Source: a bacterium (lineage in GTDB: Bacteria > Zhuqueibacterota > Zhuqueibacteria > Zhuqueibacterales > Geothermadaptataceae). From it: DNA of 64,000 nt. Positions 1 through 64,000 of the stretch are shown in pieces; position 1 is the stretch's first letter, and each line of letters starts with the position of its first letter. Made by a program: the position numbers and the translations under genes. The stretch is from contig JAJRYV010000076.1 in NCBI GenBank assembly GCA_024275575.1, positions 62,001 to 126,000 of the forward strand. Direction: 5' to 3'. The notes under the pieces were generated by a model. It had not been told where the DNA came from. It was given only the letters and a program-made list of their open reading frames with translations, and searched no databases.

Positions 1-731
1 ATTTGCGCTGGAGTATGAATCCGCAATTGCATGTCGAAATGTTGCTCATTCGCCTCACCAAAATGGTGAAATCAATCGAACTCGATCAAATACTCACCGA
101 TCTGGATACCTTAAAAAAAAAAGACCTGATTGAGATAGAAAGGCCCGCAAATAATACGGTTCGTATCGTACCGGAAATTCAACCACAAAAAATAAAGGGT
201 GGATTATTCGGCGGGCTCAACGGCGTGCAAGATGACCGGGCATCCCCTACCGGGCCGGCTGAAGAGCCCGAAACGAACAGGATTGCGCACAGGCAGGACT
301 TTCCGCTTTCGCTGCCGGAAATCCGAGCAAAATGGAATGAGGCCCTGGCACGAATCAAAAAGGAACAAATCTCTATTGGCTCGTTTCTTGAAGAGGGGGT
401 GCTTAATAAACTCACCGGTAATCAGCTCGAAATCCTGTTCGACGGGTCAAAAAAATTTCATGTTAAATCGCTCAACGACAATCGATTTTCACTACAAAAA
501 CAACTCTCTGCGTTTTTTAAACACCCGATATTGATCGAATTTGTGATCGGCCAGCCGTACCCGCCGGAGGAAGCAAAAGCAGAGCAGGAATCAACGCCGG
601 AAAACGGGCATATCGAAACTCCGGATCAGGAAAATAAACAGGCGCCATCATCATCTGGCGATGACTGGATAAAAGACTATCCGGCAGCACAAATGCTGAT
701 CGAGTCGCTGGGTGGTGAAGAAATTAATTGA
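1..731 (+). CDS. dnaX: DNA polymerase III subunit gamma/tau, C-terminal part (5' end outside window)
   Basis: The reading frame is open from the window edge (frame starting at base 3), so the ATPase part lies upstream. The visible 242 residues begin with a helical stretch (NPQLHVEMLLIRLTKM) like the end of DnaX clamp-loader domain III. A low-complexity linker rich in Pro, Glu and Ala follows, then a tau-like C-terminal domain (about residues 95-185) and an acidic tail. In the clamp loader this part tethers the polymerase core. The neighbours ybaB and recR directly downstream form the classical dnaX-ybaB-recR arrangement, which strongly supports the call even though the Walker motifs are not visible. 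Confidence 0.9.
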   Translation, partial: LRWSMNPQLHVEMLLIRLTKMVKSIELDQILTDLDTLKKKDLIEIERPANNTVRIVPEIQPQKIKGGLFGGLNGVQDDRASPTGPAEEPETNRIAHRQDFPLSLPEIRAKWNEALARIKKEQISIGSFLEEGVLNKLTGNQLEILFDGSKKFHVKSLNDNRFSLQKQLSAFFKHPILIEFVIGQPYPPEEAKAEQESTPENGHIETPDQENKQAPSSSGDDWIKDYPAAQMLIESLGGEEIN

Positions 732-785
732 TTTAAACCCTAAAGCTCCGTATAGTTAAGTTTTGTAAAATCTTGGAGAGACAAC

Positions 786-1124
786 ATGGCCAAACCAGGC
801 TTCGGCAATATCATGAAGCAGGCGCAGCAAATGCAGGAGCGCATGCAGAAAGTTCAGCAGGAATTACTTGAAAAACGCGTCGAGGGAAATTCCGGTGGCG
901 GCATGGTCAGTGCAATCACTAACGGAAAAGGTGATCTCGTGCAATTGAAAATCGATCCGGAAGTCGTTGATAAAGAAGATGTTGAAATGCTGGAAGACCT
1001 CATCGTTGCTGCCGTCAATCAGGCAACGAAAAAAGCCCAGGAACTTTCCGAAGCTGAAATGAGCAAAATCGCCGGCGGCATACTCCCCAATTTGCCGGGC
1101 GGTTTCAACCCGTTTGGAATGTGA
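786..1124 (+). CDS. ybaB: YbaB/EbfC family nucleoid-associated protein
   Basis: This 112-residue protein is of typical family length. It starts with a glycine/methionine/glutamine-rich helix (GFGNIMKQAQQMQERMQ), has the central beta sheet with GGGMVSAITNGKG, and ends in the usual Gly-Gly-Pro/Phe-rich tail. YbaB/EbfC proteins form dimers that bind DNA and are often encoded between dnaX and recR, exactly as here. A Shine-Dalgarno GGAGAG sits 5 bases before the ATG. The stop is only 3 bases from recR, so the two are co-transcribed. Confidence 0.96.
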   Translation: MAKPGFGNIMKQAQQMQERMQKVQQELLEKRVEGNSGGGMVSAITNGKGDLVQLKIDPEVVDKEDVEMLEDLIVAAVNQATKKAQELSEAEMSKIAGGILPNLPGGFNPFGM

Positions 1125-1127
1125 GCG

Positions 1128-1724
1128 ATGCAATATACGGCTGACGCACTTAACATTGCGATCGAGGAATTTTCAAAATTGCCGGGCATCGGCCGTAAAA
1201 GTGCACAACGTCTGGTCTTTTTTCTACTCAAATATGACAAGGAAGAAATCCATTCACTCGCTGAATCCATTCTAGCTTTGAAAGATAAAATCCAGTATTG
1301 TGAGACTTGTTTCAATATCACCGATTCAAATCTCTGCGCTATTTGTGCTAACGAATCGCGCGACCACAAAATCATTTGTGTGGTGGAAGAGGCTAATGAC
1401 GTGCTCGCCATAGAAAGAACAAACGAATATCACGGCATTTATCATATTTTGGGCGGCGTTCTTTCGCCGCTCGACGGCATCGGCCCGGATGACCTCAGAA
1501 TTCGTGAACTCATACAGCGCTTGGGTGGTCAGGTCGAAGAAGTGATTCTGGCGATGAATGCCAACGCGGAAGGCGAGGCGACCGCGGTTTATTTAAGCAA
1601 GTTTATCAAATCGCTCGATATCAAAACGAGCCGTATTGCCAGGGGGATACCGATGGGTGGAGATTTGGAATATACCGATGAAGTTACTCTCGCCCGGGCT
1701 TTATCTGAACGAGTCTGGATTTAA
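1128..1724 (+). CDS. recR: Recombination mediator RecR
   Basis: RecR (198 residues, normal length) works with RecF/RecO to load RecA on gapped single-stranded DNA. The N-terminal helix-hairpin-helix is visible as SKLPGIGRKSAQRL (residues about 16-29). The four-cysteine zinc finger is intact (Cys58, Cys61, Cys70, Cys73). The Toprim domain follows, with the acidic VVEEANDV segment and the C-terminal GIPMGGDLEYTDEVTLARAL motif typical of the family. The ATG lies 3 bases after the ybaB stop. It fits with recA and recX in the same window. Confidence 0.98.
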   Translation: MQYTADALNIAIEEFSKLPGIGRKSAQRLVFFLLKYDKEEIHSLAESILALKDKIQYCETCFNITDSNLCAICANESRDHKIICVVEEANDVLAIERTNEYHGIYHILGGVLSPLDGIGPDDLRIRELIQRLGGQVEEVILAMNANAEGEATAVYLSKFIKSLDIKTSRIARGIPMGGDLEYTDEVTLARALSERVWI

Positions 1725-1741
1725 GCTGTTTCATTCGTGAT

Positions 1742-2392
1742 TTGAGATTGAAGTTATATATCTCTTTTCCTAATCAATTAACGATACTGCGAATTTTACT
1801 GACACCGGTTTTTGTCGCCTGTTTGTTCGTTGAAGAATATAATTATCGCCTGGCGGCATTAATCATTTTTTTTATTGCTGCACTAACCGATTGGTATGAC
1901 GGTTACGTCGCCCGTAAATTTGGTAGTGTGACAAATTGGGGCAAGTTTCTCGATCCCCTGGCAGATAAAATTCTCGTCTTGTCAGCATTTTTATCACTGG
2001 TTATCCTCGGCTATGTGCAAATGTGGATGCTCGTCGTGATTGCCCTGCGAGATTTGTTCATCACGATTTTACGGATTTATGCCATTAAGATGAACGCCAA
2101 AAAACCCCTGGTAACAAGCTCGTGGGCAAAATGGAAAACAGCGAGTCAAATGCTGGGGATTTATCTGATTTTGATCTACCTCGTGCTCAAGCAAAAAATG
2201 CTCACTTTAAGTGAATCAACACCGTGGTTTCAAAAATTGGAAGCCATGAATTTTGTCGATAAACTGATGTATGCCGTCACTTTTATCACGGCGACAACCG
2301 GCATTCACTACCTGATTGAAAACCGGCAGCATGTGAAAGCGCTGGCCAACACGGTTTCCCGGTTTTTAATACCAACCAATTTCCTGTCATGA
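1742..2392 (+). CDS. pgsA: CDP-diacylglycerol--glycerol-3-phosphate 3-phosphatidyltransferase
   Basis: This integral membrane enzyme makes phosphatidylglycerophosphate from CDP-diacylglycerol. The CDP-alcohol phosphotransferase signature DG-x2-AR-x8-G-x3-D-x3-D is complete (DWYDGYVARKF...GKFLDPLADK, residues about 57-84). Several hydrophobic segments flank it. The start is TTG at 1742. A second TTG two codons later is an alternative, and no clear ribosome-binding site decides between them. Its stop overlaps the pgpA start in an ATGA, coupling the two consecutive steps of phosphatidylglycerol synthesis. Confidence 0.95.
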   Translation: MRLKLYISFPNQLTILRILLTPVFVACLFVEEYNYRLAALIIFFIAALTDWYDGYVARKFGSVTNWGKFLDPLADKILVLSAFLSLVILGYVQMWMLVVIALRDLFITILRIYAIKMNAKKPLVTSSWAKWKTASQMLGIYLILIYLVLKQKMLTLSESTPWFQKLEAMNFVDKLMYAVTFITATTGIHYLIENRQHVKALANTVSRFLIPTNFLS

Positions 2393-2895
2393 ATCGGCTT
2401 ATCATCTTTCTCGCTACGGGGGCTGGTTCTGGTTTTTTTCCAAGGGCGCCGGGCACAGCCGGAAGCGCTCTCGCTGTAATCGTTTTGTTTTTTGTCCCGG
2501 ATTTTTCATCATCAGGGTTTTTGTTTTGTACCGGTTTAACCATAATCCTCGGCACCTGGGTGGCCAGCCGGGCGGAAGATATTTTTAAAAAAGAAGACCC
2601 GTCCGAGGTTGTCATCGACGAGATAGCCGGTATTTTAATCAGTGTTGCATTTTTGCCGGCAAACGGATTTACCCTGCTGACAGCATTTGTCCTGTTTCGC
2701 TTTTTTGATATCGCCAAACCCTGGCCTGTTCGTCAGGCGGAGGAAGCGGGACAGTGGCTGGCGAAGAAATTTCCACAGAATAAAATATTTACCGAAAATC
2801 GAAGCGGCATCGGTATCATGCTCGATGATATATTGGCCGGCATTTATGCGAACTTGTCTCTGCTATTGATTTCATCATTTTTTTTAAATTGCTAA
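2389..2895 (+). CDS. pgpA: Phosphatidylglycerophosphatase A
   Basis: PgpA dephosphorylates phosphatidylglycerophosphate to phosphatidylglycerol, the step after pgsA. The 168-residue protein has the family hallmarks: an N-terminal GSGFFPRAPGTAGS loop, the acidic EVVIDEIAG motif (about residues 72-82), the FRFFDIAKPWP segment, and a C-terminal GIMLDDILAGIYAN helix. Multiple hydrophobic helices indicate an inner-membrane protein. It overlaps pgsA by 4 bases and ends 4 bases before cinA, so it is part of one transcription unit. Confidence 0.96.
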   Translation: MNRLIIFLATGAGSGFFPRAPGTAGSALAVIVLFFVPDFSSSGFLFCTGLTIILGTWVASRAEDIFKKEDPSEVVIDEIAGILISVAFLPANGFTLLTAFVLFRFFDIAKPWPVRQAEEAGQWLAKKFPQNKIFTENRSGIGIMLDDILAGIYANLSLLLISSFFLNC

Positions 2896-2899
2896 CATC

Positions 2900-4144
2900 A
2901 TGCTCATCTGTGAAATAATTTCGATTGGTGATGAGTTGCTCATCGGTCAAACCGTGAATACTAATGCCGCGTGGATGGGGCAGAAGCTGAGTGAAATCGG
3001 TATCGCAGTCAAAAAAGTCACCACAATTGCCGATGAAAAAAACGCCATCGTTGCAGCGCTCGATGCAGCGATGGATTTTGCTGATCTGATTCTGGTTACC
3101 GGCGGCCTCGGGCCAACCCACGATGATATCACCAAAAATATCGTCTGTGAATATTTTGCTACTGAACTGATTTTTCATCGTGAGATTTATGAAAACCTGA
3201 AAAAGCGCTTTGAAGCCAGAGGATATAAATTCCCTGAAAGCAATGCGGGTCAGGCCTGGTTGCCGAAGGATGCCGAGATACTGCCTAACAAAGTCGGCAG
3301 TGCGCAAGGAATGTTTTTTCAGAAAAACGGTCGTTCCTGCATCGTTATGCCGGGTGTGCCGGCTGAAATGCGTTATATTATGACCAATTCGGTGCTGCCA
3401 GTTTTTTCTGTAAAAAATAAAGGTGAAGTGATTTTGCACCATACGTGGCGGACGACCGGTATTGCTGAGTCGGTGCTTTTTGAGCGGCTTGGGGATATCG
3501 AAGCGATTGAAAAGTTTGGTAAACTGGCATTTCTACCCAAATTTACCGGTGTAGACATACGGCTTTCTGTTTTTGCCAACTCTGCCGCAGAAGCCAAAAC
3601 CAATGTTGAAAAAGCGGAAAAAATCATTTTAAGGCGTGCCGGAAATTTAATTTTTTCCACTGGTGATACACCCATCGAACAGGCATTGGCGAGCAAGCTC
3701 ATCAAACACGACAAAACAGTTGCCGTGGCGGAATCATGCACCGGAGGCTTGCTCGGTAAGAAACTCACCGATGTGCCGGGCAGCTCTGCTTATTTTTTAG
3801 GCGGTTTGATCACTTACAGCAATGAGCAAAAAATCAAAGCACTCGGTATACCACCGGAACTGATAGAAAAATACGGCGCTGTCAGCGATGAAGTTGCGAC
3901 ACGAATGGCCGGGAGTGTTCGTAAAATATGCGGCAGTGATTTTGGCCTTTCGATAACCGGCATCGCCGGCCCTGATGGGGGAACGAGTGATAAACCGGTG
4001 GGGCTGGTTTTTATCGCTCTCGCTTGCGCTGAAAAAACGATCGTGAAAAAAAATGTCTTCGGCAGAGAAAGGGAACTGAACCGCGAACGCAGCGCCCATG
4101 CCGCAATTCGGCTTTTATTTGAAACATTACGTGATGCAAAATGA
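2900..4144 (+). CDS. cinA: CinA family protein (competence/damage-inducible; NMN amidohydrolase)
   Basis: This full-length two-domain CinA has 414 residues. The N-terminal MoaB/MogA-like domain (about 1-170) shows EIISIGDELLIGQTVNTNA and the GGLGPTHDD loop. The C-terminal PncC domain (about 255-410) shows AVAESCTGGLLGKKLT, PGSSAYFLGGLITYSN and GIAGPDGG. PncC domains deamidate nicotinamide mononucleotide, and the N-terminal domain can hydrolyse ADP-ribose-type substrates in characterised homologues. Co-location with recA is a recurrent arrangement in bacteria. The start is ATG at 2900, 4 bases after pgpA. Confidence 0.96.
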   Translation: MLICEIISIGDELLIGQTVNTNAAWMGQKLSEIGIAVKKVTTIADEKNAIVAALDAAMDFADLILVTGGLGPTHDDITKNIVCEYFATELIFHREIYENLKKRFEARGYKFPESNAGQAWLPKDAEILPNKVGSAQGMFFQKNGRSCIVMPGVPAEMRYIMTNSVLPVFSVKNKGEVILHHTWRTTGIAESVLFERLGDIEAIEKFGKLAFLPKFTGVDIRLSVFANSAAEAKTNVEKAEKIILRRAGNLIFSTGDTPIEQALASKLIKHDKTVAVAESCTGGLLGKKLTDVPGSSAYFLGGLITYSNEQKIKALGIPPELIEKYGAVSDEVATRMAGSVRKICGSDFGLSITGIAGPDGGTSDKPVGLVFIALACAEKTIVKKNVFGRERELNRERSAHAAIRLLFETLRDAK

Positions 4145-4724
4145 GTTCGGCCAATTTCGCTTGTTTATCTGTATTGAGCTGTCGGAAAAGGTGAAGCAAA
4201 GTATCGCAGCTTTTCAGGCGCCGTTGCAAAAAATTCCCGCAAACATTGCCTGGACGCCTTTGGTAAACAGCCATTTAACGCTGAAATTTCTCGGCAATAC
4301 GGAAAAAACAAAAGTCGAACAAATTCGGTCGGCTTTGCTGCGGATCGCAGCAGAAGCAAACGAAAGCAAAATTTTGTTTGATAAAACCGGCGTTTTTCCC
4401 GGTTTTCGCAAACCTCGCGTGCTCTGGCTTGGCTGTTCGCAAACCCCGAAAGAGTTGACAGGCCTGGCAACTAAAATTGATGAGCACCTGTCCGGGTTGG
4501 GATTTCAGCCTGAAAAACGAGTTTTTCAACCGCATCTCACACTTGGCCGTGTGCGCGCCGGTGATGTTCGCCAGGTTATTGAAAAAATGCAGCAGGCTCA
4601 GCCGCCGAAAATTTCAGTACCTGTTAAACTAATTACTTTAATGAGAAGCCGGCTTGCACCCTCGGGTGCCGTTTATACGCCGCTGACACAAATTGCAGTT
4701 CATTCCGAAACAGTGGGAGAATAG
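4134..4724 (+). CDS. thpR: RNA 2',3'-cyclic phosphodiesterase (ThpR/LigT)
   Basis: This member of the 2H phosphoesterase superfamily has the two HxTx motifs that define it: HLTLKFLGN in the first half and [10 protein letters not shown] in the second. It opens 2',3'-cyclic phosphates in RNA. The frame is open further upstream to an ATG at 4098. The start at 4134 places the conserved RLFICIEL strand near the N-terminus, as in other family members, and gives 196 residues. It overlaps the cinA end by 11 bases. It ends 2 bases before recA. Confidence 0.92.
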
Positions 4725-4726
4725 TT

Positions 4727-5755
4727 ATGGATAAAAAAGATGAAAAAATAAAATCTCTGGAGCTGGCTGTAACCCAAATTGATCGTCAATTCGGCAAGGG
4801 TTCGATTATGCGTCTCGGTGGTGATAAACCATTGGTAGCCATCGAAGCCATATCCACTGGTGCGTTGTCGCTGGATGCGGCCCTTGGCGTTGGTGGTGTG
4901 CCGCGTGGCCGCGTGGTGGAAATTTACGGCCCGGAATCGAGCGGGAAAACGACACTGACATTGCATATCATCGCCGAAGCGCAGAAAAATGGCGGGTTGG
5001 CTGCATTTATCGATGCCGAGCATGCCCTCGATGCGATTTATGCCAGGAATCTCGGCGTCGATACCGATAATTTGCTGATTTCACAGCCTGATACCGGCGA
5101 GCAGGCGTTGGAAATCACCGAAACACTGGTTCGCAGTGGCGCGTTAGATGTCATCGTCATTGATTCTGTCGCGGCTTTGGTGCCTAAAGCTGAAATTGAA
5201 GGCGAGATGGGCGATGCCCAAATGGGTTTGCATGCACGGCTGATGAGCCAGGCGATGCGTAAACTTGCCGGTGCGATCAGCAAATCGCACACAACGGTTA
5301 TTTTTATCAACCAGATACGCATGAACATCGGCGTGATGTTCGGCAATCCGGAAACGACCACTGGCGGTCGTGCGTTGAAATTCTACGCTTCCGTTCGCAT
5401 TGATATCCGCCGCATCGCCTCGATAAAACAGGCAGATCAGATCGTCGGGAACAGGACCAAATGCAAGGTTGTAAAAAATAAAGTTGCCCCCCCCTTCCGC
5501 GAAGCCGAGTTTGATATCATGTATGGTGAGGGCATTTCTTTCGAGGGAGACCTGCTCGATCTCGCCGTAAACCACGATATTGTCAACAAGAGTGGAACCT
5601 GGTTTTCTTTCGGTGAAGAACGCCTCGGCCAGGGGCGGGAAAACGTGAAACGGTTTCTCAGGGAAAACCCGGAAATCATAGATGAGATCGAACTTAAAGT
5701 TCGCGAAATTCTCGGACTGAAACCGCTGCAAATAACGGAGCCGAAAAAGGAATAG
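4727..5755 (+). CDS. recA: Recombinase RecA
   Basis: RecA (342 residues) forms filaments on single-stranded DNA, performs strand exchange and promotes LexA-type autocleavage. The Walker A motif GPESSGKTT is at residues 68-76. Also visible are the [10 protein letters not shown] segment, the Walker B-like [12 protein letters not shown], the DNA-binding loops ([28 protein letters not shown]) and the C-terminal [14 protein letters not shown] region. The ribosome-binding GGAG lies 8 bases upstream of the ATG. recX follows 16 bases later, the common recA-recX pair. No SOS-type operator was recognised upstream. Confidence 0.99.
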
Positions 5756-5771
5756 CAAATTTTTACGACTG

Positions 5772-6410
5772 ATGGATTCTGACAATTTAAAACCCGGGGT
5801 GATTACAAAAATAGAGACACAAAAGAAAAATCCGGAGCGGGTTTCCCTGTATATCGATGGCGAATTCAGGTTTGGCTTTGATAAAGAAATACTAAGCTCT
5901 CATCAGTTGCAGGTGGGGGCATTTCTGACAGCCGAAATACAGCAGGCAATTTTAGAAAAAGAAGAATTTCGCCGGGCGCTGGTTTATGCATATCGCGCAT
6001 TGGCGCGCCGGGCTTATAGCAGCGCCCGCTTGCGAGAGAAACTGCTGCAAAAAGATTTTCACGAATCAGTTGCTGTGAGAGTAATTTCCCGGCTGCGAGC
6101 GGAAAATTACCTTGACGACCGTGCTTTTGCTCTGGCTTTTTGTCGCTCTCGTTTATTGACGAAACCGATGGGAGAAATGATGTTGCTGCATGAGCTTAAA
6201 TTTTACGGTATTGAGCGCAGCATTGCTGAAGATATTGCCGATATCGTTTTTTCGGCAACATCAGAAGAAGAGCTGGCGCATCGCGCCCTGCGAAAAAAGG
6301 AGAAAACATATTCCCGGCTCGATGAAAAAATCGCCGAGAAAAAGAAAATACAGTTGTTAAAAAACCGGGGGTTCTCGTGGGATACTATTCGCAAGGTACT
6401 GCACTGCTAA
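5772..6410 (+). CDS. recX: Regulatory protein RecX
   Basis: RecX inhibits RecA by blocking filament extension. The 212-residue protein has the three-helix repeats of the family: ALVYAYRALARRAYSSARL, then VISRLRAENYLDDRAFALAF, then the later ERSIAEDIADIVF repeat. It ends in KLQ-type helices with NRGFSWDTIRKVL. An N-terminal beta-rich extension (residues 1-60; RVSLYIDGEFRFGFDKEIL) is as seen in longer RecX members. Position directly after recA confirms it. Confidence 0.94.
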   Translation: MDSDNLKPGVITKIETQKKNPERVSLYIDGEFRFGFDKEILSSHQLQVGAFLTAEIQQAILEKEEFRRALVYAYRALARRAYSSARLREKLLQKDFHESVAVRVISRLRAENYLDDRAFALAFCRSRLLTKPMGEMMLLHELKFYGIERSIAEDIADIVFSATSEEELAHRALRKKEKTYSRLDEKIAEKKKIQLLKNRGFSWDTIRKVLHC

Positions 6411-6605
6411 ATTTTTTCATAATGAATGCGGCGCTTTTGTTACGCAAAATTACTTTGTATTAAGTATCACATTTCGTATCTTTCTCTCTGCCTGAAGGCC
6501 CTGTTTTTCCTCCAACTTATTTCTAATGAAAATAATTTAATACCGGTAAAACAACACAAAGCATAAATCATAGTTCTCGTTTACAGCGAAGTTTGGATTA
6601 AACAA

Positions 6606-8468
6606 ATGAAAGCATCAGAAATACGCCGCTCGTTCCTCGATTTTTTCAAAAGCAAAGGCCATACGATCGTCCCCAGCGCCAGTGTGGCGCCGCTCGATGA
6701 TCCAACCCTGCTCTTTACCAACGCGGGAATGAATCAATTTAAAAATATATTTATCGGCCTCGAAGAGCCGAAAAATCGCCGTGTCGCAGATACGCAGAAA
6801 TGCATTCGCGTCAGTGGTAAACACAACGACTTGGAAGATGTCGGCTTTGATACTTTTCACCATACTTTTTTTGAAATGCTCGGTAACTGGTCTTTCGGTG
6901 ACTATTATAAAAAAGAAGCCATCGAATTCGCCTGGGAACTGTTGACTGAAGTGTGGAAATTGCCCAAAGAACGCCTGTTTGTCACGGTGTTCCGCACGGA
7001 TGATGAAGCCGCAGGATTATGGATTGAGCTGACAGATATTGCACCGGAACGTGTGATGCGTTTCGATGAAAAAGACAATTTTTGGGAAATGGGTGCAACC
7101 GGACCTTGCGGCCCGTGTTCGGAAATTCATTTTGACACCGGTGATCTCACTTCGCAAGCGCAAGTTTTCGATGACCCTGTTGAAGGTGTAAACGGAGAAA
7201 ATGCCCGTTTTATCGAGTTGTGGAATCTGGTTTTCATTAAGTATAACCGGGAAAAGAATGGCGCCCTGACGCCTCTGAAGGAAAAACATGTGGATACGGG
7301 CATGGGGTTCGAGCGTGTTGTTGCAGTGATTCAAAACAAAAATTCAAACTACGACACCGACATTTTTACTCCGCTTATCGATGCGATTGCCAGGCTTTCG
7401 GGTATTGCCTATTCTGAAAACGGCATGGCCCACCGCGTGATCGCCGATCATGTTCGTGCCCTGACTTTTTCAATCGCTGACGGCGCTATTCCCTCAAATG
7501 AGGGGCGTGGTTATGTCATGCGTCGGTTGTTGCGCCGTGCCGCTCGTTTCGGCCGCAACCTTGGTCTGCAGGAGCCTTTTATTTACAAATTGACCTCTAT
7601 TCTCGTTGAGACGATGGGAGATGTTTTTCCGGAGATCGTCGAACGGGCGCAGTACATTTCACAGGTGATCAAGTCTGAAGAAGAGAGTTTTAACCACACG
7701 CTCGACAGAGGATTGGATGTTTTTGCCAAAATTATCAGCAAACTCGAAGAAAGTGCTAGCACGGAAATCAGCGGTGAAGATGCTTTCCGGCTCTATGATA
7801 CCTTTGGTTTTCCTCTCGATTTGACAGAACTGATGGCAAAAGAGAAAAACCTGAAGGTTGATGTTGCCGGATTCGATAAAGCGATGGAGCAGCAAAGAGA
7901 GCGGGCGCGCCGGGCAGGTAAATTTGCTATCGCCATCACGCAGGACCCGGAAGAATGGGATGCGCTTTCCGCCGGGCATCATTCGCACTTCATCGGCTAT
8001 GAATCGCTGGCTATAGATACCGAAATTCGCCGTATCCGCCAGGAAAAAGATATGGTTTATCTGACATTGTCCGAGACGCCTTTTTATGCCGAATCCGGCG
8101 GGCAAACCGGTGACCGTGGTATCATCGAAGGCCTGGGTTTTCAAATTGACGTCATGGATACGCAAAAAATGGGATCACACATTGTGCATATTGGTCGATT
8201 AGCGGGAGAATTTCCCCGGAAGGCCAAAGTGAAAGCCAGTGTCGACGTCGCCAGGCGTCTTTCTACAGCTCGAAATCATACCACGACTCACCTGCTGCAC
8301 AAAGCTTTGCGTGATACGCTCGGCAGGCATGTTTCTCAGGCGGGCAGTCTGGTTGAACCCGATCGCCTGCGCTTTGATGTCACCCATTTTCAAAAAATTG
8401 AGCCGGAACAATTGGAAGAAATAGAAGGCAAAGTCAACGAGCAGATTCAAAAAAATTTGCCGGTATAA
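6606..8468 (+). CDS. alaS: Alanyl-tRNA synthetase, N-terminal part ending at an in-frame TAA
   Basis: This 620-residue part holds the class II aminoacylation core (MKASEIRRSFLDFFKSKGH start; PTLLFTNAGMNQFKNIF; GPCGPCSEIHFD), the tRNA-recognition region, and the first half of the editing domain with zinc ligands His558 and His562 (HTTTH). The frame is then closed by TAA at 8466-8468. Immediately afterwards, in the same frame, the protein resumes with the expected AlaRS sequence. The full frame 6606-9224 would give about 872 residues, the normal AlaRS length. Alanyl-tRNA synthetase is essential, so a truncated product lacking CGGTH and the C-Ala domain would be surprising. See the separate entry for the stop. 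Confidence 0.93.
   Translation: MKASEIRRSFLDFFKSKGHTIVPSASVAPLDDPTLLFTNAGMNQFKNIFIGLEEPKNRRVADTQKCIRVSGKHNDLEDVGFDTFHHTFFEMLGNWSFGDYYKKEAIEFAWELLTEVWKLPKERLFVTVFRTDDEAAGLWIELTDIAPERVMRFDEKDNFWEMGATGPCGPCSEIHFDTGDLTSQAQVFDDPVEGVNGENARFIELWNLVFIKYNREKNGALTPLKEKHVDTGMGFERVVAVIQNKNSNYDTDIFTPLIDAIARLSGIAYSENGMAHRVIADHVRALTFSIADGAIPSNEGRGYVMRRLLRRAARFGRNLGLQEPFIYKLTSILVETMGDVFPEIVERAQYISQVIKSEEESFNHTLDRGLDVFAKIISKLEESASTEISGEDAFRLYDTFGFPLDLTELMAKEKNLKVDVAGFDKAMEQQRERARRAGKFAIAITQDPEEWDALSAGHHSHFIGYESLAIDTEIRRIRQEKDMVYLTLSETPFYAESGGQTGDRGIIEGLGFQIDVMDTQKMGSHIVHIGRLAGEFPRKAKVKASVDVARRLSTARNHTTTHLLHKALRDTLGRHVSQAGSLVEPDRLRFDVTHFQKIEPEQLEEIEGKVNEQIQKNLPV
8466..8468 (+). other. In-frame TAA inside alaS (codon 621)
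   Basis: The codon order reads Leu-Pro-Val, TAA, Tyr-Phe-Glu-Thr-Ser-Phe, with no change of frame on either side. The position is a variable one just after the conserved NLPV of AlaRS. TAA is one base from CAA (Gln), GAA (Glu) or AAA (Lys). Many other genes here end properly at TAA, so this is not a general reassignment. A consensus error, a real nonsense mutation or readthrough remain possible. Confidence 0.9.
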
Positions 8469-8501
8469 TACTTCGAAACTTCATTCGACAAAGCGCGCGA
8501 A

Positions 8502-9224
8502 ATGGGCGCGATGGCAATTTTCTCGGAAAAGTATGGTGATGTCGTACGCGTTATTCAGATCGGTGATTACAGTCGGGAGCTTTGTGGGGGAACGCATTTG
8601 AATTCCACTGGACAGGCCGGTCTGTTTCGCATGATCAGCGAAGGCTCAACAGCCGCCGGAATTCGCCGCATCGAGGCAGTGACCGGTGCAGTCGCGGCAG
8701 CGCAAATGCAGGCAGACCGCCGGCGTGAGGAAAAATTGCGGAATTTACTGCAATGCCGCAGTGAGGCCATCGAAACCCGTGTCGAGGAGCTTCTTGAACA
8801 GAAAAAAATGCTGGAGCGGCAATTAGGTTATTTAAAACAACAGCTCTCTCAGGGAGAAGTCGATCAATTTGCCGCGGCTGCAAAAGAAACCGCCGGTGTA
8901 AAGTTCGTTGCTCAAAAAGTGACGGCTGTAGACGTCAATGAATTGAAATCGATGAGTGACGGCTTGCGCGAATCGTTACAGTCTGGTGTTGGTGTGCTCG
9001 CCGCTGAAATTAACGGCAAAGTTTCCTTCGTTTGTATCGTGACTGATGATTTGATTCAGGAGAAAAAGTTGCGTGCAGGTGATCTCATCAAAAAGATAGC
9101 AGCGCAAGCAGGCGCCACGGGTGGGGGGCGCCCGCATATGGCGTTGGCGGGCGGAAAGGATGCCGGGAAAATCGAGACAGCGCTGGCTGCTGTGCCGGAA
9201 ATCATCCAGGATGCATTGGGTTAA
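8502..9224 (+). CDS. alaS: Alanyl-tRNA synthetase, C-terminal part (in frame with 6606-8468)
   Basis: The open part after the stop starts at 8469, and its first ATG is at 8502. It holds the second half of the editing centre, SRELCGGTH (zinc ligands Cys660 and His664 in the full numbering), then the GIRRIEAVTG segment, a coiled coil (about 70 residues) and the DHHA1/C-Ala domain with GGGRPHMALAGGKD. There is no Shine-Dalgarno before ATG 8502, and the fragment lacks the His pair needed for editing. It is therefore better read as the rest of alaS than as an independent gene. A naturally split AlaRS is known in Nanoarchaeum, but nothing here points to that. Confidence 0.9.
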   Translation: MGAMAIFSEKYGDVVRVIQIGDYSRELCGGTHLNSTGQAGLFRMISEGSTAAGIRRIEAVTGAVAAAQMQADRRREEKLRNLLQCRSEAIETRVEELLEQKKMLERQLGYLKQQLSQGEVDQFAAAAKETAGVKFVAQKVTAVDVNELKSMSDGLRESLQSGVGVLAAEINGKVSFVCIVTDDLIQEKKLRAGDLIKKIAAQAGATGGGRPHMALAGGKDAGKIETALAAVPEIIQDALG

Positions 9225-9247
9225 CATCGCTTAGTTCGGGTCTTGCC

Positions 9248-10003
9248 GTGAATGTTAGTGAATATTTAGATAAAATCAGACAGGAAAAAGGTGCCGGCTA
9301 TTTTCTTCTTCTCGACCCCGACAGGCTGCAGTTGCCGGAAGTTGTGGATCTTGCGGTGAAAGCGGCGGAAAACGGCGTCGACGCCTTGCTCGTCGGCAGC
9401 AGTATTTTGATCAACTCCGGCTTTGACGCGCTGATCAAAGCCGTGAAAGCTGTGGTGAATATTCCGGTTATCATTTTTCCCGGCAGCGCCATGCAGATAT
9501 CCCATTATGCGGATGCCATTCTGTTTCTCTCCCTTATCTCCGGCAGAAATCCGGATTATCTCATCGGGCAACAGGTGCGCTCGGCCCCAATCATCAAACA
9601 TATCAACCTTGAGGCATTGAGCACGGGTTATATGTTGATCAAATCCGGTAATTATACCAGTGCAGAATATATGAGCAATACCAGTCCCATTCCATCGGAC
9701 AAACCCGATATTGCGCGGGCAACAGCGCTTGCTGCTCAAATATTGGGAATGAAGCTGATTTATTTGGAAGCCGGTAGTGGCGCCGCACAGCCGGTTCCCC
9801 TCGAAATGGTGCGGAAAGTGGCGAAGTATGTCGATATTCCTGTTATCGTTGGCGGCGGTATCCGTGAACCTGAAGCAGCCAGGGAAAGAGTCCTTGCCGG
9901 CGCATCGTTCATCGTCACCGGTAATTTTTTTGAGAACAGGAACAACCATCACATGATTAGTGAATTTGCCGAGGCGATCCACGTGCCGCAGACCAAAAAG
10001 TAA
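9248..10003 (+). CDS. PcrB/geranylgeranylglyceryl phosphate synthase family TIM-barrel protein
   Basis: This 251-residue TIM barrel matches the GGGPS/PcrB family, which joins a polyprenyl diphosphate to glycerol-1-phosphate to give an ether lipid precursor. Visible features are the N-terminal FLLLDPDR loop, GVDALLVGSS, PVIIFPGSAMQISHYADAI, the YLEAGSGAA loop and the phosphate-binding IVGGGIREPEAA and FIVTGNFFEN segments. Start is GTG at 9248, 23 bases after alaS. Archaeal and FCB-group bacterial members make tetraprenyl products, while Firmicutes PcrB uses heptaprenyl diphosphate. Chain length and in vivo product cannot be read from the sequence. Confidence 0.92.
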   Translation: MNVSEYLDKIRQEKGAGYFLLLDPDRLQLPEVVDLAVKAAENGVDALLVGSSILINSGFDALIKAVKAVVNIPVIIFPGSAMQISHYADAILFLSLISGRNPDYLIGQQVRSAPIIKHINLEALSTGYMLIKSGNYTSAEYMSNTSPIPSDKPDIARATALAAQILGMKLIYLEAGSGAAQPVPLEMVRKVAKYVDIPVIVGGGIREPEAARERVLAGASFIVTGNFFENRNNHHMISEFAEAIHVPQTKK

Positions 10004-10037
10004 CACGACAATATTAGTGCTCAGGATTTATTAATTT

Positions 10038-10829
10038 ATGCATATTTATGATATTCACACCCATCTTTTACCGGGAATTGACGACGGCGCCCAAGACTGG
10101 GATGAAACCATGCACATGGTTTATCAGGCCTATGAAGACGGCACAACTGATATTGCGATTACACATCATGTCTTAAGCGATCAGGACTATGAGCTGGAAA
10201 ACGAAATCATTGAAAAATATGAAGAATTAAAAGAGCGGGTTGCCGGGGCAAAATTGAGTTTGAATTTTCATCTCGGAGCGGAAATTTTTTATCAGCACGG
10301 AATTAAGCTGGATCACCGTATTTCAACTTATAATGATAATAAAAAATATTTTCTGGTGGAATTTCCCATGCAGGGTATTCCACGTTATGTGGATGACCAG
10401 TTTTTTGAGTTTATCATCGACAAAATCACGCCTGTTCTGGCGCATCCGGAGCGCAATCTCGGCATCATCAACAAACCACAGCGCGCCTTCGAATTTGTAC
10501 AGCGCGGCGTTATGCTGCAACTTAATGCAGGCAGCATCACCGGGGATTTCGGCGAAGAAGTCAGACAAATGGCGGAACGTTTGCTCGATGCACGACTCAT
10601 CCATTTTGTTGGCAGTGATGGCCATAATACGCGTCGACGCCCCATCGTGATGAAAGAGGCCTATCGCCGCATTGTCGAGCGCTGCGGCGAGCAGACAGCT
10701 GACGTATTATTCAACCAGAACCCGGCTAAAGCCATGCAAGGCCTGGAAATTCGCATACTCGAACCATTGCCCGTGCCACCATCTAAAGCAATAAAAGGAT
10801 TTGGCTTTTTTAAAAAGTTTGGATTTTAA
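10038..10829 (+). CDS. PHP-domain protein, CpsB/YwqE-type tyrosine-protein phosphatase
   Basis: The 263-residue protein begins with the PHP metal-binding motif IHTHLLPGIDDGA. It has the later conserved histidines in AITHHV, APILAHPERN-type (PVLAHPERN) and GSDGHN, matching CpsB/YwqE manganese-dependent phosphotyrosine phosphatases of capsule and exopolysaccharide loci. No tyrosine kinase or polysaccharide gene is adjacent, so the physiological target is unknown. The reading frame is complete, starting at ATG 10038. A 136-base gap to the next gene shows no recognisable signal. Confidence 0.88.
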   Translation: MHIYDIHTHLLPGIDDGAQDWDETMHMVYQAYEDGTTDIAITHHVLSDQDYELENEIIEKYEELKERVAGAKLSLNFHLGAEIFYQHGIKLDHRISTYNDNKKYFLVEFPMQGIPRYVDDQFFEFIIDKITPVLAHPERNLGIINKPQRAFEFVQRGVMLQLNAGSITGDFGEEVRQMAERLLDARLIHFVGSDGHNTRRRPIVMKEAYRRIVERCGEQTADVLFNQNPAKAMQGLEIRILEPLPVPPSKAIKGFGFFKKFGF

Positions 10830-10965
10830 TACCGCTTTTTGCTGTCTATAAATAAAGGGCTTTTTCAGGAGTTTTGTTGTTCATTTAATCCCGACAAAAC
10901 AGAATAACCCATTTTAAAATTTTACGAATTTATCTGCTTCCTCTATTTCAATGAAAAAAAAATAG

Positions 10966-13047
10966 ATGCTCACATTTCTACATAGTTTTTTTGCCTGGGC
11001 GCTGCTGGCAGCGGCCATTCCTCTGCTCATCCATTTACTCACCCGCAAGAAATTAAAAACAGTCCAGTTCAGCACCTTACAATTTCTAAAGCGCCTGCAA
11101 AAAGCCAAAATCAGACAAGTGCGCCTGAAACAAATTTTGCTATTGCTTTTGCGCACACTTATTATTTTATGCATTGCCCTGGCTTTTATGCGCCCAACCC
11201 TGAAAACAGAAAACTATAACCTGGGAAAAAAAGCAAAATCGACAACGGTTTTCATCCTCGATAACTCCCTGTCGATGGCAGCGACATACCAGGGCGAAAG
11301 CCTGCTGGCGCAGGCCAAAAGCATAGCTATGCAGTTGATTTCCTTCCTCGAACCCGGCGATGATATTGCGGTTGTCGAGATGGCGACCACAGCCCGGGTG
11401 CTTTTGGCGACAAACCATCAGCCCGCGACGACACGCATCGAAACGGCGATCAAACAAATCGTACAAACTGATGGCGAAAGCCGGTTGCTGTCGGCATTGC
11501 AACTCGCAGAGAATTTTATCGATGAGAAAAAAAATCTCAACAGCAATGTTTTTATCTTTTCCGACCGTAAGTTTGCCGGGTTTAGCCTCGATAGCAGCCT
11601 GCTTAAGAATGTTCAGCTCATTTTTTTTGATGTATCGAAAGAAAAAATGCACAATCTTTCCGTTGCTGAGCTCAATTTGGAAAATAATATCTTTGCGGCA
11701 GGCCATGTCGTCGAAGTGCAGGCGCGTATCCTCAATACCGGTGATTTCGATGAAAAAAATCGTATTGTTACGCTTTCTGTCAATGAGAAACGGGTGGCGC
11801 AAACCGCAGTATCATTGAAAGTCGGGCGGGAAAAACGAGTGCAATTCAAGTTTGTTCCGCCAACGGCAGGCCTTTTCAAACTGCAAGCAATTGCTGAAAA
11901 CGACCAGTTAAAACAGGATAACAGCGTCTATAATTTATTTTCGATTTTTTCTGAAATAGACGTTTTGCTTCTCACTCGCGATAAAAAAGAAAGCCGTTTT
12001 ATTCGCCATGCACTGGCAAACAGCGGCAATAAGAACCAGTTTAAAATTACCGAAATGCAGCCGGACCAGTTTATCGTGGCAAATCTTGCAGGTCAGGATG
12101 TGATGATCTCCTGTAACGTGCCTGCTTTCGATGCGGCCGGCATGCAAAAAATTGAAGCATTTGTGCGTCGGGGAGGCGGCTTTTTGCTTTTTCTTGGCAA
12201 TGACGTCGATTTGAGAAATTATCAACGTACGATATTTAGCCGCTTGCACCTTGGCTCGGTGATTGAGACCATCGGCAATGCCGATGGAAACTCCGGCAGC
12301 CTGCGCCTCGGCGATATTGAATTTGAGAACGCCCTTTTTACGGGTATTTTCAAGGCACAGAAAAATGCACGGCAAATCGACAGTCCGGTATTTCGATTCG
12401 CCCCACTTTTGCGCCCGCATGCCGATAGTCGCGTTTTGATAAAGTATTCAAACGGCAGTCCGCTGCTGCTGCAAAATACGCGATTTCCCGGGGTGGTTTT
12501 CGCCTGTCTGACGGCGGGAGATGACGCCTGGTCGGATTTTGCTTACAAAGCATTGTTTGCACCGCTCATCGATAGAATGATGCGCCTTGCGGCGCAACAC
12601 AGCCAAAATGAATTCGCAAAAATATCTGTCGGGACGAGTGCGGAAGCTCTGATAGATCGGCGAAAATCCACTGCATTCACCGCGAAAAATCCCCGCGGTA
12701 TAAAAATGTATTTAAAACCGGCCGTTGAAAAGGGCAAATACAAACTGGTGATTCGCGAAACATCAGTTGCCGGGTTTTATCAGTTATTTGAGAATGAATC
12801 GGTGCGCTTTACCTGGGCAGCGAATTATAATATCGAGGAAATGCTGCAGCCGCAAATGGCAAAAACTGCGCTGGAAAACGCCATCCCGGAAGCAAATATT
12901 GAATTCATCGATGCAGATCAAAACAGTATTGAAGTGATCCAGCGAGCACGTGATGGCGTAGAAATATGGTCGTTTTTTTTAGCGCTTGCCCTGGCCGGCT
13001 TATTGATCGAGATGCTGGTTTACCGGGCGCGACCTGCAGAGAATTAG
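10966..13047 (+). CDS. BatA N-terminal / von Willebrand factor A domain membrane protein
   Basis: This 693-residue inner-membrane protein begins with the BatA (aerotolerance) N-terminal domain: a first helix at about 7-27 with the PLLIHLLTRKK motif, and a second at about 54-75. A VWA domain starts near residue 90 with an intact MIDAS DxSxS (FILDNSLSM). Middle beta-sandwich and glutamine-amidotransferase-like parts follow, with PAFDAAGMQKIEAFVRRGGG near residues 385-405. A last transmembrane helix lies near 668-688. The domain order matches conserved BatA-VWA proteins of Bacteroidota and relatives, whose function is uncertain. No MoxR ATPase is adjacent, which is unusual for Bat proteins. Confidence 0.85.
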   Translation: MLTFLHSFFAWALLAAAIPLLIHLLTRKKLKTVQFSTLQFLKRLQKAKIRQVRLKQILLLLLRTLIILCIALAFMRPTLKTENYNLGKKAKSTTVFILDNSLSMAATYQGESLLAQAKSIAMQLISFLEPGDDIAVVEMATTARVLLATNHQPATTRIETAIKQIVQTDGESRLLSALQLAENFIDEKKNLNSNVFIFSDRKFAGFSLDSSLLKNVQLIFFDVSKEKMHNLSVAELNLENNIFAAGHVVEVQARILNTGDFDEKNRIVTLSVNEKRVAQTAVSLKVGREKRVQFKFVPPTAGLFKLQAIAENDQLKQDNSVYNLFSIFSEIDVLLLTRDKKESRFIRHALANSGNKNQFKITEMQPDQFIVANLAGQDVMISCNVPAFDAAGMQKIEAFVRRGGGFLLFLGNDVDLRNYQRTIFSRLHLGSVIETIGNADGNSGSLRLGDIEFENALFTGIFKAQKNARQIDSPVFRFAPLLRPHADSRVLIKYSNGSPLLLQNTRFPGVVFACLTAGDDAWSDFAYKALFAPLIDRMMRLAAQHSQNEFAKISVGTSAEALIDRRKSTAFTAKNPRGIKMYLKPAVEKGKYKLVIRETSVAGFYQLFENESVRFTWAANYNIEEMLQPQMAKTALENAIPEANIEFIDADQNSIEVIQRARDGVEIWSFFLALALAGLLIEMLVYRARPAEN

Positions 13048-13060
13048 AATCAGAGGATTT

Positions 13061-14356
13061 ATGTTAGAAGAATTAAAAACTGTCGAGAAAGAAAGAGCTA
13101 TTTTGGTTGGTGTTTCCGGCGTGCATGCCGATCGCTGGGAGACTGAGGAGCATTTAAATGAGCTGGAACAGCTCGCTGATACTGCCGGGGCGCAAGTTGT
13201 CGATACGATTGTTCAGGATCGCAAAAAACTCGATTCAGCCTATTATATCGGCCGCGGCAAAGCGGAATATCTATCGCATGTGGCGCAGGAATTAAAGGCG
13301 CAAGTGATTATTTTTGATGATGATCTCACACCGGCGCAGACAAAAAATCTCAGCAATCTTCTCGATAAAAAAGTCATCGATCGCAGCGCTTTGATTCTCG
13401 ATATTTTCGCCAATCGGGCGCAAACTCGCGAGGCGCGCACGCAAGTTGAACTGGCACAGCTCCACTATTCCCTGCCGCGTTTAACCCGAGCCTGGACCCA
13501 CCTTTCGCGGCAAGTTGGCGGCATTGGAACACGTGGCCCCGGTGAAACGCAACTGGAAGTCGATCGTCGGCTCATCAGACGGCGAATTCAAAATCTCGAA
13601 CAAGACCTGGAAAAAATCGAAAAACAGCGGAAACTGCGGCGCCGGAACCGTAGTGATGTCTACAAAGCTGCGCTCGTCGGATATACAAACGTCGGGAAGT
13701 CAACGCTGCTCAATGCTTTAACGGATGCCGGTGTGTTCGTTGAAAACCGGCTTTTTGCCACGCTTGATGCAACTGTTCGTGAAATGCAGTTCAGCGATGG
13801 CAAATCGGCTGTGCTGATCGACACGGTCGGGTTTATTCGAAAATTGCCGCACCATCTCGTCGCCAGCTTTCGCAGCACACTCGAAGAAACACTTGCAGCC
13901 GACCTTCTGCTGCACCAGGTCGATATCTCGCACCCGGATTTTGAAGGACAAATTAAAACGGTACGATCTGTTTTACACGATCTCGAACTCGACGATACCC
14001 CGGTTCTGTATGTTTTTAACAAAATTGATGTATTGGAGAATAAAAACCTGATCCATGCCATGCGCGAGAAATATGCGCCGGCTGTTTTTATTTCTGCCGA
14101 CAGGCAAATGTTCCTCGATGATTTGAAAGAAAAAATAAATAATTTCATTCGTGCAGGTGAAAAGGTGATCCGTTTTACACTTGATGCGGCTGACGGTGAA
14201 TCGATGGCAAAAATATACACCCTCGCTGAGGTTACCGAACGCACTTATGAAAATGACAAAGTTATTTTATGGTCGCGTGCGTCGGTCGCAAACGCTGAAA
14301 AATTAAAATATTTTGCCGATTTAAAGGGGTGGTCGATTGAAACCATGGCGGGCTAA
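13061..14356 (+). CDS. hflX: Ribosome-associated GTPase HflX
   Basis: HflX splits stalled or stressed ribosomes. The 431-residue protein has the HflX N-terminal domain (DTIVQDRKKLDSAYYIGRGK), the linker with RGPGETQLEVDRRLI, and the G domain: G1 GYTNVGKSTL near residue 206, the Gly-rich switch region with DTVGFIRKLPHHLVASFRSTL, and NKID for G4. A C-terminal domain follows. It starts 13 bases after the BatA-like gene and overlaps the following sigma-54 activator by 20 bases. Confidence 0.97.
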   Translation: MLEELKTVEKERAILVGVSGVHADRWETEEHLNELEQLADTAGAQVVDTIVQDRKKLDSAYYIGRGKAEYLSHVAQELKAQVIIFDDDLTPAQTKNLSNLLDKKVIDRSALILDIFANRAQTREARTQVELAQLHYSLPRLTRAWTHLSRQVGGIGTRGPGETQLEVDRRLIRRRIQNLEQDLEKIEKQRKLRRRNRSDVYKAALVGYTNVGKSTLLNALTDAGVFVENRLFATLDATVREMQFSDGKSAVLIDTVGFIRKLPHHLVASFRSTLEETLAADLLLHQVDISHPDFEGQIKTVRSVLHDLELDDTPVLYVFNKIDVLENKNLIHAMREKYAPAVFISADRQMFLDDLKEKINNFIRAGEKVIRFTLDAADGESMAKIYTLAEVTERTYENDKVILWSRASVANAEKLKYFADLKGWSIETMAG

Positions 14357-15551
14357 AGTGCTGCTCATTGGGGTTCCCGGGCAGTTGGCTAAAAATTTAT
14401 GCATTTCTGTTGAAAATATGAGTGGTTGCGAAGTTTTTACAACCGCTACCGCCGCCCGTACAGGCCAATGGGATTTGGTTTTCGCCGATATCGGGAGAGA
14501 CGCGTCGGCGGCAAAAAGGACAATCGATCAATTTAAATCAGCCGACGATTCCACTCGCATTATTCTCTTTTCACAAAATACCAAACTCGACTTCGTCGTT
14601 CCGTTAATCCGCAGCGGTGTCTGGAATATTCTGCCTTCTCCGCTGTCGGTCAGGCTAATTGCCGATGAAATTTACGCATGGCAAATTGAAGCTGAAAAAA
14701 GCCGGGCAGCTCTGGAGGCCGCCAATGAAATATTGCCGGTGGGAAAAATGGTGGGCAATTCAAATGTCATGCAGCAATTGCAGCGCGATATAAAAAAAGC
14801 AGCAGCAACCAATGCCAGGGTGCTGATCACCGGAGAAAATGGCGTGGGAAAAGAACTTGTTGCACAGGCCATTCATCAGTGGAGCCGACGCGCCGACATG
14901 CCGTTTGTCAAGGTGAATTGTGCTGCTATTCCGCGGGGGCTGATTGAAAGCGAACTATTCGGTTATGAAGAGGGGGCATTCACGGGGGCGGTAAAACAGA
15001 AAAAAGGCCTCATCGCTCATGCCCACACCGGCACCCTGTTTCTCGATGAAATTGGCGACATGGCGATTGAAACACAGGTGAAATTGCTGCGTGTATTGCA
15101 GGAAAATCAATTTTTACCGGTTGGTGGCCGGCAGCCGGTGGCTTTTGATACGCGCATTATCGCCGCGACCAACAAGAATTTGCGCGCTGAAATCACTTCT
15201 GGTCACTTTCGCAAAGATCTGTACTTCCGTCTGAACGTCATCCCCTTGCATGTTCCGCCGCTGCGCGAACGGCAACAGGATATTCTGCTGCTGTTTGAAT
15301 ATTTTCAGCAAACCAATCATTTTGAGCGAAAAAAGTTATCGTCCGATGCGATCGATTTACTGTGGAACTACAACTGGCCGGGTAACGTGAGAGAGCTGTA
15401 TAATTTAGTCGAACGTATCTCTGCTATGGTAGCCGGGCCTGAAATCGATGCCGCAATCCTGCGGGATATCCAGCCGGATATACAATATCGCAGCACGGGT
15501 GGAACGGTGGAGCGTCCGGCACAACAACGAAAAACACGCACCTTGCGCTAA
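14337..15551 (+). CDS. Sigma-54-dependent transcriptional activator, ending at an in-frame TAA before its HTH
   Basis: The protein has an N-terminal receiver-like domain (about 1-125) and a complete AAA+ sigma-54 activation domain: Walker A GENGVGKE near 165, GAFTGA near 213 (the sigma-54 contact loop), Walker B LFLDEIGD near 235, and R-finger region FRKDLYFRLNVIPLHVPPLRER. The receiver keeps an Asp in the usual phosphoacceptor place (VFADIG), but the acidic pair at the end of strand 1 is absent (VLLIGVPG), so it is probably not a normal phospho-receiver. TAA at 15549-15551 stops it just before the DNA-binding domain, which continues in the same frame. Start is TTG 14337, overlapping hflX. 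Confidence 0.92.
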   Translation: MKPWRAKVLLIGVPGQLAKNLCISVENMSGCEVFTTATAARTGQWDLVFADIGRDASAAKRTIDQFKSADDSTRIILFSQNTKLDFVVPLIRSGVWNILPSPLSVRLIADEIYAWQIEAEKSRAALEAANEILPVGKMVGNSNVMQQLQRDIKKAAATNARVLITGENGVGKELVAQAIHQWSRRADMPFVKVNCAAIPRGLIESELFGYEEGAFTGAVKQKKGLIAHAHTGTLFLDEIGDMAIETQVKLLRVLQENQFLPVGGRQPVAFDTRIIAATNKNLRAEITSGHFRKDLYFRLNVIPLHVPPLRERQQDILLLFEYFQQTNHFERKKLSSDAIDLLWNYNWPGNVRELYNLVERISAMVAGPEIDAAILRDIQPDIQYRSTGGTVERPAQQRKTRTLR

Positions 15552-15689
15552 TCTCTCGAGGCGTTTGAAGCTGGATTATTGCAAAAAACATACGACGAAT
15601 GTGGCGGCAATATCAGCAAAATGGCGCGGAAATTAGTGACGGACCGAGCAAATTTACATAAAAAGCTGAGAAGATTTCGCATCCATTAA
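15552..15689 (+). pseudogene. Fis-type HTH tail of the sigma-54 activator, cut off by the in-frame TAA
   Basis: Directly after the TAA, with no frame change, 45 codons encode a classic NtrC/Fis DNA-binding helix-turn-helix: LEAFEAGLLQKTYDECGGN, then ISKMARKL, then DRANLHKKLRRFRIH, ending in TAA at 15687-15689. It has no start codon or ribosome-binding site of its own. It is clearly the missing C-terminus of the gene at 14337. Either the stop is an error, or the regulator is really truncated and no longer binds DNA specifically. Confidence 0.88.
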
Positions 15690-15731
15690 ATTTGATTTTG
15701 ACAGAATATTAACTGATTACTCAGGAGCGTT

Positions 15732-17414
15732 ATGAAATTTTGTTTGCATCTTTTTCTTGTTTTTTTATTAACTATTAACCTCTGTTACGCACAGAATGAT
15801 GAATCACCCATTCGCGGCACCAATACGAAATATGAACAGGGGGACTGGATTACTTACGGACAAACACGTTTTATCACTTCGATTGCACTCGGATTGCAAT
15901 ATGTTTACTTTGGCACTACAGGCGGGATAACGCGATATGATTACTGGCAAAAACAGTGGGATTTCCCCTTCACAATCAGCAGCGGGCTGGCGGAAAATGA
16001 TGTGAAAGCTGTGGCGTTCGATGACAACACCTCCCTGCTCTGGGCGGCCACGCCCTCGGCGGTTTCAGTCTACACTCCATCTTCGGAGCAATGGGCAAAT
16101 TATTTTTTCACAGAGCGTGATATCGCGAAACATGGTGCCGTTGTCGCCATAGGTTTCAGCCGCTGTTGCGCCATTTTCGAGATGAGCGACGGTGAATTGT
16201 TCAGTTGCAGTAATACCGGTAGCTGGTTACGGCCCTACGATGCGCGTTCCGACGGTGAGCAAATTGTGTGGAGCGGTTATCGCACGGCACCGAAAGGTGA
16301 ATTTCCCTCATATTTTATGGATCCGGGTTATCATTTTTTATATAACGGCGTCATTCAGGATAGCCGTTTGCACAAATCGCCGGTCACAGTTCGTTTGCAT
16401 GATAAATGGTTTCAATCGTGGATTGGAAGCTGGGGGTTTGGCGCTTTGTTTGGCGATATTCGCGCGCTGCAGCTCTCTTTTTTGAATTATGGGCTTTTCA
16501 GTAAAGATGTACGGGCAATCGCACTTGATAAAACCGGATTGTGGATTGCCGGCGAAAATCGCAATAATTCATCGTTCCAGGATCAAAATTTGGCGGGTAT
16601 CACCTATTGGGATCAGGTCGATGAAAAATGGCAGTATTTTGAATCAGACTACATTCCCAATTTGCTCACCGATGAAATTCACCGAATGACTGTAGGCGGA
16701 CCTTTTGTCTTTTTCGCGACCCGTTTTGGAATAAGCATTTTCAATCAAACTAAAAACGAATGGACCCGGTTATCGACAGCAGAAGGCTTGAATCATGAAA
16801 ATGTTTTTGATGTTGCGGTCTCCGGCAGCACCGCATATGTTGCTTCCGAGGGCGGACTCAATGCCATAGATTTGAAAACATTGCGCACGGATACGCTTGT
16901 CGTTTATATCGTCGGCGCCGATGATCTGAAATTTTCGCGTGTGCTGGATATCGAAATTGCCAATAATATTTTATGGGCGGCGACGGATTATGGTATTTAT
17001 GTTTATGATACCAAAACCGACACAGGCGGTTTTGTCTATGATGTCGATGCACCGAACGGAGAAAGATTTACAGCCGTAACCTCCTATGGTTCGGAGGTCT
17101 GGTTCGGCACGACACGCGGCATTTTCCCCTTCGATACACAAAAAAAAGAGTGGCTTGGGCTGCCGGAGCGCAATCTCGACATCAATTCGCCGATTTATGC
17201 GATGGCCGCCAATGCGCAATCCGTCTGGGCGGCGACCGATCGCGGGGTTTTTAAACTCAACCGTCGTCTACGAAACTGGGTACGCTATACCAAACAGGAT
17301 GGATTGCCGAGCAATACGGTGCGGGAAGTTTTACTCGATGATGATTATATCTGGTTCGGCACGCCGGAAGGCTTGACGCTCTTTTACTGGAACGATCCGA
17401 ACCGGGTCGATTGA
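15732..17414 (+). CDS. Secreted two-component-regulator-type beta-propeller protein
   Basis: The 560-residue protein has a signal peptide (hydrophobic residues 4-20, cleavage likely after CYAQ). It then carries repeated propeller blades of the type found in two-component regulator propellers: FGTTGGITRYD, LWAATPSAVSVYT, LWIAGENRN, AYVASEGGLNAID, LWAATDYGIYVYD, VWFGTTRGIFPFD, VWAATDRGVFKLN and IWFGTPEGLTLFY. It contains only the propeller, with no kinase or transmembrane output domain, and no obvious type IX sorting domain at the end. Its partner and ligand are unknown. It starts at ATG 15732 with GGAG 8 bases upstream and ends in a strong terminator. Confidence 0.85.
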   Translation: MKFCLHLFLVFLLTINLCYAQNDESPIRGTNTKYEQGDWITYGQTRFITSIALGLQYVYFGTTGGITRYDYWQKQWDFPFTISSGLAENDVKAVAFDDNTSLLWAATPSAVSVYTPSSEQWANYFFTERDIAKHGAVVAIGFSRCCAIFEMSDGELFSCSNTGSWLRPYDARSDGEQIVWSGYRTAPKGEFPSYFMDPGYHFLYNGVIQDSRLHKSPVTVRLHDKWFQSWIGSWGFGALFGDIRALQLSFLNYGLFSKDVRAIALDKTGLWIAGENRNNSSFQDQNLAGITYWDQVDEKWQYFESDYIPNLLTDEIHRMTVGGPFVFFATRFGISIFNQTKNEWTRLSTAEGLNHENVFDVAVSGSTAYVASEGGLNAIDLKTLRTDTLVVYIVGADDLKFSRVLDIEIANNILWAATDYGIYVYDTKTDTGGFVYDVDAPNGERFTAVTSYGSEVWFGTTRGIFPFDTQKKEWLGLPERNLDINSPIYAMAANAQSVWAATDRGVFKLNRRLRNWVRYTKQDGLPSNTVREVLLDDDYIWFGTPEGLTLFYWNDPNRVD

Positions 17415-17421
17415 GTTGTGT

Positions 17422-17455
17422 AAAACCCCCGGAATTCCGGGGGTTTCTTTTTCTT
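17422..17455 (+). terminator. Rho-independent terminator after the propeller gene
   Basis: A perfect palindrome AAACCCCCGGAATTCC and its complement (17423-17446) is followed by a T-rich run (TTTCTTTTTCTT). It lies 8 bases after the stop codon. It closes the transcription unit upstream of the degenerate region 17456-18073. Confidence 0.93.
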
Positions 17456-17566
17456 ATGTAGCTATCAGGGTAGAGAATGTGAACGACATGCCTTTTTAAT
17501 CTTTATCACGAATGAGGATGACATCCGGCAAATCAAACCCCTGCCGAACCTAGGTTATAAGACAGG

Positions 17567-17647
17567 AAGTGCGACGCACTTTACGAGTTCTATGTGCAGT
17601 ATTTTCTAAAATACAACACTCGTTGTACGGGCAAGTGCGTCGCACTT
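17567..17647. repeat. Inverted pair of 15-base near-palindromes with small hairpins between
   Basis: AAGTGCGACGCACTT (17567-17581) and its exact reverse complement AAGTGCGTCGCACTT (17633-17647) face each other across 51 bases. Each copy is itself almost a palindrome. Inside are two more small hairpins, ATTTT-CT-AAAAT (17601-17612) and TACAAC-ACTC-GTTGTA (17612-17627). The structure resembles a REP/BIME-type or minimal mobile element. The flanking stretch 17456-17702 holds no convincing gene. Confidence 0.75.
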
Positions 17648-17702
17648 AAAGCCGGGTATTTCCACGAAACGAATCCTGCAAATAGGAGGATGCTCAGAAA
17701 CA

Positions 17703-17927
17703 GGATGGATCAGGCTTTTAAAAAACTCGTGCAAAGCCGGACAGCCTTTGGGAGAATACGTCAAGGGCAGGTTCTACGGAATATTGACCGGTTTGAATGA
17801 AGCCTTTGTCGTGGATCGTGCAACGCATGACTGCCTGGTCGCCAAATACCGATCTTCGGCCGAGGCGCTCAAGCCGTTTTTGCACAGCAGGGATGCCTGC
17901 GATATAATTTTCGCTGCTGCCTATTAA
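17703..17927 (+). pseudogene. Remnant of a type IIG (Eco57I-like) restriction-modification gene, specificity region
   Basis: In the frame starting at 17703 there is a recognisable fragment with no start codon. It contains LGEYVKGRFYGILTGLNEAF, then VVDRATHDCLVAKYRSSAEA and LKPFLHSRDACDI. This pattern (GEYVKG, GxxTGLNEAFV(I/V)D, AExxKPFLxGRD) is typical of the C-terminal specificity domain of class IIG methyltransferase-endonucleases and TaqI-like proteins. The fragment stops soon after the RD motif, so the rest of that domain is lost, and nothing of the N-6 methylase domain is visible upstream. A short ORF in another frame (17594-17800) has no support. Confidence 0.62.
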
Positions 17928-18073
17928 ATACGACCCGGCGTACAAACAACAGGGAGCTTGTTTATTTGTTCAGAATTTTTAAGTTATGCCGTCTCTATTG
18001 CAAAATGATTGCATACTTGCGTACAGTTTATTTGTATTGAAATCAATAAGCGCATACTTTTCTTCTAAAAATT

Positions 18074-19417
18074 ATGGATTTATTCACAAAACCAAATGAA
18101 CAGAACCAGCAGGACAAACCGCTTGCTGATTTTATGCGTCCCCGAACACTGGAAGCGTTTTTTGGACAGAAACATCTCGTAGGGCCGGGTAAAATTCTGC
18201 ACACGTTAATGCAGAATCAGCGCGCGCTTTCGATTATTTTGTGGGGGCCGCCGGGAACCGGCAAGACAACGCTGGCGCGGCTTTTTGCCAAATCATGCAA
18301 TGCAGCATTTATCGCCTTGAGTGCTGTAACCAGCGGCGTCGCCGACATCAGAAAAGTCATCGAAAATGCAAAAGCACGCAAAAAACTCGGTCATAACAGC
18401 ATTCTTTTTATCGATGAAATTCACCGGTTTAATAAATCGCAGCAGGATGCTTTGCTGCACAGCGTCGAAGACGGTACGCTGTTTTTTATCGGTGCGACGA
18501 CGGAAAACCCATCTTTCGAAGTGATTTCCGCCCTGCTCTCGCGCTGCCGGGTTGTAACACTGCGGAAACTATCAAAAGATGATCTGCGGGAAATTCTGCA
18601 GAATGCTGTCAAGCGGTTTAAAGAGCGTTATGGCGGCACGATAACCATTGAGGAAAAGGCAATAGACCTGCTGATTTCATTTTCAAATGGTGATGCGCGG
18701 GAACTGATCAACGGGTTTGAATTGGCCTGCTTTCTCGCCGCCCCGAAAGATGCTGAAAAGATCAACGTGTCGGCGGAAACAGTCGGGATGGCATTTCAGC
18801 AGAATACGCAGCGCTATGATAAAAAAGGTGAAGCGCATTACGATACTATTTCGGCGTTCATCAAAAGTATTCGCGGCAGTGATCCCAACGCAGCGTTGCA
18901 TTATCTCGCCCGGATGATCGACTCGGGCGAAGAACCGCGCTTTATCGCGCGGCGACTCATCGTGCTCGCCAGTGAGGATATCGGCAATGCCGACCCCTTT
19001 GCGCTGGTGTTGGCTAATGCGGCTTTCGAGGCGGTTCATAAAATCGGCATGCCGGAAGCACGGATTATTCTCGGGCAGACGACGACCTATCTCGCTACAG
19101 CGCTCAAAAGCAATGCAGCTTACATGGCAATTAATGCCGCTTTAGATGATGTGCGCAAAGGACTGCTGCCGCCCATTCCGCTCAAATTGCGCAATGCACC
19201 GACGGATTTATTGAAAAAAGAAGGTTACGGTGATGGGTATGACTATCCGCATGATCATCCGAGCGGGTTCGTTGCCGGGCAATATTTGCCGGATCAATTG
19301 AAGCATAAAATTTATTACCGCCCGGTCGGCCGCGGGCGAGAACAGACGATTCGTGAACGCCTGCAATACTGGTGGACAGCGTATAAAAAATTATTTGCTG
19401 ATGATGGGAAAGAATAA
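18074..19417 (+). CDS. rarA: Replication-associated recombination protein A (MgsA/RarA AAA ATPase)
   Basis: This 447-residue AAA+ ATPase is related to clamp-loader subunits and acts at stalled replication forks. It shows PLADFMRPRTLEAFFGQKHL, Walker A GPPGTGKTTL near residue 58, Walker B with DEIHRFNKSQQDALLHSVE, and sensor 1 GATTENPSFEV. The C-terminal RarA-specific region has DPNAALHYLARMIDSGEEP and GYDYPHDHPSGFV. The start is ATG 18074 without a clear Shine-Dalgarno. Its 3' end overlaps the start of lptD. Confidence 0.96.
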   Translation: MDLFTKPNEQNQQDKPLADFMRPRTLEAFFGQKHLVGPGKILHTLMQNQRALSIILWGPPGTGKTTLARLFAKSCNAAFIALSAVTSGVADIRKVIENAKARKKLGHNSILFIDEIHRFNKSQQDALLHSVEDGTLFFIGATTENPSFEVISALLSRCRVVTLRKLSKDDLREILQNAVKRFKERYGGTITIEEKAIDLLISFSNGDARELINGFELACFLAAPKDAEKINVSAETVGMAFQQNTQRYDKKGEAHYDTISAFIKSIRGSDPNAALHYLARMIDSGEEPRFIARRLIVLASEDIGNADPFALVLANAAFEAVHKIGMPEARIILGQTTTYLATALKSNAAYMAINAALDDVRKGLLPPIPLKLRNAPTDLLKKEGYGDGYDYPHDHPSGFVAGQYLPDQLKHKIYYRPVGRGREQTIRERLQYWWTAYKKLFADDGKE

Positions 19418-22142
19418 TAAATTCGTGCAGAAATCGACCAAAATATCTCCCTGGCAGATAATTGCCGCCGGGCTGCCGGTTTTGATGCTATCAACGTCTG
19501 CACTTTTATTGGCGCAGCAGCAAGATTTTATTCCTGCCGTTTCCCCGGATTCTACTACATTTTCACAAAAAATTCAGCATCGTCAAAACATCGAGAATAA
19601 AAAAAGCGATCTCGATGCACCAATCTATTATGAAGCGCGATTTTTTGATAATGACGTCAAAAAAGGCATTTTATATCTGACGGATCATGCTGTTGTCAAA
19701 TATCAAAAAATGGAAATTAAAGCCGGGAAGATTCAGGTCAACCAGGAAACGCGCACTTTGATTGCTGAAGCCCTGGCCGAGACTTTGCGTGTCGCCGTCG
19801 ATTCTGTTCTGGCAGACACAGAACATGACAGTATCACCGTAAAAACAAGCCAGTATCCGGTTTTTAATGACGGCCAGCAGGAAATTACCGGCGAGCGCAT
19901 GGTTTATAGTTTTGATACGCAAAAAGGCATCATCACCAAAGGTCGAGCTGAAATGGATGGCGGATTTAACACCGGCAGTCAGATCAAAAGAGTGAATAAA
20001 AAAGTTTTCAATGTCACTTCAGGAACGTACACGACCTGTGATAATGAGGGAGGCCCTCATTTCCATTTCTGGGCGCGGCGCATGAAGTTGATTGCCGGCG
20101 AACGGGTTATCGCCAAACCTATCGTTTTATTTTTCGGGAAAATTCCGCTGGCGTATCTACCTTTCGCCATGTTCCCCACAAAATCCGGTCGCAAAAGCGG
20201 TATTTTGATTCCGCGCTACGGTCAGAGTACAACTGAAGGAAAATTTCTGAAGGGCCTCGGTTACTACTGGGCGATAAATGATTATCTCGATGCCAAAGTA
20301 ACAGCGGATTATTATGATCAATCGGGTTGGCTCTTTCGCGGCGGTTTGAATTATAAGCGTCGCTATGCTTTTAACGGACGCATAGACGGTTCGCTGACCC
20401 GAAAAGATTTTTCTTCCGGCCGGGTAGAGCGTCGCTGGAATTTAAACATTAATCATAGTCAAACCATCGACAAAACTTCGCGTTTTTCGATGAGTGGGCA
20501 ATTTCAAAGTGATAACAGCTATTACAAAGATTTTTATTTTGATCCCAATCAGCGCCTGAACCGGCAAATTATTTCGCAGGCGACTTACAGCAAAAGACTA
20601 GGGCGCAATAGCCTCAATTTGTCGTTTTCCGAAACCCGCGATCTGGATGACAATAGCAACACACCCTTGCGCCGCAATCTACCGCAGATTTCATTTAACT
20701 TTGCCACCCGACCATTATTTTCACGTGCGGGTGAACAGAAACGGGGGCTGGGGAGAAGCCGGAAACCGGGCAAGAAAGAGACGAGAGAGCAGCGTTGGTG
20801 GGAGACCATCACCTATGGTTTTAACACCAGTTTTTCCAGCACCTATACCAAGTCGCTGTTCGAAACCCGCAATGATACGGTTTATTTTGACGACGATAGT
20901 TTGTCACAGAACGGTGATCCTTACAATGTAGAACCGATCCGCATTTTTAAAGATGACCAACGCAGTTTTACCAAAACTGCCGGCAGCATTAATATCAGCT
21001 ATCCCGGAAAATTTTTTGGGATTTTGAAGCTGAGTCAGGCAATGCGTTTTCAGGAGGACTGGTTTGACCGGGAATTTGTTTATGAAGATTCTACCCTTGC
21101 CCGGTCGGAACAGAAAAAATTTGCCCGCCGGTTGACCTTTAATTACAGCGCCAATGCAAGCACGGAGCTCTACGGTATGTTTCAGCCGCAAATCGGCTCT
21201 TTGCTGGCCCTCCGGCATGTGATGAAGCCACGCATCGGCTTCAGTTATGCACCGGATTTTTCACAGGGAAAATGGGGTTACTACACCGATGTCGTCGATG
21301 CTGATGGCGGAACCGTGCGTCACGACCGGTTTTCAGGCACACCTGCACAAAAACGCGGCAGTATCACCTTTGGCGTCGATAATGATTTTCAGGCAAAGGT
21401 AAAAGACGGCGACAAGGAAAAGAAAATCAGGCTGTTCAACGCGAACATGAGCGGCAGTTATAATATGGCTGCAAGCACCAAAAAACTTAGTGCCATCACC
21501 ACGCGAATCAGCGCGAACCCGGGGAGAAATTTTCGTTTCACAACAGCATTAAGCCATAGCGCTTATGCCTTCGATGCGATGGCGAAAACCGAGAGCGATC
21601 GTTATCTCTTCGACCGCAACAAGGGTGCTGTTTTTCACTGGTTGCGTTTGACGAACGTGAATATGGATGCCTCATTTTCTTTAAGCGGAAAAGGAATTCA
21701 AGCGGGTGCTCCCGATGACGAAGAAACCCTGGATTTGAATCCGGGGTTTGGCGAAAATCCTGCGGGATCGTCCTTTTCAGGCAATAAAGGAGAACTTTCG
21801 TGGGGTGCGAGTTTTGCTCTGCGATACAATGTCAATTATTTCAACCCTGCCAACAAAACAAAAACCGCTTATTTGCGAGTGAGCAATGCGAAATTGCAGT
21901 TGACGCGCAACTGGCGTGTTAATTTCTCCGGACAACTTGATTTGCGCAAGAAACAGGTCGTTCAGCAAACCTGGTCCATTCATCGCGATTTGCATTGCTG
22001 GGAGGCTTCGTTTAACTGGTATCCTGCGGGGGTATCAAAAGGTTTTTATTTCCGCATTAATATCAAAGCGCAAACGTTACAGGACATCAAGCTGGAACGG
22101 CGTTCCGGACAGTCGCTTTACAATTCCAACCAGTTTTATTAA
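19401..22142 (+). CDS. lptD: LPS-assembly protein LptD (OstA)
   Basis: This outer-membrane beta-barrel inserts lipopolysaccharide into the outer leaflet. After a signal sequence (hydrophobic segment about 17-34) comes an OstA/LptA-like periplasmic domain (DNDVKKGILYLTDHAVVKYQ, then repeated jellyroll strands). The conserved LptD transition includes FFGKIPLAYLPFAMFP and KSGILIPRYGQS, followed by a long barrel of alternating strands to the C-terminus. It starts at ATG 19401 (or 19404), overlapping rarA. The track-longest start at 19353 would lie well inside rarA and is not needed. LptF and LptG are encoded at 53855-56454. Confidence 0.92.
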   Translation: MMGKNNKFVQKSTKISPWQIIAAGLPVLMLSTSALLLAQQQDFIPAVSPDSTTFSQKIQHRQNIENKKSDLDAPIYYEARFFDNDVKKGILYLTDHAVVKYQKMEIKAGKIQVNQETRTLIAEALAETLRVAVDSVLADTEHDSITVKTSQYPVFNDGQQEITGERMVYSFDTQKGIITKGRAEMDGGFNTGSQIKRVNKKVFNVTSGTYTTCDNEGGPHFHFWARRMKLIAGERVIAKPIVLFFGKIPLAYLPFAMFPTKSGRKSGILIPRYGQSTTEGKFLKGLGYYWAINDYLDAKVTADYYDQSGWLFRGGLNYKRRYAFNGRIDGSLTRKDFSSGRVERRWNLNINHSQTIDKTSRFSMSGQFQSDNSYYKDFYFDPNQRLNRQIISQATYSKRLGRNSLNLSFSETRDLDDNSNTPLRRNLPQISFNFATRPLFSRAGEQKRGLGRSRKPGKKETREQRWWETITYGFNTSFSSTYTKSLFETRNDTVYFDDDSLSQNGDPYNVEPIRIFKDDQRSFTKTAGSINISYPGKFFGILKLSQAMRFQEDWFDREFVYEDSTLARSEQKKFARRLTFNYSANASTELYGMFQPQIGSLLALRHVMKPRIGFSYAPDFSQGKWGYYTDVVDADGGTVRHDRFSGTPAQKRGSITFGVDNDFQAKVKDGDKEKKIRLFNANMSGSYNMAASTKKLSAITTRISANPGRNFRFTTALSHSAYAFDAMAKTESDRYLFDRNKGAVFHWLRLTNVNMDASFSLSGKGIQAGAPDDEETLDLNPGFGENPAGSSFSGNKGELSWGASFALRYNVNYFNPANKTKTAYLRVSNAKLQLTRNWRVNFSGQLDLRKKQVVQQTWSIHRDLHCWEASFNWYPAGVSKGFYFRINIKAQTLQDIKLERRSGQSLYNSNQFY

Positions 22143-22225
22143 GAAAATAAATTTCTATAAAATTATTGCCTCAAAACAGCCTGAGACCCGGATAATCTCC
22201 GCAGATTCAGGGAGTTAAAAAGCGC

Positions 22226-22254
22226 TTGATTTTCAACAGCCGAAGGTTTATCTT
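22226..22254 (+). promoter_or_regulatory. Candidate sigma-70 promoter for parA-parB
   Basis: TTGATT and TATCTT are separated by 17 bases in the gap between lptD and parA. Each box matches the consensus in four of six positions. The -10 ends 35 bases before the parA start, and the Shine-Dalgarno GGGAGA follows. The call is a motif match only. Confidence 0.4.
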
Positions 22255-22289
22255 AGCAACTCTTTGAATGATGGATTAAGGGAGAAACC

Positions 22290-23099
22290 ATGGCAAAAAT
22301 TATCGCAATTGCGAACCAGAAAGGCGGCGTCGGTAAAACGACGACAGCAGTCAATTTGTCGTCGAGTATAGCCGTTGCAGAGCATTCGGTGCTGACTCTC
22401 GACATTGATCCACAAGCGAATGCCACCAGCGGCCTGGGCATTGATTCGCGGGATACCAAACAGAGTATTTATGAAGTTCTCATCGAGAAAGCAGATATTA
22501 ATGGTGCGATTTGCAGTACGGAACTTGGCTATCTCGACCTGCTCCCCTCGCACAATCAACTTGCAGCCGCCGAAATAGAGCTGGTTGGCGAAATGTCTCG
22601 CGAGCATGTTTTAAAAGAAGCATTAAAGAGTTTAAAAAAAGATTATGAATATATATTCATCGATTGCCCGCCTTCCCTGGGATTGCTGACGCTAAATGCT
22701 TTGACTGCAGCAGATTCTGTGCTGATCCCGATTCAGTGCGAGTATTTTGCTCTGGAAGGTTTGAGTCAACTGTTAAATACCATTCGCCGGGTACAGAAAG
22801 TATTGAATCCCCGATTGGAAATTGAGGGGGTTCTGTTAACGATGTTTGACCCTCGTTTGAATTTAAGCCGGCAGGTGGCGGAAGATATCCGCAAGTTTTT
22901 TGATGATAAAGTATTTGAAACGGTTGTCGGCCGTAATGTCCGGTTGAGCGAGGCGCCGAGTTTTGGTAAACCGATCGTGTTATACGATGCCGTATCCAAG
23001 GGTTGTGAAAATTATATGAGTTTAGCAAAAGAGGTTTTACAAAATGGCGACCAAAAGACTGGGCAAGGGACTGTCAGCGCTCATACCGGACATTCCTGA
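22290..23099 (+). CDS. parA: Chromosome-partitioning ATPase ParA (Soj)
   Basis: This deviant Walker ATPase (269 residues) moves the ParB-parS complex over the nucleoid. It begins with [20 protein letters not shown], the deviant Walker A with both lysines. Further motifs are [32 protein letters not shown] and [15 protein letters not shown], as in chromosomal Soj. The ribosome-binding site AGGGAGA is 5 bases upstream. The last 56 bases overlap parB. Together they form the chromosomal partition pair, which often lies near the replication origin. Confidence 0.97.
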
Positions 23100-23922
23100 T
23101 GCACCCGCCGGCCAGCAGCACGTTGAAAACCTGTCAGAAATAAGCGTTTCAAATATTTCCCCCAATCCATTTCAGCCACGCACCGATTTTAACCCGGATG
23201 CGCTCGAAGAATTAAAGCAGTCCATCGCCGAAAAAGGCATTATTACCCCGATCACCGTGCGGCCTTTTGGCAACAATTATCAGCTCATCGCCGGAGAACG
23301 GCGTTTGCGCGCAGTTCAGGAACTTGGTCTCGAAAGAATCCCCGCTTTTGTTCTGCATGTTAACAACGATACCGACATGCTCGAACTGGCGCTCATCGAA
23401 AATATTCAGCGTGAAAACTTAAACCCCATTGAGGAAGCGGCCGCTTACCAGCGCTTACTCGATGAATGCCATCTGACACAGGAGGCCGTGGCGAAAAACG
23501 TCGGTAAAGACCGGGCGACCGTGGCAAATTTTTTACGTTTGCTCAAATTGCCCGCGCCAATTCAGCAAAGCGTAGTTAATGGTGAGTTGAGCGCCGGGCA
23601 TGCCCGTGCAATTCTCAGTTGTGATGATAATGTGTTAAAAGAGCAGTTGTGGAAAAAAATACTCAAAGAAAATTTGAGTGTACGGCAGGCTGAAAAATTT
23701 GTCAAATCATCGCGAACGCCAAAGAAAGATTCAGTTCGCAAGATCATTCCTGAACGACCGGCTGAAGTGACGGAACTGGAAGGTAAACTTCGTCAAAAAT
23801 TCGGTACACAGGTTCATGTGAATGTCAAAGGCGGGGCCGGCAATATTCAGGTTGAATTTTATTCCGAGAATGACTTTGATAGAATAGTCGATTTGTTGCT
23901 GCTCAGAAACGATGAATTATAG
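23044..23922 (+). CDS. parB: Chromosome-partitioning protein ParB (Spo0J)
   Basis: ParB is a CTP-dependent clamp that loads at parS. The 292-residue protein begins [15 protein letters not shown], then has [12 protein letters not shown], the GERR box in [15 protein letters not shown] near residue 81, and [17 protein letters not shown]. The helix-turn-helix is [20 protein letters not shown], and a C-terminal dimerisation domain ends the protein. It begins inside the parA 3' end. No site resembling the parS consensus (TGTTTCACGTGAAACA) was found in the window, although parS often lies close by. Confidence 0.97.
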
Positions 23923-23942
23923 ATTTATTATTCGAATTTTAA

Positions 23943-23971
23943 TTGACTTTTATTTATTGAAGTGATATACT
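23943..23971 (+). promoter_or_regulatory. Sigma-70-type promoter upstream of the M23 peptidase
   Basis: TTGACT, a 17-base spacer and TATACT lie in the gap after parB, each box matching the consensus in five of six positions with ideal spacing. The -10 ends 47 bases before the TTG start at 24019. It probably drives the peptidase and bactofilin genes and could also feed the ATP synthase genes. Confidence 0.75.
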
Positions 23972-24018
23972 TGGTGCTTCGTTTGAGCAGCCCAAAGTGT
24001 TCTGAAAGGTAATCAGCT

Positions 24019-24912
24019 TTGAAAAGCAAAGAGAAACGTACCATATCTGTGTTGTTGATTCCGGATGGTAACTCGGAGCCTTATTCCTTTCGTTTGAGCA
24101 TGGGAACCGTTAAATTTCTCATCATGCTCGCCGTCGCTGGAATTATTCACGCACTTCTCGGCGGTTTTGCATACTATAAATGGTTCAGCGTTGCCCAAAA
24201 AAATTCAGAGCTCATCGAAAACAATGTGCGCTTGTTAAAAGATAACCAGCGAATTTACCAGATTGAGCAGCAGGTTGAGGCCCACAGACGCATGCAAGAG
24301 CGTTTGTTAAACGCACTTGGCGTAAGCAAGAGCAGTTTGCAGGCGGCCTATCGAAATATCGGCGATTCAGGTTTGACGCCGTCGGAGTCTTACAGTATGG
24401 CAGCGCCTGATCATGAACCATCAGCACAGCCGAACGGGAACCGCAAGGCCGTTGTCAGCCACCCGGCCTGGCGAATTCAGCGGAAGAAGTCGTCGCATCG
24501 GTATACGCCCAATATTCCCACCGCTCTGCCGGTTGAAAAAGGGCATATTACTGATTTTTTCAGGCCCGAGATGCGTTCCTGGTTGTTTAGCAATCAGCAT
24601 TTCGGTATCGACATCGCCGGTCAGGCCGGCACCGATATTAAAGCGGCGGGGGACGGTATCGTGCTATTTGCGGGTTGGACTTCTGTGCTCGGCAATCTGA
24701 TCATCATTAGCCATGGTGATGAGATTTTTTCATTTTATGGGCACAATAACCGCATTCTGGTTGCCGAACGAACCCATGTTCGCAAAAATGATCCCATCGC
24801 TTTGTTGGGAAATTCGGGACAAAGCACCGGGCCGCATTTACATTTTGCGATCTGGAAAGACGGTGAGCCTGTTGACCCGAGGGGGTTTATACTGGAGTTT
24901 CAAACAGAATAA
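24019..24912 (+). CDS. M23 family (LytM-type) peptidase, membrane-anchored
   Basis: The 297-residue protein has a cytoplasmic N-terminus, one transmembrane helix (about 31-53) and a short coiled coil (about 58-95). After a variable linker comes a C-terminal M23 endopeptidase domain with the zinc motifs HFGIDIAG and GPHLHF intact. Such enzymes cut or bind peptidoglycan cross-links. A bactofilin follows 44 bases downstream, a common pair in which the peptidase is localised by a bactofilin scaffold to shape the cell (established in Helicobacter and other groups, inferred here). Start is TTG at 24019. Confidence 0.92.
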   Translation: MKSKEKRTISVLLIPDGNSEPYSFRLSMGTVKFLIMLAVAGIIHALLGGFAYYKWFSVAQKNSELIENNVRLLKDNQRIYQIEQQVEAHRRMQERLLNALGVSKSSLQAAYRNIGDSGLTPSESYSMAAPDHEPSAQPNGNRKAVVSHPAWRIQRKKSSHRYTPNIPTALPVEKGHITDFFRPEMRSWLFSNQHFGIDIAGQAGTDIKAAGDGIVLFAGWTSVLGNLIIISHGDEIFSFYGHNNRILVAERTHVRKNDPIALLGNSGQSTGPHLHFAIWKDGEPVDPRGFILEFQTE

Positions 24913-24956
24913 AAATAACAGCATTGCAGAAAGTCAACTTAGAAACGAGGTGAATA

Positions 24957-25394
24957 ATGCTGGGTAAAAAGGAAAGCGGAAGTATGGAACGTTCAGGGAA
25001 TTTAAACACAATAGTCGGCAAAGGGACCTTTTTTGAAGGCACTTTGAAAGTCGAAAGCAGCATTCGCATTGATGGAAAAGTGAAGGGTCGCATCGTCACC
25101 GCAGATTCTCTCACCGTCGGCAAAGATGGCGAGGTTGAAGGTGAAGTAACTGCAAAAAATGTAATTATCGGCGGCAAAGTACAGGGTAAAGTTCACTCGA
25201 GCGGAAAAATAGTCCTCGAAACCCATTCGCTGTTTCAGGGTGAATTGAAAACGGCTAAATTGGTCATCGAAGAGGGCGCTATATTTGAAGGCGTCTGCTC
25301 CATGGGGCAGGGAGAAGCATCCAGCTCCAACATGAGCGGCAAATCGTTGCTCAGCGCCCCGGTTGCGAAAAAAGTACCACTAAAACAAAGTTAA
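24957..25394 (+). CDS. Bactofilin (polymer-forming cytoskeletal protein)
   Basis: This 145-residue bactofilin has a beta-helix core. The repeat pattern is visible as NTIVGKGTFFEGTLKVESS, then IRIDGKVKGRI, VTADSLTVGKDGEVEGEV, NVIIGGKVQGKVHSSGKI and ELKTAKLVIEEGAIFEG, flanked by short disordered termini. Bactofilins polymerise without nucleotide and recruit cell-wall enzymes, in agreement with the M23 peptidase just upstream. GAGGTG precedes the ATG. The next gene is the first of the ATP synthase operon, 31 bases later. Confidence 0.95.
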   Translation: MLGKKESGSMERSGNLNTIVGKGTFFEGTLKVESSIRIDGKVKGRIVTADSLTVGKDGEVEGEVTAKNVIIGGKVQGKVHSSGKIVLETHSLFQGELKTAKLVIEEGAIFEGVCSMGQGEASSSNMSGKSLLSAPVAKKVPLKQS

Positions 25395-25425
25395 ATCGTT
25401 AACCAGGATAATATAAAGTTATGAT

Positions 25426-25644
25426 ATGGGGCAACTCCCCTATATGGACCTTGGATTACGTTTTGCTTTTTCAATCCTCTTTGGATTGGGGATTGGCTAC
25501 TGGCTGGATAACAAGCTGGAGCTTTCCCCGTTATTCATGATCATCGGGCTGATCTACGGCTCGGTAACTGGTTTCGTGATGTTGTACAGGACGGTATATC
25601 CACCGAAAGATCAAAACAGATCAGAAGAAGAAAAGGATGTCTGA
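25426..25644 (+). CDS. atpZ: AtpZ/AtpI family small membrane protein
   Basis: The 72-residue protein has two hydrophobic helices (about 9-25 and 34-54) with the family motif LGLRFAFSILFGLGIGYWLD, matching the ATPase_gene1/AtpZ family encoded at the start of F-ATPase operons. In some bacteria AtpZ works with AtpI as a magnesium or calcium transporter for the ATP synthase. The stop overlaps the next start by 8 bases. Confidence 0.88.
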   Translation: MGQLPYMDLGLRFAFSILFGLGIGYWLDNKLELSPLFMIIGLIYGSVTGFVMLYRTVYPPKDQNRSEEEKDV

Positions 25645-26029
25645 ATTCTACCGGTTTCTCACAAAAATCCTGCTCTATAGCGTTATTTTTTTGCTTCTGG
25701 TCGCCTGGCCTGTGCAGATTTATCTGGGCCAGATCTCATTCTGGTCTGTATTATCAGGCGGCATGGTTGGTATTTTTAATATAATTCTGGCTTATGTTTT
25801 CAATCAGCGCGCGCTCAACAAACAGGGTACGGATTTGATGAAAACCCTGCTCATGGGCATGGGAATTCGTCTGCTCGTGGTCGCCATAACAGCAATAATT
25901 GTAGTTAAGTTAACACAACTAAAGATAATCGAATTCCTGGCCGCTTTACTGATATATTATATATTCCTGCAGTGGTTTGAAATTCGCTTTATTCAAAAAA
26001 ACCTTCTATTGAGTGGAAAACAAAAATGA
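25637..26029 (+). CDS. atpI: ATP synthase subunit I (AtpI)
   Basis: This 130-residue membrane protein has four predicted helices (about 10-28, 32-52, 68-88 and 93-112), as in AtpI. The protein helps assemble the c-ring. It starts in the 3' end of atpZ, and its last four bases overlap the atpB start. Sequence conservation in the family is weak, so the call rests largely on size, topology and position. Confidence 0.85.
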   Translation: MSEFYRFLTKILLYSVIFLLLVAWPVQIYLGQISFWSVLSGGMVGIFNIILAYVFNQRALNKQGTDLMKTLLMGMGIRLLVVAITAIIVVKLTQLKIIEFLAALLIYYIFLQWFEIRFIQKNLLLSGKQK

Positions 26030-26838
26030 TATTGGCTTACAATCTTTTGTCGATGATTTTGCCAACAGATCCCTCGGAGCAACACGGTGGCGGCGGTGAT
26101 GAACTCATGCATCATGTTCTCGATCATGACGTCGTGCATCTGCCTACAGTTTTGGGTATCGATTTGACTATATCCTATCATACGATCATGATGTGGATCG
26201 CTTCCGCCCTTTTGTTGATTTTTCTCACCCCTTTATTTCGTAAAAAGCAAATCGTTCCCCATGGCCGTTTTGCCCATACAATCGAAGCGATTGTCGAGTT
26301 TTTACGCCAGGATATCATTTATAATTACATAGGCAAAGAAGGTAAAAAATTCGAAAAATACCTGCTCACTGTTTTCTTTTTCATCCTGATGAATAATCTC
26401 ATGGGGCTGGTTCCTGCAGGCGCCGCCGCCACCAGCGATATCTCCGTCACCGTAACATTAACTTTGCTGACGCTTTCGACGATTCTCGGCGCCGGCATGC
26501 GCCACAACGGTTTATTTGGTTACTGGAAGGGACTCATTCCCGGAGGCGTTCCCGGCTGGCTTGTTCCGGTATTGTTTCCCATTGAAATCTTAGGTTTGAT
26601 CGCCAAGCATTTTGCCCTGGCGATGCGACTTTTTGCAAATATGACCGCCGGCCATATTACGATTTTATCGTTGATCGGCCTGGTCTTTACTTTTAAAAGT
26701 TACTACATCGCACCTGCGCCGGTGATCGTCGCAGCGACCATCGGAGTGCTCGAGGTACTCGTGGCTTTTTTACAAGCCTATATTTTTACTTTGCTTTCCG
26801 GCGTTTTTATTGGCGCCGCCGTACATCAAGATCATTAA
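26026..26838 (+). CDS. atpB: ATP synthase F0 subunit a
   Basis: Subunit a (270 residues) forms the proton half-channels against the c-ring. The essential arginine lies in the conserved LAMRLFANMTAGH segment, preceded by FPIEILGLIAKHFA. The last helices show VLVAFLQAYIFTLLSGVFIG. The N-terminus is rich in His and Asp (LMHHVLDHDVVHL), as is usual in this branch of bacteria. It overlaps atpI by 4 bases and is followed, 54 bases later, by atpE. Confidence 0.98.
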   Translation: MILAYNLLSMILPTDPSEQHGGGGDELMHHVLDHDVVHLPTVLGIDLTISYHTIMMWIASALLLIFLTPLFRKKQIVPHGRFAHTIEAIVEFLRQDIIYNYIGKEGKKFEKYLLTVFFFILMNNLMGLVPAGAAATSDISVTVTLTLLTLSTILGAGMRHNGLFGYWKGLIPGGVPGWLVPVLFPIEILGLIAKHFALAMRLFANMTAGHITILSLIGLVFTFKSYYIAPAPVIVAATIGVLEVLVAFLQAYIFTLLSGVFIGAAVHQDH

Positions 26839-26892
26839 TTGGTAAACAAATATACAAACCACAACTTAAATACTCTGATTTGAGGAGGATTC

Positions 26893-27120
26893 ATGGAATC
26901 TGTCGCATTAGCTTATTTGGCAGCAGGACTTGGAGCTGCTGGTGCTGTAATTGGTGCAGGCCTGGGAATTAGTCGTCTTGCCGCTGCAGCAATGGAAGGT
27001 ATCGCTCGCCAGCCTGAAGCAGCCAATGATATTCGTGGAGCTATGATTCTGACCGCAGCGCTCATCGAAGGTGTTGCTGTTATCGCTCTTGTTGTCTGTC
27101 TCATGTTAACCATTAAATAA
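26893..27120 (+). CDS. atpE: ATP synthase F0 subunit c
   Basis: The 75-residue hairpin has two helices joined by the polar ARQPEA loop. The ion-carrying carboxylate is Glu59. The residues that mark sodium-binding c subunits (a Gln in helix 1, Ser/Thr directly after the Glu) are absent, so proton coupling is inferred. GAGGAGG stands 5 bases before the ATG, the strongest ribosome-binding site of the operon, which fits the high c-subunit stoichiometry. Confidence 0.98.
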   Translation: MESVALAYLAAGLGAAGAVIGAGLGISRLAAAAMEGIARQPEAANDIRGAMILTAALIEGVAVIALVVCLMLTIK

Positions 27121-27131
27121 CGGCGTCCGAA

Positions 27132-27626
27132 ATGGATCTATTAACTCCGGATACAGGACTGATGTTCTGGACGGTCATCACTTTTGCTATTCTTTATTTT
27201 GTTCTTGGAAAATTCGTCTGGAAACCGGTTGGCGAAGTGCTCGACGAAAGAGAAACCCGGCTGAAGAATTCTCTTGCGAAAGCTGAGGAAGCACAAAAAA
27301 GCGCAGAGGAAGCCCTTGTGAAAAATAAAGAAATGCTGGAAAATGCGCGCGCTGAGGTGCAAGGTTTGATTAGCAAAGGCAAAAAAACCGCTGAATCCGT
27401 GCGTGAAGAAATCATGACAGAAGCACGTAATGAAGCGGCAGCTTTGATCGAACGCGCCCGCAAAGAGGTGAGGCTGGAGCAGGACAAAGCTTTGGATGAA
27501 ATCCGCAAACTCGCTGTTGAACTTTCCATTAGCGCAACACAGAAAGTGATCGGTAAAGCGTTGTCGGATAAAGAACATCAGCAGTTGGTTAATCAGTCCT
27601 TTAAGGATTTAGGAGAGCTGAATTGA
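27132..27626 (+). CDS. atpF: ATP synthase F0 subunit b
   Basis: Subunit b (164 residues) has one N-terminal membrane helix (about 7-26, ending in the conserved FVWKPVGEVLDERE junction). A long Ala/Glu/Lys-rich right-handed coiled coil follows, forming the peripheral stalk. Only one b-type gene is present, so the stalk should be a homodimer. The stop overlaps the TTG start of atpH. Confidence 0.97.
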   Translation: MDLLTPDTGLMFWTVITFAILYFVLGKFVWKPVGEVLDERETRLKNSLAKAEEAQKSAEEALVKNKEMLENARAEVQGLISKGKKTAESVREEIMTEARNEAAALIERARKEVRLEQDKALDEIRKLAVELSISATQKVIGKALSDKEHQQLVNQSFKDLGELN

Positions 27627-28165
27627 AAGCAGTTGTACTGGCCCGGCGCTACGCAAAAGCATTGTTTGAGCTCGCAATTGAAAAGCAAATCATCGATCAG
27701 GTTGCCGGAGAAGTTAAATCATTCGCGGCAGCCTTTGAGACAAATCCACAATTCCGTCATTTTTTTCTTTCCCCGGAACAGGGTGTCAGGCAAAAAATCG
27801 TGGTCGTGGAAAAGGGGTTGAAAAAGAAATGCTCAGATCTTTTTATCCGCTTTTATGTTTTTTTGCTGGAAAAAAGAAGGCAAAATATCTTTGCCGAAAT
27901 CGCGGAAGAATTTGTCCGGCTTTACGATGACCATTGCAATCGCATTCGCGCGCTTGCTATTTCAGCTCAGGCGATCAATAAAAGTGAAATACAACGCCTG
28001 AAAACTGATCTGGCGCAACAGTTCAATGCTGATTTTGAGCTTGAAAACAAAGTTGATGCCTCCATTCTCGGCGGGTTGATCCTGCAGCTTGGCGGCAAAA
28101 TTTATGATAACAGCCTGAGCAATCACCTGAAACAACTGGAAAAACGGTTGCTCGCTGAAGCTTAG
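27623..28165 (+). CDS. atpH: ATP synthase F1 subunit delta
   Basis: Delta (180 residues) connects the peripheral stalk to the F1 head. It begins ARRYAKALFELAIEKQ and ends with the family motif VDASILGGLILQLGGKIYDNS and a leucine-rich tail. The start is TTG, overlapping atpF by 4 bases with AGGAG upstream. A 97-base gap to atpA follows. Confidence 0.96.
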   Translation: MKAVVLARRYAKALFELAIEKQIIDQVAGEVKSFAAAFETNPQFRHFFLSPEQGVRQKIVVVEKGLKKKCSDLFIRFYVFLLEKRRQNIFAEIAEEFVRLYDDHCNRIRALAISAQAINKSEIQRLKTDLAQQFNADFELENKVDASILGGLILQLGGKIYDNSLSNHLKQLEKRLLAEA

Positions 28166-28205
28166 CAAAATCATTTTAAATAATCTCTCAAAAATGATTT
28201 TCTGA

Positions 28206-29774
<1,569 letters not shown>

Positions 29775-29776
29775 AA

Positions 29777-30643
29777 GTGGCTACGCTCAGGGATATTCGT
29801 CGCCGGATCACTTCGGTGGCGAAAACACAGCAAATAACCAAAGCGATGAAAATGGTTGCCGCTGCGAAATTGCGCCGGGCGCAGGAACGGGTTGAGCAAG
29901 CCCGGCCCTATGCCCGCGGCGTGGCAGATGTTTTAGCCCGGGTGTCAGCCAATGTCGATGTTGAGCTCAATCCTTTTTTTCAGGAGAGAGATGCGGTTAA
30001 AAACATCATCTATATTATCGTTTCGGCTGATCGCGGCTTTTGCGGTGGTTTTAATTCCAGCATTTTTAAAGAAGCGCAGAAAGTGATCGACCAGGATATG
30101 GCGAATGGCCTGTCGGTTCAAATAGTCGCAGCCGGAAAAAAGGGCGCTGATTATTTTACCCGGCGGAAATATCCGGTTGTGAAAAGCTACAGGCAATTGT
30201 TTAAAAATCTGAAACTCGAAGATGCTCTGGAGATTTCCCGTGCGGTGCAACAGAGCTTTTTAAACTCTCAGGCCGATATGGTGAAAATTTTCTACACTAC
30301 TGCTGTTTCCGCCATCAAAACGGAAATCCATCTAAAACAGGTTCTGCCGATACGGGCTGAAGATAAATCCACGGCTCAAAGTGATGGAGATTATCTTTTT
30401 GAACCCGGCCCGGTGGAAATGCTTAATTCTCTTTGCCCCAGCGCAGTGAATATTCAAATATGGCAAGCGTTGCTCGAATCTTATGCAGCAGAAGAGGGTG
30501 CGAGAATGGTCGCGATGGAATCGGCGACAGACGCAGCGCAGGAAATGATCGATTCCTTAACTTTACATTATAACAAAGCACGCCAGGCAGCGATTACAAG
30601 TGAAATCAGTGAAATTGTCGGTGGTGCAGAAGCGCTAAAATAA
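29777..30643 (+). CDS. atpG: ATP synthase F1 subunit gamma
   Basis: Gamma (288 residues) is the rotary shaft. It begins ATLRDIRRRITSVAKTQQIT and has the conserved KMVAAAKLRRAQ helix. The SADRGFCGGFNSSIF segment and the C-terminal helix RMVAMESATDAAQEMI, with ITSEISEIVGGAEAL, are both present. The start is GTG at 29777, 2 bases after atpA. Confidence 0.98.
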   Translation: MATLRDIRRRITSVAKTQQITKAMKMVAAAKLRRAQERVEQARPYARGVADVLARVSANVDVELNPFFQERDAVKNIIYIIVSADRGFCGGFNSSIFKEAQKVIDQDMANGLSVQIVAAGKKGADYFTRRKYPVVKSYRQLFKNLKLEDALEISRAVQQSFLNSQADMVKIFYTTAVSAIKTEIHLKQVLPIRAEDKSTAQSDGDYLFEPGPVEMLNSLCPSAVNIQIWQALLESYAAEEGARMVAMESATDAAQEMIDSLTLHYNKARQAAITSEISEIVGGAEALK

Positions 30644-30662
30644 TAACGAATGATTTTACTAA

Positions 30663-32066
<1,404 letters not shown>

Positions 32067-32094
32067 CGGACTCATTTCAATAGAATAGAAGCTC

Positions 32095-32505
32095 ATGGCA
32101 GAAAAAAATATTCGATTAGAAATAATAACCCCGACGAGCAAGCTCTTCAGCGGTGAGGTCGATTCTTTTGTCGCTCCGGGCGCTGAGGGGTATTTTGGTG
32201 TTTTGCCGGGGCACGCGCCTTATGTCGTCGCTTTGCGAATTGGTGAAATCACCTACGAAAGCGCAGCCGGCAATGGGCGATTCGCCACAACCGGCGGTTT
32301 TGCCGAAGTGCTGCCGGATAAAGTCACCGTACTGGCGGAAACCGCTGAAGCAGCCGGTGCAATCGATGTTGCACGGGTGGAGCAAGCCATCTCGCGGGCA
32401 CAAAAACGCCTCGCAGAAGGGCGAAAACAATGGGATATCAATAGAGCCCAGGGCGCCCTGGCGAGAGCTTTCAACCGCATGGCAACTGCAAAAAAGAAAA
32501 TATGA
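32095..32505 (+). CDS. atpC: ATP synthase F1 subunit epsilon
   Basis: Epsilon (136 residues) couples gamma to the c-ring and can inhibit ATP hydrolysis. The N-terminal beta sandwich shows LEIITPTSKLFSGEVDSFVA, GYFGVLPGHAPYV and TTGGFAEVLPDKVTVLAETA. The C-terminal two-helix domain is rich in Ala, Arg and Lys. It is the last gene of the operon, and a terminator follows at 32512. Confidence 0.96.
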   Translation: MAEKNIRLEIITPTSKLFSGEVDSFVAPGAEGYFGVLPGHAPYVVALRIGEITYESAAGNGRFATTGGFAEVLPDKVTVLAETAEAAGAIDVARVEQAISRAQKRLAEGRKQWDINRAQGALARAFNRMATAKKKI

Positions 32506-32511
32506 TTTGAG

Positions 32512-32545
32512 AAAGCCTTTTAGTTTTAAAAGGCTTTTCTTTTTC
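32512..32545 (+). terminator. Rho-independent terminator of the ATP synthase operon
   Basis: AAAGCCTTTTA and its complement TAAAAGGCTTT form an 11-base stem with a short loop. The stem is followed by TTCTTTTTC. It begins 7 bases after the atpC stop, so it closes the atp operon. Confidence 0.9.
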
Positions 32546-32714
32546 GATCAAATCTTCAAAACCCTTCTGTAATAACTCCTGTCTGCAGGTACACTATATT
32601 AATCGTTTGCCTGGTTTCAATGATGAATTCCCTGCTTTTTTGAAACCGTAAAACCAGTTTTGTTCTCCATTTGTTTTGTTTTTTATATTCCTTTTAGCCG
32701 GAATTATTTACCGC

Positions 32715-35700
32715 ATGAAATTTCAACAAATTAAACCTTTTTTAAAACTGCTATGGATTTGTTTCTGCGTTTTAAGTCTGGATGTTGCGGTCGCCCGGCA
32801 AAAGGCACCCGGGCCTAAAGTGCTGAAGGATAAGAACGACAAACTCATACAAATTGTCGATAATCTCAAAAATACGGCGAAACAAAGTGAAAACCCGGAT
32901 CACCTGTTGTTTTATATGGCAGATTATTATTTGCGACAAGATAAAATAAATATCTCCGATTCCAGCCAGGTTGACCCTTCGCAAAATTTGGCTATCGCAC
33001 AAAAACTCCTGTTAAAGATCATCACCGATTTTCCCGATGGGCAATTCGCCGATGATGCGGTTTATACTCTGGCTTATTTAATGGAGAAACGCAGCAGGAA
33101 AGAAGCACGCCAAAAGTATCTTGAATTGTTAAAACGTTATCCCGCCAGTATGTATAAAGCTCATGTATTCCTGCGCCTCGGTGAATTGGCGATGCAACAG
33201 GGCAATAGCGTACAAGCGTTGCAATACTTTCAAAACAGTCTTACCTCCGCTCCGGAAAATGTCAAGTTGCAGGCATTATTTCAAGCCGGCATCTGCCGGC
33301 TTATGCAAAATGCACCTGACGCTGCCGCCCGTGATTTTATCCGCTTTCTAATTTTGGCCGAAGAAACCCGCCTGCCTGCAGCGTTTTCAGTATTGAATTT
33401 AAAGCAACAGGCGAGTTCATTGCTGGCGGATTGTTTTCTCAAATCAGGTGGGATCAGTGCAGCGGATTATTTGCTGAATCGTTTAAATCAACCGGTCTGG
33501 GGCGGCGAGTTTCTCTGGCGCCTTGCAGCCAAATACTTGCACGCCGACAACAACGGACAGTTAGCGTTGAAAGCTTATGATTTGTTATTGCTGCGCTTTC
33601 CAGAGTTCGAACAAATTGAAATAGCCCGCATAAACCGCATTGCTGTTCTGCTGCAAACAGGGAATATCGAGAGCGCCTTTTTTGCGCTTAATAAGTTCGT
33701 GAGCGTTTCCCGATCGCCGCTTCTTCAGCAGAAGGCGGTTGCACCTGTCGGGGAAAACTTGTTAGCAGAGAAAATTGAAAATCTCTGGCATCAGGCGCTC
33801 GATAAATTGCTGGAACTCGCCAAAAAAAGCCATGATGCAACCCAATATCAAAAGTTTATTGTTGAGGCAGATAATTTTCTCAGCTATTTTGAAACTGTAC
33901 CACGTTCCGTGCTTGTGCATTGGAACAGGGCGCTGGCTCTCGATAGAATTCTCAAAAAAAAGGACGCTGCCTTCTCTGCTTATTTGCAAATGTCCATCTT
34001 GTTTCCGCAACATGAGCTCAGCCGGCAGGCAGCGGAATATACAATTTCCCTGGCTGAAATCGCAATGAGCACTTCCCAGTCTCCATTGTTTGTGAAAAAG
34101 TTCAACAGCTCACTTGTTGACAACCCGGCAGCTGCGGTTTATATCGATGCACCCGTTTACAGCAGCGGCGAACGAAAGTTTCTCTCGGCCGTTGAGAATT
34201 ATGCCCGGCTTTTCCCCGGCGAAAACGAGACGGCAGAATATTTGTTTGCCGCGGCAAATCTCTGTTTTCAGCATCGTGATTTTCAAAAAGCAATTGCGTT
34301 ATTCGAAGCGTTTTTGCAGCAATTTCCACAGCACAAAAAAGCTGCTTTGGCCAGTTACAAGAACTTGCAGAGTTATTTTTCATCACACGATTATGGCAGA
34401 GCAAAATCAAGTGCGCAACAACTTGCGATCACTGGCAATGTGAGAATTCGCCGGGCGGCGATGCGTTACAGTGAAGAAATTGATAAGCTGCAGCAGGCAT
34501 CAGCACAGATCGTATCATGGCGCACCGATGCTGGAATTTCGCAGCGTGGGGCGCTTGTGCTCTATCTGGCCGGCGTAAAAATGATGCAGGTAAAACAATA
34601 TGACGATGCCCGGAAAACTTATCAAAAATTACTAGCAACAATCCCTGATTTTCGTTACCGGGAGAGCTGCTTGCATTATTTGGCGGCAGCTTGTTTTCAC
34701 CTTGGCGATTTTACCGGGGCTGCACAATATTTTCAACAATTGGCTGCTGTCGATACCATCGAAGTTCAGAAAAAAAACAACTTGTTCCGGGCTGCACAAC
34801 TTTATCAGGTGGCGCGAAATTACCCTGCTCAGCTTGCTGTTTATGAGAAATTTCTCGATGTTTTCCCTCATACTGCGGAATCGGAAAATGTGCTGTATGA
34901 GATGGCGTTGCTCAGTGAAAAAAACGGCGACATGGATGCAGCAATTCAAATAAAAGCTGAATACTACCAACAATATCCCAACTCTCGACGCCATATTGCT
35001 TACTTGCTGTGTTCCGTCGATAGTTTGCGGCAACAGGGAAATCTCCAGACTGCACAACAAAGATTGCAGCGATCCCTCGAATTAATTCGTCAGGCGGGTG
35101 ACGGATATCATGATCTGAGGGCGGAGGTTTTGTTCCTGCTGAGTGAAATAAAATTGGAAAAATTTCTCTCTAATGAATTTAGGAAAAATAACACTGAGGG
35201 AAATATTGACAGCAAACCGCAACAAAAGATACTGCAGGAATTGGTTCGGAATTATACTGAAATCAGAAATATGCATTCTTCGTATGCAAGGGAAGCACAG
35301 TATAGAATTGCTTTCTGTTATGAAAAATACGCGGACGGCTTCAACGAGATGAGCCGGCAGATTTTTTCTGAAAAAGAGCCGGTTAATCGATTGCCTGAAA
35401 AGAAAAATCTGGCAGAAAGTTTATACCAGCGCGCAGCAGATGCTTATCTCGGCGTTGCACAAATGGAAATTCCCTCAACCACGCAGAAGAACGATGTCCG
35501 TTTTATCCGGCTTTCCGGGGATGCTGTTAAAAACGCTGTTCTCTGTCTCGCAAAAGCTGCGGATTTGAATTTCAAAATGACGAAATTTCTGCTGGCGTCA
35601 CCGATTCCTGTTTCCGGTGACGAGGTCACTGTGCTGGCTTATGAAAACCAAATGCTCAATAGAATAATTTTGCCGCAAATCGACAAAGCCCTGCGCTTCA

Positions 35701-36815
35701 GTCATCGTGCATGCAGCTTAAGCGATTCGCTGCATCTCGGCAATGCAGTGGAGCAACACGCCCAATCCGAACATTTTACCATCCATACCTTTGCGCTTGA
35801 ATTGCTGCAGCAGCAAATGACGAGATTTATGCGCCATTATACACAGACCTGGCTCGATGTTTTTTCTTATGAAGTGCAAGAAGACAAAGCAGTAAATTTT
35901 ATCGATGAAGATCTGACCATTTCTTTAAATGTTTTGAAAGATTTGTATTCACATCCGCAGGTATTATCTTGTGCAAATCAACAAAAGCTGATTCTGAAGA
36001 AATATGATTTTTACATGGGCAGCGTTGAGAAGCTTGATTCATTGTATACTTATGTTTCGCAAGCATTTATTGAACTCAGACAAAGCGGTAATACCCGGCA
36101 TGAAGCGGTCAATATGGCGGCAGACCAGCTGTTGGAATTACAGGACTTTCTCATTAAAATATCAGATGCGACACTGCGTCATATTGTGAAAAACGGCTTA
36201 TCGTCGCAGGAGGTGCAAAAGCTGCAGGAAAAATTAATAAAACTCTGTCCGCAAAAATATGCACCTATTTTTGGATTTCGCCTGACCGAGAGAAAAATAG
36301 TCACCGATGAGAGCTGGCTGTTACATAGCGCTAAAGAAAGCGAATGTGATCGAGGAATGGGTAGTGAAATATCGATTTTAGCACAACCTGCGACTTCTGT
36401 CGCATTCTGGGGTTCGAATGCAAAACAGATTCGAACAGATCCGCAACACATCAAACTTGCCCTGACAAATCACTCTGTCGATGGTGGCAAACCATCATCT
36501 TGCAAAGGTTTGCCGGTTGATCATGTGGCTCATTTTCGGAAAACGATCCGCTTGTGTTCCAATCCGTTGCGCGCCATCGCAAAAATTGCCACGGTGCCCC
36601 CTTTTACTCTTTTTGTAAATGGAAAAAAGGTAAAACCTTTCGCTTCAATGCAAGCCGAAGATGATTTGGTCGGTATCGAGTTGACAAATTATTTGCGCAA
36701 GGGTAAAAATAGTATATGTGTTCATAAAACGATAGCAGCGGCAACGCAGGGCTGGGCGATGTTGCTAACCATTCAGCAGGCTGAAAAATGGCCAGGGTTA
36801 AGCCAAAATGAATAA
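32715..36815 (+). CDS. Giant exported TPR-repeat protein of the ExbB/ExbD/AgmX module
   Basis: The 1366-residue protein starts at ATG 32715 (the frame is open to 32676). It has a signal sequence (hydrophobic 8-22, likely cleaved near AVARQ) and then tens of helical TPR-like repeats (for example QFADDAVYTLAYLMEKR, SMYKAHVFLRLGELAMQQGN and YDDARKTYQKLLATIPDFRY) over about 60-950. A long helical region follows. The last 150 residues look like a jelly-roll with FTLFVNGKKVKPF and LTNYLRKGKNSI, the pattern of galactose-binding-like domains. It is predicted periplasmic. It overlaps the next gene by 8 bases and heads a coupled operon with a proton channel. Function unknown. Confidence 0.82.
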   Translation: MKFQQIKPFLKLLWICFCVLSLDVAVARQKAPGPKVLKDKNDKLIQIVDNLKNTAKQSENPDHLLFYMADYYLRQDKINISDSSQVDPSQNLAIAQKLLLKIITDFPDGQFADDAVYTLAYLMEKRSRKEARQKYLELLKRYPASMYKAHVFLRLGELAMQQGNSVQALQYFQNSLTSAPENVKLQALFQAGICRLMQNAPDAAARDFIRFLILAEETRLPAAFSVLNLKQQASSLLADCFLKSGGISAADYLLNRLNQPVWGGEFLWRLAAKYLHADNNGQLALKAYDLLLLRFPEFEQIEIARINRIAVLLQTGNIESAFFALNKFVSVSRSPLLQQKAVAPVGENLLAEKIENLWHQALDKLLELAKKSHDATQYQKFIVEADNFLSYFETVPRSVLVHWNRALALDRILKKKDAAFSAYLQMSILFPQHELSRQAAEYTISLAEIAMSTSQSPLFVKKFNSSLVDNPAAAVYIDAPVYSSGERKFLSAVENYARLFPGENETAEYLFAAANLCFQHRDFQKAIALFEAFLQQFPQHKKAALASYKNLQSYFSSHDYGRAKSSAQQLAITGNVRIRRAAMRYSEEIDKLQQASAQIVSWRTDAGISQRGALVLYLAGVKMMQVKQYDDARKTYQKLLATIPDFRYRESCLHYLAAACFHLGDFTGAAQYFQQLAAVDTIEVQKKNNLFRAAQLYQVARNYPAQLAVYEKFLDVFPHTAESENVLYEMALLSEKNGDMDAAIQIKAEYYQQYPNSRRHIAYLLCSVDSLRQQGNLQTAQQRLQRSLELIRQAGDGYHDLRAEVLFLLSEIKLEKFLSNEFRKNNTEGNIDSKPQQKILQELVRNYTEIRNMHSSYAREAQYRIAFCYEKYADGFNEMSRQIFSEKEPVNRLPEKKNLAESLYQRAADAYLGVAQMEIPSTTQKNDVRFIRLSGDAVKNAVLCLAKAADLNFKMTKFLLASPIPVSGDEVTVLAYENQMLNRIILPQIDKALRFSHRACSLSDSLHLGNAVEQHAQSEHFTIHTFALELLQQQMTRFMRHYTQTWLDVFSYEVQEDKAVNFIDEDLTISLNVLKDLYSHPQVLSCANQQKLILKKYDFYMGSVEKLDSLYTYVSQAFIELRQSGNTRHEAVNMAADQLLELQDFLIKISDATLRHIVKNGLSSQEVQKLQEKLIKLCPQKYAPIFGFRLTERKIVTDESWLLHSAKESECDRGMGSEISILAQPATSVAFWGSNAKQIRTDPQHIKLALTNHSVDGGKPSSCKGLPVDHVAHFRKTIRLCSNPLRAIAKIATVPPFTLFVNGKKVKPFASMQAEDDLVGIELTNYLRKGKNSICVHKTIAAATQGWAMLLTIQQAEKWPGLSQNE

Positions 36816-37188
36816 AAATATTATACGATATGTCCTGACATTGCTGCTGGTTTTTTTGTGGCAAACCGATATGCCGGCACAATCGAATGAGGAACAGAAG
36901 CCTGGTCTGGTGAAGCGGGATTCTGTCTCCTCCGGCGAGATTGATCTGGGTGAGATAAGCGTTGAAGTAAATGAAATTAATTATCAGGTACGATTTCCGC
37001 GAATACGGGTTAATTATGCGCCTGCGCTGTCGAAAAAGGATTCGCTGCTTCTGCAGCGAGCCGGGTATGGCTTTATGCTTAAACGCACTTATTTTGTTCC
37101 AGCAGCAGGTTCAGAAAAACAAGATGTTCAAGCAGGCAAAGCTGCTGGGAATCAAATTAACAACCAGTCGAAAACGGGTAATAAATGA
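36808..37188 (+). CDS. Small exported protein of unknown function in the ExbB/ExbD module
   Basis: The 126-residue product has a signal peptide (hydrophobic 8-19, likely cut after MPAQS). A short charged region and a beta-rich core (EIDLGEISVEVNEINYQVRF, then PRIRVNYAPALSKKDSLLLQ) follow, and the C-terminus is polar. I do not recognise the family. Translational coupling on both sides (8-base overlap upstream, 4-base overlap with ExbB downstream) makes it a likely fixed component of the module, perhaps a periplasmic or outer-membrane adaptor. Confidence 0.72.
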   Translation: MNKNIIRYVLTLLLVFLWQTDMPAQSNEEQKPGLVKRDSVSSGEIDLGEISVEVNEINYQVRFPRIRVNYAPALSKKDSLLLQRAGYGFMLKRTYFVPAAGSEKQDVQAGKAAGNQINNQSKTGNK

Positions 37189-37835
37189 GTGAAATCTTGG
37201 TCGGATTCTCGAGTGAATCCAGTGCATTTTTTTATATGTGGGTTCTCGCAGCACTTGCGGCTATCATGGTCGCGATCGCTGTTGAACGGTCCTGGTATAT
37301 TATTGTTCGTGCGAATATTAATGCGCCCGGGTTTATGCAGAAAATCCGTTCTCTTGTGCATGAGGGCGATTATCAATCTGCCTTAAACTTATGCGATGCA
37401 GCGCCGGAGAAAGCACTGCCGCGGGTTATTGCCGCCGGACTTCGGCCCATGGCACGCGGAGGGCAGCTCGATTTTCGCACCATTCAGAATTCTGTTGATG
37501 AGGGCACGCTTGAAGTTATCCCAAAATTGCAGGAACGCACGGGTTTCTTAGCGATGATCGCCAATGTTGCTACGCTCATTGGCCTCATGGGCACAATCTG
37601 GGGGCTCATCACCGCTTTTCGTTCCGTTTCAATTATCGGCATCGATGCAGCGGAAAAATCGCGACTGCTTGCCGATGGTATCGGCACGGCGATGAATACC
37701 ACTCTGATGGGGCTGGCGATTGCCATTCCGGCGATTTTGATCTATACCTACTTGCACAACAAAACGATTCGCATCATCGATGAAATTGATGAACATACTG
37801 TTAAATTGATTAATTTAATTACCGGAAATCAATAA
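37185..37835 (+). CDS. MotA/TolQ/ExbB proton channel family protein
   Basis: The 216-residue protein has three membrane helices (about 14-33, 123-148 and 167-190) and a cytoplasmic loop. The conserved family pattern is visible as LATLIGLMGTIWGLITAF (near 127-145) and GIGTAMNTTLMGLAIAIPAI (near 164-183), including the Thr residues lining the channel. With ExbD-type partners it forms an inner-membrane motor that uses the proton gradient to drive periplasmic work. It starts inside the end of the preceding gene. Confidence 0.93.
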   Translation: MSEILVGFSSESSAFFYMWVLAALAAIMVAIAVERSWYIIVRANINAPGFMQKIRSLVHEGDYQSALNLCDAAPEKALPRVIAAGLRPMARGGQLDFRTIQNSVDEGTLEVIPKLQERTGFLAMIANVATLIGLMGTIWGLITAFRSVSIIGIDAAEKSRLLADGIGTAMNTTLMGLAIAIPAILIYTYLHNKTIRIIDEIDEHTVKLINLITGNQ

Positions 37836-37848
37836 ATAACAGGTAATA

Positions 37849-38379
37849 ATGGCTTATCGTCCATCACAACGCCGAAGTTTTGAAATCGAACCGACGGAAC
37901 CAAATCTAACGCCAATTATGAATTTGATGGTGGTGTTGATTCCGCTTCTGTTATCTTCGGCAGAATTCGTCAAGTTGGGTGTGATCGATCTCAACTTGCC
38001 GCCGGCAGCCGGCCCCTTGCAAGCATCGGTGAAGTTGCCCCGGGAAGGAACGAGAAGTCTCGATCTTTTGTTGATGATTAGCGAAACGCAGTTCGTCGTA
38101 TCCTGTTCTTTACCGCAGGCTGTTTTTCGCAATAAACAACAGCTCGTTATCCTCTGGGATGCAAAAGAGGCACTGATGAAGTTGCAGGATTTGCTCTATT
38201 TTATCAAACAGAAAACACCGAATTATTATCGGAACAGGAACCGAATACGCATTCAGGCATCGACAGGTGTAAAATACCAGTTGATCATCGATGTTATCGA
38301 AACAGCGAGAACGATCAAACGAAAGAACAGCAAAACTTTACTTTTCCCTGTGGTGCAATTGAGCGCCGGGGTTTTGTGA
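37849..38379 (+). CDS. ExbD/TolR-like protein with Asn in place of the proton-carrying Asp
   Basis: The 176-residue protein has the ExbD layout: a short cytoplasmic N-terminus, one membrane helix (about 22-40, NLTPIMNLMVVLIPLLL) and a periplasmic domain. In ExbD/TolR/MotB proteins the helix carries an Asp (Asp25 in E. coli ExbD) that is needed for proton flow. Here that place is Asn25. The periplasmic part has an LLLMISETQFVVS strand and a longer C-terminus than usual. It lies 13 bases after ExbB. The second ExbD retains Asp. Confidence 0.85.
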   Translation: MAYRPSQRRSFEIEPTEPNLTPIMNLMVVLIPLLLSSAEFVKLGVIDLNLPPAAGPLQASVKLPREGTRSLDLLLMISETQFVVSCSLPQAVFRNKQQLVILWDAKEALMKLQDLLYFIKQKTPNYYRNRNRIRIQASTGVKYQLIIDVIETARTIKRKNSKTLLFPVVQLSAGVL

Positions 38380-38429
38380 TCATGGTTTGTAAATTCGCAA
38401 ACCCCAAAACAGAAAACAGATTCAATTAA

Positions 38430-38933
38430 ATGGCTTTCAAACCGTCCAAAATTAAAAAACATAATATCCATCGGGTGCAGGCAAAGCTGAGCCTGAACTC
38501 GATGATGGATATTTTTATTATCATTTTGCTTTTTTTATTAAAAACATATTCGGCGCAAGGTCACCTGTTCTCACATCTGCACGACCTGCAACTGCCGGTT
38601 TCACAACAGGAGAATCAGCCAGATCGGGGGCTGGAGCTGGTGGTTTCGCCGGAAATGATTTATTTCGAAAATATGCCGGTTGTCCCCCTGGTTTCCGTGA
38701 TGTCAAATGCACCAGAGGTTGTACAAAATGGGATAATTCTGCCTCTCAAAAAAACCCTGGAAGGATATTCGAGCGAGGGACGGCTGCTCGAAGAAAGATA
38801 TGGCATTAGATTTTCCGGCGCTCTTTCCGTGAAAGCCGACCGCAACCTCGATTATGCTGAGCTTGTAAAAATAATGCAGACATGCGGTAACGCCGGATTT
38901 TCCAATTTACATCTTGTGGTTTTAAAAAATTGA
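38430..38933 (+). CDS. ExbD/TolR-like protein with intact membrane Asp
   Basis: The 167-residue protein has a basic cytoplasmic N-terminus, one membrane helix with the motif LNSMMDIFIIILLFLLK (Asp27 in the proton-carrying position) and a periplasmic domain of about 125 residues ending in a FSNLHLVVLK strand. It is paralogous to the preceding gene but diverged. Two ExbDs per motor fit the known ExbD dimer within an ExbB pentamer, so a heterodimer is plausible. Confidence 0.88.
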   Translation: MAFKPSKIKKHNIHRVQAKLSLNSMMDIFIIILLFLLKTYSAQGHLFSHLHDLQLPVSQQENQPDRGLELVVSPEMIYFENMPVVPLVSVMSNAPEVVQNGIILPLKKTLEGYSSEGRLLEERYGIRFSGALSVKADRNLDYAELVKIMQTCGNAGFSNLHLVVLKN

Positions 38934-38946
38934 TTGAAGGACTTGA

Positions 38947-39723
38947 ATGAAATCACAGTATTTGCATTTTTTAATTGTCGTTTTGGTCTGCTTCTCTCCA
39001 CTGATTATGGGGTTTTGGCTCCTGTTTTCTGCTATCTCAGCACAGGAGCAGAACCAACCGCCGGCAGCAGACCCGATCATTTCGGAGGCTGTTACTGAGC
39101 GCAATGCTCCGTTGTTTTTTCGCAGCGGTCAAATTAATGCAAATGCTGATATCCTGCAAGCTCCGGCAAGATCATCCCTAATCGATTCAGCTTCGACAAA
39201 GGTGGACGCCCGAACCGTTTTAGCAAATCAACTGCGCAATGAAGTGCGTTCGCAAAACGTTCTCGGTGTTTTGACCTCGGGAGGAGAGGAGTATTTGGAT
39301 ATGGGGAATGGTTATTGGCAATCAAAAACCAGCGGCGATGAAGTTATCGGGGAGCTTTACCGGCAGCCGGAAAATATCAGGTTGCAAGGAAATTATACTA
39401 TCATCTATTCTCCTCCCGGTATGAGTTTCTCGAACATCGAAGCCGTCATTCGACGCAATGTGATGAGGTTACAGTCGGTTTTAGTCGAATCTCGTACTTC
39501 CGGCACACAGCAGAAAGTCCACTTTGTGTTAGATGTTTTCCTCGATGAAAACGCTTACACCTCTGGTATAGCCATGGTCAGTTCTTCAGCGTCGATTGGA
39601 TTTCTGCTCGATGATATTTCCAAAGTGGTTGAAAATTGGGGAAAATGGGGGCAAATACCGGCAGGAGTTCAATCGGCAAAAATTCGCCTGTCTTTTGATT
39701 TTCAACCCAGCGTTGAGCCTTGA
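38947..39723 (+). CDS. AgmX/PglI C-terminal-domain (TonB-like) protein
   Basis: The 258-residue protein has an N-terminal membrane anchor (about 7-32) and a disordered region. The C-terminal domain (about 155-258) resembles the AgmX/PglI or TonB-type transducer domain: SNIEAVIRRNVMRLQSVLVE, then KVHFVLDVFLDENA and VENWGKWGQIPAGVQSAKI. Proteins of this type link ExbB/ExbD motors to outer-membrane or periplasmic partners, and AgmX is linked to adventurous gliding in Myxococcus. It is the last gene of the six-gene cluster, with 13 bases to the upstream gene. Assignment to the family is by pattern. Confidence 0.75.
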   Translation: MKSQYLHFLIVVLVCFSPLIMGFWLLFSAISAQEQNQPPAADPIISEAVTERNAPLFFRSGQINANADILQAPARSSLIDSASTKVDARTVLANQLRNEVRSQNVLGVLTSGGEEYLDMGNGYWQSKTSGDEVIGELYRQPENIRLQGNYTIIYSPPGMSFSNIEAVIRRNVMRLQSVLVESRTSGTQQKVHFVLDVFLDENAYTSGIAMVSSSASIGFLLDDISKVVENWGKWGQIPAGVQSAKIRLSFDFQPSVEP

Positions 39724-39896
39724 CTTTTTGCCGGCTGATTTCCAACACCAAATTTATCTGAATACAATGAGGCGAAACGAGCTATTTTTCCAAATAAATT
39801 TAGCGGAAAAAGCCTTTTGTTTTTCTTTGAAAAAATTGCTATGTTATCCGTTTCAAATTTGACTATCATATCAATAGCGATCAAGGTTTAAAGGCA

Positions 39897-41669
39897 ATGA
39901 GCGATAAATTTGCAATGCGTTCCCATACTTGTGGTGAGCTGCGCGAAGAAAACAAAGGTGAAAAAGTAACGTTGATGGGCTGGGTAGGGCGGCAACGCGA
40001 TCACGGCGGCATTATTTTTATCGATCTGCGCGACCGATACGGCATGACACAAATTGTTTTCAATCCCTCAGCCGATGCTGTTTATGCGACGGGCAAGAGC
40101 TTGCGCGGAGAATTTGTCGTGGCTGTGACGGGTGTCGTAGAGAAACGGCCCGATAATATGGTGAATGATAATCTAACAACGGGGCAAATCGAAGTAGTTG
40201 CTGAAACGGTTGAAATTCTCAACGTTGCCAAAACGCCGCCGTTTGAAATCGATGATAATGTCGAAGTTTCCGAGGAAATACGCCTAAAATACCGCTACCT
40301 CGACATGCGTCGTTCGCAAATGCAGCACAACCTGATTATGCGCCATAAAATGGCCCAGCTCACACGGCGTTATTTTGATCGCAATGGATTTATCGAGATC
40401 GAAACGCCGATGCTGATGCGCAGCACGCCGGAGGGTGCTCGTGATTATCTCGTGCCAAGCCGGGTGCATCATGGCCGGTTTTATGCACTGCCGCAATCGC
40501 CGCAAACATACAAACAATTATTGATGGTTTCCGGTTTTGACCGCTATTTTCAGATCGTTAAATGTTTTCGCGATGAGGATTTGCGGGCGGACCGCCAGCC
40601 GGAATTCACGCAAGTCGATGTTGAGCTCAGCTTCGTCACCCAGGAAGAAGTTTTAAATCTCGTCGAACCACTCATGGCTGAGTATATGGACCAGCTTTTG
40701 GGTAACAACCTGGAATTGCCGATTCAGCGCATGACATTTGCCGAAGCGATGGAAAAATATGGCACCGACAAACCCGATTTGCGTTTCGGTATGCAACTTG
40801 TCGAACTCAGTGATTTGGTCGAAAACTGTGATTTCAAAGTTTTTACCGACTGCATTCAAAACAAAGGCGCTGTTAAGGGTATTTGTTTTGCCGGTGGGGC
40901 AAAATATTCGCGCAAACAACAAGATGTTCTCACAGCGTTTGCCCGGCAAGGGGGCGCCAGGGGGTTGGTGATCATCAAAATAGCTGGAACGGACTGGCAG
41001 GGAAATCTGACCAAATTTTTTAATTCTGCAACCCGACAAAACATCATCGAACGCATGCAGGCAAAGGATGGCGATTTACTACTCATCGTTGCCGATCAGC
41101 GGCAGGTGACAAATGAGGCCCTCGGCGATTTGCGTCTGCGTATCGCCGGGGAAGAAGGCTTGCAAAAGGATGATTGCTATGCATTTCTTTGGGTCACCGA
41201 TTTTCCGCTTCTCGAATACGATGATGAAGAGGGGCGTTTTGTCGCCCGCCACCATCCGTTTACCTCACCGAAAGATGAGGATTTACAATGGCTCAATTCA
41301 GATCCCGGACGGGTGCGCGCCAAGGCATACGATCTTGTTCTCAACGGAACGGAAATAGCGGGCGGCAGTATCCGGATATTCAAAAAAGATATGCAGCAGG
41401 AAATGTTCAAGTTATTAAATATTTCTGACGAAGAAGCGAACAATAAATTTGGCTTTCTCATGGAGGCTTTTGAATATGGCGCACCACCTCACGGCGGCAT
41501 TGCTTTCGGCTTCGACCGGATGGCGATGTTATTCGCCGGAAGAAAGTCAATTCGTGATGTGATTGCCTTTCCAAAAACCAGCAGCGCCATTTCACTGATG
41601 GATGGCGCACCCAGTGCGGTAGATTCAAAACAGCTGCAGGAGCTGGGCGTCAAATTAGCGACTGAGTAA
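39897..41669 (+). CDS. aspS: Aspartyl-tRNA synthetase
   Basis: AspRS (590 residues, bacterial type) charges tRNA(Asp). The N-terminal anticodon-binding OB fold shows LMGWVGRQRDHGGIIFIDLR. The class II catalytic core has motif 2 FRDEDLRADRQPEFTQVD, the bacterial GAD insertion domain, and motif 3 GIAFGFDRMAMLFAG. The C-terminal segment is DVIAFPKTSSAISLMDGAPS. Start is ATG 39897 with AAAGG upstream. A strong promoter for the next gene starts 8 bases after the stop. Confidence 0.99.
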   Translation: MSDKFAMRSHTCGELREENKGEKVTLMGWVGRQRDHGGIIFIDLRDRYGMTQIVFNPSADAVYATGKSLRGEFVVAVTGVVEKRPDNMVNDNLTTGQIEVVAETVEILNVAKTPPFEIDDNVEVSEEIRLKYRYLDMRRSQMQHNLIMRHKMAQLTRRYFDRNGFIEIETPMLMRSTPEGARDYLVPSRVHHGRFYALPQSPQTYKQLLMVSGFDRYFQIVKCFRDEDLRADRQPEFTQVDVELSFVTQEEVLNLVEPLMAEYMDQLLGNNLELPIQRMTFAEAMEKYGTDKPDLRFGMQLVELSDLVENCDFKVFTDCIQNKGAVKGICFAGGAKYSRKQQDVLTAFARQGGARGLVIIKIAGTDWQGNLTKFFNSATRQNIIERMQAKDGDLLLIVADQRQVTNEALGDLRLRIAGEEGLQKDDCYAFLWVTDFPLLEYDDEEGRFVARHHPFTSPKDEDLQWLNSDPGRVRAKAYDLVLNGTEIAGGSIRIFKKDMQQEMFKLLNISDEEANNKFGFLMEAFEYGAPPHGGIAFGFDRMAMLFAGRKSIRDVIAFPKTSSAISLMDGAPSAVDSKQLQELGVKLATE

Positions 41670-41677
41670 GTTTTTGC

Positions 41678-41706
41678 TTGACAAAGAGCGATTTTATCGT
41701 TATAAT
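41678..41706 (+). promoter_or_regulatory. Perfect sigma-70 consensus promoter for the lipoprotein-LysM genes
   Basis: TTGACA (41678-41683), a 17-base spacer and TATAAT (41701-41706) form an exact match to the consensus, directly after aspS. Transcription would start near 41713, giving a leader of about 118 bases before the lipoprotein start. This is the strongest promoter seen in the window. Confidence 0.93.
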
Positions 41707-41763
41707 ATCGCAAATTTCTTTGACGTTAATCTATAAAAAACAACCCCATCTGTTAGAAAAATA

Positions 41764-41805
41764 TCTTCACCTAGTATACAAAAAAAATAATAGATCTTGT
41801 GAAGA
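41764..41805 (+). promoter_or_regulatory. Possible leader hairpin upstream of the lipoprotein gene
   Basis: In the leader, TCTTCAC (41764-41770) can pair with GTGAAGA (41799-41805). Bases CACCT (41768-41772) can also pair with AGGTG of the Shine-Dalgarno (41818-41822). Two alternative pairings could therefore open or close the ribosome site. The case is weak because the stems are short. Confidence 0.3.
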
Positions 41806-41830
41806 AGAACCGGAAGGAGGTGTAACAATT

Positions 41831-42100
41831 ATGCAAATGACACCCACAAAATTATCCAATTGGGTGCTCGCAGCGGCTTTTGCTGTGTCATTGGTACTCG
41901 CAGGTTGTGGAGGTGGTCCAAACGCCGAGCAACTACAGCTTCTCGAAGAAACAAAACAGGCGGCGCTTTCCGCTGAGCAGAAATTGCAGCAGTGTGAAAG
42001 TGGCAAAGCAAGTGCATCCGATCAACTTGAGCAGAAAAAACGCGATCTCCAAAAAGCGCAAGATGAGATGGCATCTGTGAAAAGTCGGTTAGGCATGTAG
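41831..42100 (+). CDS. Small Lpp-like coiled-coil outer-membrane lipoprotein
   Basis: The 89-residue protein has a signal sequence ending in a lipobox LVLAGC (Cys near residue 25). The remaining 65 residues form one helix rich in Ala, Gln, Glu and Lys (heptad-like AEQLQLLEETKQAALSAEQ), resembling the small lipoproteins of the Lpp or alanine-zipper kind. The frame is open upstream to 41678. ATG 41831 is chosen because it follows a near-perfect Shine-Dalgarno, GGAAGGAGGTG, and gives a proper signal peptide. The perfect promoter and this site predict very high expression. The LysM protein follows 43 bases later. Confidence 0.85.
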   Translation: MQMTPTKLSNWVLAAAFAVSLVLAGCGGGPNAEQLQLLEETKQAALSAEQKLQQCESGKASASDQLEQKKRDLQKAQDEMASVKSRLGM

Positions 42101-42143
42101 TTAATGATCAATTCAAGCGTAAAAAAGGTTTAAGGAGCTAGGC

Positions 42144-42977
42144 ATGAAATTTACAAAGATTCTCTTCGCAGGAATCTTCGCCTTTTCATTAGCTACTTCT
42201 GCTGTTGCCCAGGATCAGGAAATGACCATGGATGAGTATAAAGCTCAACTTGCAGAATGGCAACAACGGGAAGCAGATGCAAATGCTGCGATTACGAAAT
42301 GCGAAGGTGAAACCGGCACTTTGAAAGATGAAGTCGCCAGTCTTGACGGACAAGTTAAAAATACTTGGGATGAAATTTATAATCTCGTCGGCGGAAAAGA
42401 CGCGGTCGACGCTTATAAAGGTGAACTCGATGCACTCGAAGCGGAAGTTGACGGGCTGGCAGCATTGTCACCCGAAGAACTTTTCAAACGCCGTAAAGAA
42501 ATCGATGCATTGGAAGAAAAACTGAACGGCATGAAAGATAACCCGGTTTATGCATTGACGGAAATGCAAAATAAAGTTGCTTCTATCGAAGGCAAGATCG
42601 CTCGTCTGCGCGACAGCATGCCGGCAGCAATGTACGATGAATACACCGTTGCACGTGGTGATTATCTCTGGAAAATCGCCAAAAGTGACGATATTTATGG
42701 TGATCCTTTCCAGTGGGTACGAATTTATTCGTACAACCGTGATCAGATTAAGAACCCCGATATGATCTTTCCTGACCAGATTTTTAAAATTCAACGCGGC
42801 GTCGGTCCTGCGGAATATCTGGTGAAAAAAGGTGATTATCTATACAAAATTGCCGGTAACGAAGAGGTTTTGGGCGATCCGACAAAATGGACTCAGATTT
42901 ATGAGCAGAATAAAAATGTTGTCGGTGACGATCCAAATATGATCTATCCTTACCAGGTTTTGAAACTGCCGGAATAA
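42144..42977 (+). CDS. Exported protein with coiled coil and two LysM domains
   Basis: The 277-residue protein has a signal peptide (1-22, cut after AVAQ) and a Glu/Ala/Lys-rich helical region (about 25-160). Two LysM-type peptidoglycan-binding domains follow near 165-215 and 225-277 (YTVARGDYLWKIAKSDDIYG and YLVKKGDYLYKIAGNEEVLG). Together with the lipoprotein upstream it may attach the envelope layers to peptidoglycan, an inference from domains and operon. AAGGAG precedes the ATG, and the gene ends in two terminators. Confidence 0.87.
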   Translation: MKFTKILFAGIFAFSLATSAVAQDQEMTMDEYKAQLAEWQQREADANAAITKCEGETGTLKDEVASLDGQVKNTWDEIYNLVGGKDAVDAYKGELDALEAEVDGLAALSPEELFKRRKEIDALEEKLNGMKDNPVYALTEMQNKVASIEGKIARLRDSMPAAMYDEYTVARGDYLWKIAKSDDIYGDPFQWVRIYSYNRDQIKNPDMIFPDQIFKIQRGVGPAEYLVKKGDYLYKIAGNEEVLGDPTKWTQIYEQNKNVVGDDPNMIYPYQVLKLPE

Positions 42978-42986
42978 AATTTTGGA

Positions 42987-43024
42987 AAACTCCCGGGCTG
43001 AAATTCACTACTCGGGGGTTTTTA
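42987..43024 (+). terminator. Rho-independent terminator after the LysM gene
   Basis: AAACTCCCG (42987-42995) pairs with CGGGGGTTT (43013-43021) with one G-T pair, around a 17-base loop, followed by TT. The stem lies 9 bases after the stop. It is the first of two terminators in tandem. Confidence 0.72.
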
Positions 43025-43041
43025 AAATTGTTATCTTTGTT

Positions 43042-43085
43042 AAGCTCTTGCATGAGTCCGCTCATGGCCGAAGAGCTTTTTTTTT
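43042..43085 (+). terminator. Second strong hairpin with T-run, 12 bases before phoH
   Basis: AAGCTCTT and AAGAGCTT form a stem, extended inside by GCATGAG and CTCATGGC around TCCG. Nine T residues follow. The T-run runs almost into the phoH ribosome-binding site (AAGGAG at 43086-43091). It may be a backup terminator for the LysM unit or an attenuator for phoH. Confidence 0.85.
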
Positions 43086-43096
43086 AAGGAGTATCT

Positions 43097-44065
43097 GTGC
43101 AAAACAATCCGGATGAACGAAGAATTGAAATAGCAGGGCTGGATTATATCGGATTTTTAGGTGCAAATGATCAGAATATTAAAAAAGTTGCCGCAAATTT
43201 CGAGTGCACTATTTCTGCCAGGGGCCATTATATTATTTTAAAAGGGGAAAAGGCGGAAGTCGATCAGGTCGAAAAAGTATTTACGGAACTCATTCTTCTT
43301 TTTAACAGAAACGACAGCTTGCAACCGGAAGATATCGATGTCGTTGTTTCGGTGGTCAAACAGGATATGCCCTTTAAACAACCCGCAGAGCGTAATGGCG
43401 ACTGGCCTGCAATAATTTATACCAAAGATACGGCAATTAAACCAAAAACAGGCGGACAATTAGACTATGTGCAAAAGGTTGATAATAACGATCTTGTTTT
43501 TGCTATCGGGCCTGCCGGAACCGGAAAAACGTACCTGGCTGTCGCATTGGCCGTCGCTCATCTGCGAGATAAATTTATTTCCAAGATCGTTTTAACTCGC
43601 CCGGCTGTGGAAGCGGGTGAGAGCTTGGGTTATCTGCCCGGCGATATCCTCGAAAAGGTCGACCCATACCTGCGTCCGCTTTATGACGCTTTGGATGACA
43701 TGATTCCGCAGGAAAAATTACAAAAGTATATTCAAACCCGCATTATTGAAGTTGCACCACTGGCATATATGCGCGGCCGCACTCTGAATAATGCGTTCCT
43801 TATTCTTGATGAAGCGCAAAATACAACGCCTGGCCAGATGAAAATGTTACTCACCCGGTTGGGAATAAATTCCAAAGCGATCGTGACGGGTGATATTACG
43901 CAAATCGATCTTGGGAGAAATCTTGAATCCGGTTTAATTCAGGTACAATCAGTACTGAAAGATGTGCCCGGTGTTGATTTTGTCTACTTGAATGACCAGG
44001 ATGTGGTGCGACACAGGTTGGTGAGGGAAATTATTAAGGCATATGATTCATACAATCATGAATAA
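43097..44065 (+). CDS. PhoH-like protein
   Basis: The 322-residue P-loop ATPase begins with a KH-like domain (about 1-75), followed by the PhoH ATPase: KTGGQLDYVQ, Walker A GPAGTGKTYLAVALAV near 138, and TRPAVEAGESLGYLPGDI. Walker B is FLILDEAQNTTPGQ near 233, and TGDITQIDLG follows. PhoH is an ATPase, associated with RNA processing through its neighbour YbeY. It starts at GTG 43097 and is 11 bases from pgpH. It is the head of the phoH-pgpH-ybeY-corC cluster widespread in bacteria. Confidence 0.95.
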   Translation: MQNNPDERRIEIAGLDYIGFLGANDQNIKKVAANFECTISARGHYIILKGEKAEVDQVEKVFTELILLFNRNDSLQPEDIDVVVSVVKQDMPFKQPAERNGDWPAIIYTKDTAIKPKTGGQLDYVQKVDNNDLVFAIGPAGTGKTYLAVALAVAHLRDKFISKIVLTRPAVEAGESLGYLPGDILEKVDPYLRPLYDALDDMIPQEKLQKYIQTRIIEVAPLAYMRGRTLNNAFLILDEAQNTTPGQMKMLLTRLGINSKAIVTGDITQIDLGRNLESGLIQVQSVLKDVPGVDFVYLNDQDVVRHRLVREIIKAYDSYNHE

Positions 44066-44076
44066 GGTACAACCCA

Positions 44077-46524
44077 ATGTCTGATTCCAAAATGAGCAAA
44101 TCCATTGGTCAATCGATGGAACGGGTGAGTGGAAAAATCCAGCTCATTCATCAAGGCTATCTCTGGCAAATTGTCATCGTTTTGGCCTTTATTGTTCTTT
44201 CACTGCTGATGTTTCCGAAAGGCAAATCATTCAAGTTTTCTAACTTAAAGGTCGGAGAAATAAATGTTGGTGAACCGATTGTCGCACCTTTCACCTTTTC
44301 GATCAATAAATCTGCAGAGGAATACACCCAGGATAAAGAGAATGCCCGGAAAAATATTTTGCCCTATTTTTCCCGTTCTGACAGCATTGCGATTCAGTGT
44401 GAAGATCAGGCCAAATCCTTGCTTATGGATATTCAGGTAATTATCAAATCTGAAATACCGGATTCGACAAAGCAGTTTCAGCTCGTCGATGTCTTTTCAC
44501 GCAACAAGATCAACACATCCATCGATATTCTTACATTCTTTATCAAGCAATTCAACGACAAGGAAAAACAGAGTGATACAGGAGCTTTATCCTTTGAGGC
44601 CTTCACCGAAAAACTGTTGATTGTATTGCGCGATATCACTGCCATCGGTGTGCTCGATGTGGCACCGGAAGACTTGCCCAACAGCCCGGCACAGATCATT
44701 ATCAGACAAGATTCGGAAGTTGAAAGTGTGCAGGCTGATCTTTTCAGTCATGTTAAAAACCTGAATGAAAATATTTTGACAAAGTTAAAAGGCCATTTTA
44801 GCGATGAAGTGATCTATCATGCGGGTTATGATATTTTGCATTCCATCATTCGCCCAAATATTTTATATGATGCCGAAGAAACAAATAAGCGAATAAAGGA
44901 GGCGATCGCTCGTGTACCCCTCGCCAAGGGGACGGTTCTCGAAAAGGAAAAAATCATTGGCAGTAATGAACGAGTAACCGAAGAGCATATTCAAAAACTC
45001 ACCTCACTCGCCGAAGAAAAAACCCGGCGTGAAGGGGCTTCCAGTGACTGGGCTTTTCTTCGCCCCCTGGCCGGCAAGATGATACTCATCAGCGTGGCTG
45101 TTTTTTTTCTGCTCATTTATTTATTTTTAGCGGAAAAGGAGGTTTTCGATAATCCCAAATTATTGCTGATGGTCTTTATTTGCCTGCTGCTTGTCACTTT
45201 TAGTTCTTTTGAAATCAGCGAATTTGCCCTTTCTGAATACCTCATTCCCGTGGCGATCGCCCCCATGTTATTGACCATATTTTTTAATCCCTCGCTGGCA
45301 TTTATGGGTACGGTGACATTGGCAATTTTGCTTGGCGGTCTGTTGGGAAATGCCTACACAACCACATTTTTAACACTCACAGTCGGAACCATGAGTATTT
45401 TATCAGTTAAAAAAGTGCGTTCCCGCTCCTGGCTTTTCAAATCGATCATCTGGATAACGATGGGTTATATTATCGCCATCAGCGGGCTTGAATTGCTGCG
45501 TTATTCATCATTTGAAGAGCTGTCGATGAAATTGTTGCAGGGTATTATCAATGGCTTTCTGATTCCCATTTTGACATATGGCCTCAGCGTGATCTTCGAA
45601 TATCTTTTTGATATGACGACCGATGCGACCTTGCTTGAATTGTCCGATCTGAACCGGCCCGTTTTGCGAAAACTTGCGTTGCGGGCGCCGGGCTCTTATC
45701 ATCACAGCATTCTTGTCGGATCGCTGGCCGAGGCTGCTGCTGAAGCGATTGGCGCAAATTCATTGCTGGCTCGTGTTGGCGCCTATTATCATGATATTGG
45801 GAAAATGGAGAAACCCGAATACTTCGTCGAAAACCAGAAAGGCGGCCGTAACCCGCATGAAAAACTGTCGCCGAGCATGAGCGTTTTAATCCTGGTCAGT
45901 CATGTCAAACGCGGCCTGGAAATCGCCCAGGAACAGGGATTGCCGAAAGAAATTCAGGCTTTTATTCCGCAGCACCACGGCACAAATCTGGTCTCTTATT
46001 TTTACAACAAAGCCGTGGAAAAAAGTGATGGCAAAGAAGTTAATAAAATTGACTATCGCTATCCCGGACCAAAACCACAAACCAAAGAAACCGGCATCGT
46101 CATGCTTGCCGATGCGGTGGAGGCCGCATCGCGCACATTGAAAGACCCGTCCGTGAGCCGCTTGCGAAATCTCGTGAGCAATATCATCGATGAGCGCTTC
46201 AACAAGTGTGAACTTGACGAGTCACCAATGACGTTGCGCGAACTAAATCAAATTAAAGAAGCTTTTGTGCAAATTCTCACTGGAATTTTCCATGGTCGTA
46301 TCGAATACCCTGATCCGGAAAAAATATCGGCTAATGGAAATGGAAACAGGGGTGAACGGCAGGAGAAAAATGCTGAGCAGGCGAAAGCCCGAAAAACCGC
46401 TGCTGGTGAGAAAGCTGAAGAGCAAACCAAGTCACCGGCCACTGAAAATGCTTCTTTAAATAAAGTCGACAACAGTAATGATAACGACATACAATCACAG
46501 CAGCCTGAAAAAACTGAATCGTAA
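44077..46524 (+). CDS. pgpH: HD-domain 7TM phosphohydrolase (PgpH/YqfF-like c-di-AMP phosphodiesterase)
   Basis: The 815-residue protein has the 7TMR-HDED layout: an N-terminal membrane helix (about 29-46), a large extracytoplasmic domain (about 50-320), then a block of seven helices (about 330-505). A cytoplasmic HD domain follows, with His pairs in SYHHSILVG near 540 and YYHDIGKM near 571. Homologous PgpH hydrolyses cyclic di-AMP. No diadenylate cyclase is encoded in this window. The C-terminal 60 residues are a Glu, Lys and Asn-rich tail. It overlaps ybeY by 47 bases. Confidence 0.93.
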   Translation: MSDSKMSKSIGQSMERVSGKIQLIHQGYLWQIVIVLAFIVLSLLMFPKGKSFKFSNLKVGEINVGEPIVAPFTFSINKSAEEYTQDKENARKNILPYFSRSDSIAIQCEDQAKSLLMDIQVIIKSEIPDSTKQFQLVDVFSRNKINTSIDILTFFIKQFNDKEKQSDTGALSFEAFTEKLLIVLRDITAIGVLDVAPEDLPNSPAQIIIRQDSEVESVQADLFSHVKNLNENILTKLKGHFSDEVIYHAGYDILHSIIRPNILYDAEETNKRIKEAIARVPLAKGTVLEKEKIIGSNERVTEEHIQKLTSLAEEKTRREGASSDWAFLRPLAGKMILISVAVFFLLIYLFLAEKEVFDNPKLLLMVFICLLLVTFSSFEISEFALSEYLIPVAIAPMLLTIFFNPSLAFMGTVTLAILLGGLLGNAYTTTFLTLTVGTMSILSVKKVRSRSWLFKSIIWITMGYIIAISGLELLRYSSFEELSMKLLQGIINGFLIPILTYGLSVIFEYLFDMTTDATLLELSDLNRPVLRKLALRAPGSYHHSILVGSLAEAAAEAIGANSLLARVGAYYHDIGKMEKPEYFVENQKGGRNPHEKLSPSMSVLILVSHVKRGLEIAQEQGLPKEIQAFIPQHHGTNLVSYFYNKAVEKSDGKEVNKIDYRYPGPKPQTKETGIVMLADAVEAASRTLKDPSVSRLRNLVSNIIDERFNKCELDESPMTLRELNQIKEAFVQILTGIFHGRIEYPDPEKISANGNGNRGERQEKNAEQAKARKTAAGEKAEEQTKSPATENASLNKVDNSNDNDIQSQQPEKTES

Positions 46525-46897
46525 CTCTATCCGAAAACTTGCGCAAAGAGTTTGGAATCATTATAATAAAAAGAAGTGCCTGGTCGAAATCAATTTCGTC
46601 GATCGTGATGCTATCATTTCATTGCATGATCAATATTTTCAAAAGCCATCGATGACCGATGTCATCACTTTCAACTTGGGGATGGGGCCGCATGGAAAAG
46701 CGATTGGAGAGATTTATATTTGTCCTGAGTTCGCAGAAATGAGCGCTAAAAAATACAACTGTTCACCGACCGAAGAAATCGCCAGGTTAGTCATCCACGG
46801 CATGCTGCATTTTGTCGGCTTTGATGATGCCACACGAGAGCAGCGGCGGCAAATGCATGAATTGGAAAACAAGTTTTTAGAATTAAATACGGAATAA
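46478..46897 (+). CDS. ybeY: Endoribonuclease YbeY
   Basis: YbeY (139 residues) matures 16S rRNA ends and takes part in ribosome quality control. The family motif is H-x3-H-x5-H. Here it reads HGMLHFVGFDD, with His107, His111 and Asp117 in the third zinc position instead of His. An acidic third residue is familiar to me from some FCB-group YbeY proteins and may still bind metal. Also present are MTDVITFNLG and GEIYICPE. The gene starts within the end of pgpH. Confidence 0.93.
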   Translation: MITTYNHSSLKKLNRNSIRKLAQRVWNHYNKKKCLVEINFVDRDAIISLHDQYFQKPSMTDVITFNLGMGPHGKAIGEIYICPEFAEMSAKKYNCSPTEEIARLVIHGMLHFVGFDDATREQRRQMHELENKFLELNTE

Positions 46898-46945
46898 TTT
46901 TCCGTTTTAAAATCGATATTCAATTAAACGGAGCAATCAGAAGGT

Positions 46946-48235
46946 TTGGAACACGATCAATTAACCATCAATTTTGTCATCTTTTTTTTCTGCTGCATTT
47001 TTTCAGCATTATTCTCTGGATCGGAAACAGCTTTTTTATCAATTTCTCAATTGAACCGGTCTGAACTGGACGCCGAAGAGAAAAAAAGGTTTAAGAAGCT
47101 GACCAGGATCACCGAACGTATTCAGGAAATACTGATCGCCATTCTCATCGGCAATACGCTGGCAAATCTCACGGCGGCCACAACTGCAGCCCTGATCGCC
47201 TCTGACATCGCCCGCACCTACAATCTTAACCACGCGGTAACTCTGGCCGTCGAAGTCATCATCGTGACATTGGTTTTGTTGATTCTAAGCGAGCTGTTGC
47301 CGAAGCTGATCGCCGTTAAGAATCCATTACGTTTTGCAAGTGTTGCTTCCGGGCCACTCTCAGTCTATATCAATTTAATCCGTCCACTTACTTATATTCT
47401 CTATTCATTTACAGTATTTTTTAAGAAAATTACCGGCTTGCATCACGGCAACATTCCTTTTCGTAAAGAAGAATTGCTTACACTGGTGGAAATTGGCGAG
47501 GAAAAAGGGACGCTGGAAAAAGAAGAACGCGAAATGATCAGTTCGATTTTCGATTTTGGTGATACACAAGTCAAAGAGATTATGGTGCCGCGCATCGATA
47601 TCGTGGCGGTGGAAAAGAATACGACATTGAAACAGCTCATCGATTTGATCAAGAAGATGGGGCATACACGTATTCCGATTTTTGATAAATCCATCGATAA
47701 AATTTTGGGAGTTTTGCACGCCAAAGACCTGCTGCCGTACCTGCACCGGAAAAACGATGAAATCGAATTTTCCGAACTGGTCAGACCGGTCATCTTTGTC
47801 CCGGAATATAAAATGATCGACGATTTACTGCGTGAATTTCAACGGGAGCAATTGCACATGGCTGTAGTGGTCGATGAATATGGTGGTACCGCCGGGCTGG
47901 TGACGCTCGAAGATATTCTCGAAGAAATCGTTGGCGATATTCAGGATGAATATGATCATGAACCACCTTTGATTCGCAGAATTAATGAAAATACGGTGGT
48001 CGTCAATGCTAAAATTGATTTACATGATTTGAACAAAGAGCTCGATATCGAGCTGCCAACGGAAGAAGATTTTGGAAGCCTGGGTGGATTTATTTTTAGT
48101 TTGACCGGGGCTGTGCCTGTCAAAGATCAGGTTGTCGATTATAAGGAATGTAAATTTACCGTCGAAAGTATCGAACGAAATAGAATCGGGCAAATCCGTG
48201 TTCAGATAAACAGAGCGATGGAAACTCAGGAGTGA
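46946..48235 (+). CDS. Hemolysin-family CNNM/CBS-domain transporter (CorC/TlyC type)
   Basis: The 429-residue protein has a DUF21 (CNNM) membrane domain (about 5-180, with FSALFSGSETAFLSIS near the start), two CBS domains (about 200-325, with VPRIDIVAVEKNTTLKQL and VVVDEYGGTAGLVTLEDILE) and a C-terminal CorC_HlyC domain (about 345-425). Members transport magnesium or cobalt. The start is TTG 46946 with AAGG upstream. It is the last gene of the phoH cluster. Confidence 0.94.
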   Translation: MEHDQLTINFVIFFFCCIFSALFSGSETAFLSISQLNRSELDAEEKKRFKKLTRITERIQEILIAILIGNTLANLTAATTAALIASDIARTYNLNHAVTLAVEVIIVTLVLLILSELLPKLIAVKNPLRFASVASGPLSVYINLIRPLTYILYSFTVFFKKITGLHHGNIPFRKEELLTLVEIGEEKGTLEKEEREMISSIFDFGDTQVKEIMVPRIDIVAVEKNTTLKQLIDLIKKMGHTRIPIFDKSIDKILGVLHAKDLLPYLHRKNDEIEFSELVRPVIFVPEYKMIDDLLREFQREQLHMAVVVDEYGGTAGLVTLEDILEEIVGDIQDEYDHEPPLIRRINENTVVVNAKIDLHDLNKELDIELPTEEDFGSLGGFIFSLTGAVPVKDQVVDYKECKFTVESIERNRIGQIRVQINRAMETQE

Positions 48236-48260
48236 CTCGGTTAATAACAGGCGGTTAATC

Positions 48261-49280
48261 ATGCAGACTGAAAAAAATGAATTGCGGCGGGATCCCATCA
48301 GTGGAAGCTGGACGATTGTAATCAATAATCACAGAAAGCTTGAAGATTTATTGCTGCCGCCCGAAAAGCCCCCGGCCTCACCGGAATACCTGATTAATTT
48401 TGAAAAATTTATTTCTGGGGAGGAAATTCTACGCATTCCTGCGGAAGAAGGCTCCACACCTGATGACTGGCTTCTCAAAGTCGTTGCCGGCAAGCATCCG
48501 GTACTGCAAATTCATGGGACATTAAACAACAGGGGAAAAGGGCTGTATGATGTCTGTGATGGTGTTGGCGCACATGAAATCGTTATTGAATCGAACCGTC
48601 CCGGCATTCCTTTTGAAGCGCTTGAAACAGCACATATTACTAAAATTTTCAGAGCCTATAGCGCGCGTATCCTCGATTTGAAAAAGGATTTTCGTTTCCG
48701 TTATATCACCGTGCATAAACAACAAAAAAATTCTGTTGCACAATCCACGCTGCGTCCTCTTTCGCAAATCGTTGCGACACCCATCACGCCATTGCGGATT
48801 CGCTTAAAACTTGAAAGTAGTTTGCAGCATTATAAATATAAAGAGCGCTGTTTGTTTTGTGATATTATCTATCAGGAACAGGAAAGTGACGAGCGGCTGG
48901 TGGTGGAAAATGACGCGTTTGTCGCCATTTCTCCCTTTGCCGCATCCGTTCCTTTTCACCTCATTATTCTGCCGAAAAACCATGAACCATTTTATGAAAA
49001 AAGTACACAATTAGCACAGCTTGCCGCGATAACAAAGGTTGTGTTAAATAAACTCGTCTCCACGACCGGCCAGAACAATTATGAGATTTTTGTCAACAGC
49101 GCACCCAATCTCGAGTCAGCAAAACGGCGAGGGTATTGGAAAACCCTGGAAAATGATTACCATTGGCAGATCGAAATATTGCCCACCCTGTCGTTTCGCA
49201 GCGATATTAACGAAGATGTCGGCTTCCCCATCAACTGTATTTCTCCGGAAGAAGTCACACGGCTTTTAAAACAGAGTTAA
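48261..49280 (+). CDS. GalT-family (galactose-1-phosphate uridylyltransferase-like) HIT protein with altered active site
   Basis: The 339-residue sequence matches GalT in overall pattern: RRDPISGSWTIVI, GAHEIVIESNRPG, a second zinc pair CLFCD (197-200), PFHLIILPKNHEP and the C-terminal YHWQIEILPTLSF. The HPHxQ motif, whose second His is the nucleophile, reads RPLSQ (165-169). The first CxxC of the family is also missing (ASPEYL instead). Only a divergent or non-catalytic activity can be proposed. The open reading frame is intact, so the change looks old and not an assembly fault. Confidence 0.82.
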   Translation: MQTEKNELRRDPISGSWTIVINNHRKLEDLLLPPEKPPASPEYLINFEKFISGEEILRIPAEEGSTPDDWLLKVVAGKHPVLQIHGTLNNRGKGLYDVCDGVGAHEIVIESNRPGIPFEALETAHITKIFRAYSARILDLKKDFRFRYITVHKQQKNSVAQSTLRPLSQIVATPITPLRIRLKLESSLQHYKYKERCLFCDIIYQEQESDERLVVENDAFVAISPFAASVPFHLIILPKNHEPFYEKSTQLAQLAAITKVVLNKLVSTTGQNNYEIFVNSAPNLESAKRRGYWKTLENDYHWQIEILPTLSFRSDINEDVGFPINCISPEEVTRLLKQS

Positions 49281-49426
49281 ACTCCGGCAGCAGGAATGCA
49301 CTTCGATCCATTCCCCGGTTAAGGATATTTAACTTGAATTAGAAAAGTATCTTTTATAAATCATGAAACCAGGCCTGCGGCTGATTCGGTCACATCTGAT
49401 GATGAAAATATAAAGTGACAACCAGC

Positions 49427-50128
49427 ATGCTCTTTGAACCAGAATTGATCCAGGGCATTTTAATCAAACGCTACAAACGTTTTCTGGCAGATATATCGCT
49501 TGCGGACGGTAAAAAGATCACCGCGCATTGCCCGAATTCGGGCCGCATGACCGGTTGTGCCGATCCTGGTTCAGTCGTATTTGTCTCTCCCGCAAGCAAC
49601 CCTAAAAGAAAATTGCAATATACCTGGGAGTTAACAAAACTTGCAAAGAACAACTGGATTGGCGTAAACACGATGCGCACGAACCGCATCGTTGAAGAAG
49701 CGTTGCGGAATCAAAAAATCCTGGAGCTGGATAGTGGCCTTTCATTGCAACGGGAGGTGAATTACGGAAAAAACAGCCGCATTGATTTTTTACTCACCGA
49801 AAGCAATGCGACAAAGATTTACCTTGAAGTGAAGAACGTATCCCTGGTAGAAAACGGCACTGCACTTTTCCCGGATGCGGTGACAAAACGTGGACAAAAA
49901 CACCTGAAGGAACTCATTGGAGTTGTGGAAAGCGGCAATCGGGGTGTAATGTTCTATCTTGTCAACAGACAGGATGCCGCAGTTTTTCAGCCGGCCGATC
50001 ATATCGACCCGAATTACGCCCGGCTTTTGCGTCAGGCTAAAAAGTCTGGCGTCGAGATTTTTGTTTATCAAACTGAAGCCGACAACCATAGTATCAGTTT
50101 AGGAAAATCACTGGTTTTTAACATTTAA
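49427..50128 (+). CDS. sfsA: SfsA family DNA/RNA nuclease-like protein
   Basis: SfsA (233 residues from ATG 49427, or 237 from GTG 49415) is a conserved protein with a PD-(D/E)xK-like core. The hallmarks are IKRYKRFLADISLADGKKI, AHCPNSGRMTGCADPGS, NRIVEEAL, RIDFLL and YLEVKNVSLVENG, then FPDAVTKRGQKHLKEL. The cellular role (originally sugar fermentation stimulation) is unsettled. ATG 49427 aligns with the usual family start. The gap 49281-49426 holds no clear promoter. Confidence 0.93.
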   Translation: MLFEPELIQGILIKRYKRFLADISLADGKKITAHCPNSGRMTGCADPGSVVFVSPASNPKRKLQYTWELTKLAKNNWIGVNTMRTNRIVEEALRNQKILELDSGLSLQREVNYGKNSRIDFLLTESNATKIYLEVKNVSLVENGTALFPDAVTKRGQKHLKELIGVVESGNRGVMFYLVNRQDAAVFQPADHIDPNYARLLRQAKKSGVEIFVYQTEADNHSISLGKSLVFNI

Positions 50129-50146
50129 CCAGCAATTGAGGGTGTC

Positions 50147-50338
50147 ATGTTCGAAACACAAGCACGATACCGCTGTGTGTTTTGCGGTGCGGAAAATGTT
50201 GTAGATGTGGATTTAAGCGGCGGGCTGGATCAGGAATATACTGAAGATTGTGAGGTCTGTTGCGCACCAAATAAAATTCACATTCACTTTGATGACAAGG
50301 ATTTTCGTGCTGCCGTTACCTCAGATTTTGACGAATAA
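50147..50338 (+). CDS. CPXCG family cysteine-rich zinc protein
   Basis: The 63-residue protein has two cysteine pairs, CVFC (10-13) and CEVC (37-40), in the arrangement of the CPXCG motif family (here with CVFCG). It also has the acidic core DLSGGLDQEYTEDC and the typical HIHFDD strand. The function is unknown. It follows sfsA at 18 bases. The greA gene runs toward it on the other strand with only 23 bases between the stops, and no terminator is seen there. Confidence 0.85.
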   Translation: MFETQARYRCVFCGAENVVDVDLSGGLDQEYTEDCEVCCAPNKIHIHFDDKDFRAAVTSDFDE

Positions 50339-50361
50339 TGCACGCAACAGATTATCGCAGG

Positions 50362-50841
50362 TTAGTCCTCGTAATATTGTATTTTTAGAACTTTGAATTC
50401 CTCCGGTCCACGCGGAAGTTGAACCATCACCGTATCACCTTCCCGGTGTTTCATCAGGCCTCTGGCAAGCGGCGATTGATAGCTGATGATGCCTTTTTCT
50501 ATGTCGGTCTCACCGTCTCCCAGGATGGAATAGCTGATGATCTCGCCGCTGGAAACCTTCTCGATTTTAATGGTTTTACCGAGAGTGACGATATCCGCCG
50601 GCAAATCTTCTTTGCGAATGACGCGCGCACTTTGAAAGCGTTCCTGCAAGGTTCCCAGTTTAGCCATTGTGTTTGCCTGCTTGTTTTTTGCCGCTTCATA
50701 TTCCGCATTCTCACGCAGATCACCGTGTTCGCGCGCTTTACCGATTTCCTGAGCAATTTCATTCTTCAAGTATTTTTCCAGCGCTTCGATTTCCTGGCGC
50801 AATTTTTCGTAACCTTTTTCTGTGAAATAATAAACTTGCAT
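50362..50841 (-). CDS. greA: Transcription elongation factor GreA
   Basis: GreA (159 residues) stimulates transcript cleavage by backtracked RNA polymerase. The N-terminal coiled coil begins YYFTEKGYEKLRQEIEALEK and has the acidic tip with the conserved AREHGDLRENAEYEAAKN. The C-terminal FKBP-like domain has VTLGKTIKIE and SPLARGLMKHREGD. AGAGG stands 8 bases before the ATG on the minus strand. It is the only gene here transcribed against its neighbours. Confidence 0.97.
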   Translation of the reverse strand: MQVYYFTEKGYEKLRQEIEALEKYLKNEIAQEIGKAREHGDLRENAEYEAAKNKQANTMAKLGTLQERFQSARVIRKEDLPADIVTLGKTIKIEKVSSGEIISYSILGDGETDIEKGIISYQSPLARGLMKHREGDTVMVQLPRGPEEFKVLKIQYYED

Positions 50842-50971
50842 TAAATTATACCTCTTTGATCTGTTGAGGGCGTTTAAATAAGTTCAATTTATCAAACGAA
50901 GAAAACCGGATCGATCCGTAATATAACTTCTGGTTTTTCTTTTTAATTGCGATAAATTTAGAACCGAGAGA

Positions 50972-51003
50972 TAAAAAAAGCGCGCTATTTCAAATAACGC
51001 GCT
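50972..51003 (-). terminator. Terminator-like hairpin reading leftward, also usable rightward
   Basis: AGCGCGCTATTT (50979-50990) and AAATAACGCGCT (50992-51003) form a 12-base stem with one mismatch. The left flank is a run of seven A, so on the minus strand the stem is followed by seven U. The right flank also ends in TTTTTC. It lies upstream of greA, so it should end a minus-strand transcript arriving from the right. Confidence 0.7.
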
Positions 51004-51179
51004 TGCTTTTTCAATCAGCTGTAAAAATATACAAAAGACCGTATCCGTTCGCAAGTGAATTCTTGAAAAATGATAAGCGTGCCCTTGCGAGGTGTTTGCA
51101 AGAGCAGGTCGGCGTATCCATGAGCTTGACACGCTAAAATCACCCTGAATTGTATCTCGCTTAGCTAGCACAATTTTTA

Positions 51180-51276
51180 ATAAATAGAGCGGAGCGATGT
51201 CCTGAGCTTGCCGATGGGGCATCCTCGCCGAGCTGCACGAGCGTTACGCTCAGTAAGGCGCTATCGCTCTATTTAT
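51180..51276. repeat. Long imperfect hairpin / inverted repeat
   Basis: ATAAATAGAGCG (51180-51191) is inverted exactly at 51265-51276 (CGCTCTATTTAT). The stem is widened by the neighbouring AGCGAT and ATCGCT. The inner part holds a second small stem GAGCG-TTA-CGCTC. It looks like a REP-type element or part of a small RNA. No gene overlaps it. Confidence 0.65.
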
Positions 51277-51306
51277 CACGAGTGAGACTAAACAAATACC
51301 CAGGAT

Positions 51307-51448
51307 CAATGTCATTAAGTTCGTGGATGTTGACCCTTGCAAAGGTTAGAAAAATCAACAAGTTAATCTCAAAGCGTGTTACTCTGTCATAACTCTTGTA
51401 TTACCAGTAACCTTGCAAGGGTGCCCACAGCCTAACTTAATGATATTG
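51307..51448. mobile_element. MITE-like element with terminal inverted repeats and imperfect target duplication
   Basis: The outer arms are CAATGTCATTAAGTT (51307-51321) and AACTTAATGATATTG (51434-51448), 14 of 15 complementary. The inner arms ACCCTTGCAAAGGTTA (51333-51348) and TAACCTTGCAAGGGT (51408-51422) differ by one base insertion. The ends are flanked by ACCCAGGAT (51298-51306) and ACCCAAGAT (51449-51457), a 9-base direct repeat with one mismatch that may be a target-site duplication. The 142-base element has no coding capacity. Confidence 0.6.
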
Positions 51449-51475
51449 ACCCAAGATTTACTGAAAGCGTATAAT
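51446..51475 (+). promoter_or_regulatory. Sigma-70-type promoter for mutY, -35 supplied by the repeat end
   Basis: TTGACC (51446-51451) and TATAAT (51470-51475) are 18 bases apart. The -35 box is made of the last bases of the MITE-like element and the adjoining direct repeat. The predicted start near 51482 gives a leader of about 65 bases before the mutY Shine-Dalgarno and ATA. Confidence 0.72.
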
Positions 51476-51545
51476 TCAATTGAAATTATAACGGATTTTT
51501 TTTATTATTTGCTGCACAGGAAAACGCTATCCAAGGGAGGCTCCT

Positions 51546-52646
51546 ATAAAAGAATTTGATCTATTTAAATATCAACAGTTATTACTCGAGTGGTATGATC
51601 GTGAAAAACGCAATTTGCCGTGGCGAAACACCGGCGATATCTATGAAATTTGGATTTCCGAGGTCATGCTGCAGCAGACCCAGGTGACGAAAGCACTACA
51701 ATACTATTCAAGATTCCTGCAGAGTTTTCCTGCCGTGCAGCATCTGGCGGCAGCAAATCTTGACGATGTGTTAAAAATGTGGGAAGGTATGGGCTATTAT
51801 GCCCGGGCACGTAATTTACACAAAGCAGCCCGATATATCGTACAAAACCACCAGGGTATGATTCCGGCGCGATTTGAAGCCTTGCTGCAAGTGCCGGGCA
51901 TTGGTGAATATACAGCTGCGGCAATTTCCAGTATCGTGTACAATGAACCTCGTGCAGTCGTCGATGGCAATGTCAAGCGGGTTCTCTGCCGGCTATTTAA
52001 AATAATGGAATCACCGCAGCTCTCCGCGATTCATAAAGAGATACAGCGTACAGCACAAAAACTTTTACTTGATAAACGGGCCGGCGATTATAATCAGGCA
52101 GTCATGGAGCTTGGTGCAACAATTTGCAGCCCGAAAAAACCCAAATGCCTCTTCTGTCCGGTTGCGGAAATGTGCCAGGCGTTTCAGTCACTGCCAAATC
52201 CGGCGCAATTGCCGGTGAAAAAGCCGGTGAAAAAGGTTCCCCACCGCAATATTGCGGTGGCTGTTTTGTGGGATGATGGACGTATTTTTATCGCAAAGCG
52301 GAATGAAAACGGCGTTTTGGGTGGCATGTGGGATTTCCCCTCGGTGGAATTGAAAAACGGTGAAACAGCACAACCGGCTCTTAAACATGAATTGAAAAAC
52401 ACATATGGATTTACCAGCGAAACAAGCGATTTTCTGATGGATATCAAACATGCTTTTACCCACTTCACAATGACGATGCAAGTGTTCCATTGTTTATTCA
52501 AGGATGGTGAACCACCTTTAAACGCAGCACGGGACTGGTGTTGGGTGAAACCTGGCGAGCTCACTTTTTACCCCTTCGCCGTCGTCTGCAAAAAAATTAT
52601 AAAAAGAATTGAAAATGAGTTTGTACCGCCGAATAATCGCCGGTGA
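51546..52646 (+). CDS. mutY: Adenine DNA glycosylase MutY, apparently starting at ATA
   Basis: MutY removes adenine mispaired with 8-oxoguanine. From 51546 it has 366 residues, with KRNLPWRNTGDIYEIWISEV and catalytic Glu39 (SEVMLQQTQ). The helix-hairpin-helix is VPGIGEYTAAAISS with catalytic Asp140. The iron-sulfur cysteines are 194, 201, 204 and 210, and a NUDIX-like C-terminal domain completes it. The N-terminus expected for MutY is encoded only from 51546, where the codon is ATA after GGGAGG and 5 bases. The first standard start codon is TTG 51615, which would lose half of the first helices. A changed ATG or a rare AUA start are both possible. It overlaps clpS. Confidence 0.9.
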   Translation: MKEFDLFKYQQLLLEWYDREKRNLPWRNTGDIYEIWISEVMLQQTQVTKALQYYSRFLQSFPAVQHLAAANLDDVLKMWEGMGYYARARNLHKAARYIVQNHQGMIPARFEALLQVPGIGEYTAAAISSIVYNEPRAVVDGNVKRVLCRLFKIMESPQLSAIHKEIQRTAQKLLLDKRAGDYNQAVMELGATICSPKKPKCLFCPVAEMCQAFQSLPNPAQLPVKKPVKKVPHRNIAVAVLWDDGRIFIAKRNENGVLGGMWDFPSVELKNGETAQPALKHELKNTYGFTSETSDFLMDIKHAFTHFTMTMQVFHCLFKDGEPPLNAARDWCWVKPGELTFYPFAVVCKKIIKRIENEFVPPNNRR

Positions 52647-52929
52647 ATCTCCCGATTTCGATGAAAAAACCGATGTCGATGATGATACCAAAAGTAAACT
52701 GCAAGACCCGTGGAAGGTTTTGCTTTTCAATGATGATATTCATTCGTTTGATGAAGTGATCATGCAATTGATCAAAGCCACGGGCTGTGCATTACATGAA
52801 GCGGAGGGCATTGCATTGGAAGCACATTTCAGGGGAAAAGCTGTGGCTTTTACCGGCGATTTTGCAAAATGTTTTAAGGTGACCGGGGTTTTGCGTGAAA
52901 TCCAGCTGGTTGTCGAAATTGAAGGGTAG
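52615..52929 (+). CDS. clpS: ATP-dependent Clp protease adaptor ClpS
   Basis: ClpS (104 residues) brings N-degron proteins to ClpA. The core has DPWKVLLFNDDIHSFDEVI and a helix rich in His and Ala (ATGCALHEAEGIALEAHFRG). The end is GVLREIQLVVEIEG. It starts inside the mutY end (ATG 52615, or TTG 52609 two codons earlier). Confidence 0.92.
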   Translation: MSLYRRIIAGESPDFDEKTDVDDDTKSKLQDPWKVLLFNDDIHSFDEVIMQLIKATGCALHEAEGIALEAHFRGKAVAFTGDFAKCFKVTGVLREIQLVVEIEG

Positions 52930-52949
52930 AATTTGATTTATGATATCGT

Positions 52950-53846
52950 TTAAGCCTGTTTTTTACGCATTGAAATGATCAGTGAAAGGGCGTTTTTTTC
53001 AATTAAAATACCGAATTCCGGAATGCTGTTATCATGAAAGCGGATATCGCTAAAACCGGCATTTTTCAAATTGTCGTGCAAATCCGCTTTTGAAAAAAAA
53101 CGCATCTCCAAAGTCGCGCCGGGCCCGCCGTGAAACCGCAGTTTATCGAAGCTCTGTTGCTCACCTGTACGTGTTGTGTTTTTTAAAACAAACCTGCCCA
53201 TTTCTTTGATGATTTGATAATCGTAAAGTTGCGGGTAATGCTCCTGCGTTTTACCACTATTGTGGTAGGGAACAGAAAATATACAAACACCTCTGTTTTT
53301 TAGCAGATCGTAAAGATTGGCAAACGCATTTTCAACGGGTGGCGGAATGTGTTCAAAAACATCGCTGGTGATGATGAAATCATAAGAATTGTGCTGCCCG
53401 GCATCGATGGAAGTGATGTCCAGGCGTGGGGTTTTGTGATAGAAGGTGTTTTGATAAGTGAATTTTTTTTGCAGTATTCCACCATAAATCAAAGCGTCGC
53501 TCATACCGATACCACAGATATTTTTCTGTGATTGCAATTTACAGAGTGTGATAATTCTGCCGAACAATTCCGTCGTCAAAGCGGCGGCGATGGAGCGAAA
53601 GCGTCGGTTTGAGCCGCAGTGATAACAGGATGTCAGCTCCCGGTTTTGCACGGCATCTTGGGGAGACCGACAGATTTTTCCGCAAATATTGCAGCGAAAC
53701 TTTACAAATTTTTCTGTGCTCAATATTTTCCGGTAAAGAAATTTTAAACGCAATAAAAGGAGTTTGAGCCGCCGTACGGTATATTCGATGATCGTATAAA
53801 AAAAATCCACGATGAATTGACCTGTTTTTGTCGGAGTTTTGCGCAT
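52950..53846 (-). CDS. Class I SAM-dependent methyltransferase with an N-terminal zinc ribbon
   Basis: The 298-residue protein has a basic, partly hydrophobic N-terminal segment (about 10-42), then a four-cysteine zinc ribbon (CNICG ... CYHCG, about 53-77). A Rossmann methyltransferase domain follows (FIITSDVFEHIPPPVENAF and the motif NLYDLLKNRGVCIFSVPYHN), with a C-terminal region. Motif I is degenerate (NICGIGMSDAL). The substrate is unknown. It begins 8 bases after the lptG stop on the same strand, so co-transcription with lptF/lptG and a role on an envelope glycolipid or sugar are only inferences from context. Confidence 0.8.
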   Translation of the reverse strand: MRKTPTKTGQFIVDFFYTIIEYTVRRLKLLLLRLKFLYRKILSTEKFVKFRCNICGKICRSPQDAVQNRELTSCYHCGSNRRFRSIAAALTTELFGRIITLCKLQSQKNICGIGMSDALIYGGILQKKFTYQNTFYHKTPRLDITSIDAGQHNSYDFIITSDVFEHIPPPVENAFANLYDLLKNRGVCIFSVPYHNSGKTQEHYPQLYDYQIIKEMGRFVLKNTTRTGEQQSFDKLRFHGGPGATLEMRFFSKADLHDNLKNAGFSDIRFHDNSIPEFGILIEKNALSLIISMRKKQA

Positions 53847-53854
53847 GGGTCATA

Positions 53855-54934
53855 TTATTTTGGTGCCCGGCCAAGCAGGGTGAGACCGGAAATAAAGAAG
53901 ATACCGTTGCCCATCCAGGCGCCGAGAAACGGGTGTAAATAACCGGTCTGGCTCAAGGTCTGGCCCATTTTAATGGTGCCGAAGAACAGGAAACAAAAAA
54001 GAAGGCTCAGAGCGATCCCCAGGGCGCCAGTGGAGCGCGCCCGCCCGGCAGCCAGCGGCGCACCAAAAAGAACGATGATAAAATTGGCGAATGGAAAAGC
54101 GATTTTTAAATATAAATCCGCCAGCCAGCGGTCGGGATCACCGCCGTTTCTCCTCACCTCTTCGATGAAAATTTCAAGTTCTTCGTAAGACATTTCCTCC
54201 GGCTTCTTTTGCACCGAGCTAAAATCTTCAGGCATAAAATTAAAACCCGGAGGCCTGAACATGGCGTAGCTGCGCGCTGTTTCTTCTTCTGCGGAAAATG
54301 TGCGAATGATGGCGTTTTGCAGAGCCCAGAGACTATCCTGCCAGATCATTTTTTCAGCATCGATACGTTTGATTATGCGGTTTTCGGCCAGGGTTATAAT
54401 CGATATTTTTCTTGCTGATTTCTCGCGTGTGTTGTAATTCCCGATAAATATTCGATTGCCGTTTTCGTCACGCAGGGCCAGGTTGGTCACCCGGCGTGGT
54501 CCGCGCCGTCCTTTTTTGTCGAGGTAATGACTTTTGATTTCTGCTTTCAGGGAGTTGGCTCGTGGAACGACGACTTCACTAAAATAAACAAAAAATATAC
54601 TGATAATTAAACTGACGGCAAAAAGCGGAGAGAAAATACGCAACAAAGCGATGCCCGAGGCTTTCATCGCGACTAATTCACTGTATTTTGATAGCTGGCC
54701 GACGCAGAACATCGCCGCAAGTAACATGGCGATGGGGGAAGTTAAAACCACGATATAGGGAATATAGTACAGGTAGAACTGGGCAACGATCATCATCGGT
54801 GCTCCGCGGTCGAGAAACAGCGACAGCTTTTCCACGGCATCGATGACGACAAAGATGATGATGAACGTGGTCAGCGCAAAGAAGATGTTGACGAGAAATT
54901 TTTTAGCGATATAGCGGTCGAGTAAGCGTATCAT
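53855..54934 (-). CDS. lptG: LptF/LptG family permease (probably LptG)
   Basis: The 359-residue protein begins MIRLLDRYIAKKFLVNIFFA, with six membrane helices (three at each end, about 10-32, 55-80, 95-115, 265-290, 300-320 and 330-350) around a periplasmic beta-jellyroll domain. This is the LptF/G topology. With LptB it forms the ABC transporter that extracts LPS from the inner membrane. It overlaps the upstream lptF gene by 4 bases. Which of the two is F or G is assigned by order. Confidence 0.9.
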   Translation of the reverse strand: MIRLLDRYIAKKFLVNIFFALTTFIIIFVVIDAVEKLSLFLDRGAPMMIVAQFYLYYIPYIVVLTSPIAMLLAAMFCVGQLSKYSELVAMKASGIALLRIFSPLFAVSLIISIFFVYFSEVVVPRANSLKAEIKSHYLDKKGRRGPRRVTNLALRDENGNRIFIGNYNTREKSARKISIITLAENRIIKRIDAEKMIWQDSLWALQNAIIRTFSAEEETARSYAMFRPPGFNFMPEDFSSVQKKPEEMSYEELEIFIEEVRRNGGDPDRWLADLYLKIAFPFANFIIVLFGAPLAAGRARSTGALGIALSLLFCFLFFGTIKMGQTLSQTGYLHPFLGAWMGNGIFFISGLTLLGRAPK

Positions 54935-56454
54935 TTGCTTCCGGATAAATCAGGTTGATTGTCCATAGTTAACATTTTTTTCTGAATCCATTCGATTAAA
55001 AATCCAATGATGAGCAATTTCAACCAGTTCTTTTTGATGAATTCGGCGAATGGCGTTTCATTGGTTAATAAATAGAGCAAAAGCAAGCTGGCGCCGCCGA
55101 CAATAATATTTGCCATCCACATGCTGAGAAAGGGAGAATACAGGCCGCGATCGGCCAGGTCTTCTCCGGTGATGATCAGCGCCCAGTGCAAAATGAAAAA
55201 AAACAGTGAAATGCCCAGGCTCATACCAATTCCGCCCGAACGCGACATTGTCCCCAGCGCCATTCCGACGAGCACAAAAATGATACAGGCGAAGGGAATG
55301 GAGTATTTTTTATGCACCTCCACCATCAGCCGGTTGTTGCGCCGTTCGTTATGTTTGATACTGTTTGAATTGACTTTTAAGCTCGCAAGCAATGTTTTAT
55401 GTGATTTCAGCTGGTTTTTGACCGGCTGGCTCAGTTGGTTTTTCGTTGCCGGCGACGAAATTTCAGCTTTTCTCACACGTTTTCTCGCACGCAGCAATTC
55501 TTTTGTTTGCCCGTTTTTCACTGCCACGGAATCCGGCTTTGCCGGCAACGGCATGCCGAAACTGCTGCCGAAAATTTTTTTGAATTCAACTGCGATGAGG
55601 GTCTGCATCGTTTGTTGTTTTTGCGCGTTTTTAGCGAGATTTTTTTTCACTTCTGCTATCATTTCAGCAGCACTGAGTTCACGGTCGTTGCGGCGCACGC
55701 TGTTGGGTCGCGCCTGGAAAAACATGTCCGCGATATTGACCCGGATCACGAATTTGCTAAATTTCACCCGGGTAAATTCCCGCATATTTTTTAATGTGAT
55801 TTTCTGCATTTCCCCTTCGAAAAGGCGAATTTCCAGAATTCCGGTTTTTTCATTCGACCAAATTCGTCCGCGATCGGCGTTGATTGTGGCTATGGAGTGC
55901 AAATCACTGTAATCATTGATCATTACATTTTTCACAAGGGAAACATTGGCGCTATCCTGTTTTTCTTTTACCAGCAAACTGATGTTGTTCAGATCGTCAA
56001 ACCAGACGCCGGGTTCGATGCGCATCGCCGGTTTTTTATTGCCCATGTAGCGCATCAGCAGGCTCAGCCGGTGGTTGGAGTGCGGCAGCACATTATTATT
56101 GAACCAGACGAGACCGAGTGCGAGAAAAATTGAAGCAATGAGTGCCGGCCGTAATATTCGTAAAAAGCTGATACCGTTGGCTTTCATCGCAGTGATCTCA
56201 TTATCTGCGCTCATACGGCCGTAAACCATGAGGCTTGCGGTGAGTGTCGCCATGGGCACCGAGAGCGCAACGATCCAGCCCAGACTGAGACCGAAAAATT
56301 CGATGATGAGATTGGCCGGCAGGCCTTTGCTCAAAAAGCGGTTTAATTCCTTAAACAGCAGGTTTAAAATCCAGATCAGAGAAATAATTGAGAAGCTGAA
56401 GAAAAAGGGCCCAATATGCTGCCGCAGGATATAACGTGAGAGAACCGACATCAT
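54931..56454 (-). CDS. lptF: LptF/LptG family permease (probably LptF), with an extra inserted region
   Basis: The 507-residue permease has the conserved start SRYILRQHIGPFFFSFSIIS and the family pattern LSLGWIVALSVPMATLTASL, with three helices at each end. It is about 150 residues longer than usual because of a Lys, Gln and Asn-rich stretch between the jellyroll and the last three helices (about residues 270-375). The start is ATG 56454, with a second ATG at 56451. It is the first gene of a minus-strand unit with lptG and the methyltransferase. LptD is at 19401. Confidence 0.9.
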   Translation of the reverse strand: MMSVLSRYILRQHIGPFFFSFSIISLIWILNLLFKELNRFLSKGLPANLIIEFFGLSLGWIVALSVPMATLTASLMVYGRMSADNEITAMKANGISFLRILRPALIASIFLALGLVWFNNNVLPHSNHRLSLLMRYMGNKKPAMRIEPGVWFDDLNNISLLVKEKQDSANVSLVKNVMINDYSDLHSIATINADRGRIWSNEKTGILEIRLFEGEMQKITLKNMREFTRVKFSKFVIRVNIADMFFQARPNSVRRNDRELSAAEMIAEVKKNLAKNAQKQQTMQTLIAVEFKKIFGSSFGMPLPAKPDSVAVKNGQTKELLRARKRVRKAEISSPATKNQLSQPVKNQLKSHKTLLASLKVNSNSIKHNERRNNRLMVEVHKKYSIPFACIIFVLVGMALGTMSRSGGIGMSLGISLFFFILHWALIITGEDLADRGLYSPFLSMWMANIIVGGASLLLLYLLTNETPFAEFIKKNWLKLLIIGFLIEWIQKKMLTMDNQPDLSGSK

Positions 56455-56917
56455 TATTTTATCAAAAAAGTTTTGAATTTATTCATTTCTAAGCAGTTGA
56501 ATATACAAAACAAGAGCACCTTCTTCAATCGGAAATATGAAATAATCTAAAAGCACGAATTGCGGGAACTGCAAAATGCCGATAAGCGTATGAGATGGGT
56601 GTATACCGGGAAAATATTTTTTCTTGAAATTCTGTTGTTAAATATTTATTTTCCGAATTGTTTAAAGCCATTAACCCAAATGATAAACCGGAGAAACCTA
56701 TCGAGTCTTTGTTACACGAATAATCTATCCTGAAATATTGATACTGTTTTCGAGAAAAATCGGGGCCTTTTGCAGAAAACGAGATCGTTTTAACTGCCGG
56801 AAGTTTTAATAGAGTCAGATAAGTTTACAGCTGTTTTTCCGGCAAAACTCTACATGTAGTGTTTTTTGGGATTGATTAAATCCGGTTTTGTCGGCATTTA
56901 AGGGTTTATGGCTTAAT
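56455..56917. other. Divergent intergenic region between lptF and sprA
   Basis: These 463 bases have no coding potential that I can support. TTGAAA (56624-56629) and TATTTT (56647-56652), 17 bases apart, could be a weak sigma-70-type promoter toward sprA. A TGCCGGA/TCCGGCA inverted pair around 56797-56845 is loose. The region should contain both divergent promoters. No riboswitch or tRNA is recognised. Confidence 0.5.
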
Positions 56918-59900
56918 ATGAAAAAAAGTTTTTTAATTCCGGCAGCAATCTGCCTTCTCCATCTTTTTGTTTCCCCCAATACCGGATCCGGTCTTTTGGC
57001 GCAAATCATTCCCGGTTTCCAGGAAAGCGATAGCGGATTCGTCTGTTTTGATATCCGTTTTTTCAACGATCCCCGTGTTCCATTGCAGAACGAAACCCGT
57101 TATCTCGGCATGTCACTTGCGGGTTATCTCGGCGGATTTGGTTATAATAAACCGGGCAGTATTCAGCACAAGGCTCAGCTCGACAGCAGCGGCCAATTCA
57201 TCACGATTACACAATCGATCAAAGGTGTTCCAGTGCGCCTGCCACGGATAATTTCCCTCGGAGATTATAACCGAATTGAAAGCCGGCGCCGTATCGCAGA
57301 AAAATGGCGGGTTGCGGTGATGACCAATGTGCTCGAAGGACCAGCCGGGCGCCGGCGCGGCCCCGGTGGTTTGAACATCTCCATCCCGGTTCCCATCAAA
57401 AGCAAAACCTTTCAGAAAATTTTTGGTGGTGATAAGGTCGGTTTGAACGTACAGGGCGATATCAGCATCAAAGGAGGTTTTCGCAACGAAGACCGAAGCC
57501 AGGCGAAAACCACGCTGGCGCAGGGGTCGAATACCAATTTTAAAATGAACCAGACACAGCGATTCACCGTCACCGGAAAAATCGGTGAAAAAGTAACCGT
57601 CAATGTGGATCAGGATTCCGAGCGTTCGTTTGATTTTGATAATAATCTTAAATTGAATTATAAGGGATTTGATGACGAAATAATCGAGAGCATTGAGGCT
57701 GGCAATATTTCACTGGCGTTGCCGGGAACCCGTTTTGTTCGCGCCAGCGGTGGCAGCGCCGGTTTATTCGGCATCAAAACCAAGATTAAACTTGCTGACT
57801 TGAATCTGACTATCGTTGCCAGTCAGGAAAAAGGGGAAAGCAGCCAGTTGAGCATCAATGGCGGCGCTGCGAGCAACAAAACGACGATCCGGGATTTGGA
57901 TTTTAAAGAATTTACTTACTTTTTTCTCGATTCGAGCTACCGTGAGAATTATCAAAATTATTCGTCGAAATGGCTGCGCTATGCAATCGATGACCCCATC
58001 AAACGCATTTATGTTTATAAATCGACGACGGACTTAAAACGTGACGGCCTGGTTAAAGGCTGGGCGTTGCCCGACCCCTCGGTGAAAAGCGATACCAGTA
58101 AATCCGGCTCCAAGGAATATTTCCCCGGCAGTTTTATTCAGCTCGATTCGGAATCCGACTATTTTATCGAGACTGATATGGGATATATATACATGAGCCA
58201 GTCAGTGCAAAATGGTGAAGTTCTCGCTGTTGCATATGAACTTGAAAGCGGTCAAAAAATCGGCGATGTAGATTATGATCCTTTCAGCTCCGCCCCCATT
58301 TTTTTAAAAATACTCAAAACGCAAAGTCCGCACCCGGATGATGAATTCACCTGGGATTTGGCCTGGAAGAATGTTTATAGCCTCGGTAGCCGCAATATCC
58401 CACAGGAAGGATTCAAGCTGCGCATTCTTTTTCAGAGTTCCACCGGGCCGGAGCCCAATGCATCCACCGGTGAAACCTTTCTCCGCATTTTTGGGCTCGA
58501 TAATTACGATGCAAATGGCGATGCCAAACCCGATGATAAAATTGATATCGATCCCTATTTGATAAATTTATCACGTGGTGAACTGATTTTTCCCCATTTG
58601 GAACCGTTTAATCCGACCAAGCTTGGAGGCAATTTAAACGAAGAATCGACTCTGCCTGAAGATTTGCGCATCCCGGAAATATACGATCTCGAACGCACTG
58701 CGGTTGACCGCCGTTCAAAAACTAAATTTATTATCGAAGTTGAATCGCAAAACAAAAGTTCCACTTACCAGCTCGGTTTTAATGTCATCGAGAATTCGGA
58801 AAAAGTGATTGCCAACGGTCGTGAGTTGCAGCGCGGTATCGGTTATACGATCGAATACATGTCGGGAACCCTGACCATTCTCGACGAGCAGGCCACGACG
58901 CCGAATGCGAATCTGGATATTACCTACGAACGCAACCAGTTTTTTCAGCTCGATAAAAAAACCATGCTCGGCGCCCGTGCCGAATACAGATTCAGCCCTG
59001 ATCATTTTTTTGGTGCGACTTTCATGTACCTGAATGAACGAACATTGGATCAGAAGGTACGCGTCGGCAAAGGCCCAATGCGCAATATGATCTGGGATGT
59101 TAACGGTTCGTTCAAATTCAAGCCTAATTTCCTCACGCGTGCCCTCGATGCATTGCCACTCTTGCGCGCTGAAGCGGATTCCCGGCTTAATTTTGAGGGG
59201 GAGATCGCCCAGATTTTGCCCAACCCCAACACCTTGAACAATTCCAGCACCGGCGATAATCAGGGTGTGGCCTATATCGATGATTTTGAAGGTTCTGAAC
59301 GCCCAACTTCTCTCGGCATCACCCGAAAAGGCTGGACCGATGCTTCGGCGCCGGTAGCCATTCAGAGTCTTTTTAGCGACAAGCAGTATGCGATGGCGCA
59401 ACGCGGCAGGCTGATCTGGTACAATCCTTATACCCGCGTCCGCATCAATGATATTTGGCCCGAACGCGAAGTCAACAGTCAGACCGGTCAGCTCACTGAT
59501 ATTCTGATCATGGAGTTTACGCCTGCTGCATATCAGGACCGTGCTCTTGCCGAAAGTTGGAATGGTGTGATGCGCGCCCTGTCTACAGGTTATTTTAATC
59601 AAACGGAAAGCAAATTCCTCGAGGTCACCGTTGCCGGTGAAACCGGGGTTTTAAATATTGATCTTGGCATGATCTCTGAAGATGTGATTCCCAACGGCAA
59701 GCTGGATTCTGAAGATATCCCGGTTGGCGGTGTGCGCCTCGGCACCCTGGATGAGGGCGAAGACATCGGTCTTGATGGTATGCAAGGCAGCGATACCGGC
59801 GAAAATCCCGATTTCTGGGATATCAATGGCAATGGCACGCGTGAGGAATGGGAGCCCATCAGCAACGATGATTGGTCTTATTCGCAAAACTCTGCAAATT

Positions 59901-62900
59901 ACAGCCGTGTCAACGGTACGGAAAACAGCAAAAACGACGGCAGTCAGGTGCCGGATACTGAAGACCTGAACCGTAATAATGTCGTCGATCTCGTCAATAG
60001 TTATTTTTCCTATAAAATTAATCTCGATGATGAAAACCATCCCTATTTTGTCGGCTATACAAACCCCAACCAATCGAATGTCCGTAACCGCTATCGCGTT
60101 TATCAGATTCCGCTGAAAATTCTGTCGGGAGCTAATGATACGGAATATCGCTCCCTACAGGGAAAGCCGGATCTCTCGAATGTGCAATATGCCCGCTTGT
60201 GGATGACTGGCGTTGACACCACGAAAACAGTACGCATCAAAATTGCGGAAATCAACCTGACCGGTAATGACTGGAAGGAGCAGGGCGTTTCAGCAAGTGA
60301 GGATTTTGCTTCCTATCAACCGGCGGATGGCTCTACGATCGATGATGAGACGGTCTCGGTTTCCGTGCTTAATACGCATGAAAACCCGGATAATTATATC
60401 GAGCCGCCGGGGGTTTCCGGCGTCGTCGACCGTATCACCAAAGCGCGGGCAAAAGAACAGGCGCTGGTGCTCACTGTCAAAGATTTACAGCCGGGAGAAA
60501 ACGGGCTGGTGAAAAAAACTTTACTGCAACCGCAGGACTATATTTACTACAAAAAGCTGAAGATGTTTGTCGGCGCCTTTGGTGAAGGGTTGCCGCAGGA
60601 CACGGCGCAGGTCAGCCCAATCGAATTTTTTATCCGTTTCGGCAACGATGAAAATAATTTTTATGAAATCCGCGAACCGCTTTTTGGCCCCACAGCCTAT
60701 ACTCCAGTGGCGACAGAGATGTGGCATGAAGCCAATGAGCTTGATATCGAGTTATTCGAGCTTACCAGCATGAAACTGATGGGCGAGGGTGTGCATCCGC
60801 TGACGGCAGATTCCACGGAGCAGGTTTATGTAAAAAATGTAGGAAAAAAACAATACCGTTTTAAAGGCATTCCATCGATTTCGAATATTCGTATCATCTG
60901 GGCGGGAATCGTCAATAAATCGACGAGCCCATGGAACGGCCAGGTTTGGCTGAATGAGTTGCGTCTGTCCAACATTGAAAAGGAAAAAGGCATCGCTATG
61001 CGGGCAAATGTGGATTTTGGGCTATCCGACCTGTTTTCGGTCAATGCTGAAATCAATCGTAAGGATGCTGATTTTCACAATGTCGGCGAACGTTTCGGCA
61101 AAAAGAGCACGACGCAAGCCTATTCTGTGAACACCAGCTTGAAAGTGGATAAACTATTGCCCCAGAGTTGGGGGTTGAGCATTCCGGTCAGTGCAAATTA
61201 CTCAAAATCGAAGACGACGCCCAAATATGACCCATCTCTCGGTGATATTATACTGGAAGATTCGGGTGACGAAACACTCATTGAAGACAAGCTGACCCGC
61301 AGTGAGAACAAAGGGTTCAATATTTCCGTCAGCAAGGCAAAGAAATCACGCAAATTTTATATTAAATATACTCTCGATGCATTAAAGGGCAAAATCAACC
61401 ACACCCGTACAACACAAACGGGTCCGACGCTGAAACTGGGCAACGCACGCAACTGGGCCGGAAATTTAAATTACAACATCACTTTCGGACAAAAAACTTA
61501 TTTTAACCCGCTGAAATTTTTGAAAAATCTGCCGCTGGTGGGAAAATACAGTGAAACGAAATTGTATTATCTGCCGCGTTCTCTCTCTGCCGGCGCCAGC
61601 GGTGCTTCAAAATGGTCGGAACGGCAGACGCGAACACTGCAGGGTACTGATGGGAAATATACCTCTACCAGTACCAGAACGTTGAACCGCAATGCCAATA
61701 TGAATCTGAAATTGACAGATAAACTCTCGGGAAATATCAGCCGTACCTGGTTGGGGGATGTGCGTGGCGGCTGGTTGGAGTCATTCACGGCACAGAACGA
61801 TACCAGTCTCTACATCGACCGGTCAAAGTCGCAAAATTTCAAACTGGATTTCGCTCCGAATATTTTTAGCTTTTTTTCCCCATCCCTGAGCTATACGGCA
61901 AGTTATAAATTCTCCAACAACCCGGCGCAGAAAGAACGGGCGCTGAGCGCCTCGACAAATAATGTCCGCACCGTCTCGGGAACATTGAAATTGACACAGT
62001 TATTCAAGCGAAAGTCGTCAAAAACGAAAGGCCGAAAACCACCTTCTCAAAGAAAAAAACCGGGGCGGCGCCGACCGGGGCAAGCGCCTGAAGAAAACGA
62101 AAAGGGAAAGAAAGGTGATGAGCAGAAAAAAGAGCGCCCTAATCCGTTAAAGTTGTTAAAATCACTGATCACTAATATCGGTAGCGTCAAAGATATCAAG
62201 ATAAATTATACGGATCGCAACAACTTTACCAATACTGCCGTGATCACCGAGCCTGGTAACAAATACAGGTTTGGTTTTGTTGATAAAGCTTTTATCCGGG
62301 CAATCCCCACTGTCGCAACAGCTACCGGTAATCTGGTCAATATCAATAGTACAAAAACACTAAATATGTCGACAGGTTTTAAAATAGCGAAACATATTGA
62401 CATTGCATTGAAATATGATTTAAATGATCAAACGACGCAAAATACCCAGATAACCGGGAATTATTCATCTTCTGCTTTGCGCATTAAAAACGACAGGGGT
62501 GATACCAATGATGTTTTTATCCCGTTTCCTGATATAACATTGACCTGGAATGGTCTGGAAAAAATCGGCCCACTGAAAAAGTGGTTCAAAACGATCAACC
62601 TGAGCTCCAACTTCACTTTTAAATCAACGACTTATTGGCGCGAGCAAAAAGAATATAAGACCAAGGATGATTATCAGCTCAGCCAGCGGCCGCGGGTCCG
62701 TGCATCTTTGACGTTGAAAAACGGTATCAATTCAAATTTTGCCATGAATCATAGCGTCGGTGAAGGGCAGACTTATAACCAGAATGGAGATGTGGTTTTG
62801 CTAAATACAGGGGACCGAAACACTACGGATGATATCAGCTTTTCTGCGTCATACAGCAAACGCAAGGGTTTTTCACTGCCCTTTCCATTTCTGAAAAACA

Positions 62901-63166
62901 AGAAACTGGACAACAGCGTCGATATCAGCATCACTTATTCCAGCAGTAGCACAAAAACAGAGCGCTGGAATAAAGATGCCAATAAATGGGAAGTCTTCAC
63001 CTCCTCGGAGCGCTGGTCTTTTCAGCCGAAAATGACCTACAGTTTCAGTAGTCGCGTAAAAGGCGGAGTACAGTTTGAAATGGGGGCCAATAAATCAAAA
63101 CTCAGCGGTGAGACGAAAATTAAAGAATTGCTCATCGATGTTAATATTTCCATCCGCGGAAATTAA
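56918..63166 (+). CDS. sprA: Cell-surface protein SprA (type IX secretion outer-membrane translocon)
   Basis: The 2082-residue protein has a signal peptide (MKKSFLIPAAICLLHLFV), then the SprA N-terminal domain starting near FVCFDIRF...VPLQNETRYLG. Repeated segments follow: VNVDQDSERSFDFDNNLKL, RYAIDDPIKRIYVYK, NVIENSEKVIANGRELQRGI and FEGEIAQILPNP. Many beta-strands of a very large barrel lead to the C-terminus. SprA forms the translocon of the type IX system and is needed for gliding in Bacteroidota. Three EF-hand-like loops and one basic insertion (about 1697-1745) are separate findings. ATG 56918 is chosen over the longer frame from 56888 because it gives the signal peptide. No other type IX gene is in this window. 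Confidence 0.9.
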   Translation: MKKSFLIPAAICLLHLFVSPNTGSGLLAQIIPGFQESDSGFVCFDIRFFNDPRVPLQNETRYLGMSLAGYLGGFGYNKPGSIQHKAQLDSSGQFITITQSIKGVPVRLPRIISLGDYNRIESRRRIAEKWRVAVMTNVLEGPAGRRRGPGGLNISIPVPIKSKTFQKIFGGDKVGLNVQGDISIKGGFRNEDRSQAKTTLAQGSNTNFKMNQTQRFTVTGKIGEKVTVNVDQDSERSFDFDNNLKLNYKGFDDEIIESIEAGNISLALPGTRFVRASGGSAGLFGIKTKIKLADLNLTIVASQEKGESSQLSINGGAASNKTTIRDLDFKEFTYFFLDSSYRENYQNYSSKWLRYAIDDPIKRIYVYKSTTDLKRDGLVKGWALPDPSVKSDTSKSGSKEYFPGSFIQLDSESDYFIETDMGYIYMSQSVQNGEVLAVAYELESGQKIGDVDYDPFSSAPIFLKILKTQSPHPDDEFTWDLAWKNVYSLGSRNIPQEGFKLRILFQSSTGPEPNASTGETFLRIFGLDNYDANGDAKPDDKIDIDPYLINLSRGELIFPHLEPFNPTKLGGNLNEESTLPEDLRIPEIYDLERTAVDRRSKTKFIIEVESQNKSSTYQLGFNVIENSEKVIANGRELQRGIGYTIEYMSGTLTILDEQATTPNANLDITYERNQFFQLDKKTMLGARAEYRFSPDHFFGATFMYLNERTLDQKVRVGKGPMRNMIWDVNGSFKFKPNFLTRALDALPLLRAEADSRLNFEGEIAQILPNPNTLNNSSTGDNQGVAYIDDFEGSERPTSLGITRKGWTDASAPVAIQSLFSDKQYAMAQRGRLIWYNPYTRVRINDIWPEREVNSQTGQLTDILIMEFTPAAYQDRALAESWNGVMRALSTGYFNQTESKFLEVTVAGETGVLNIDLGMISEDVIPNGKLDSEDIPVGGVRLGTLDEGEDIGLDGMQGSDTGENPDFWDINGNGTREEWEPISNDDWSYSQNSANYSRVNGTENSKNDGSQVPDTEDLNRNNVVDLVNSYFSYKINLDDENHPYFVGYTNPNQSNVRNRYRVYQIPLKILSGANDTEYRSLQGKPDLSNVQYARLWMTGVDTTKTVRIKIAEINLTGNDWKEQGVSASEDFASYQPADGSTIDDETVSVSVLNTHENPDNYIEPPGVSGVVDRITKARAKEQALVLTVKDLQPGENGLVKKTLLQPQDYIYYKKLKMFVGAFGEGLPQDTAQVSPIEFFIRFGNDENNFYEIREPLFGPTAYTPVATEMWHEANELDIELFELTSMKLMGEGVHPLTADSTEQVYVKNVGKKQYRFKGIPSISNIRIIWAGIVNKSTSPWNGQVWLNELRLSNIEKEKGIAMRANVDFGLSDLFSVNAEINRKDADFHNVGERFGKKSTTQAYSVNTSLKVDKLLPQSWGLSIPVSANYSKSKTTPKYDPSLGDIILEDSGDETLIEDKLTRSENKGFNISVSKAKKSRKFYIKYTLDALKGKINHTRTTQTGPTLKLGNARNWAGNLNYNITFGQKTYFNPLKFLKNLPLVGKYSETKLYYLPRSLSAGASGASKWSERQTRTLQGTDGKYTSTSTRTLNRNANMNLKLTDKLSGNISRTWLGDVRGGWLESFTAQNDTSLYIDRSKSQNFKLDFAPNIFSFFSPSLSYTASYKFSNNPAQKERALSASTNNVRTVSGTLKLTQLFKRKSSKTKGRKPPSQRKKPGRRRPGQAPEENEKGKKGDEQKKERPNPLKLLKSLITNIGSVKDIKINYTDRNNFTNTAVITEPGNKYRFGFVDKAFIRAIPTVATATGNLVNINSTKTLNMSTGFKIAKHIDIALKYDLNDQTTQNTQITGNYSSSALRIKNDRGDTNDVFIPFPDITLTWNGLEKIGPLKKWFKTINLSSNFTFKSTTYWREQKEYKTKDDYQLSQRPRVRASLTLKNGINSNFAMNHSVGEGQTYNQNGDVVLLNTGDRNTTDDISFSASYSKRKGFSLPFPFLKNKKLDNSVDISITYSSSSTKTERWNKDANKWEVFTSSERWSFQPKMTYSFSSRVKGGVQFEMGANKSKLSGETKIKELLIDVNISIRGN

Positions 63167-63188
63167 TATTCCTGATGTTGGAGAACAT

Positions 63189-64000
63189 ATGTCGAATACT
63201 TTATTTCACCAGCGAAAGTTTTTGCTGGTTTTGTTTTTTCTTGCCCCAGTTTTTTTTTCCTGCGATGATAAACCGGCGCGCATCCGTGATGTGCCGGAAT
63301 TTAATGCGCAATCAGCGTTTGCTGACCTCGAAAGACAGGTTGCCTTCGGCCCGCGCGTACCAGGGACCGAAGCCCATGCCCAATGTTTGTCCATGCTCAA
63401 AGATTCACTCGCTGCTTGCGGTGCTCGCATCAATTTACAGGTTTTCGAGCATTACATTGCCAAAACCGGCGAGAAAGTCGAACTCACCAACATCATCGCC
63501 AGTTTTTATCCGGCGAAAAAAAATCGCATGCTTTTGGCCGCCCATTGGGATACGCGCCCGTGGGCGGATTCGGAACCGGACTCGGCAAAACACATGCTCG
63601 CTGTTCCCGGAGCAAATGACGGCGCTTCCGGTGTGGCTGTGCTGCTGCAAATCGCGCGTAACCTGCGTGTAAAAGAACCACCGGTCGGCGTCGATATCGT
63701 ACTGTTTGACGGGGAAGATTTCGGCAGCCATGGCCAGGACGAAAGCTGGGCTGTGGGTTCGCAGTATTTCGCCCGCAACAAAGATGTACGCTACAACCCG
63801 TTTCTCGGTGTGCTGCTGGACATGATCGGCGATAAAGACTTGCGTATTCTCAAAGAAGGCTTCTCAATGCAGTTTGCTCCTGATGTTGTCAATATCGTCT
63901 GGAGCTATGCTGCGCGCCTTGGTCTCAATGCTTTTTCAAACGAACGCATGGGCCCGGTTACCGATGATCATGTCGCCTTGCTGAAGGTCGGTATTCCCTG
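63189..64000 (+). CDS. M28-family zinc peptidase lipoprotein (3' end outside window)
   Basis: This frame is open from ATG 63189 to the window edge, giving 270 visible residues. GGAG stands 6 bases upstream. The lipoprotein signal ends in a lipobox-like FFSC. The domain of M28 aminopeptidases and glutaminyl-peptide cyclotransferases follows, with metal-binding motifs AAHWDTRPWAD, GANDGASG and VLFDGEDFG all present. Such enzymes remove or cyclise N-terminal residues. It lies 22 bases after sprA, so co-transcription is likely. The ORF in another frame at 63175-63672 is a shadow. Confidence 0.88.
   Translation, partial: MSNTLFHQRKFLLVLFFLAPVFFSCDDKPARIRDVPEFNAQSAFADLERQVAFGPRVPGTEAHAQCLSMLKDSLAACGARINLQVFEHYIAKTGEKVELTNIIASFYPAKKNRMLLAAHWDTRPWADSEPDSAKHMLAVPGANDGASGVAVLLQIARNLRVKEPPVGVDIVLFDGEDFGSHGQDESWAVGSQYFARNKDVRYNPFLGVLLDMIGDKDLRILKEGFSMQFAPDVVNIVWSYAARLGLNAFSNERMGPVTDDHVALLKVGIP

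Follow-up and report, generated by a model that had tools for sequence, protein, structure and literature searches.

The 64,000-nucleotide stretch of bacterial DNA analysed here (the window) carries between positions 32715 and 39723 a six-gene locus that, on sequence comparison, appears to encode a relative of the Agl-Glt core complex and not an undescribed machine. The core complex as defined by Luciano et al. in 2011 consists of GltC, GltD, GltE, GltG, AglR, AglQ and AglS (PMC3169522), and the locus is placed with it because of family matches to GltG, GltD, GltF and GltC and the corresponding clusters in Myxococcota. The machine is ancient and widely shared among bacteria, and is powered by the proton gradient to exert a pushing or pulling force on the envelope. 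The locus is regarded with moderate confidence as a diverged, Nfs-related version of this core, in which a motor with a single Asp would drive a TonB-like arm on a periplasmic complex of TPR and sugar-binding parts. A preliminary description of the stretch had recognized a proton-energised envelope module that is neither Ton nor Tol-Pal and resembles gliding machinery, and this part stands. Its further suggestions, that the resemblance is only partial and that the machine may be undescribed, are superseded: the locus matches a described Glt-like core complex (PMC3169522) and all six proteins have counterparts in the Agl-Glt family, namely GltD, GltF, AglR, the AglQ/S pair and GltG, to which relatives add GltC.

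All six ORFs were recovered on the forward strand, as tightly linked as the preliminary description had it. The putative gltD gene (32715–36815), whose ATG at 32715 gives a protein of 1366 aa, although the ORF itself opens at a TTG at 32676, encodes an exported giant TPR protein (Pfam TPR, 3.8e-18). It overlaps by 8 bases the gene for a small, diverged GltF-like exported protein of 126 aa (36808–37188), which in turn overlaps by 4 bases that for a 216-aa motor subunit of the AglR/TolQ/ExbB type (37185–37835; MotA_ExbB PF01618, 4.5e-25). After a gap of 13 bases comes the first ExbD, D1, in the AglQ position (37849–38379; PF02472, 1.1e-8), after a gap of 50 the second, D2, in the AglS position (38430–38933; PF02472, 1.6e-12), and after a further gap of 13 a GltG/AgmX-type force transducer of 258 aa (38947–39723).

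Within the KSB1/Calditrichota group, the phylum of the window, all 40 loci that were fetched have the order TPR, small protein, ExbB, ExbD, ExbD, AgmX-like protein, the small and the last gene being assigned partly by position; no small ORF was assigned in two loci of the phylum set (L064 and L073). With ExbB as query and counts read from the table, 64 of the 82 phylum genomes have an orthologue at 56–90% identity, clearly set apart from the next paralogue, at ∼40% identity. The full locus in relatives usually comprises seven genes, GltC-GltD-GltF-AglR-D1-D2-GltG, and this order from GltC to GltG is found, whole or in part, in records of Fibrobacterota, Myxococcota, Raymondbacteria, Latescibacterota, Sabulitectum, Oligoflexia and Deferrisomatales; the Myxococcota clusters include some with GltD, GltF and GltG in that order. 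Because the arrangement recurs throughout the phylum set and in other phyla, the six genes form a real, co-conserved unit and not a chance association. The separation of the TPR and small-protein genes from ExbB/ExbD in relatives, an outcome named beforehand as counting against the linkage, was not seen.

In many genomes of the phylum the module is preceded by parA, parB, an M23 peptidase gene, a bactofilin-like gene and the ATP synthase genes, and is followed by aspS. As this neighbourhood is the same in much of the phylum, it suggests vertical inheritance and not a niche add-on. The known range of the Agl-Glt core, together with a GltF-like part, grows to include a phylum-wide system that was apparently inherited vertically. 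In the window, parA, parB and the M23 peptidase and bactofilin-like genes lie at 22290–25394, before the ATP synthase operon. A search for a conserved outer-membrane partner upstream of the module returned these same genes, parAB, M23 peptidase, bactofilin-like and ATP synthase. Downstream of aspS, at 41678–42977, are a gene for a small coiled-coil lipoprotein-like product and one for a LysM protein, which recur downstream in several relatives.

The TPR protein appears from profile comparison to be GltD. Against a GltD HMM derived from Myxococcota, it scores 171 bits in a single-domain match that spans 73% of the profile, and its orthologues score 412–533 bits over 85–91%. Other TPR proteins, which served as control, yield only fragments, with 68–70 bits per domain over 30%, and rule out ordinary TPR similarity as the source of the match. 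The terminal jelly-roll anticipated for this exported 1366-residue protein is supported by structure prediction. In an AlphaFold2 model of its C-terminal 251 aa, helices are followed by a beta sandwich (pLDDT 78, with core strands at about 85–94), and the jelly-roll is placed at 36507–36785. The top 50 Foldseek matches listed for it are GH2-type glycosidases and rhamnosidases (alpha-L-rhamnosidases), and PF02837 is matched in one GltD orthologue (L060; E 1.3e-4). A profile of the jelly-roll matches the GltDs of the module found in the window, hereafter module A, and one Raymondbacteria protein; it has no match among the GltDs of Myxococcota or of module B, a paralogous module described below. 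The predicted C-terminal end of GltD at this locus is thus a sugar-binding jelly-roll of the glycosidase type, a feature that looks new.

Neither the small exported protein nor the AgmX-like protein of the window has a significant match of its own in Pfam and family searches, and both were identified through relatives. The small protein keeps its position in relatives. Profile-profile comparison connects module-A small proteins to their module-B homologues (97.5) and the latter to GltF of Myxococcota (probability 96.7; the score of 58 compares with at most 12.4 after shuffling). By this route through module B, the small protein is probably a diverged, GltF-like one.

The last gene appears to encode a diverged GltG. 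Among orthologues in its position, 23 of 25 match NF033768, the AgmX/PglI C-terminal domain, and NF033760, GltG; the former lies over its cut-off in the member shown and the latter reaches 7.5e-41 at best, below its full-length cut-off. The initial label ‘AgmX-like’ was therefore right, but by way of the relatives: the proteins of the window and of its congener, Calditrichaeota CLD2, match neither family and are both alignment outliers. The window protein, which is without the Cys pair present in relatives, was placed as GltG only by position, topology and fold. Its AlphaFold2 model has a transmembrane helix, a disordered linker and a C-terminal beta-alpha-beta-beta-alpha-beta domain (about 39382–39708, pLDDT about 76–96), and the folds nearest to this domain in Foldseek include the C-terminal domains of FusB, TonB and TolA, with weak E-values. 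An FHA domain is found in one Myxococcota GltG but is absent from the GltG of modules A and B.

Another large gene, encoding a TPR protein where tested, lies directly upstream of the module in 37 fetched relatives, and two of three such proteins tested match the GltC family NF033756 (E 5.5e-8 and 5.9e-9). In the sister species CLD2 (L122), the order is atpC, a gene for a 599-aa exported TPR protein, gltD. At the equivalent site in the window (32506–32714, without strand) atpC directly precedes gltD, and a search of the window's genome with the CLD2 upstream gene gave no match. The GltC-like gene has been lost from this locus; one is present in the second module of the genome. The comparison with CLD2 also reveals uneven rates of change. 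ExbB, D1 and D2 are 90%, 60% and 63% identical between the two species and neighbouring genes mostly 75–92%, while the TPR protein, the small protein and GltG reach only 27%, 26% and 27%; TPR identity within other genera is 69–89%. On these identities the force arm and the periplasmic parts seem to evolve unusually fast in the window's genus and, given this together with the loss of GltC, the output of the machine may be altered there.

The most distinctive property of the motor is the asymmetry of its two axle proteins. In D1 the motif TPIMNLMVV has Asn25 (codon 37921–37923, forward strand) aligned with the proton-carrying Asp of ExbD/TolR, so that Asp27 of D2 (38508–38510, forward strand) is the only candidate proton-carrying Asp of the pair. 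Asn occupies this position of D1 in 41 of 41 module-A proteins, and D2 has Asp in all 41. In wider sets spanning several phyla, in which some loci are further module-A ones, D2 retains Asp at 149 of 149 loci. Among these loci, which are related and do not constitute independent cases (the tree requires at least two changes of state), so that a Fisher test on them yields no valid probability, D1 has Asn, Ser, Gly or Cys in place of Asp in 110 of the 111 with an adjacent GltG; it has Asp in 34 of the 38 that have no adjacent GltG, most of the Asp-type loci being seen to only ∼1.5 kb downstream. In Myxococcota, motors of the AglRQS type mostly carry an Asp in each axle protein. The tree places D1 and D2 in clades of their own (support 87 and 85). 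D1 is fused to ExbB in a protein of about 430 aa in ten loci, mostly of Fibrobacterota, and a separate ExbB lies upstream of the fusion where the flank is long enough, as in L102, L109 and L110. Besides these three, the fusions include L262–L266, L268 and others; they occur in Fibrobacterota, Raymondbacteria and a few other loci.

The substitution D28N in Myxococcus AglQ blocks proton-driven movement (PMC3858216). If D1 corresponds to AglQ, as gene order would imply, a change that paralyses AglRQS is its natural state. The absence of Asp from D1 of nearly all GltG-linked relatives suggests a lopsided motor. No description of an Asp/Asn axle pair was found in the literature searched, which left out most subscription papers, and as far as that literature goes the asymmetry looks new. 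The chances appear about even that GltG-linked Agl-Glt cores constitute a class of 5:2 proton motors that are one-sided by nature, with an obligate D1-D2 heterodimer in which only D2 binds protons and with D1 fused to an extra ExbB in some lineages. Were this so, the two-Asp motor of gliding myxobacteria would be the exception, and a single proton site would halve the number of power strokes per turn, or yield pulls instead of steady rotation. A review of 5:2 motors treats the choice between homodimers and heterodimers for AglQ and AglS as unsettled (PMC9389320). Because D1 lacks Asp in almost every GltG-linked locus and D2 has it in every locus, the conserved pair with one Asp-less partner provides evidence that the two form a heterodimer, and it can serve as a natural test of the number of proton sites needed.

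Module B, a second, paralogous Agl-Glt-like module, is located on another contig of the window's genome (L082, G000:C67:24000-33000). It is complete, with GltC (453 aa), GltD (961 aa), GltF (124 aa), ExbB, D1 with Asn, D2 and GltG (451 aa). The gene directly upstream encodes an exported protein of 351 aa, which may reside in the outer membrane. ExbB of the second-module score tier occurs in 59 of 82 genomes, as counted by hand with context checked in some. The genome also contains two other ExbB loci with TonB_C proteins (L079 and L080).

The Luciano core has in common with the present locus a TolQ-type motor, two TolR-type partners, a TonB/AgmX transducer and exported TPR proteins, as well as the clustering of the genes in one region in non-gliding bacteria. 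The differences are that the phylum lies outside that study, that a GltF-like gene belongs to the cluster and that no GltE was found at the locus, no further gene lying between GltD and the motor; moreover, GltD ends in the predicted jelly-roll, D1 has Asn for Asp and a linked GltC is missing in the window's genome. In Myxococcus xanthus, the Agl-Glt gliding machine and the Agl-Nfs spore-coat machine have parts homologous to those of the locus, namely AglR, the axle pair, GltD/NfsD, GltF and GltG/NfsG; AglR binds GltG/NfsG and Agl-Nfs carries the spore-coat glycan (PMC3858216). GltG is encoded away from the motor genes in myxobacteria but next to them here, and AglQ requires the Asp that D1 naturally replaces with Asn. 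The TPR-tolQ-tolR-tolR-vWA loci of the PVC group resemble the present one in having a TPR gene, one TolQ, two unlike TolR proteins and a transducer of TonB topology, but that transducer ends in a vWA domain and not in an AgmX/TonB-type domain (Williams-Jones 2025, PMC12204202). With Tol-Pal and Ton the locus shares the TolQ/ExbB plus TolR/ExbD motor and a TonB-like transducer fold; it differs in having two axle proteins, one with Asp, and no TolB, Pal or TonB-dependent receptor. In place of the TonB, receptor and plain ExbB/ExbD pair of a Ton system there are genes for a TPR protein, a GltF-like protein and a transducer of the AgmX type. To our knowledge, no function of Agl-Glt has been demonstrated in non-gliding bacteria.

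As the best explanation of the part identities, of the order of the genes, of the asymmetry between Asn and Asp and of the folds predicted, we infer the following motor mechanism and cargo. An AglR/ExbB pentamer would surround one D1 and one D2 axle protein, with the single Asp of D2 serving as the proton path and D1, with its Asn, as a structural partner that stays unprotonated. The resulting rotation or force would be transmitted to the TonB-like GltG arm, which, with GltF, would act on the exported GltD TPR scaffold, joined by GltC in relatives. The jelly-roll of GltD may bind a glycan, for instance peptidoglycan, LPS or a surface polysaccharide, and the machine would then move or hold the glycan-bound complex as an envelope function. 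Resemblance of fold is what points to glycan binding and to this cargo; the putative sugar-binding end of GltD makes the glycan-cargo idea testable.

Among the other readings, an outer-membrane stabilising and constriction machine that substitutes for Tol-Pal in the phylum is unlikely, even though the neighbourhood is a conserved housekeeping one and the adjacent genes for a lipoprotein and a LysM protein hint at tethering of the envelope. The window's genome has no TolB above the family cut-off, with none in the window neighbourhood either, and no OmpA-domain ORF of Pal size, the smallest, of 218 and 261 aa, both being motB genes. These absences favour a substitute, but diverged TolB or Pal could escape a search made in this one genome; in addition, the locus itself is without TolB or Pal, its motor, GltG and GltF are of Agl-Glt type and module A is absent from some genomes of the phylum. 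Decay or repurposing of the module in the window's genus is improbable: the low identity of the TPR protein, small protein and GltG to those of the congener CLD2 and the loss of GltC and of the GltG Cys pair would fit it, but six intact ORFs and the conserved motor parts are unlike decay.

A role in driving gliding motility, as Agl-Glt has in Myxococcus, is also distinctly improbable. The core parts are the same, and the two copies in the genome recall the duplicated Glt/Nfs clusters of Myxococcus (PMC3169522). The core alone, however, is insufficient for gliding (Luciano et al., PMC3169522), the motor departs from the two-Asp type prevalent in Myxococcota, the genome has flagellar genes and none of GltA, GltB, GltH, GltI, GltJ and GltK, among which are the outer-membrane Glt genes, is present at the locus. 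The CglE family had no match in the window's genome, and the controls were likewise without match. Finally, the machine of the preliminary description, unrelated to Agl-Glt and assembled from generic ExbB, ExbD and TPR parts, is hardly credible; the small and AgmX-like proteins of the window lack family matches of their own, as it would lead one to expect, but the orthologues mark every part as Glt-like and the profile results contradict it. It was dropped after the GltG, GltD and GltF tests, in favour of the diverged Agl-Glt core.

Several further genes were noted in the course of the analysis. Two of the ExbB loci in the genome (L079 and L084; G000:C39 and G000:C76) are accompanied by exported TPR proteins about 1000 aa long, and a TonB_C protein is present at one of them. 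The flagellar genes include two motA/motB-like pairs (L081 and L083). In the window itself, an exported protein of 2092 aa is encoded at 56888–63166 beside apparent lptF and lptG genes on the opposite strand.
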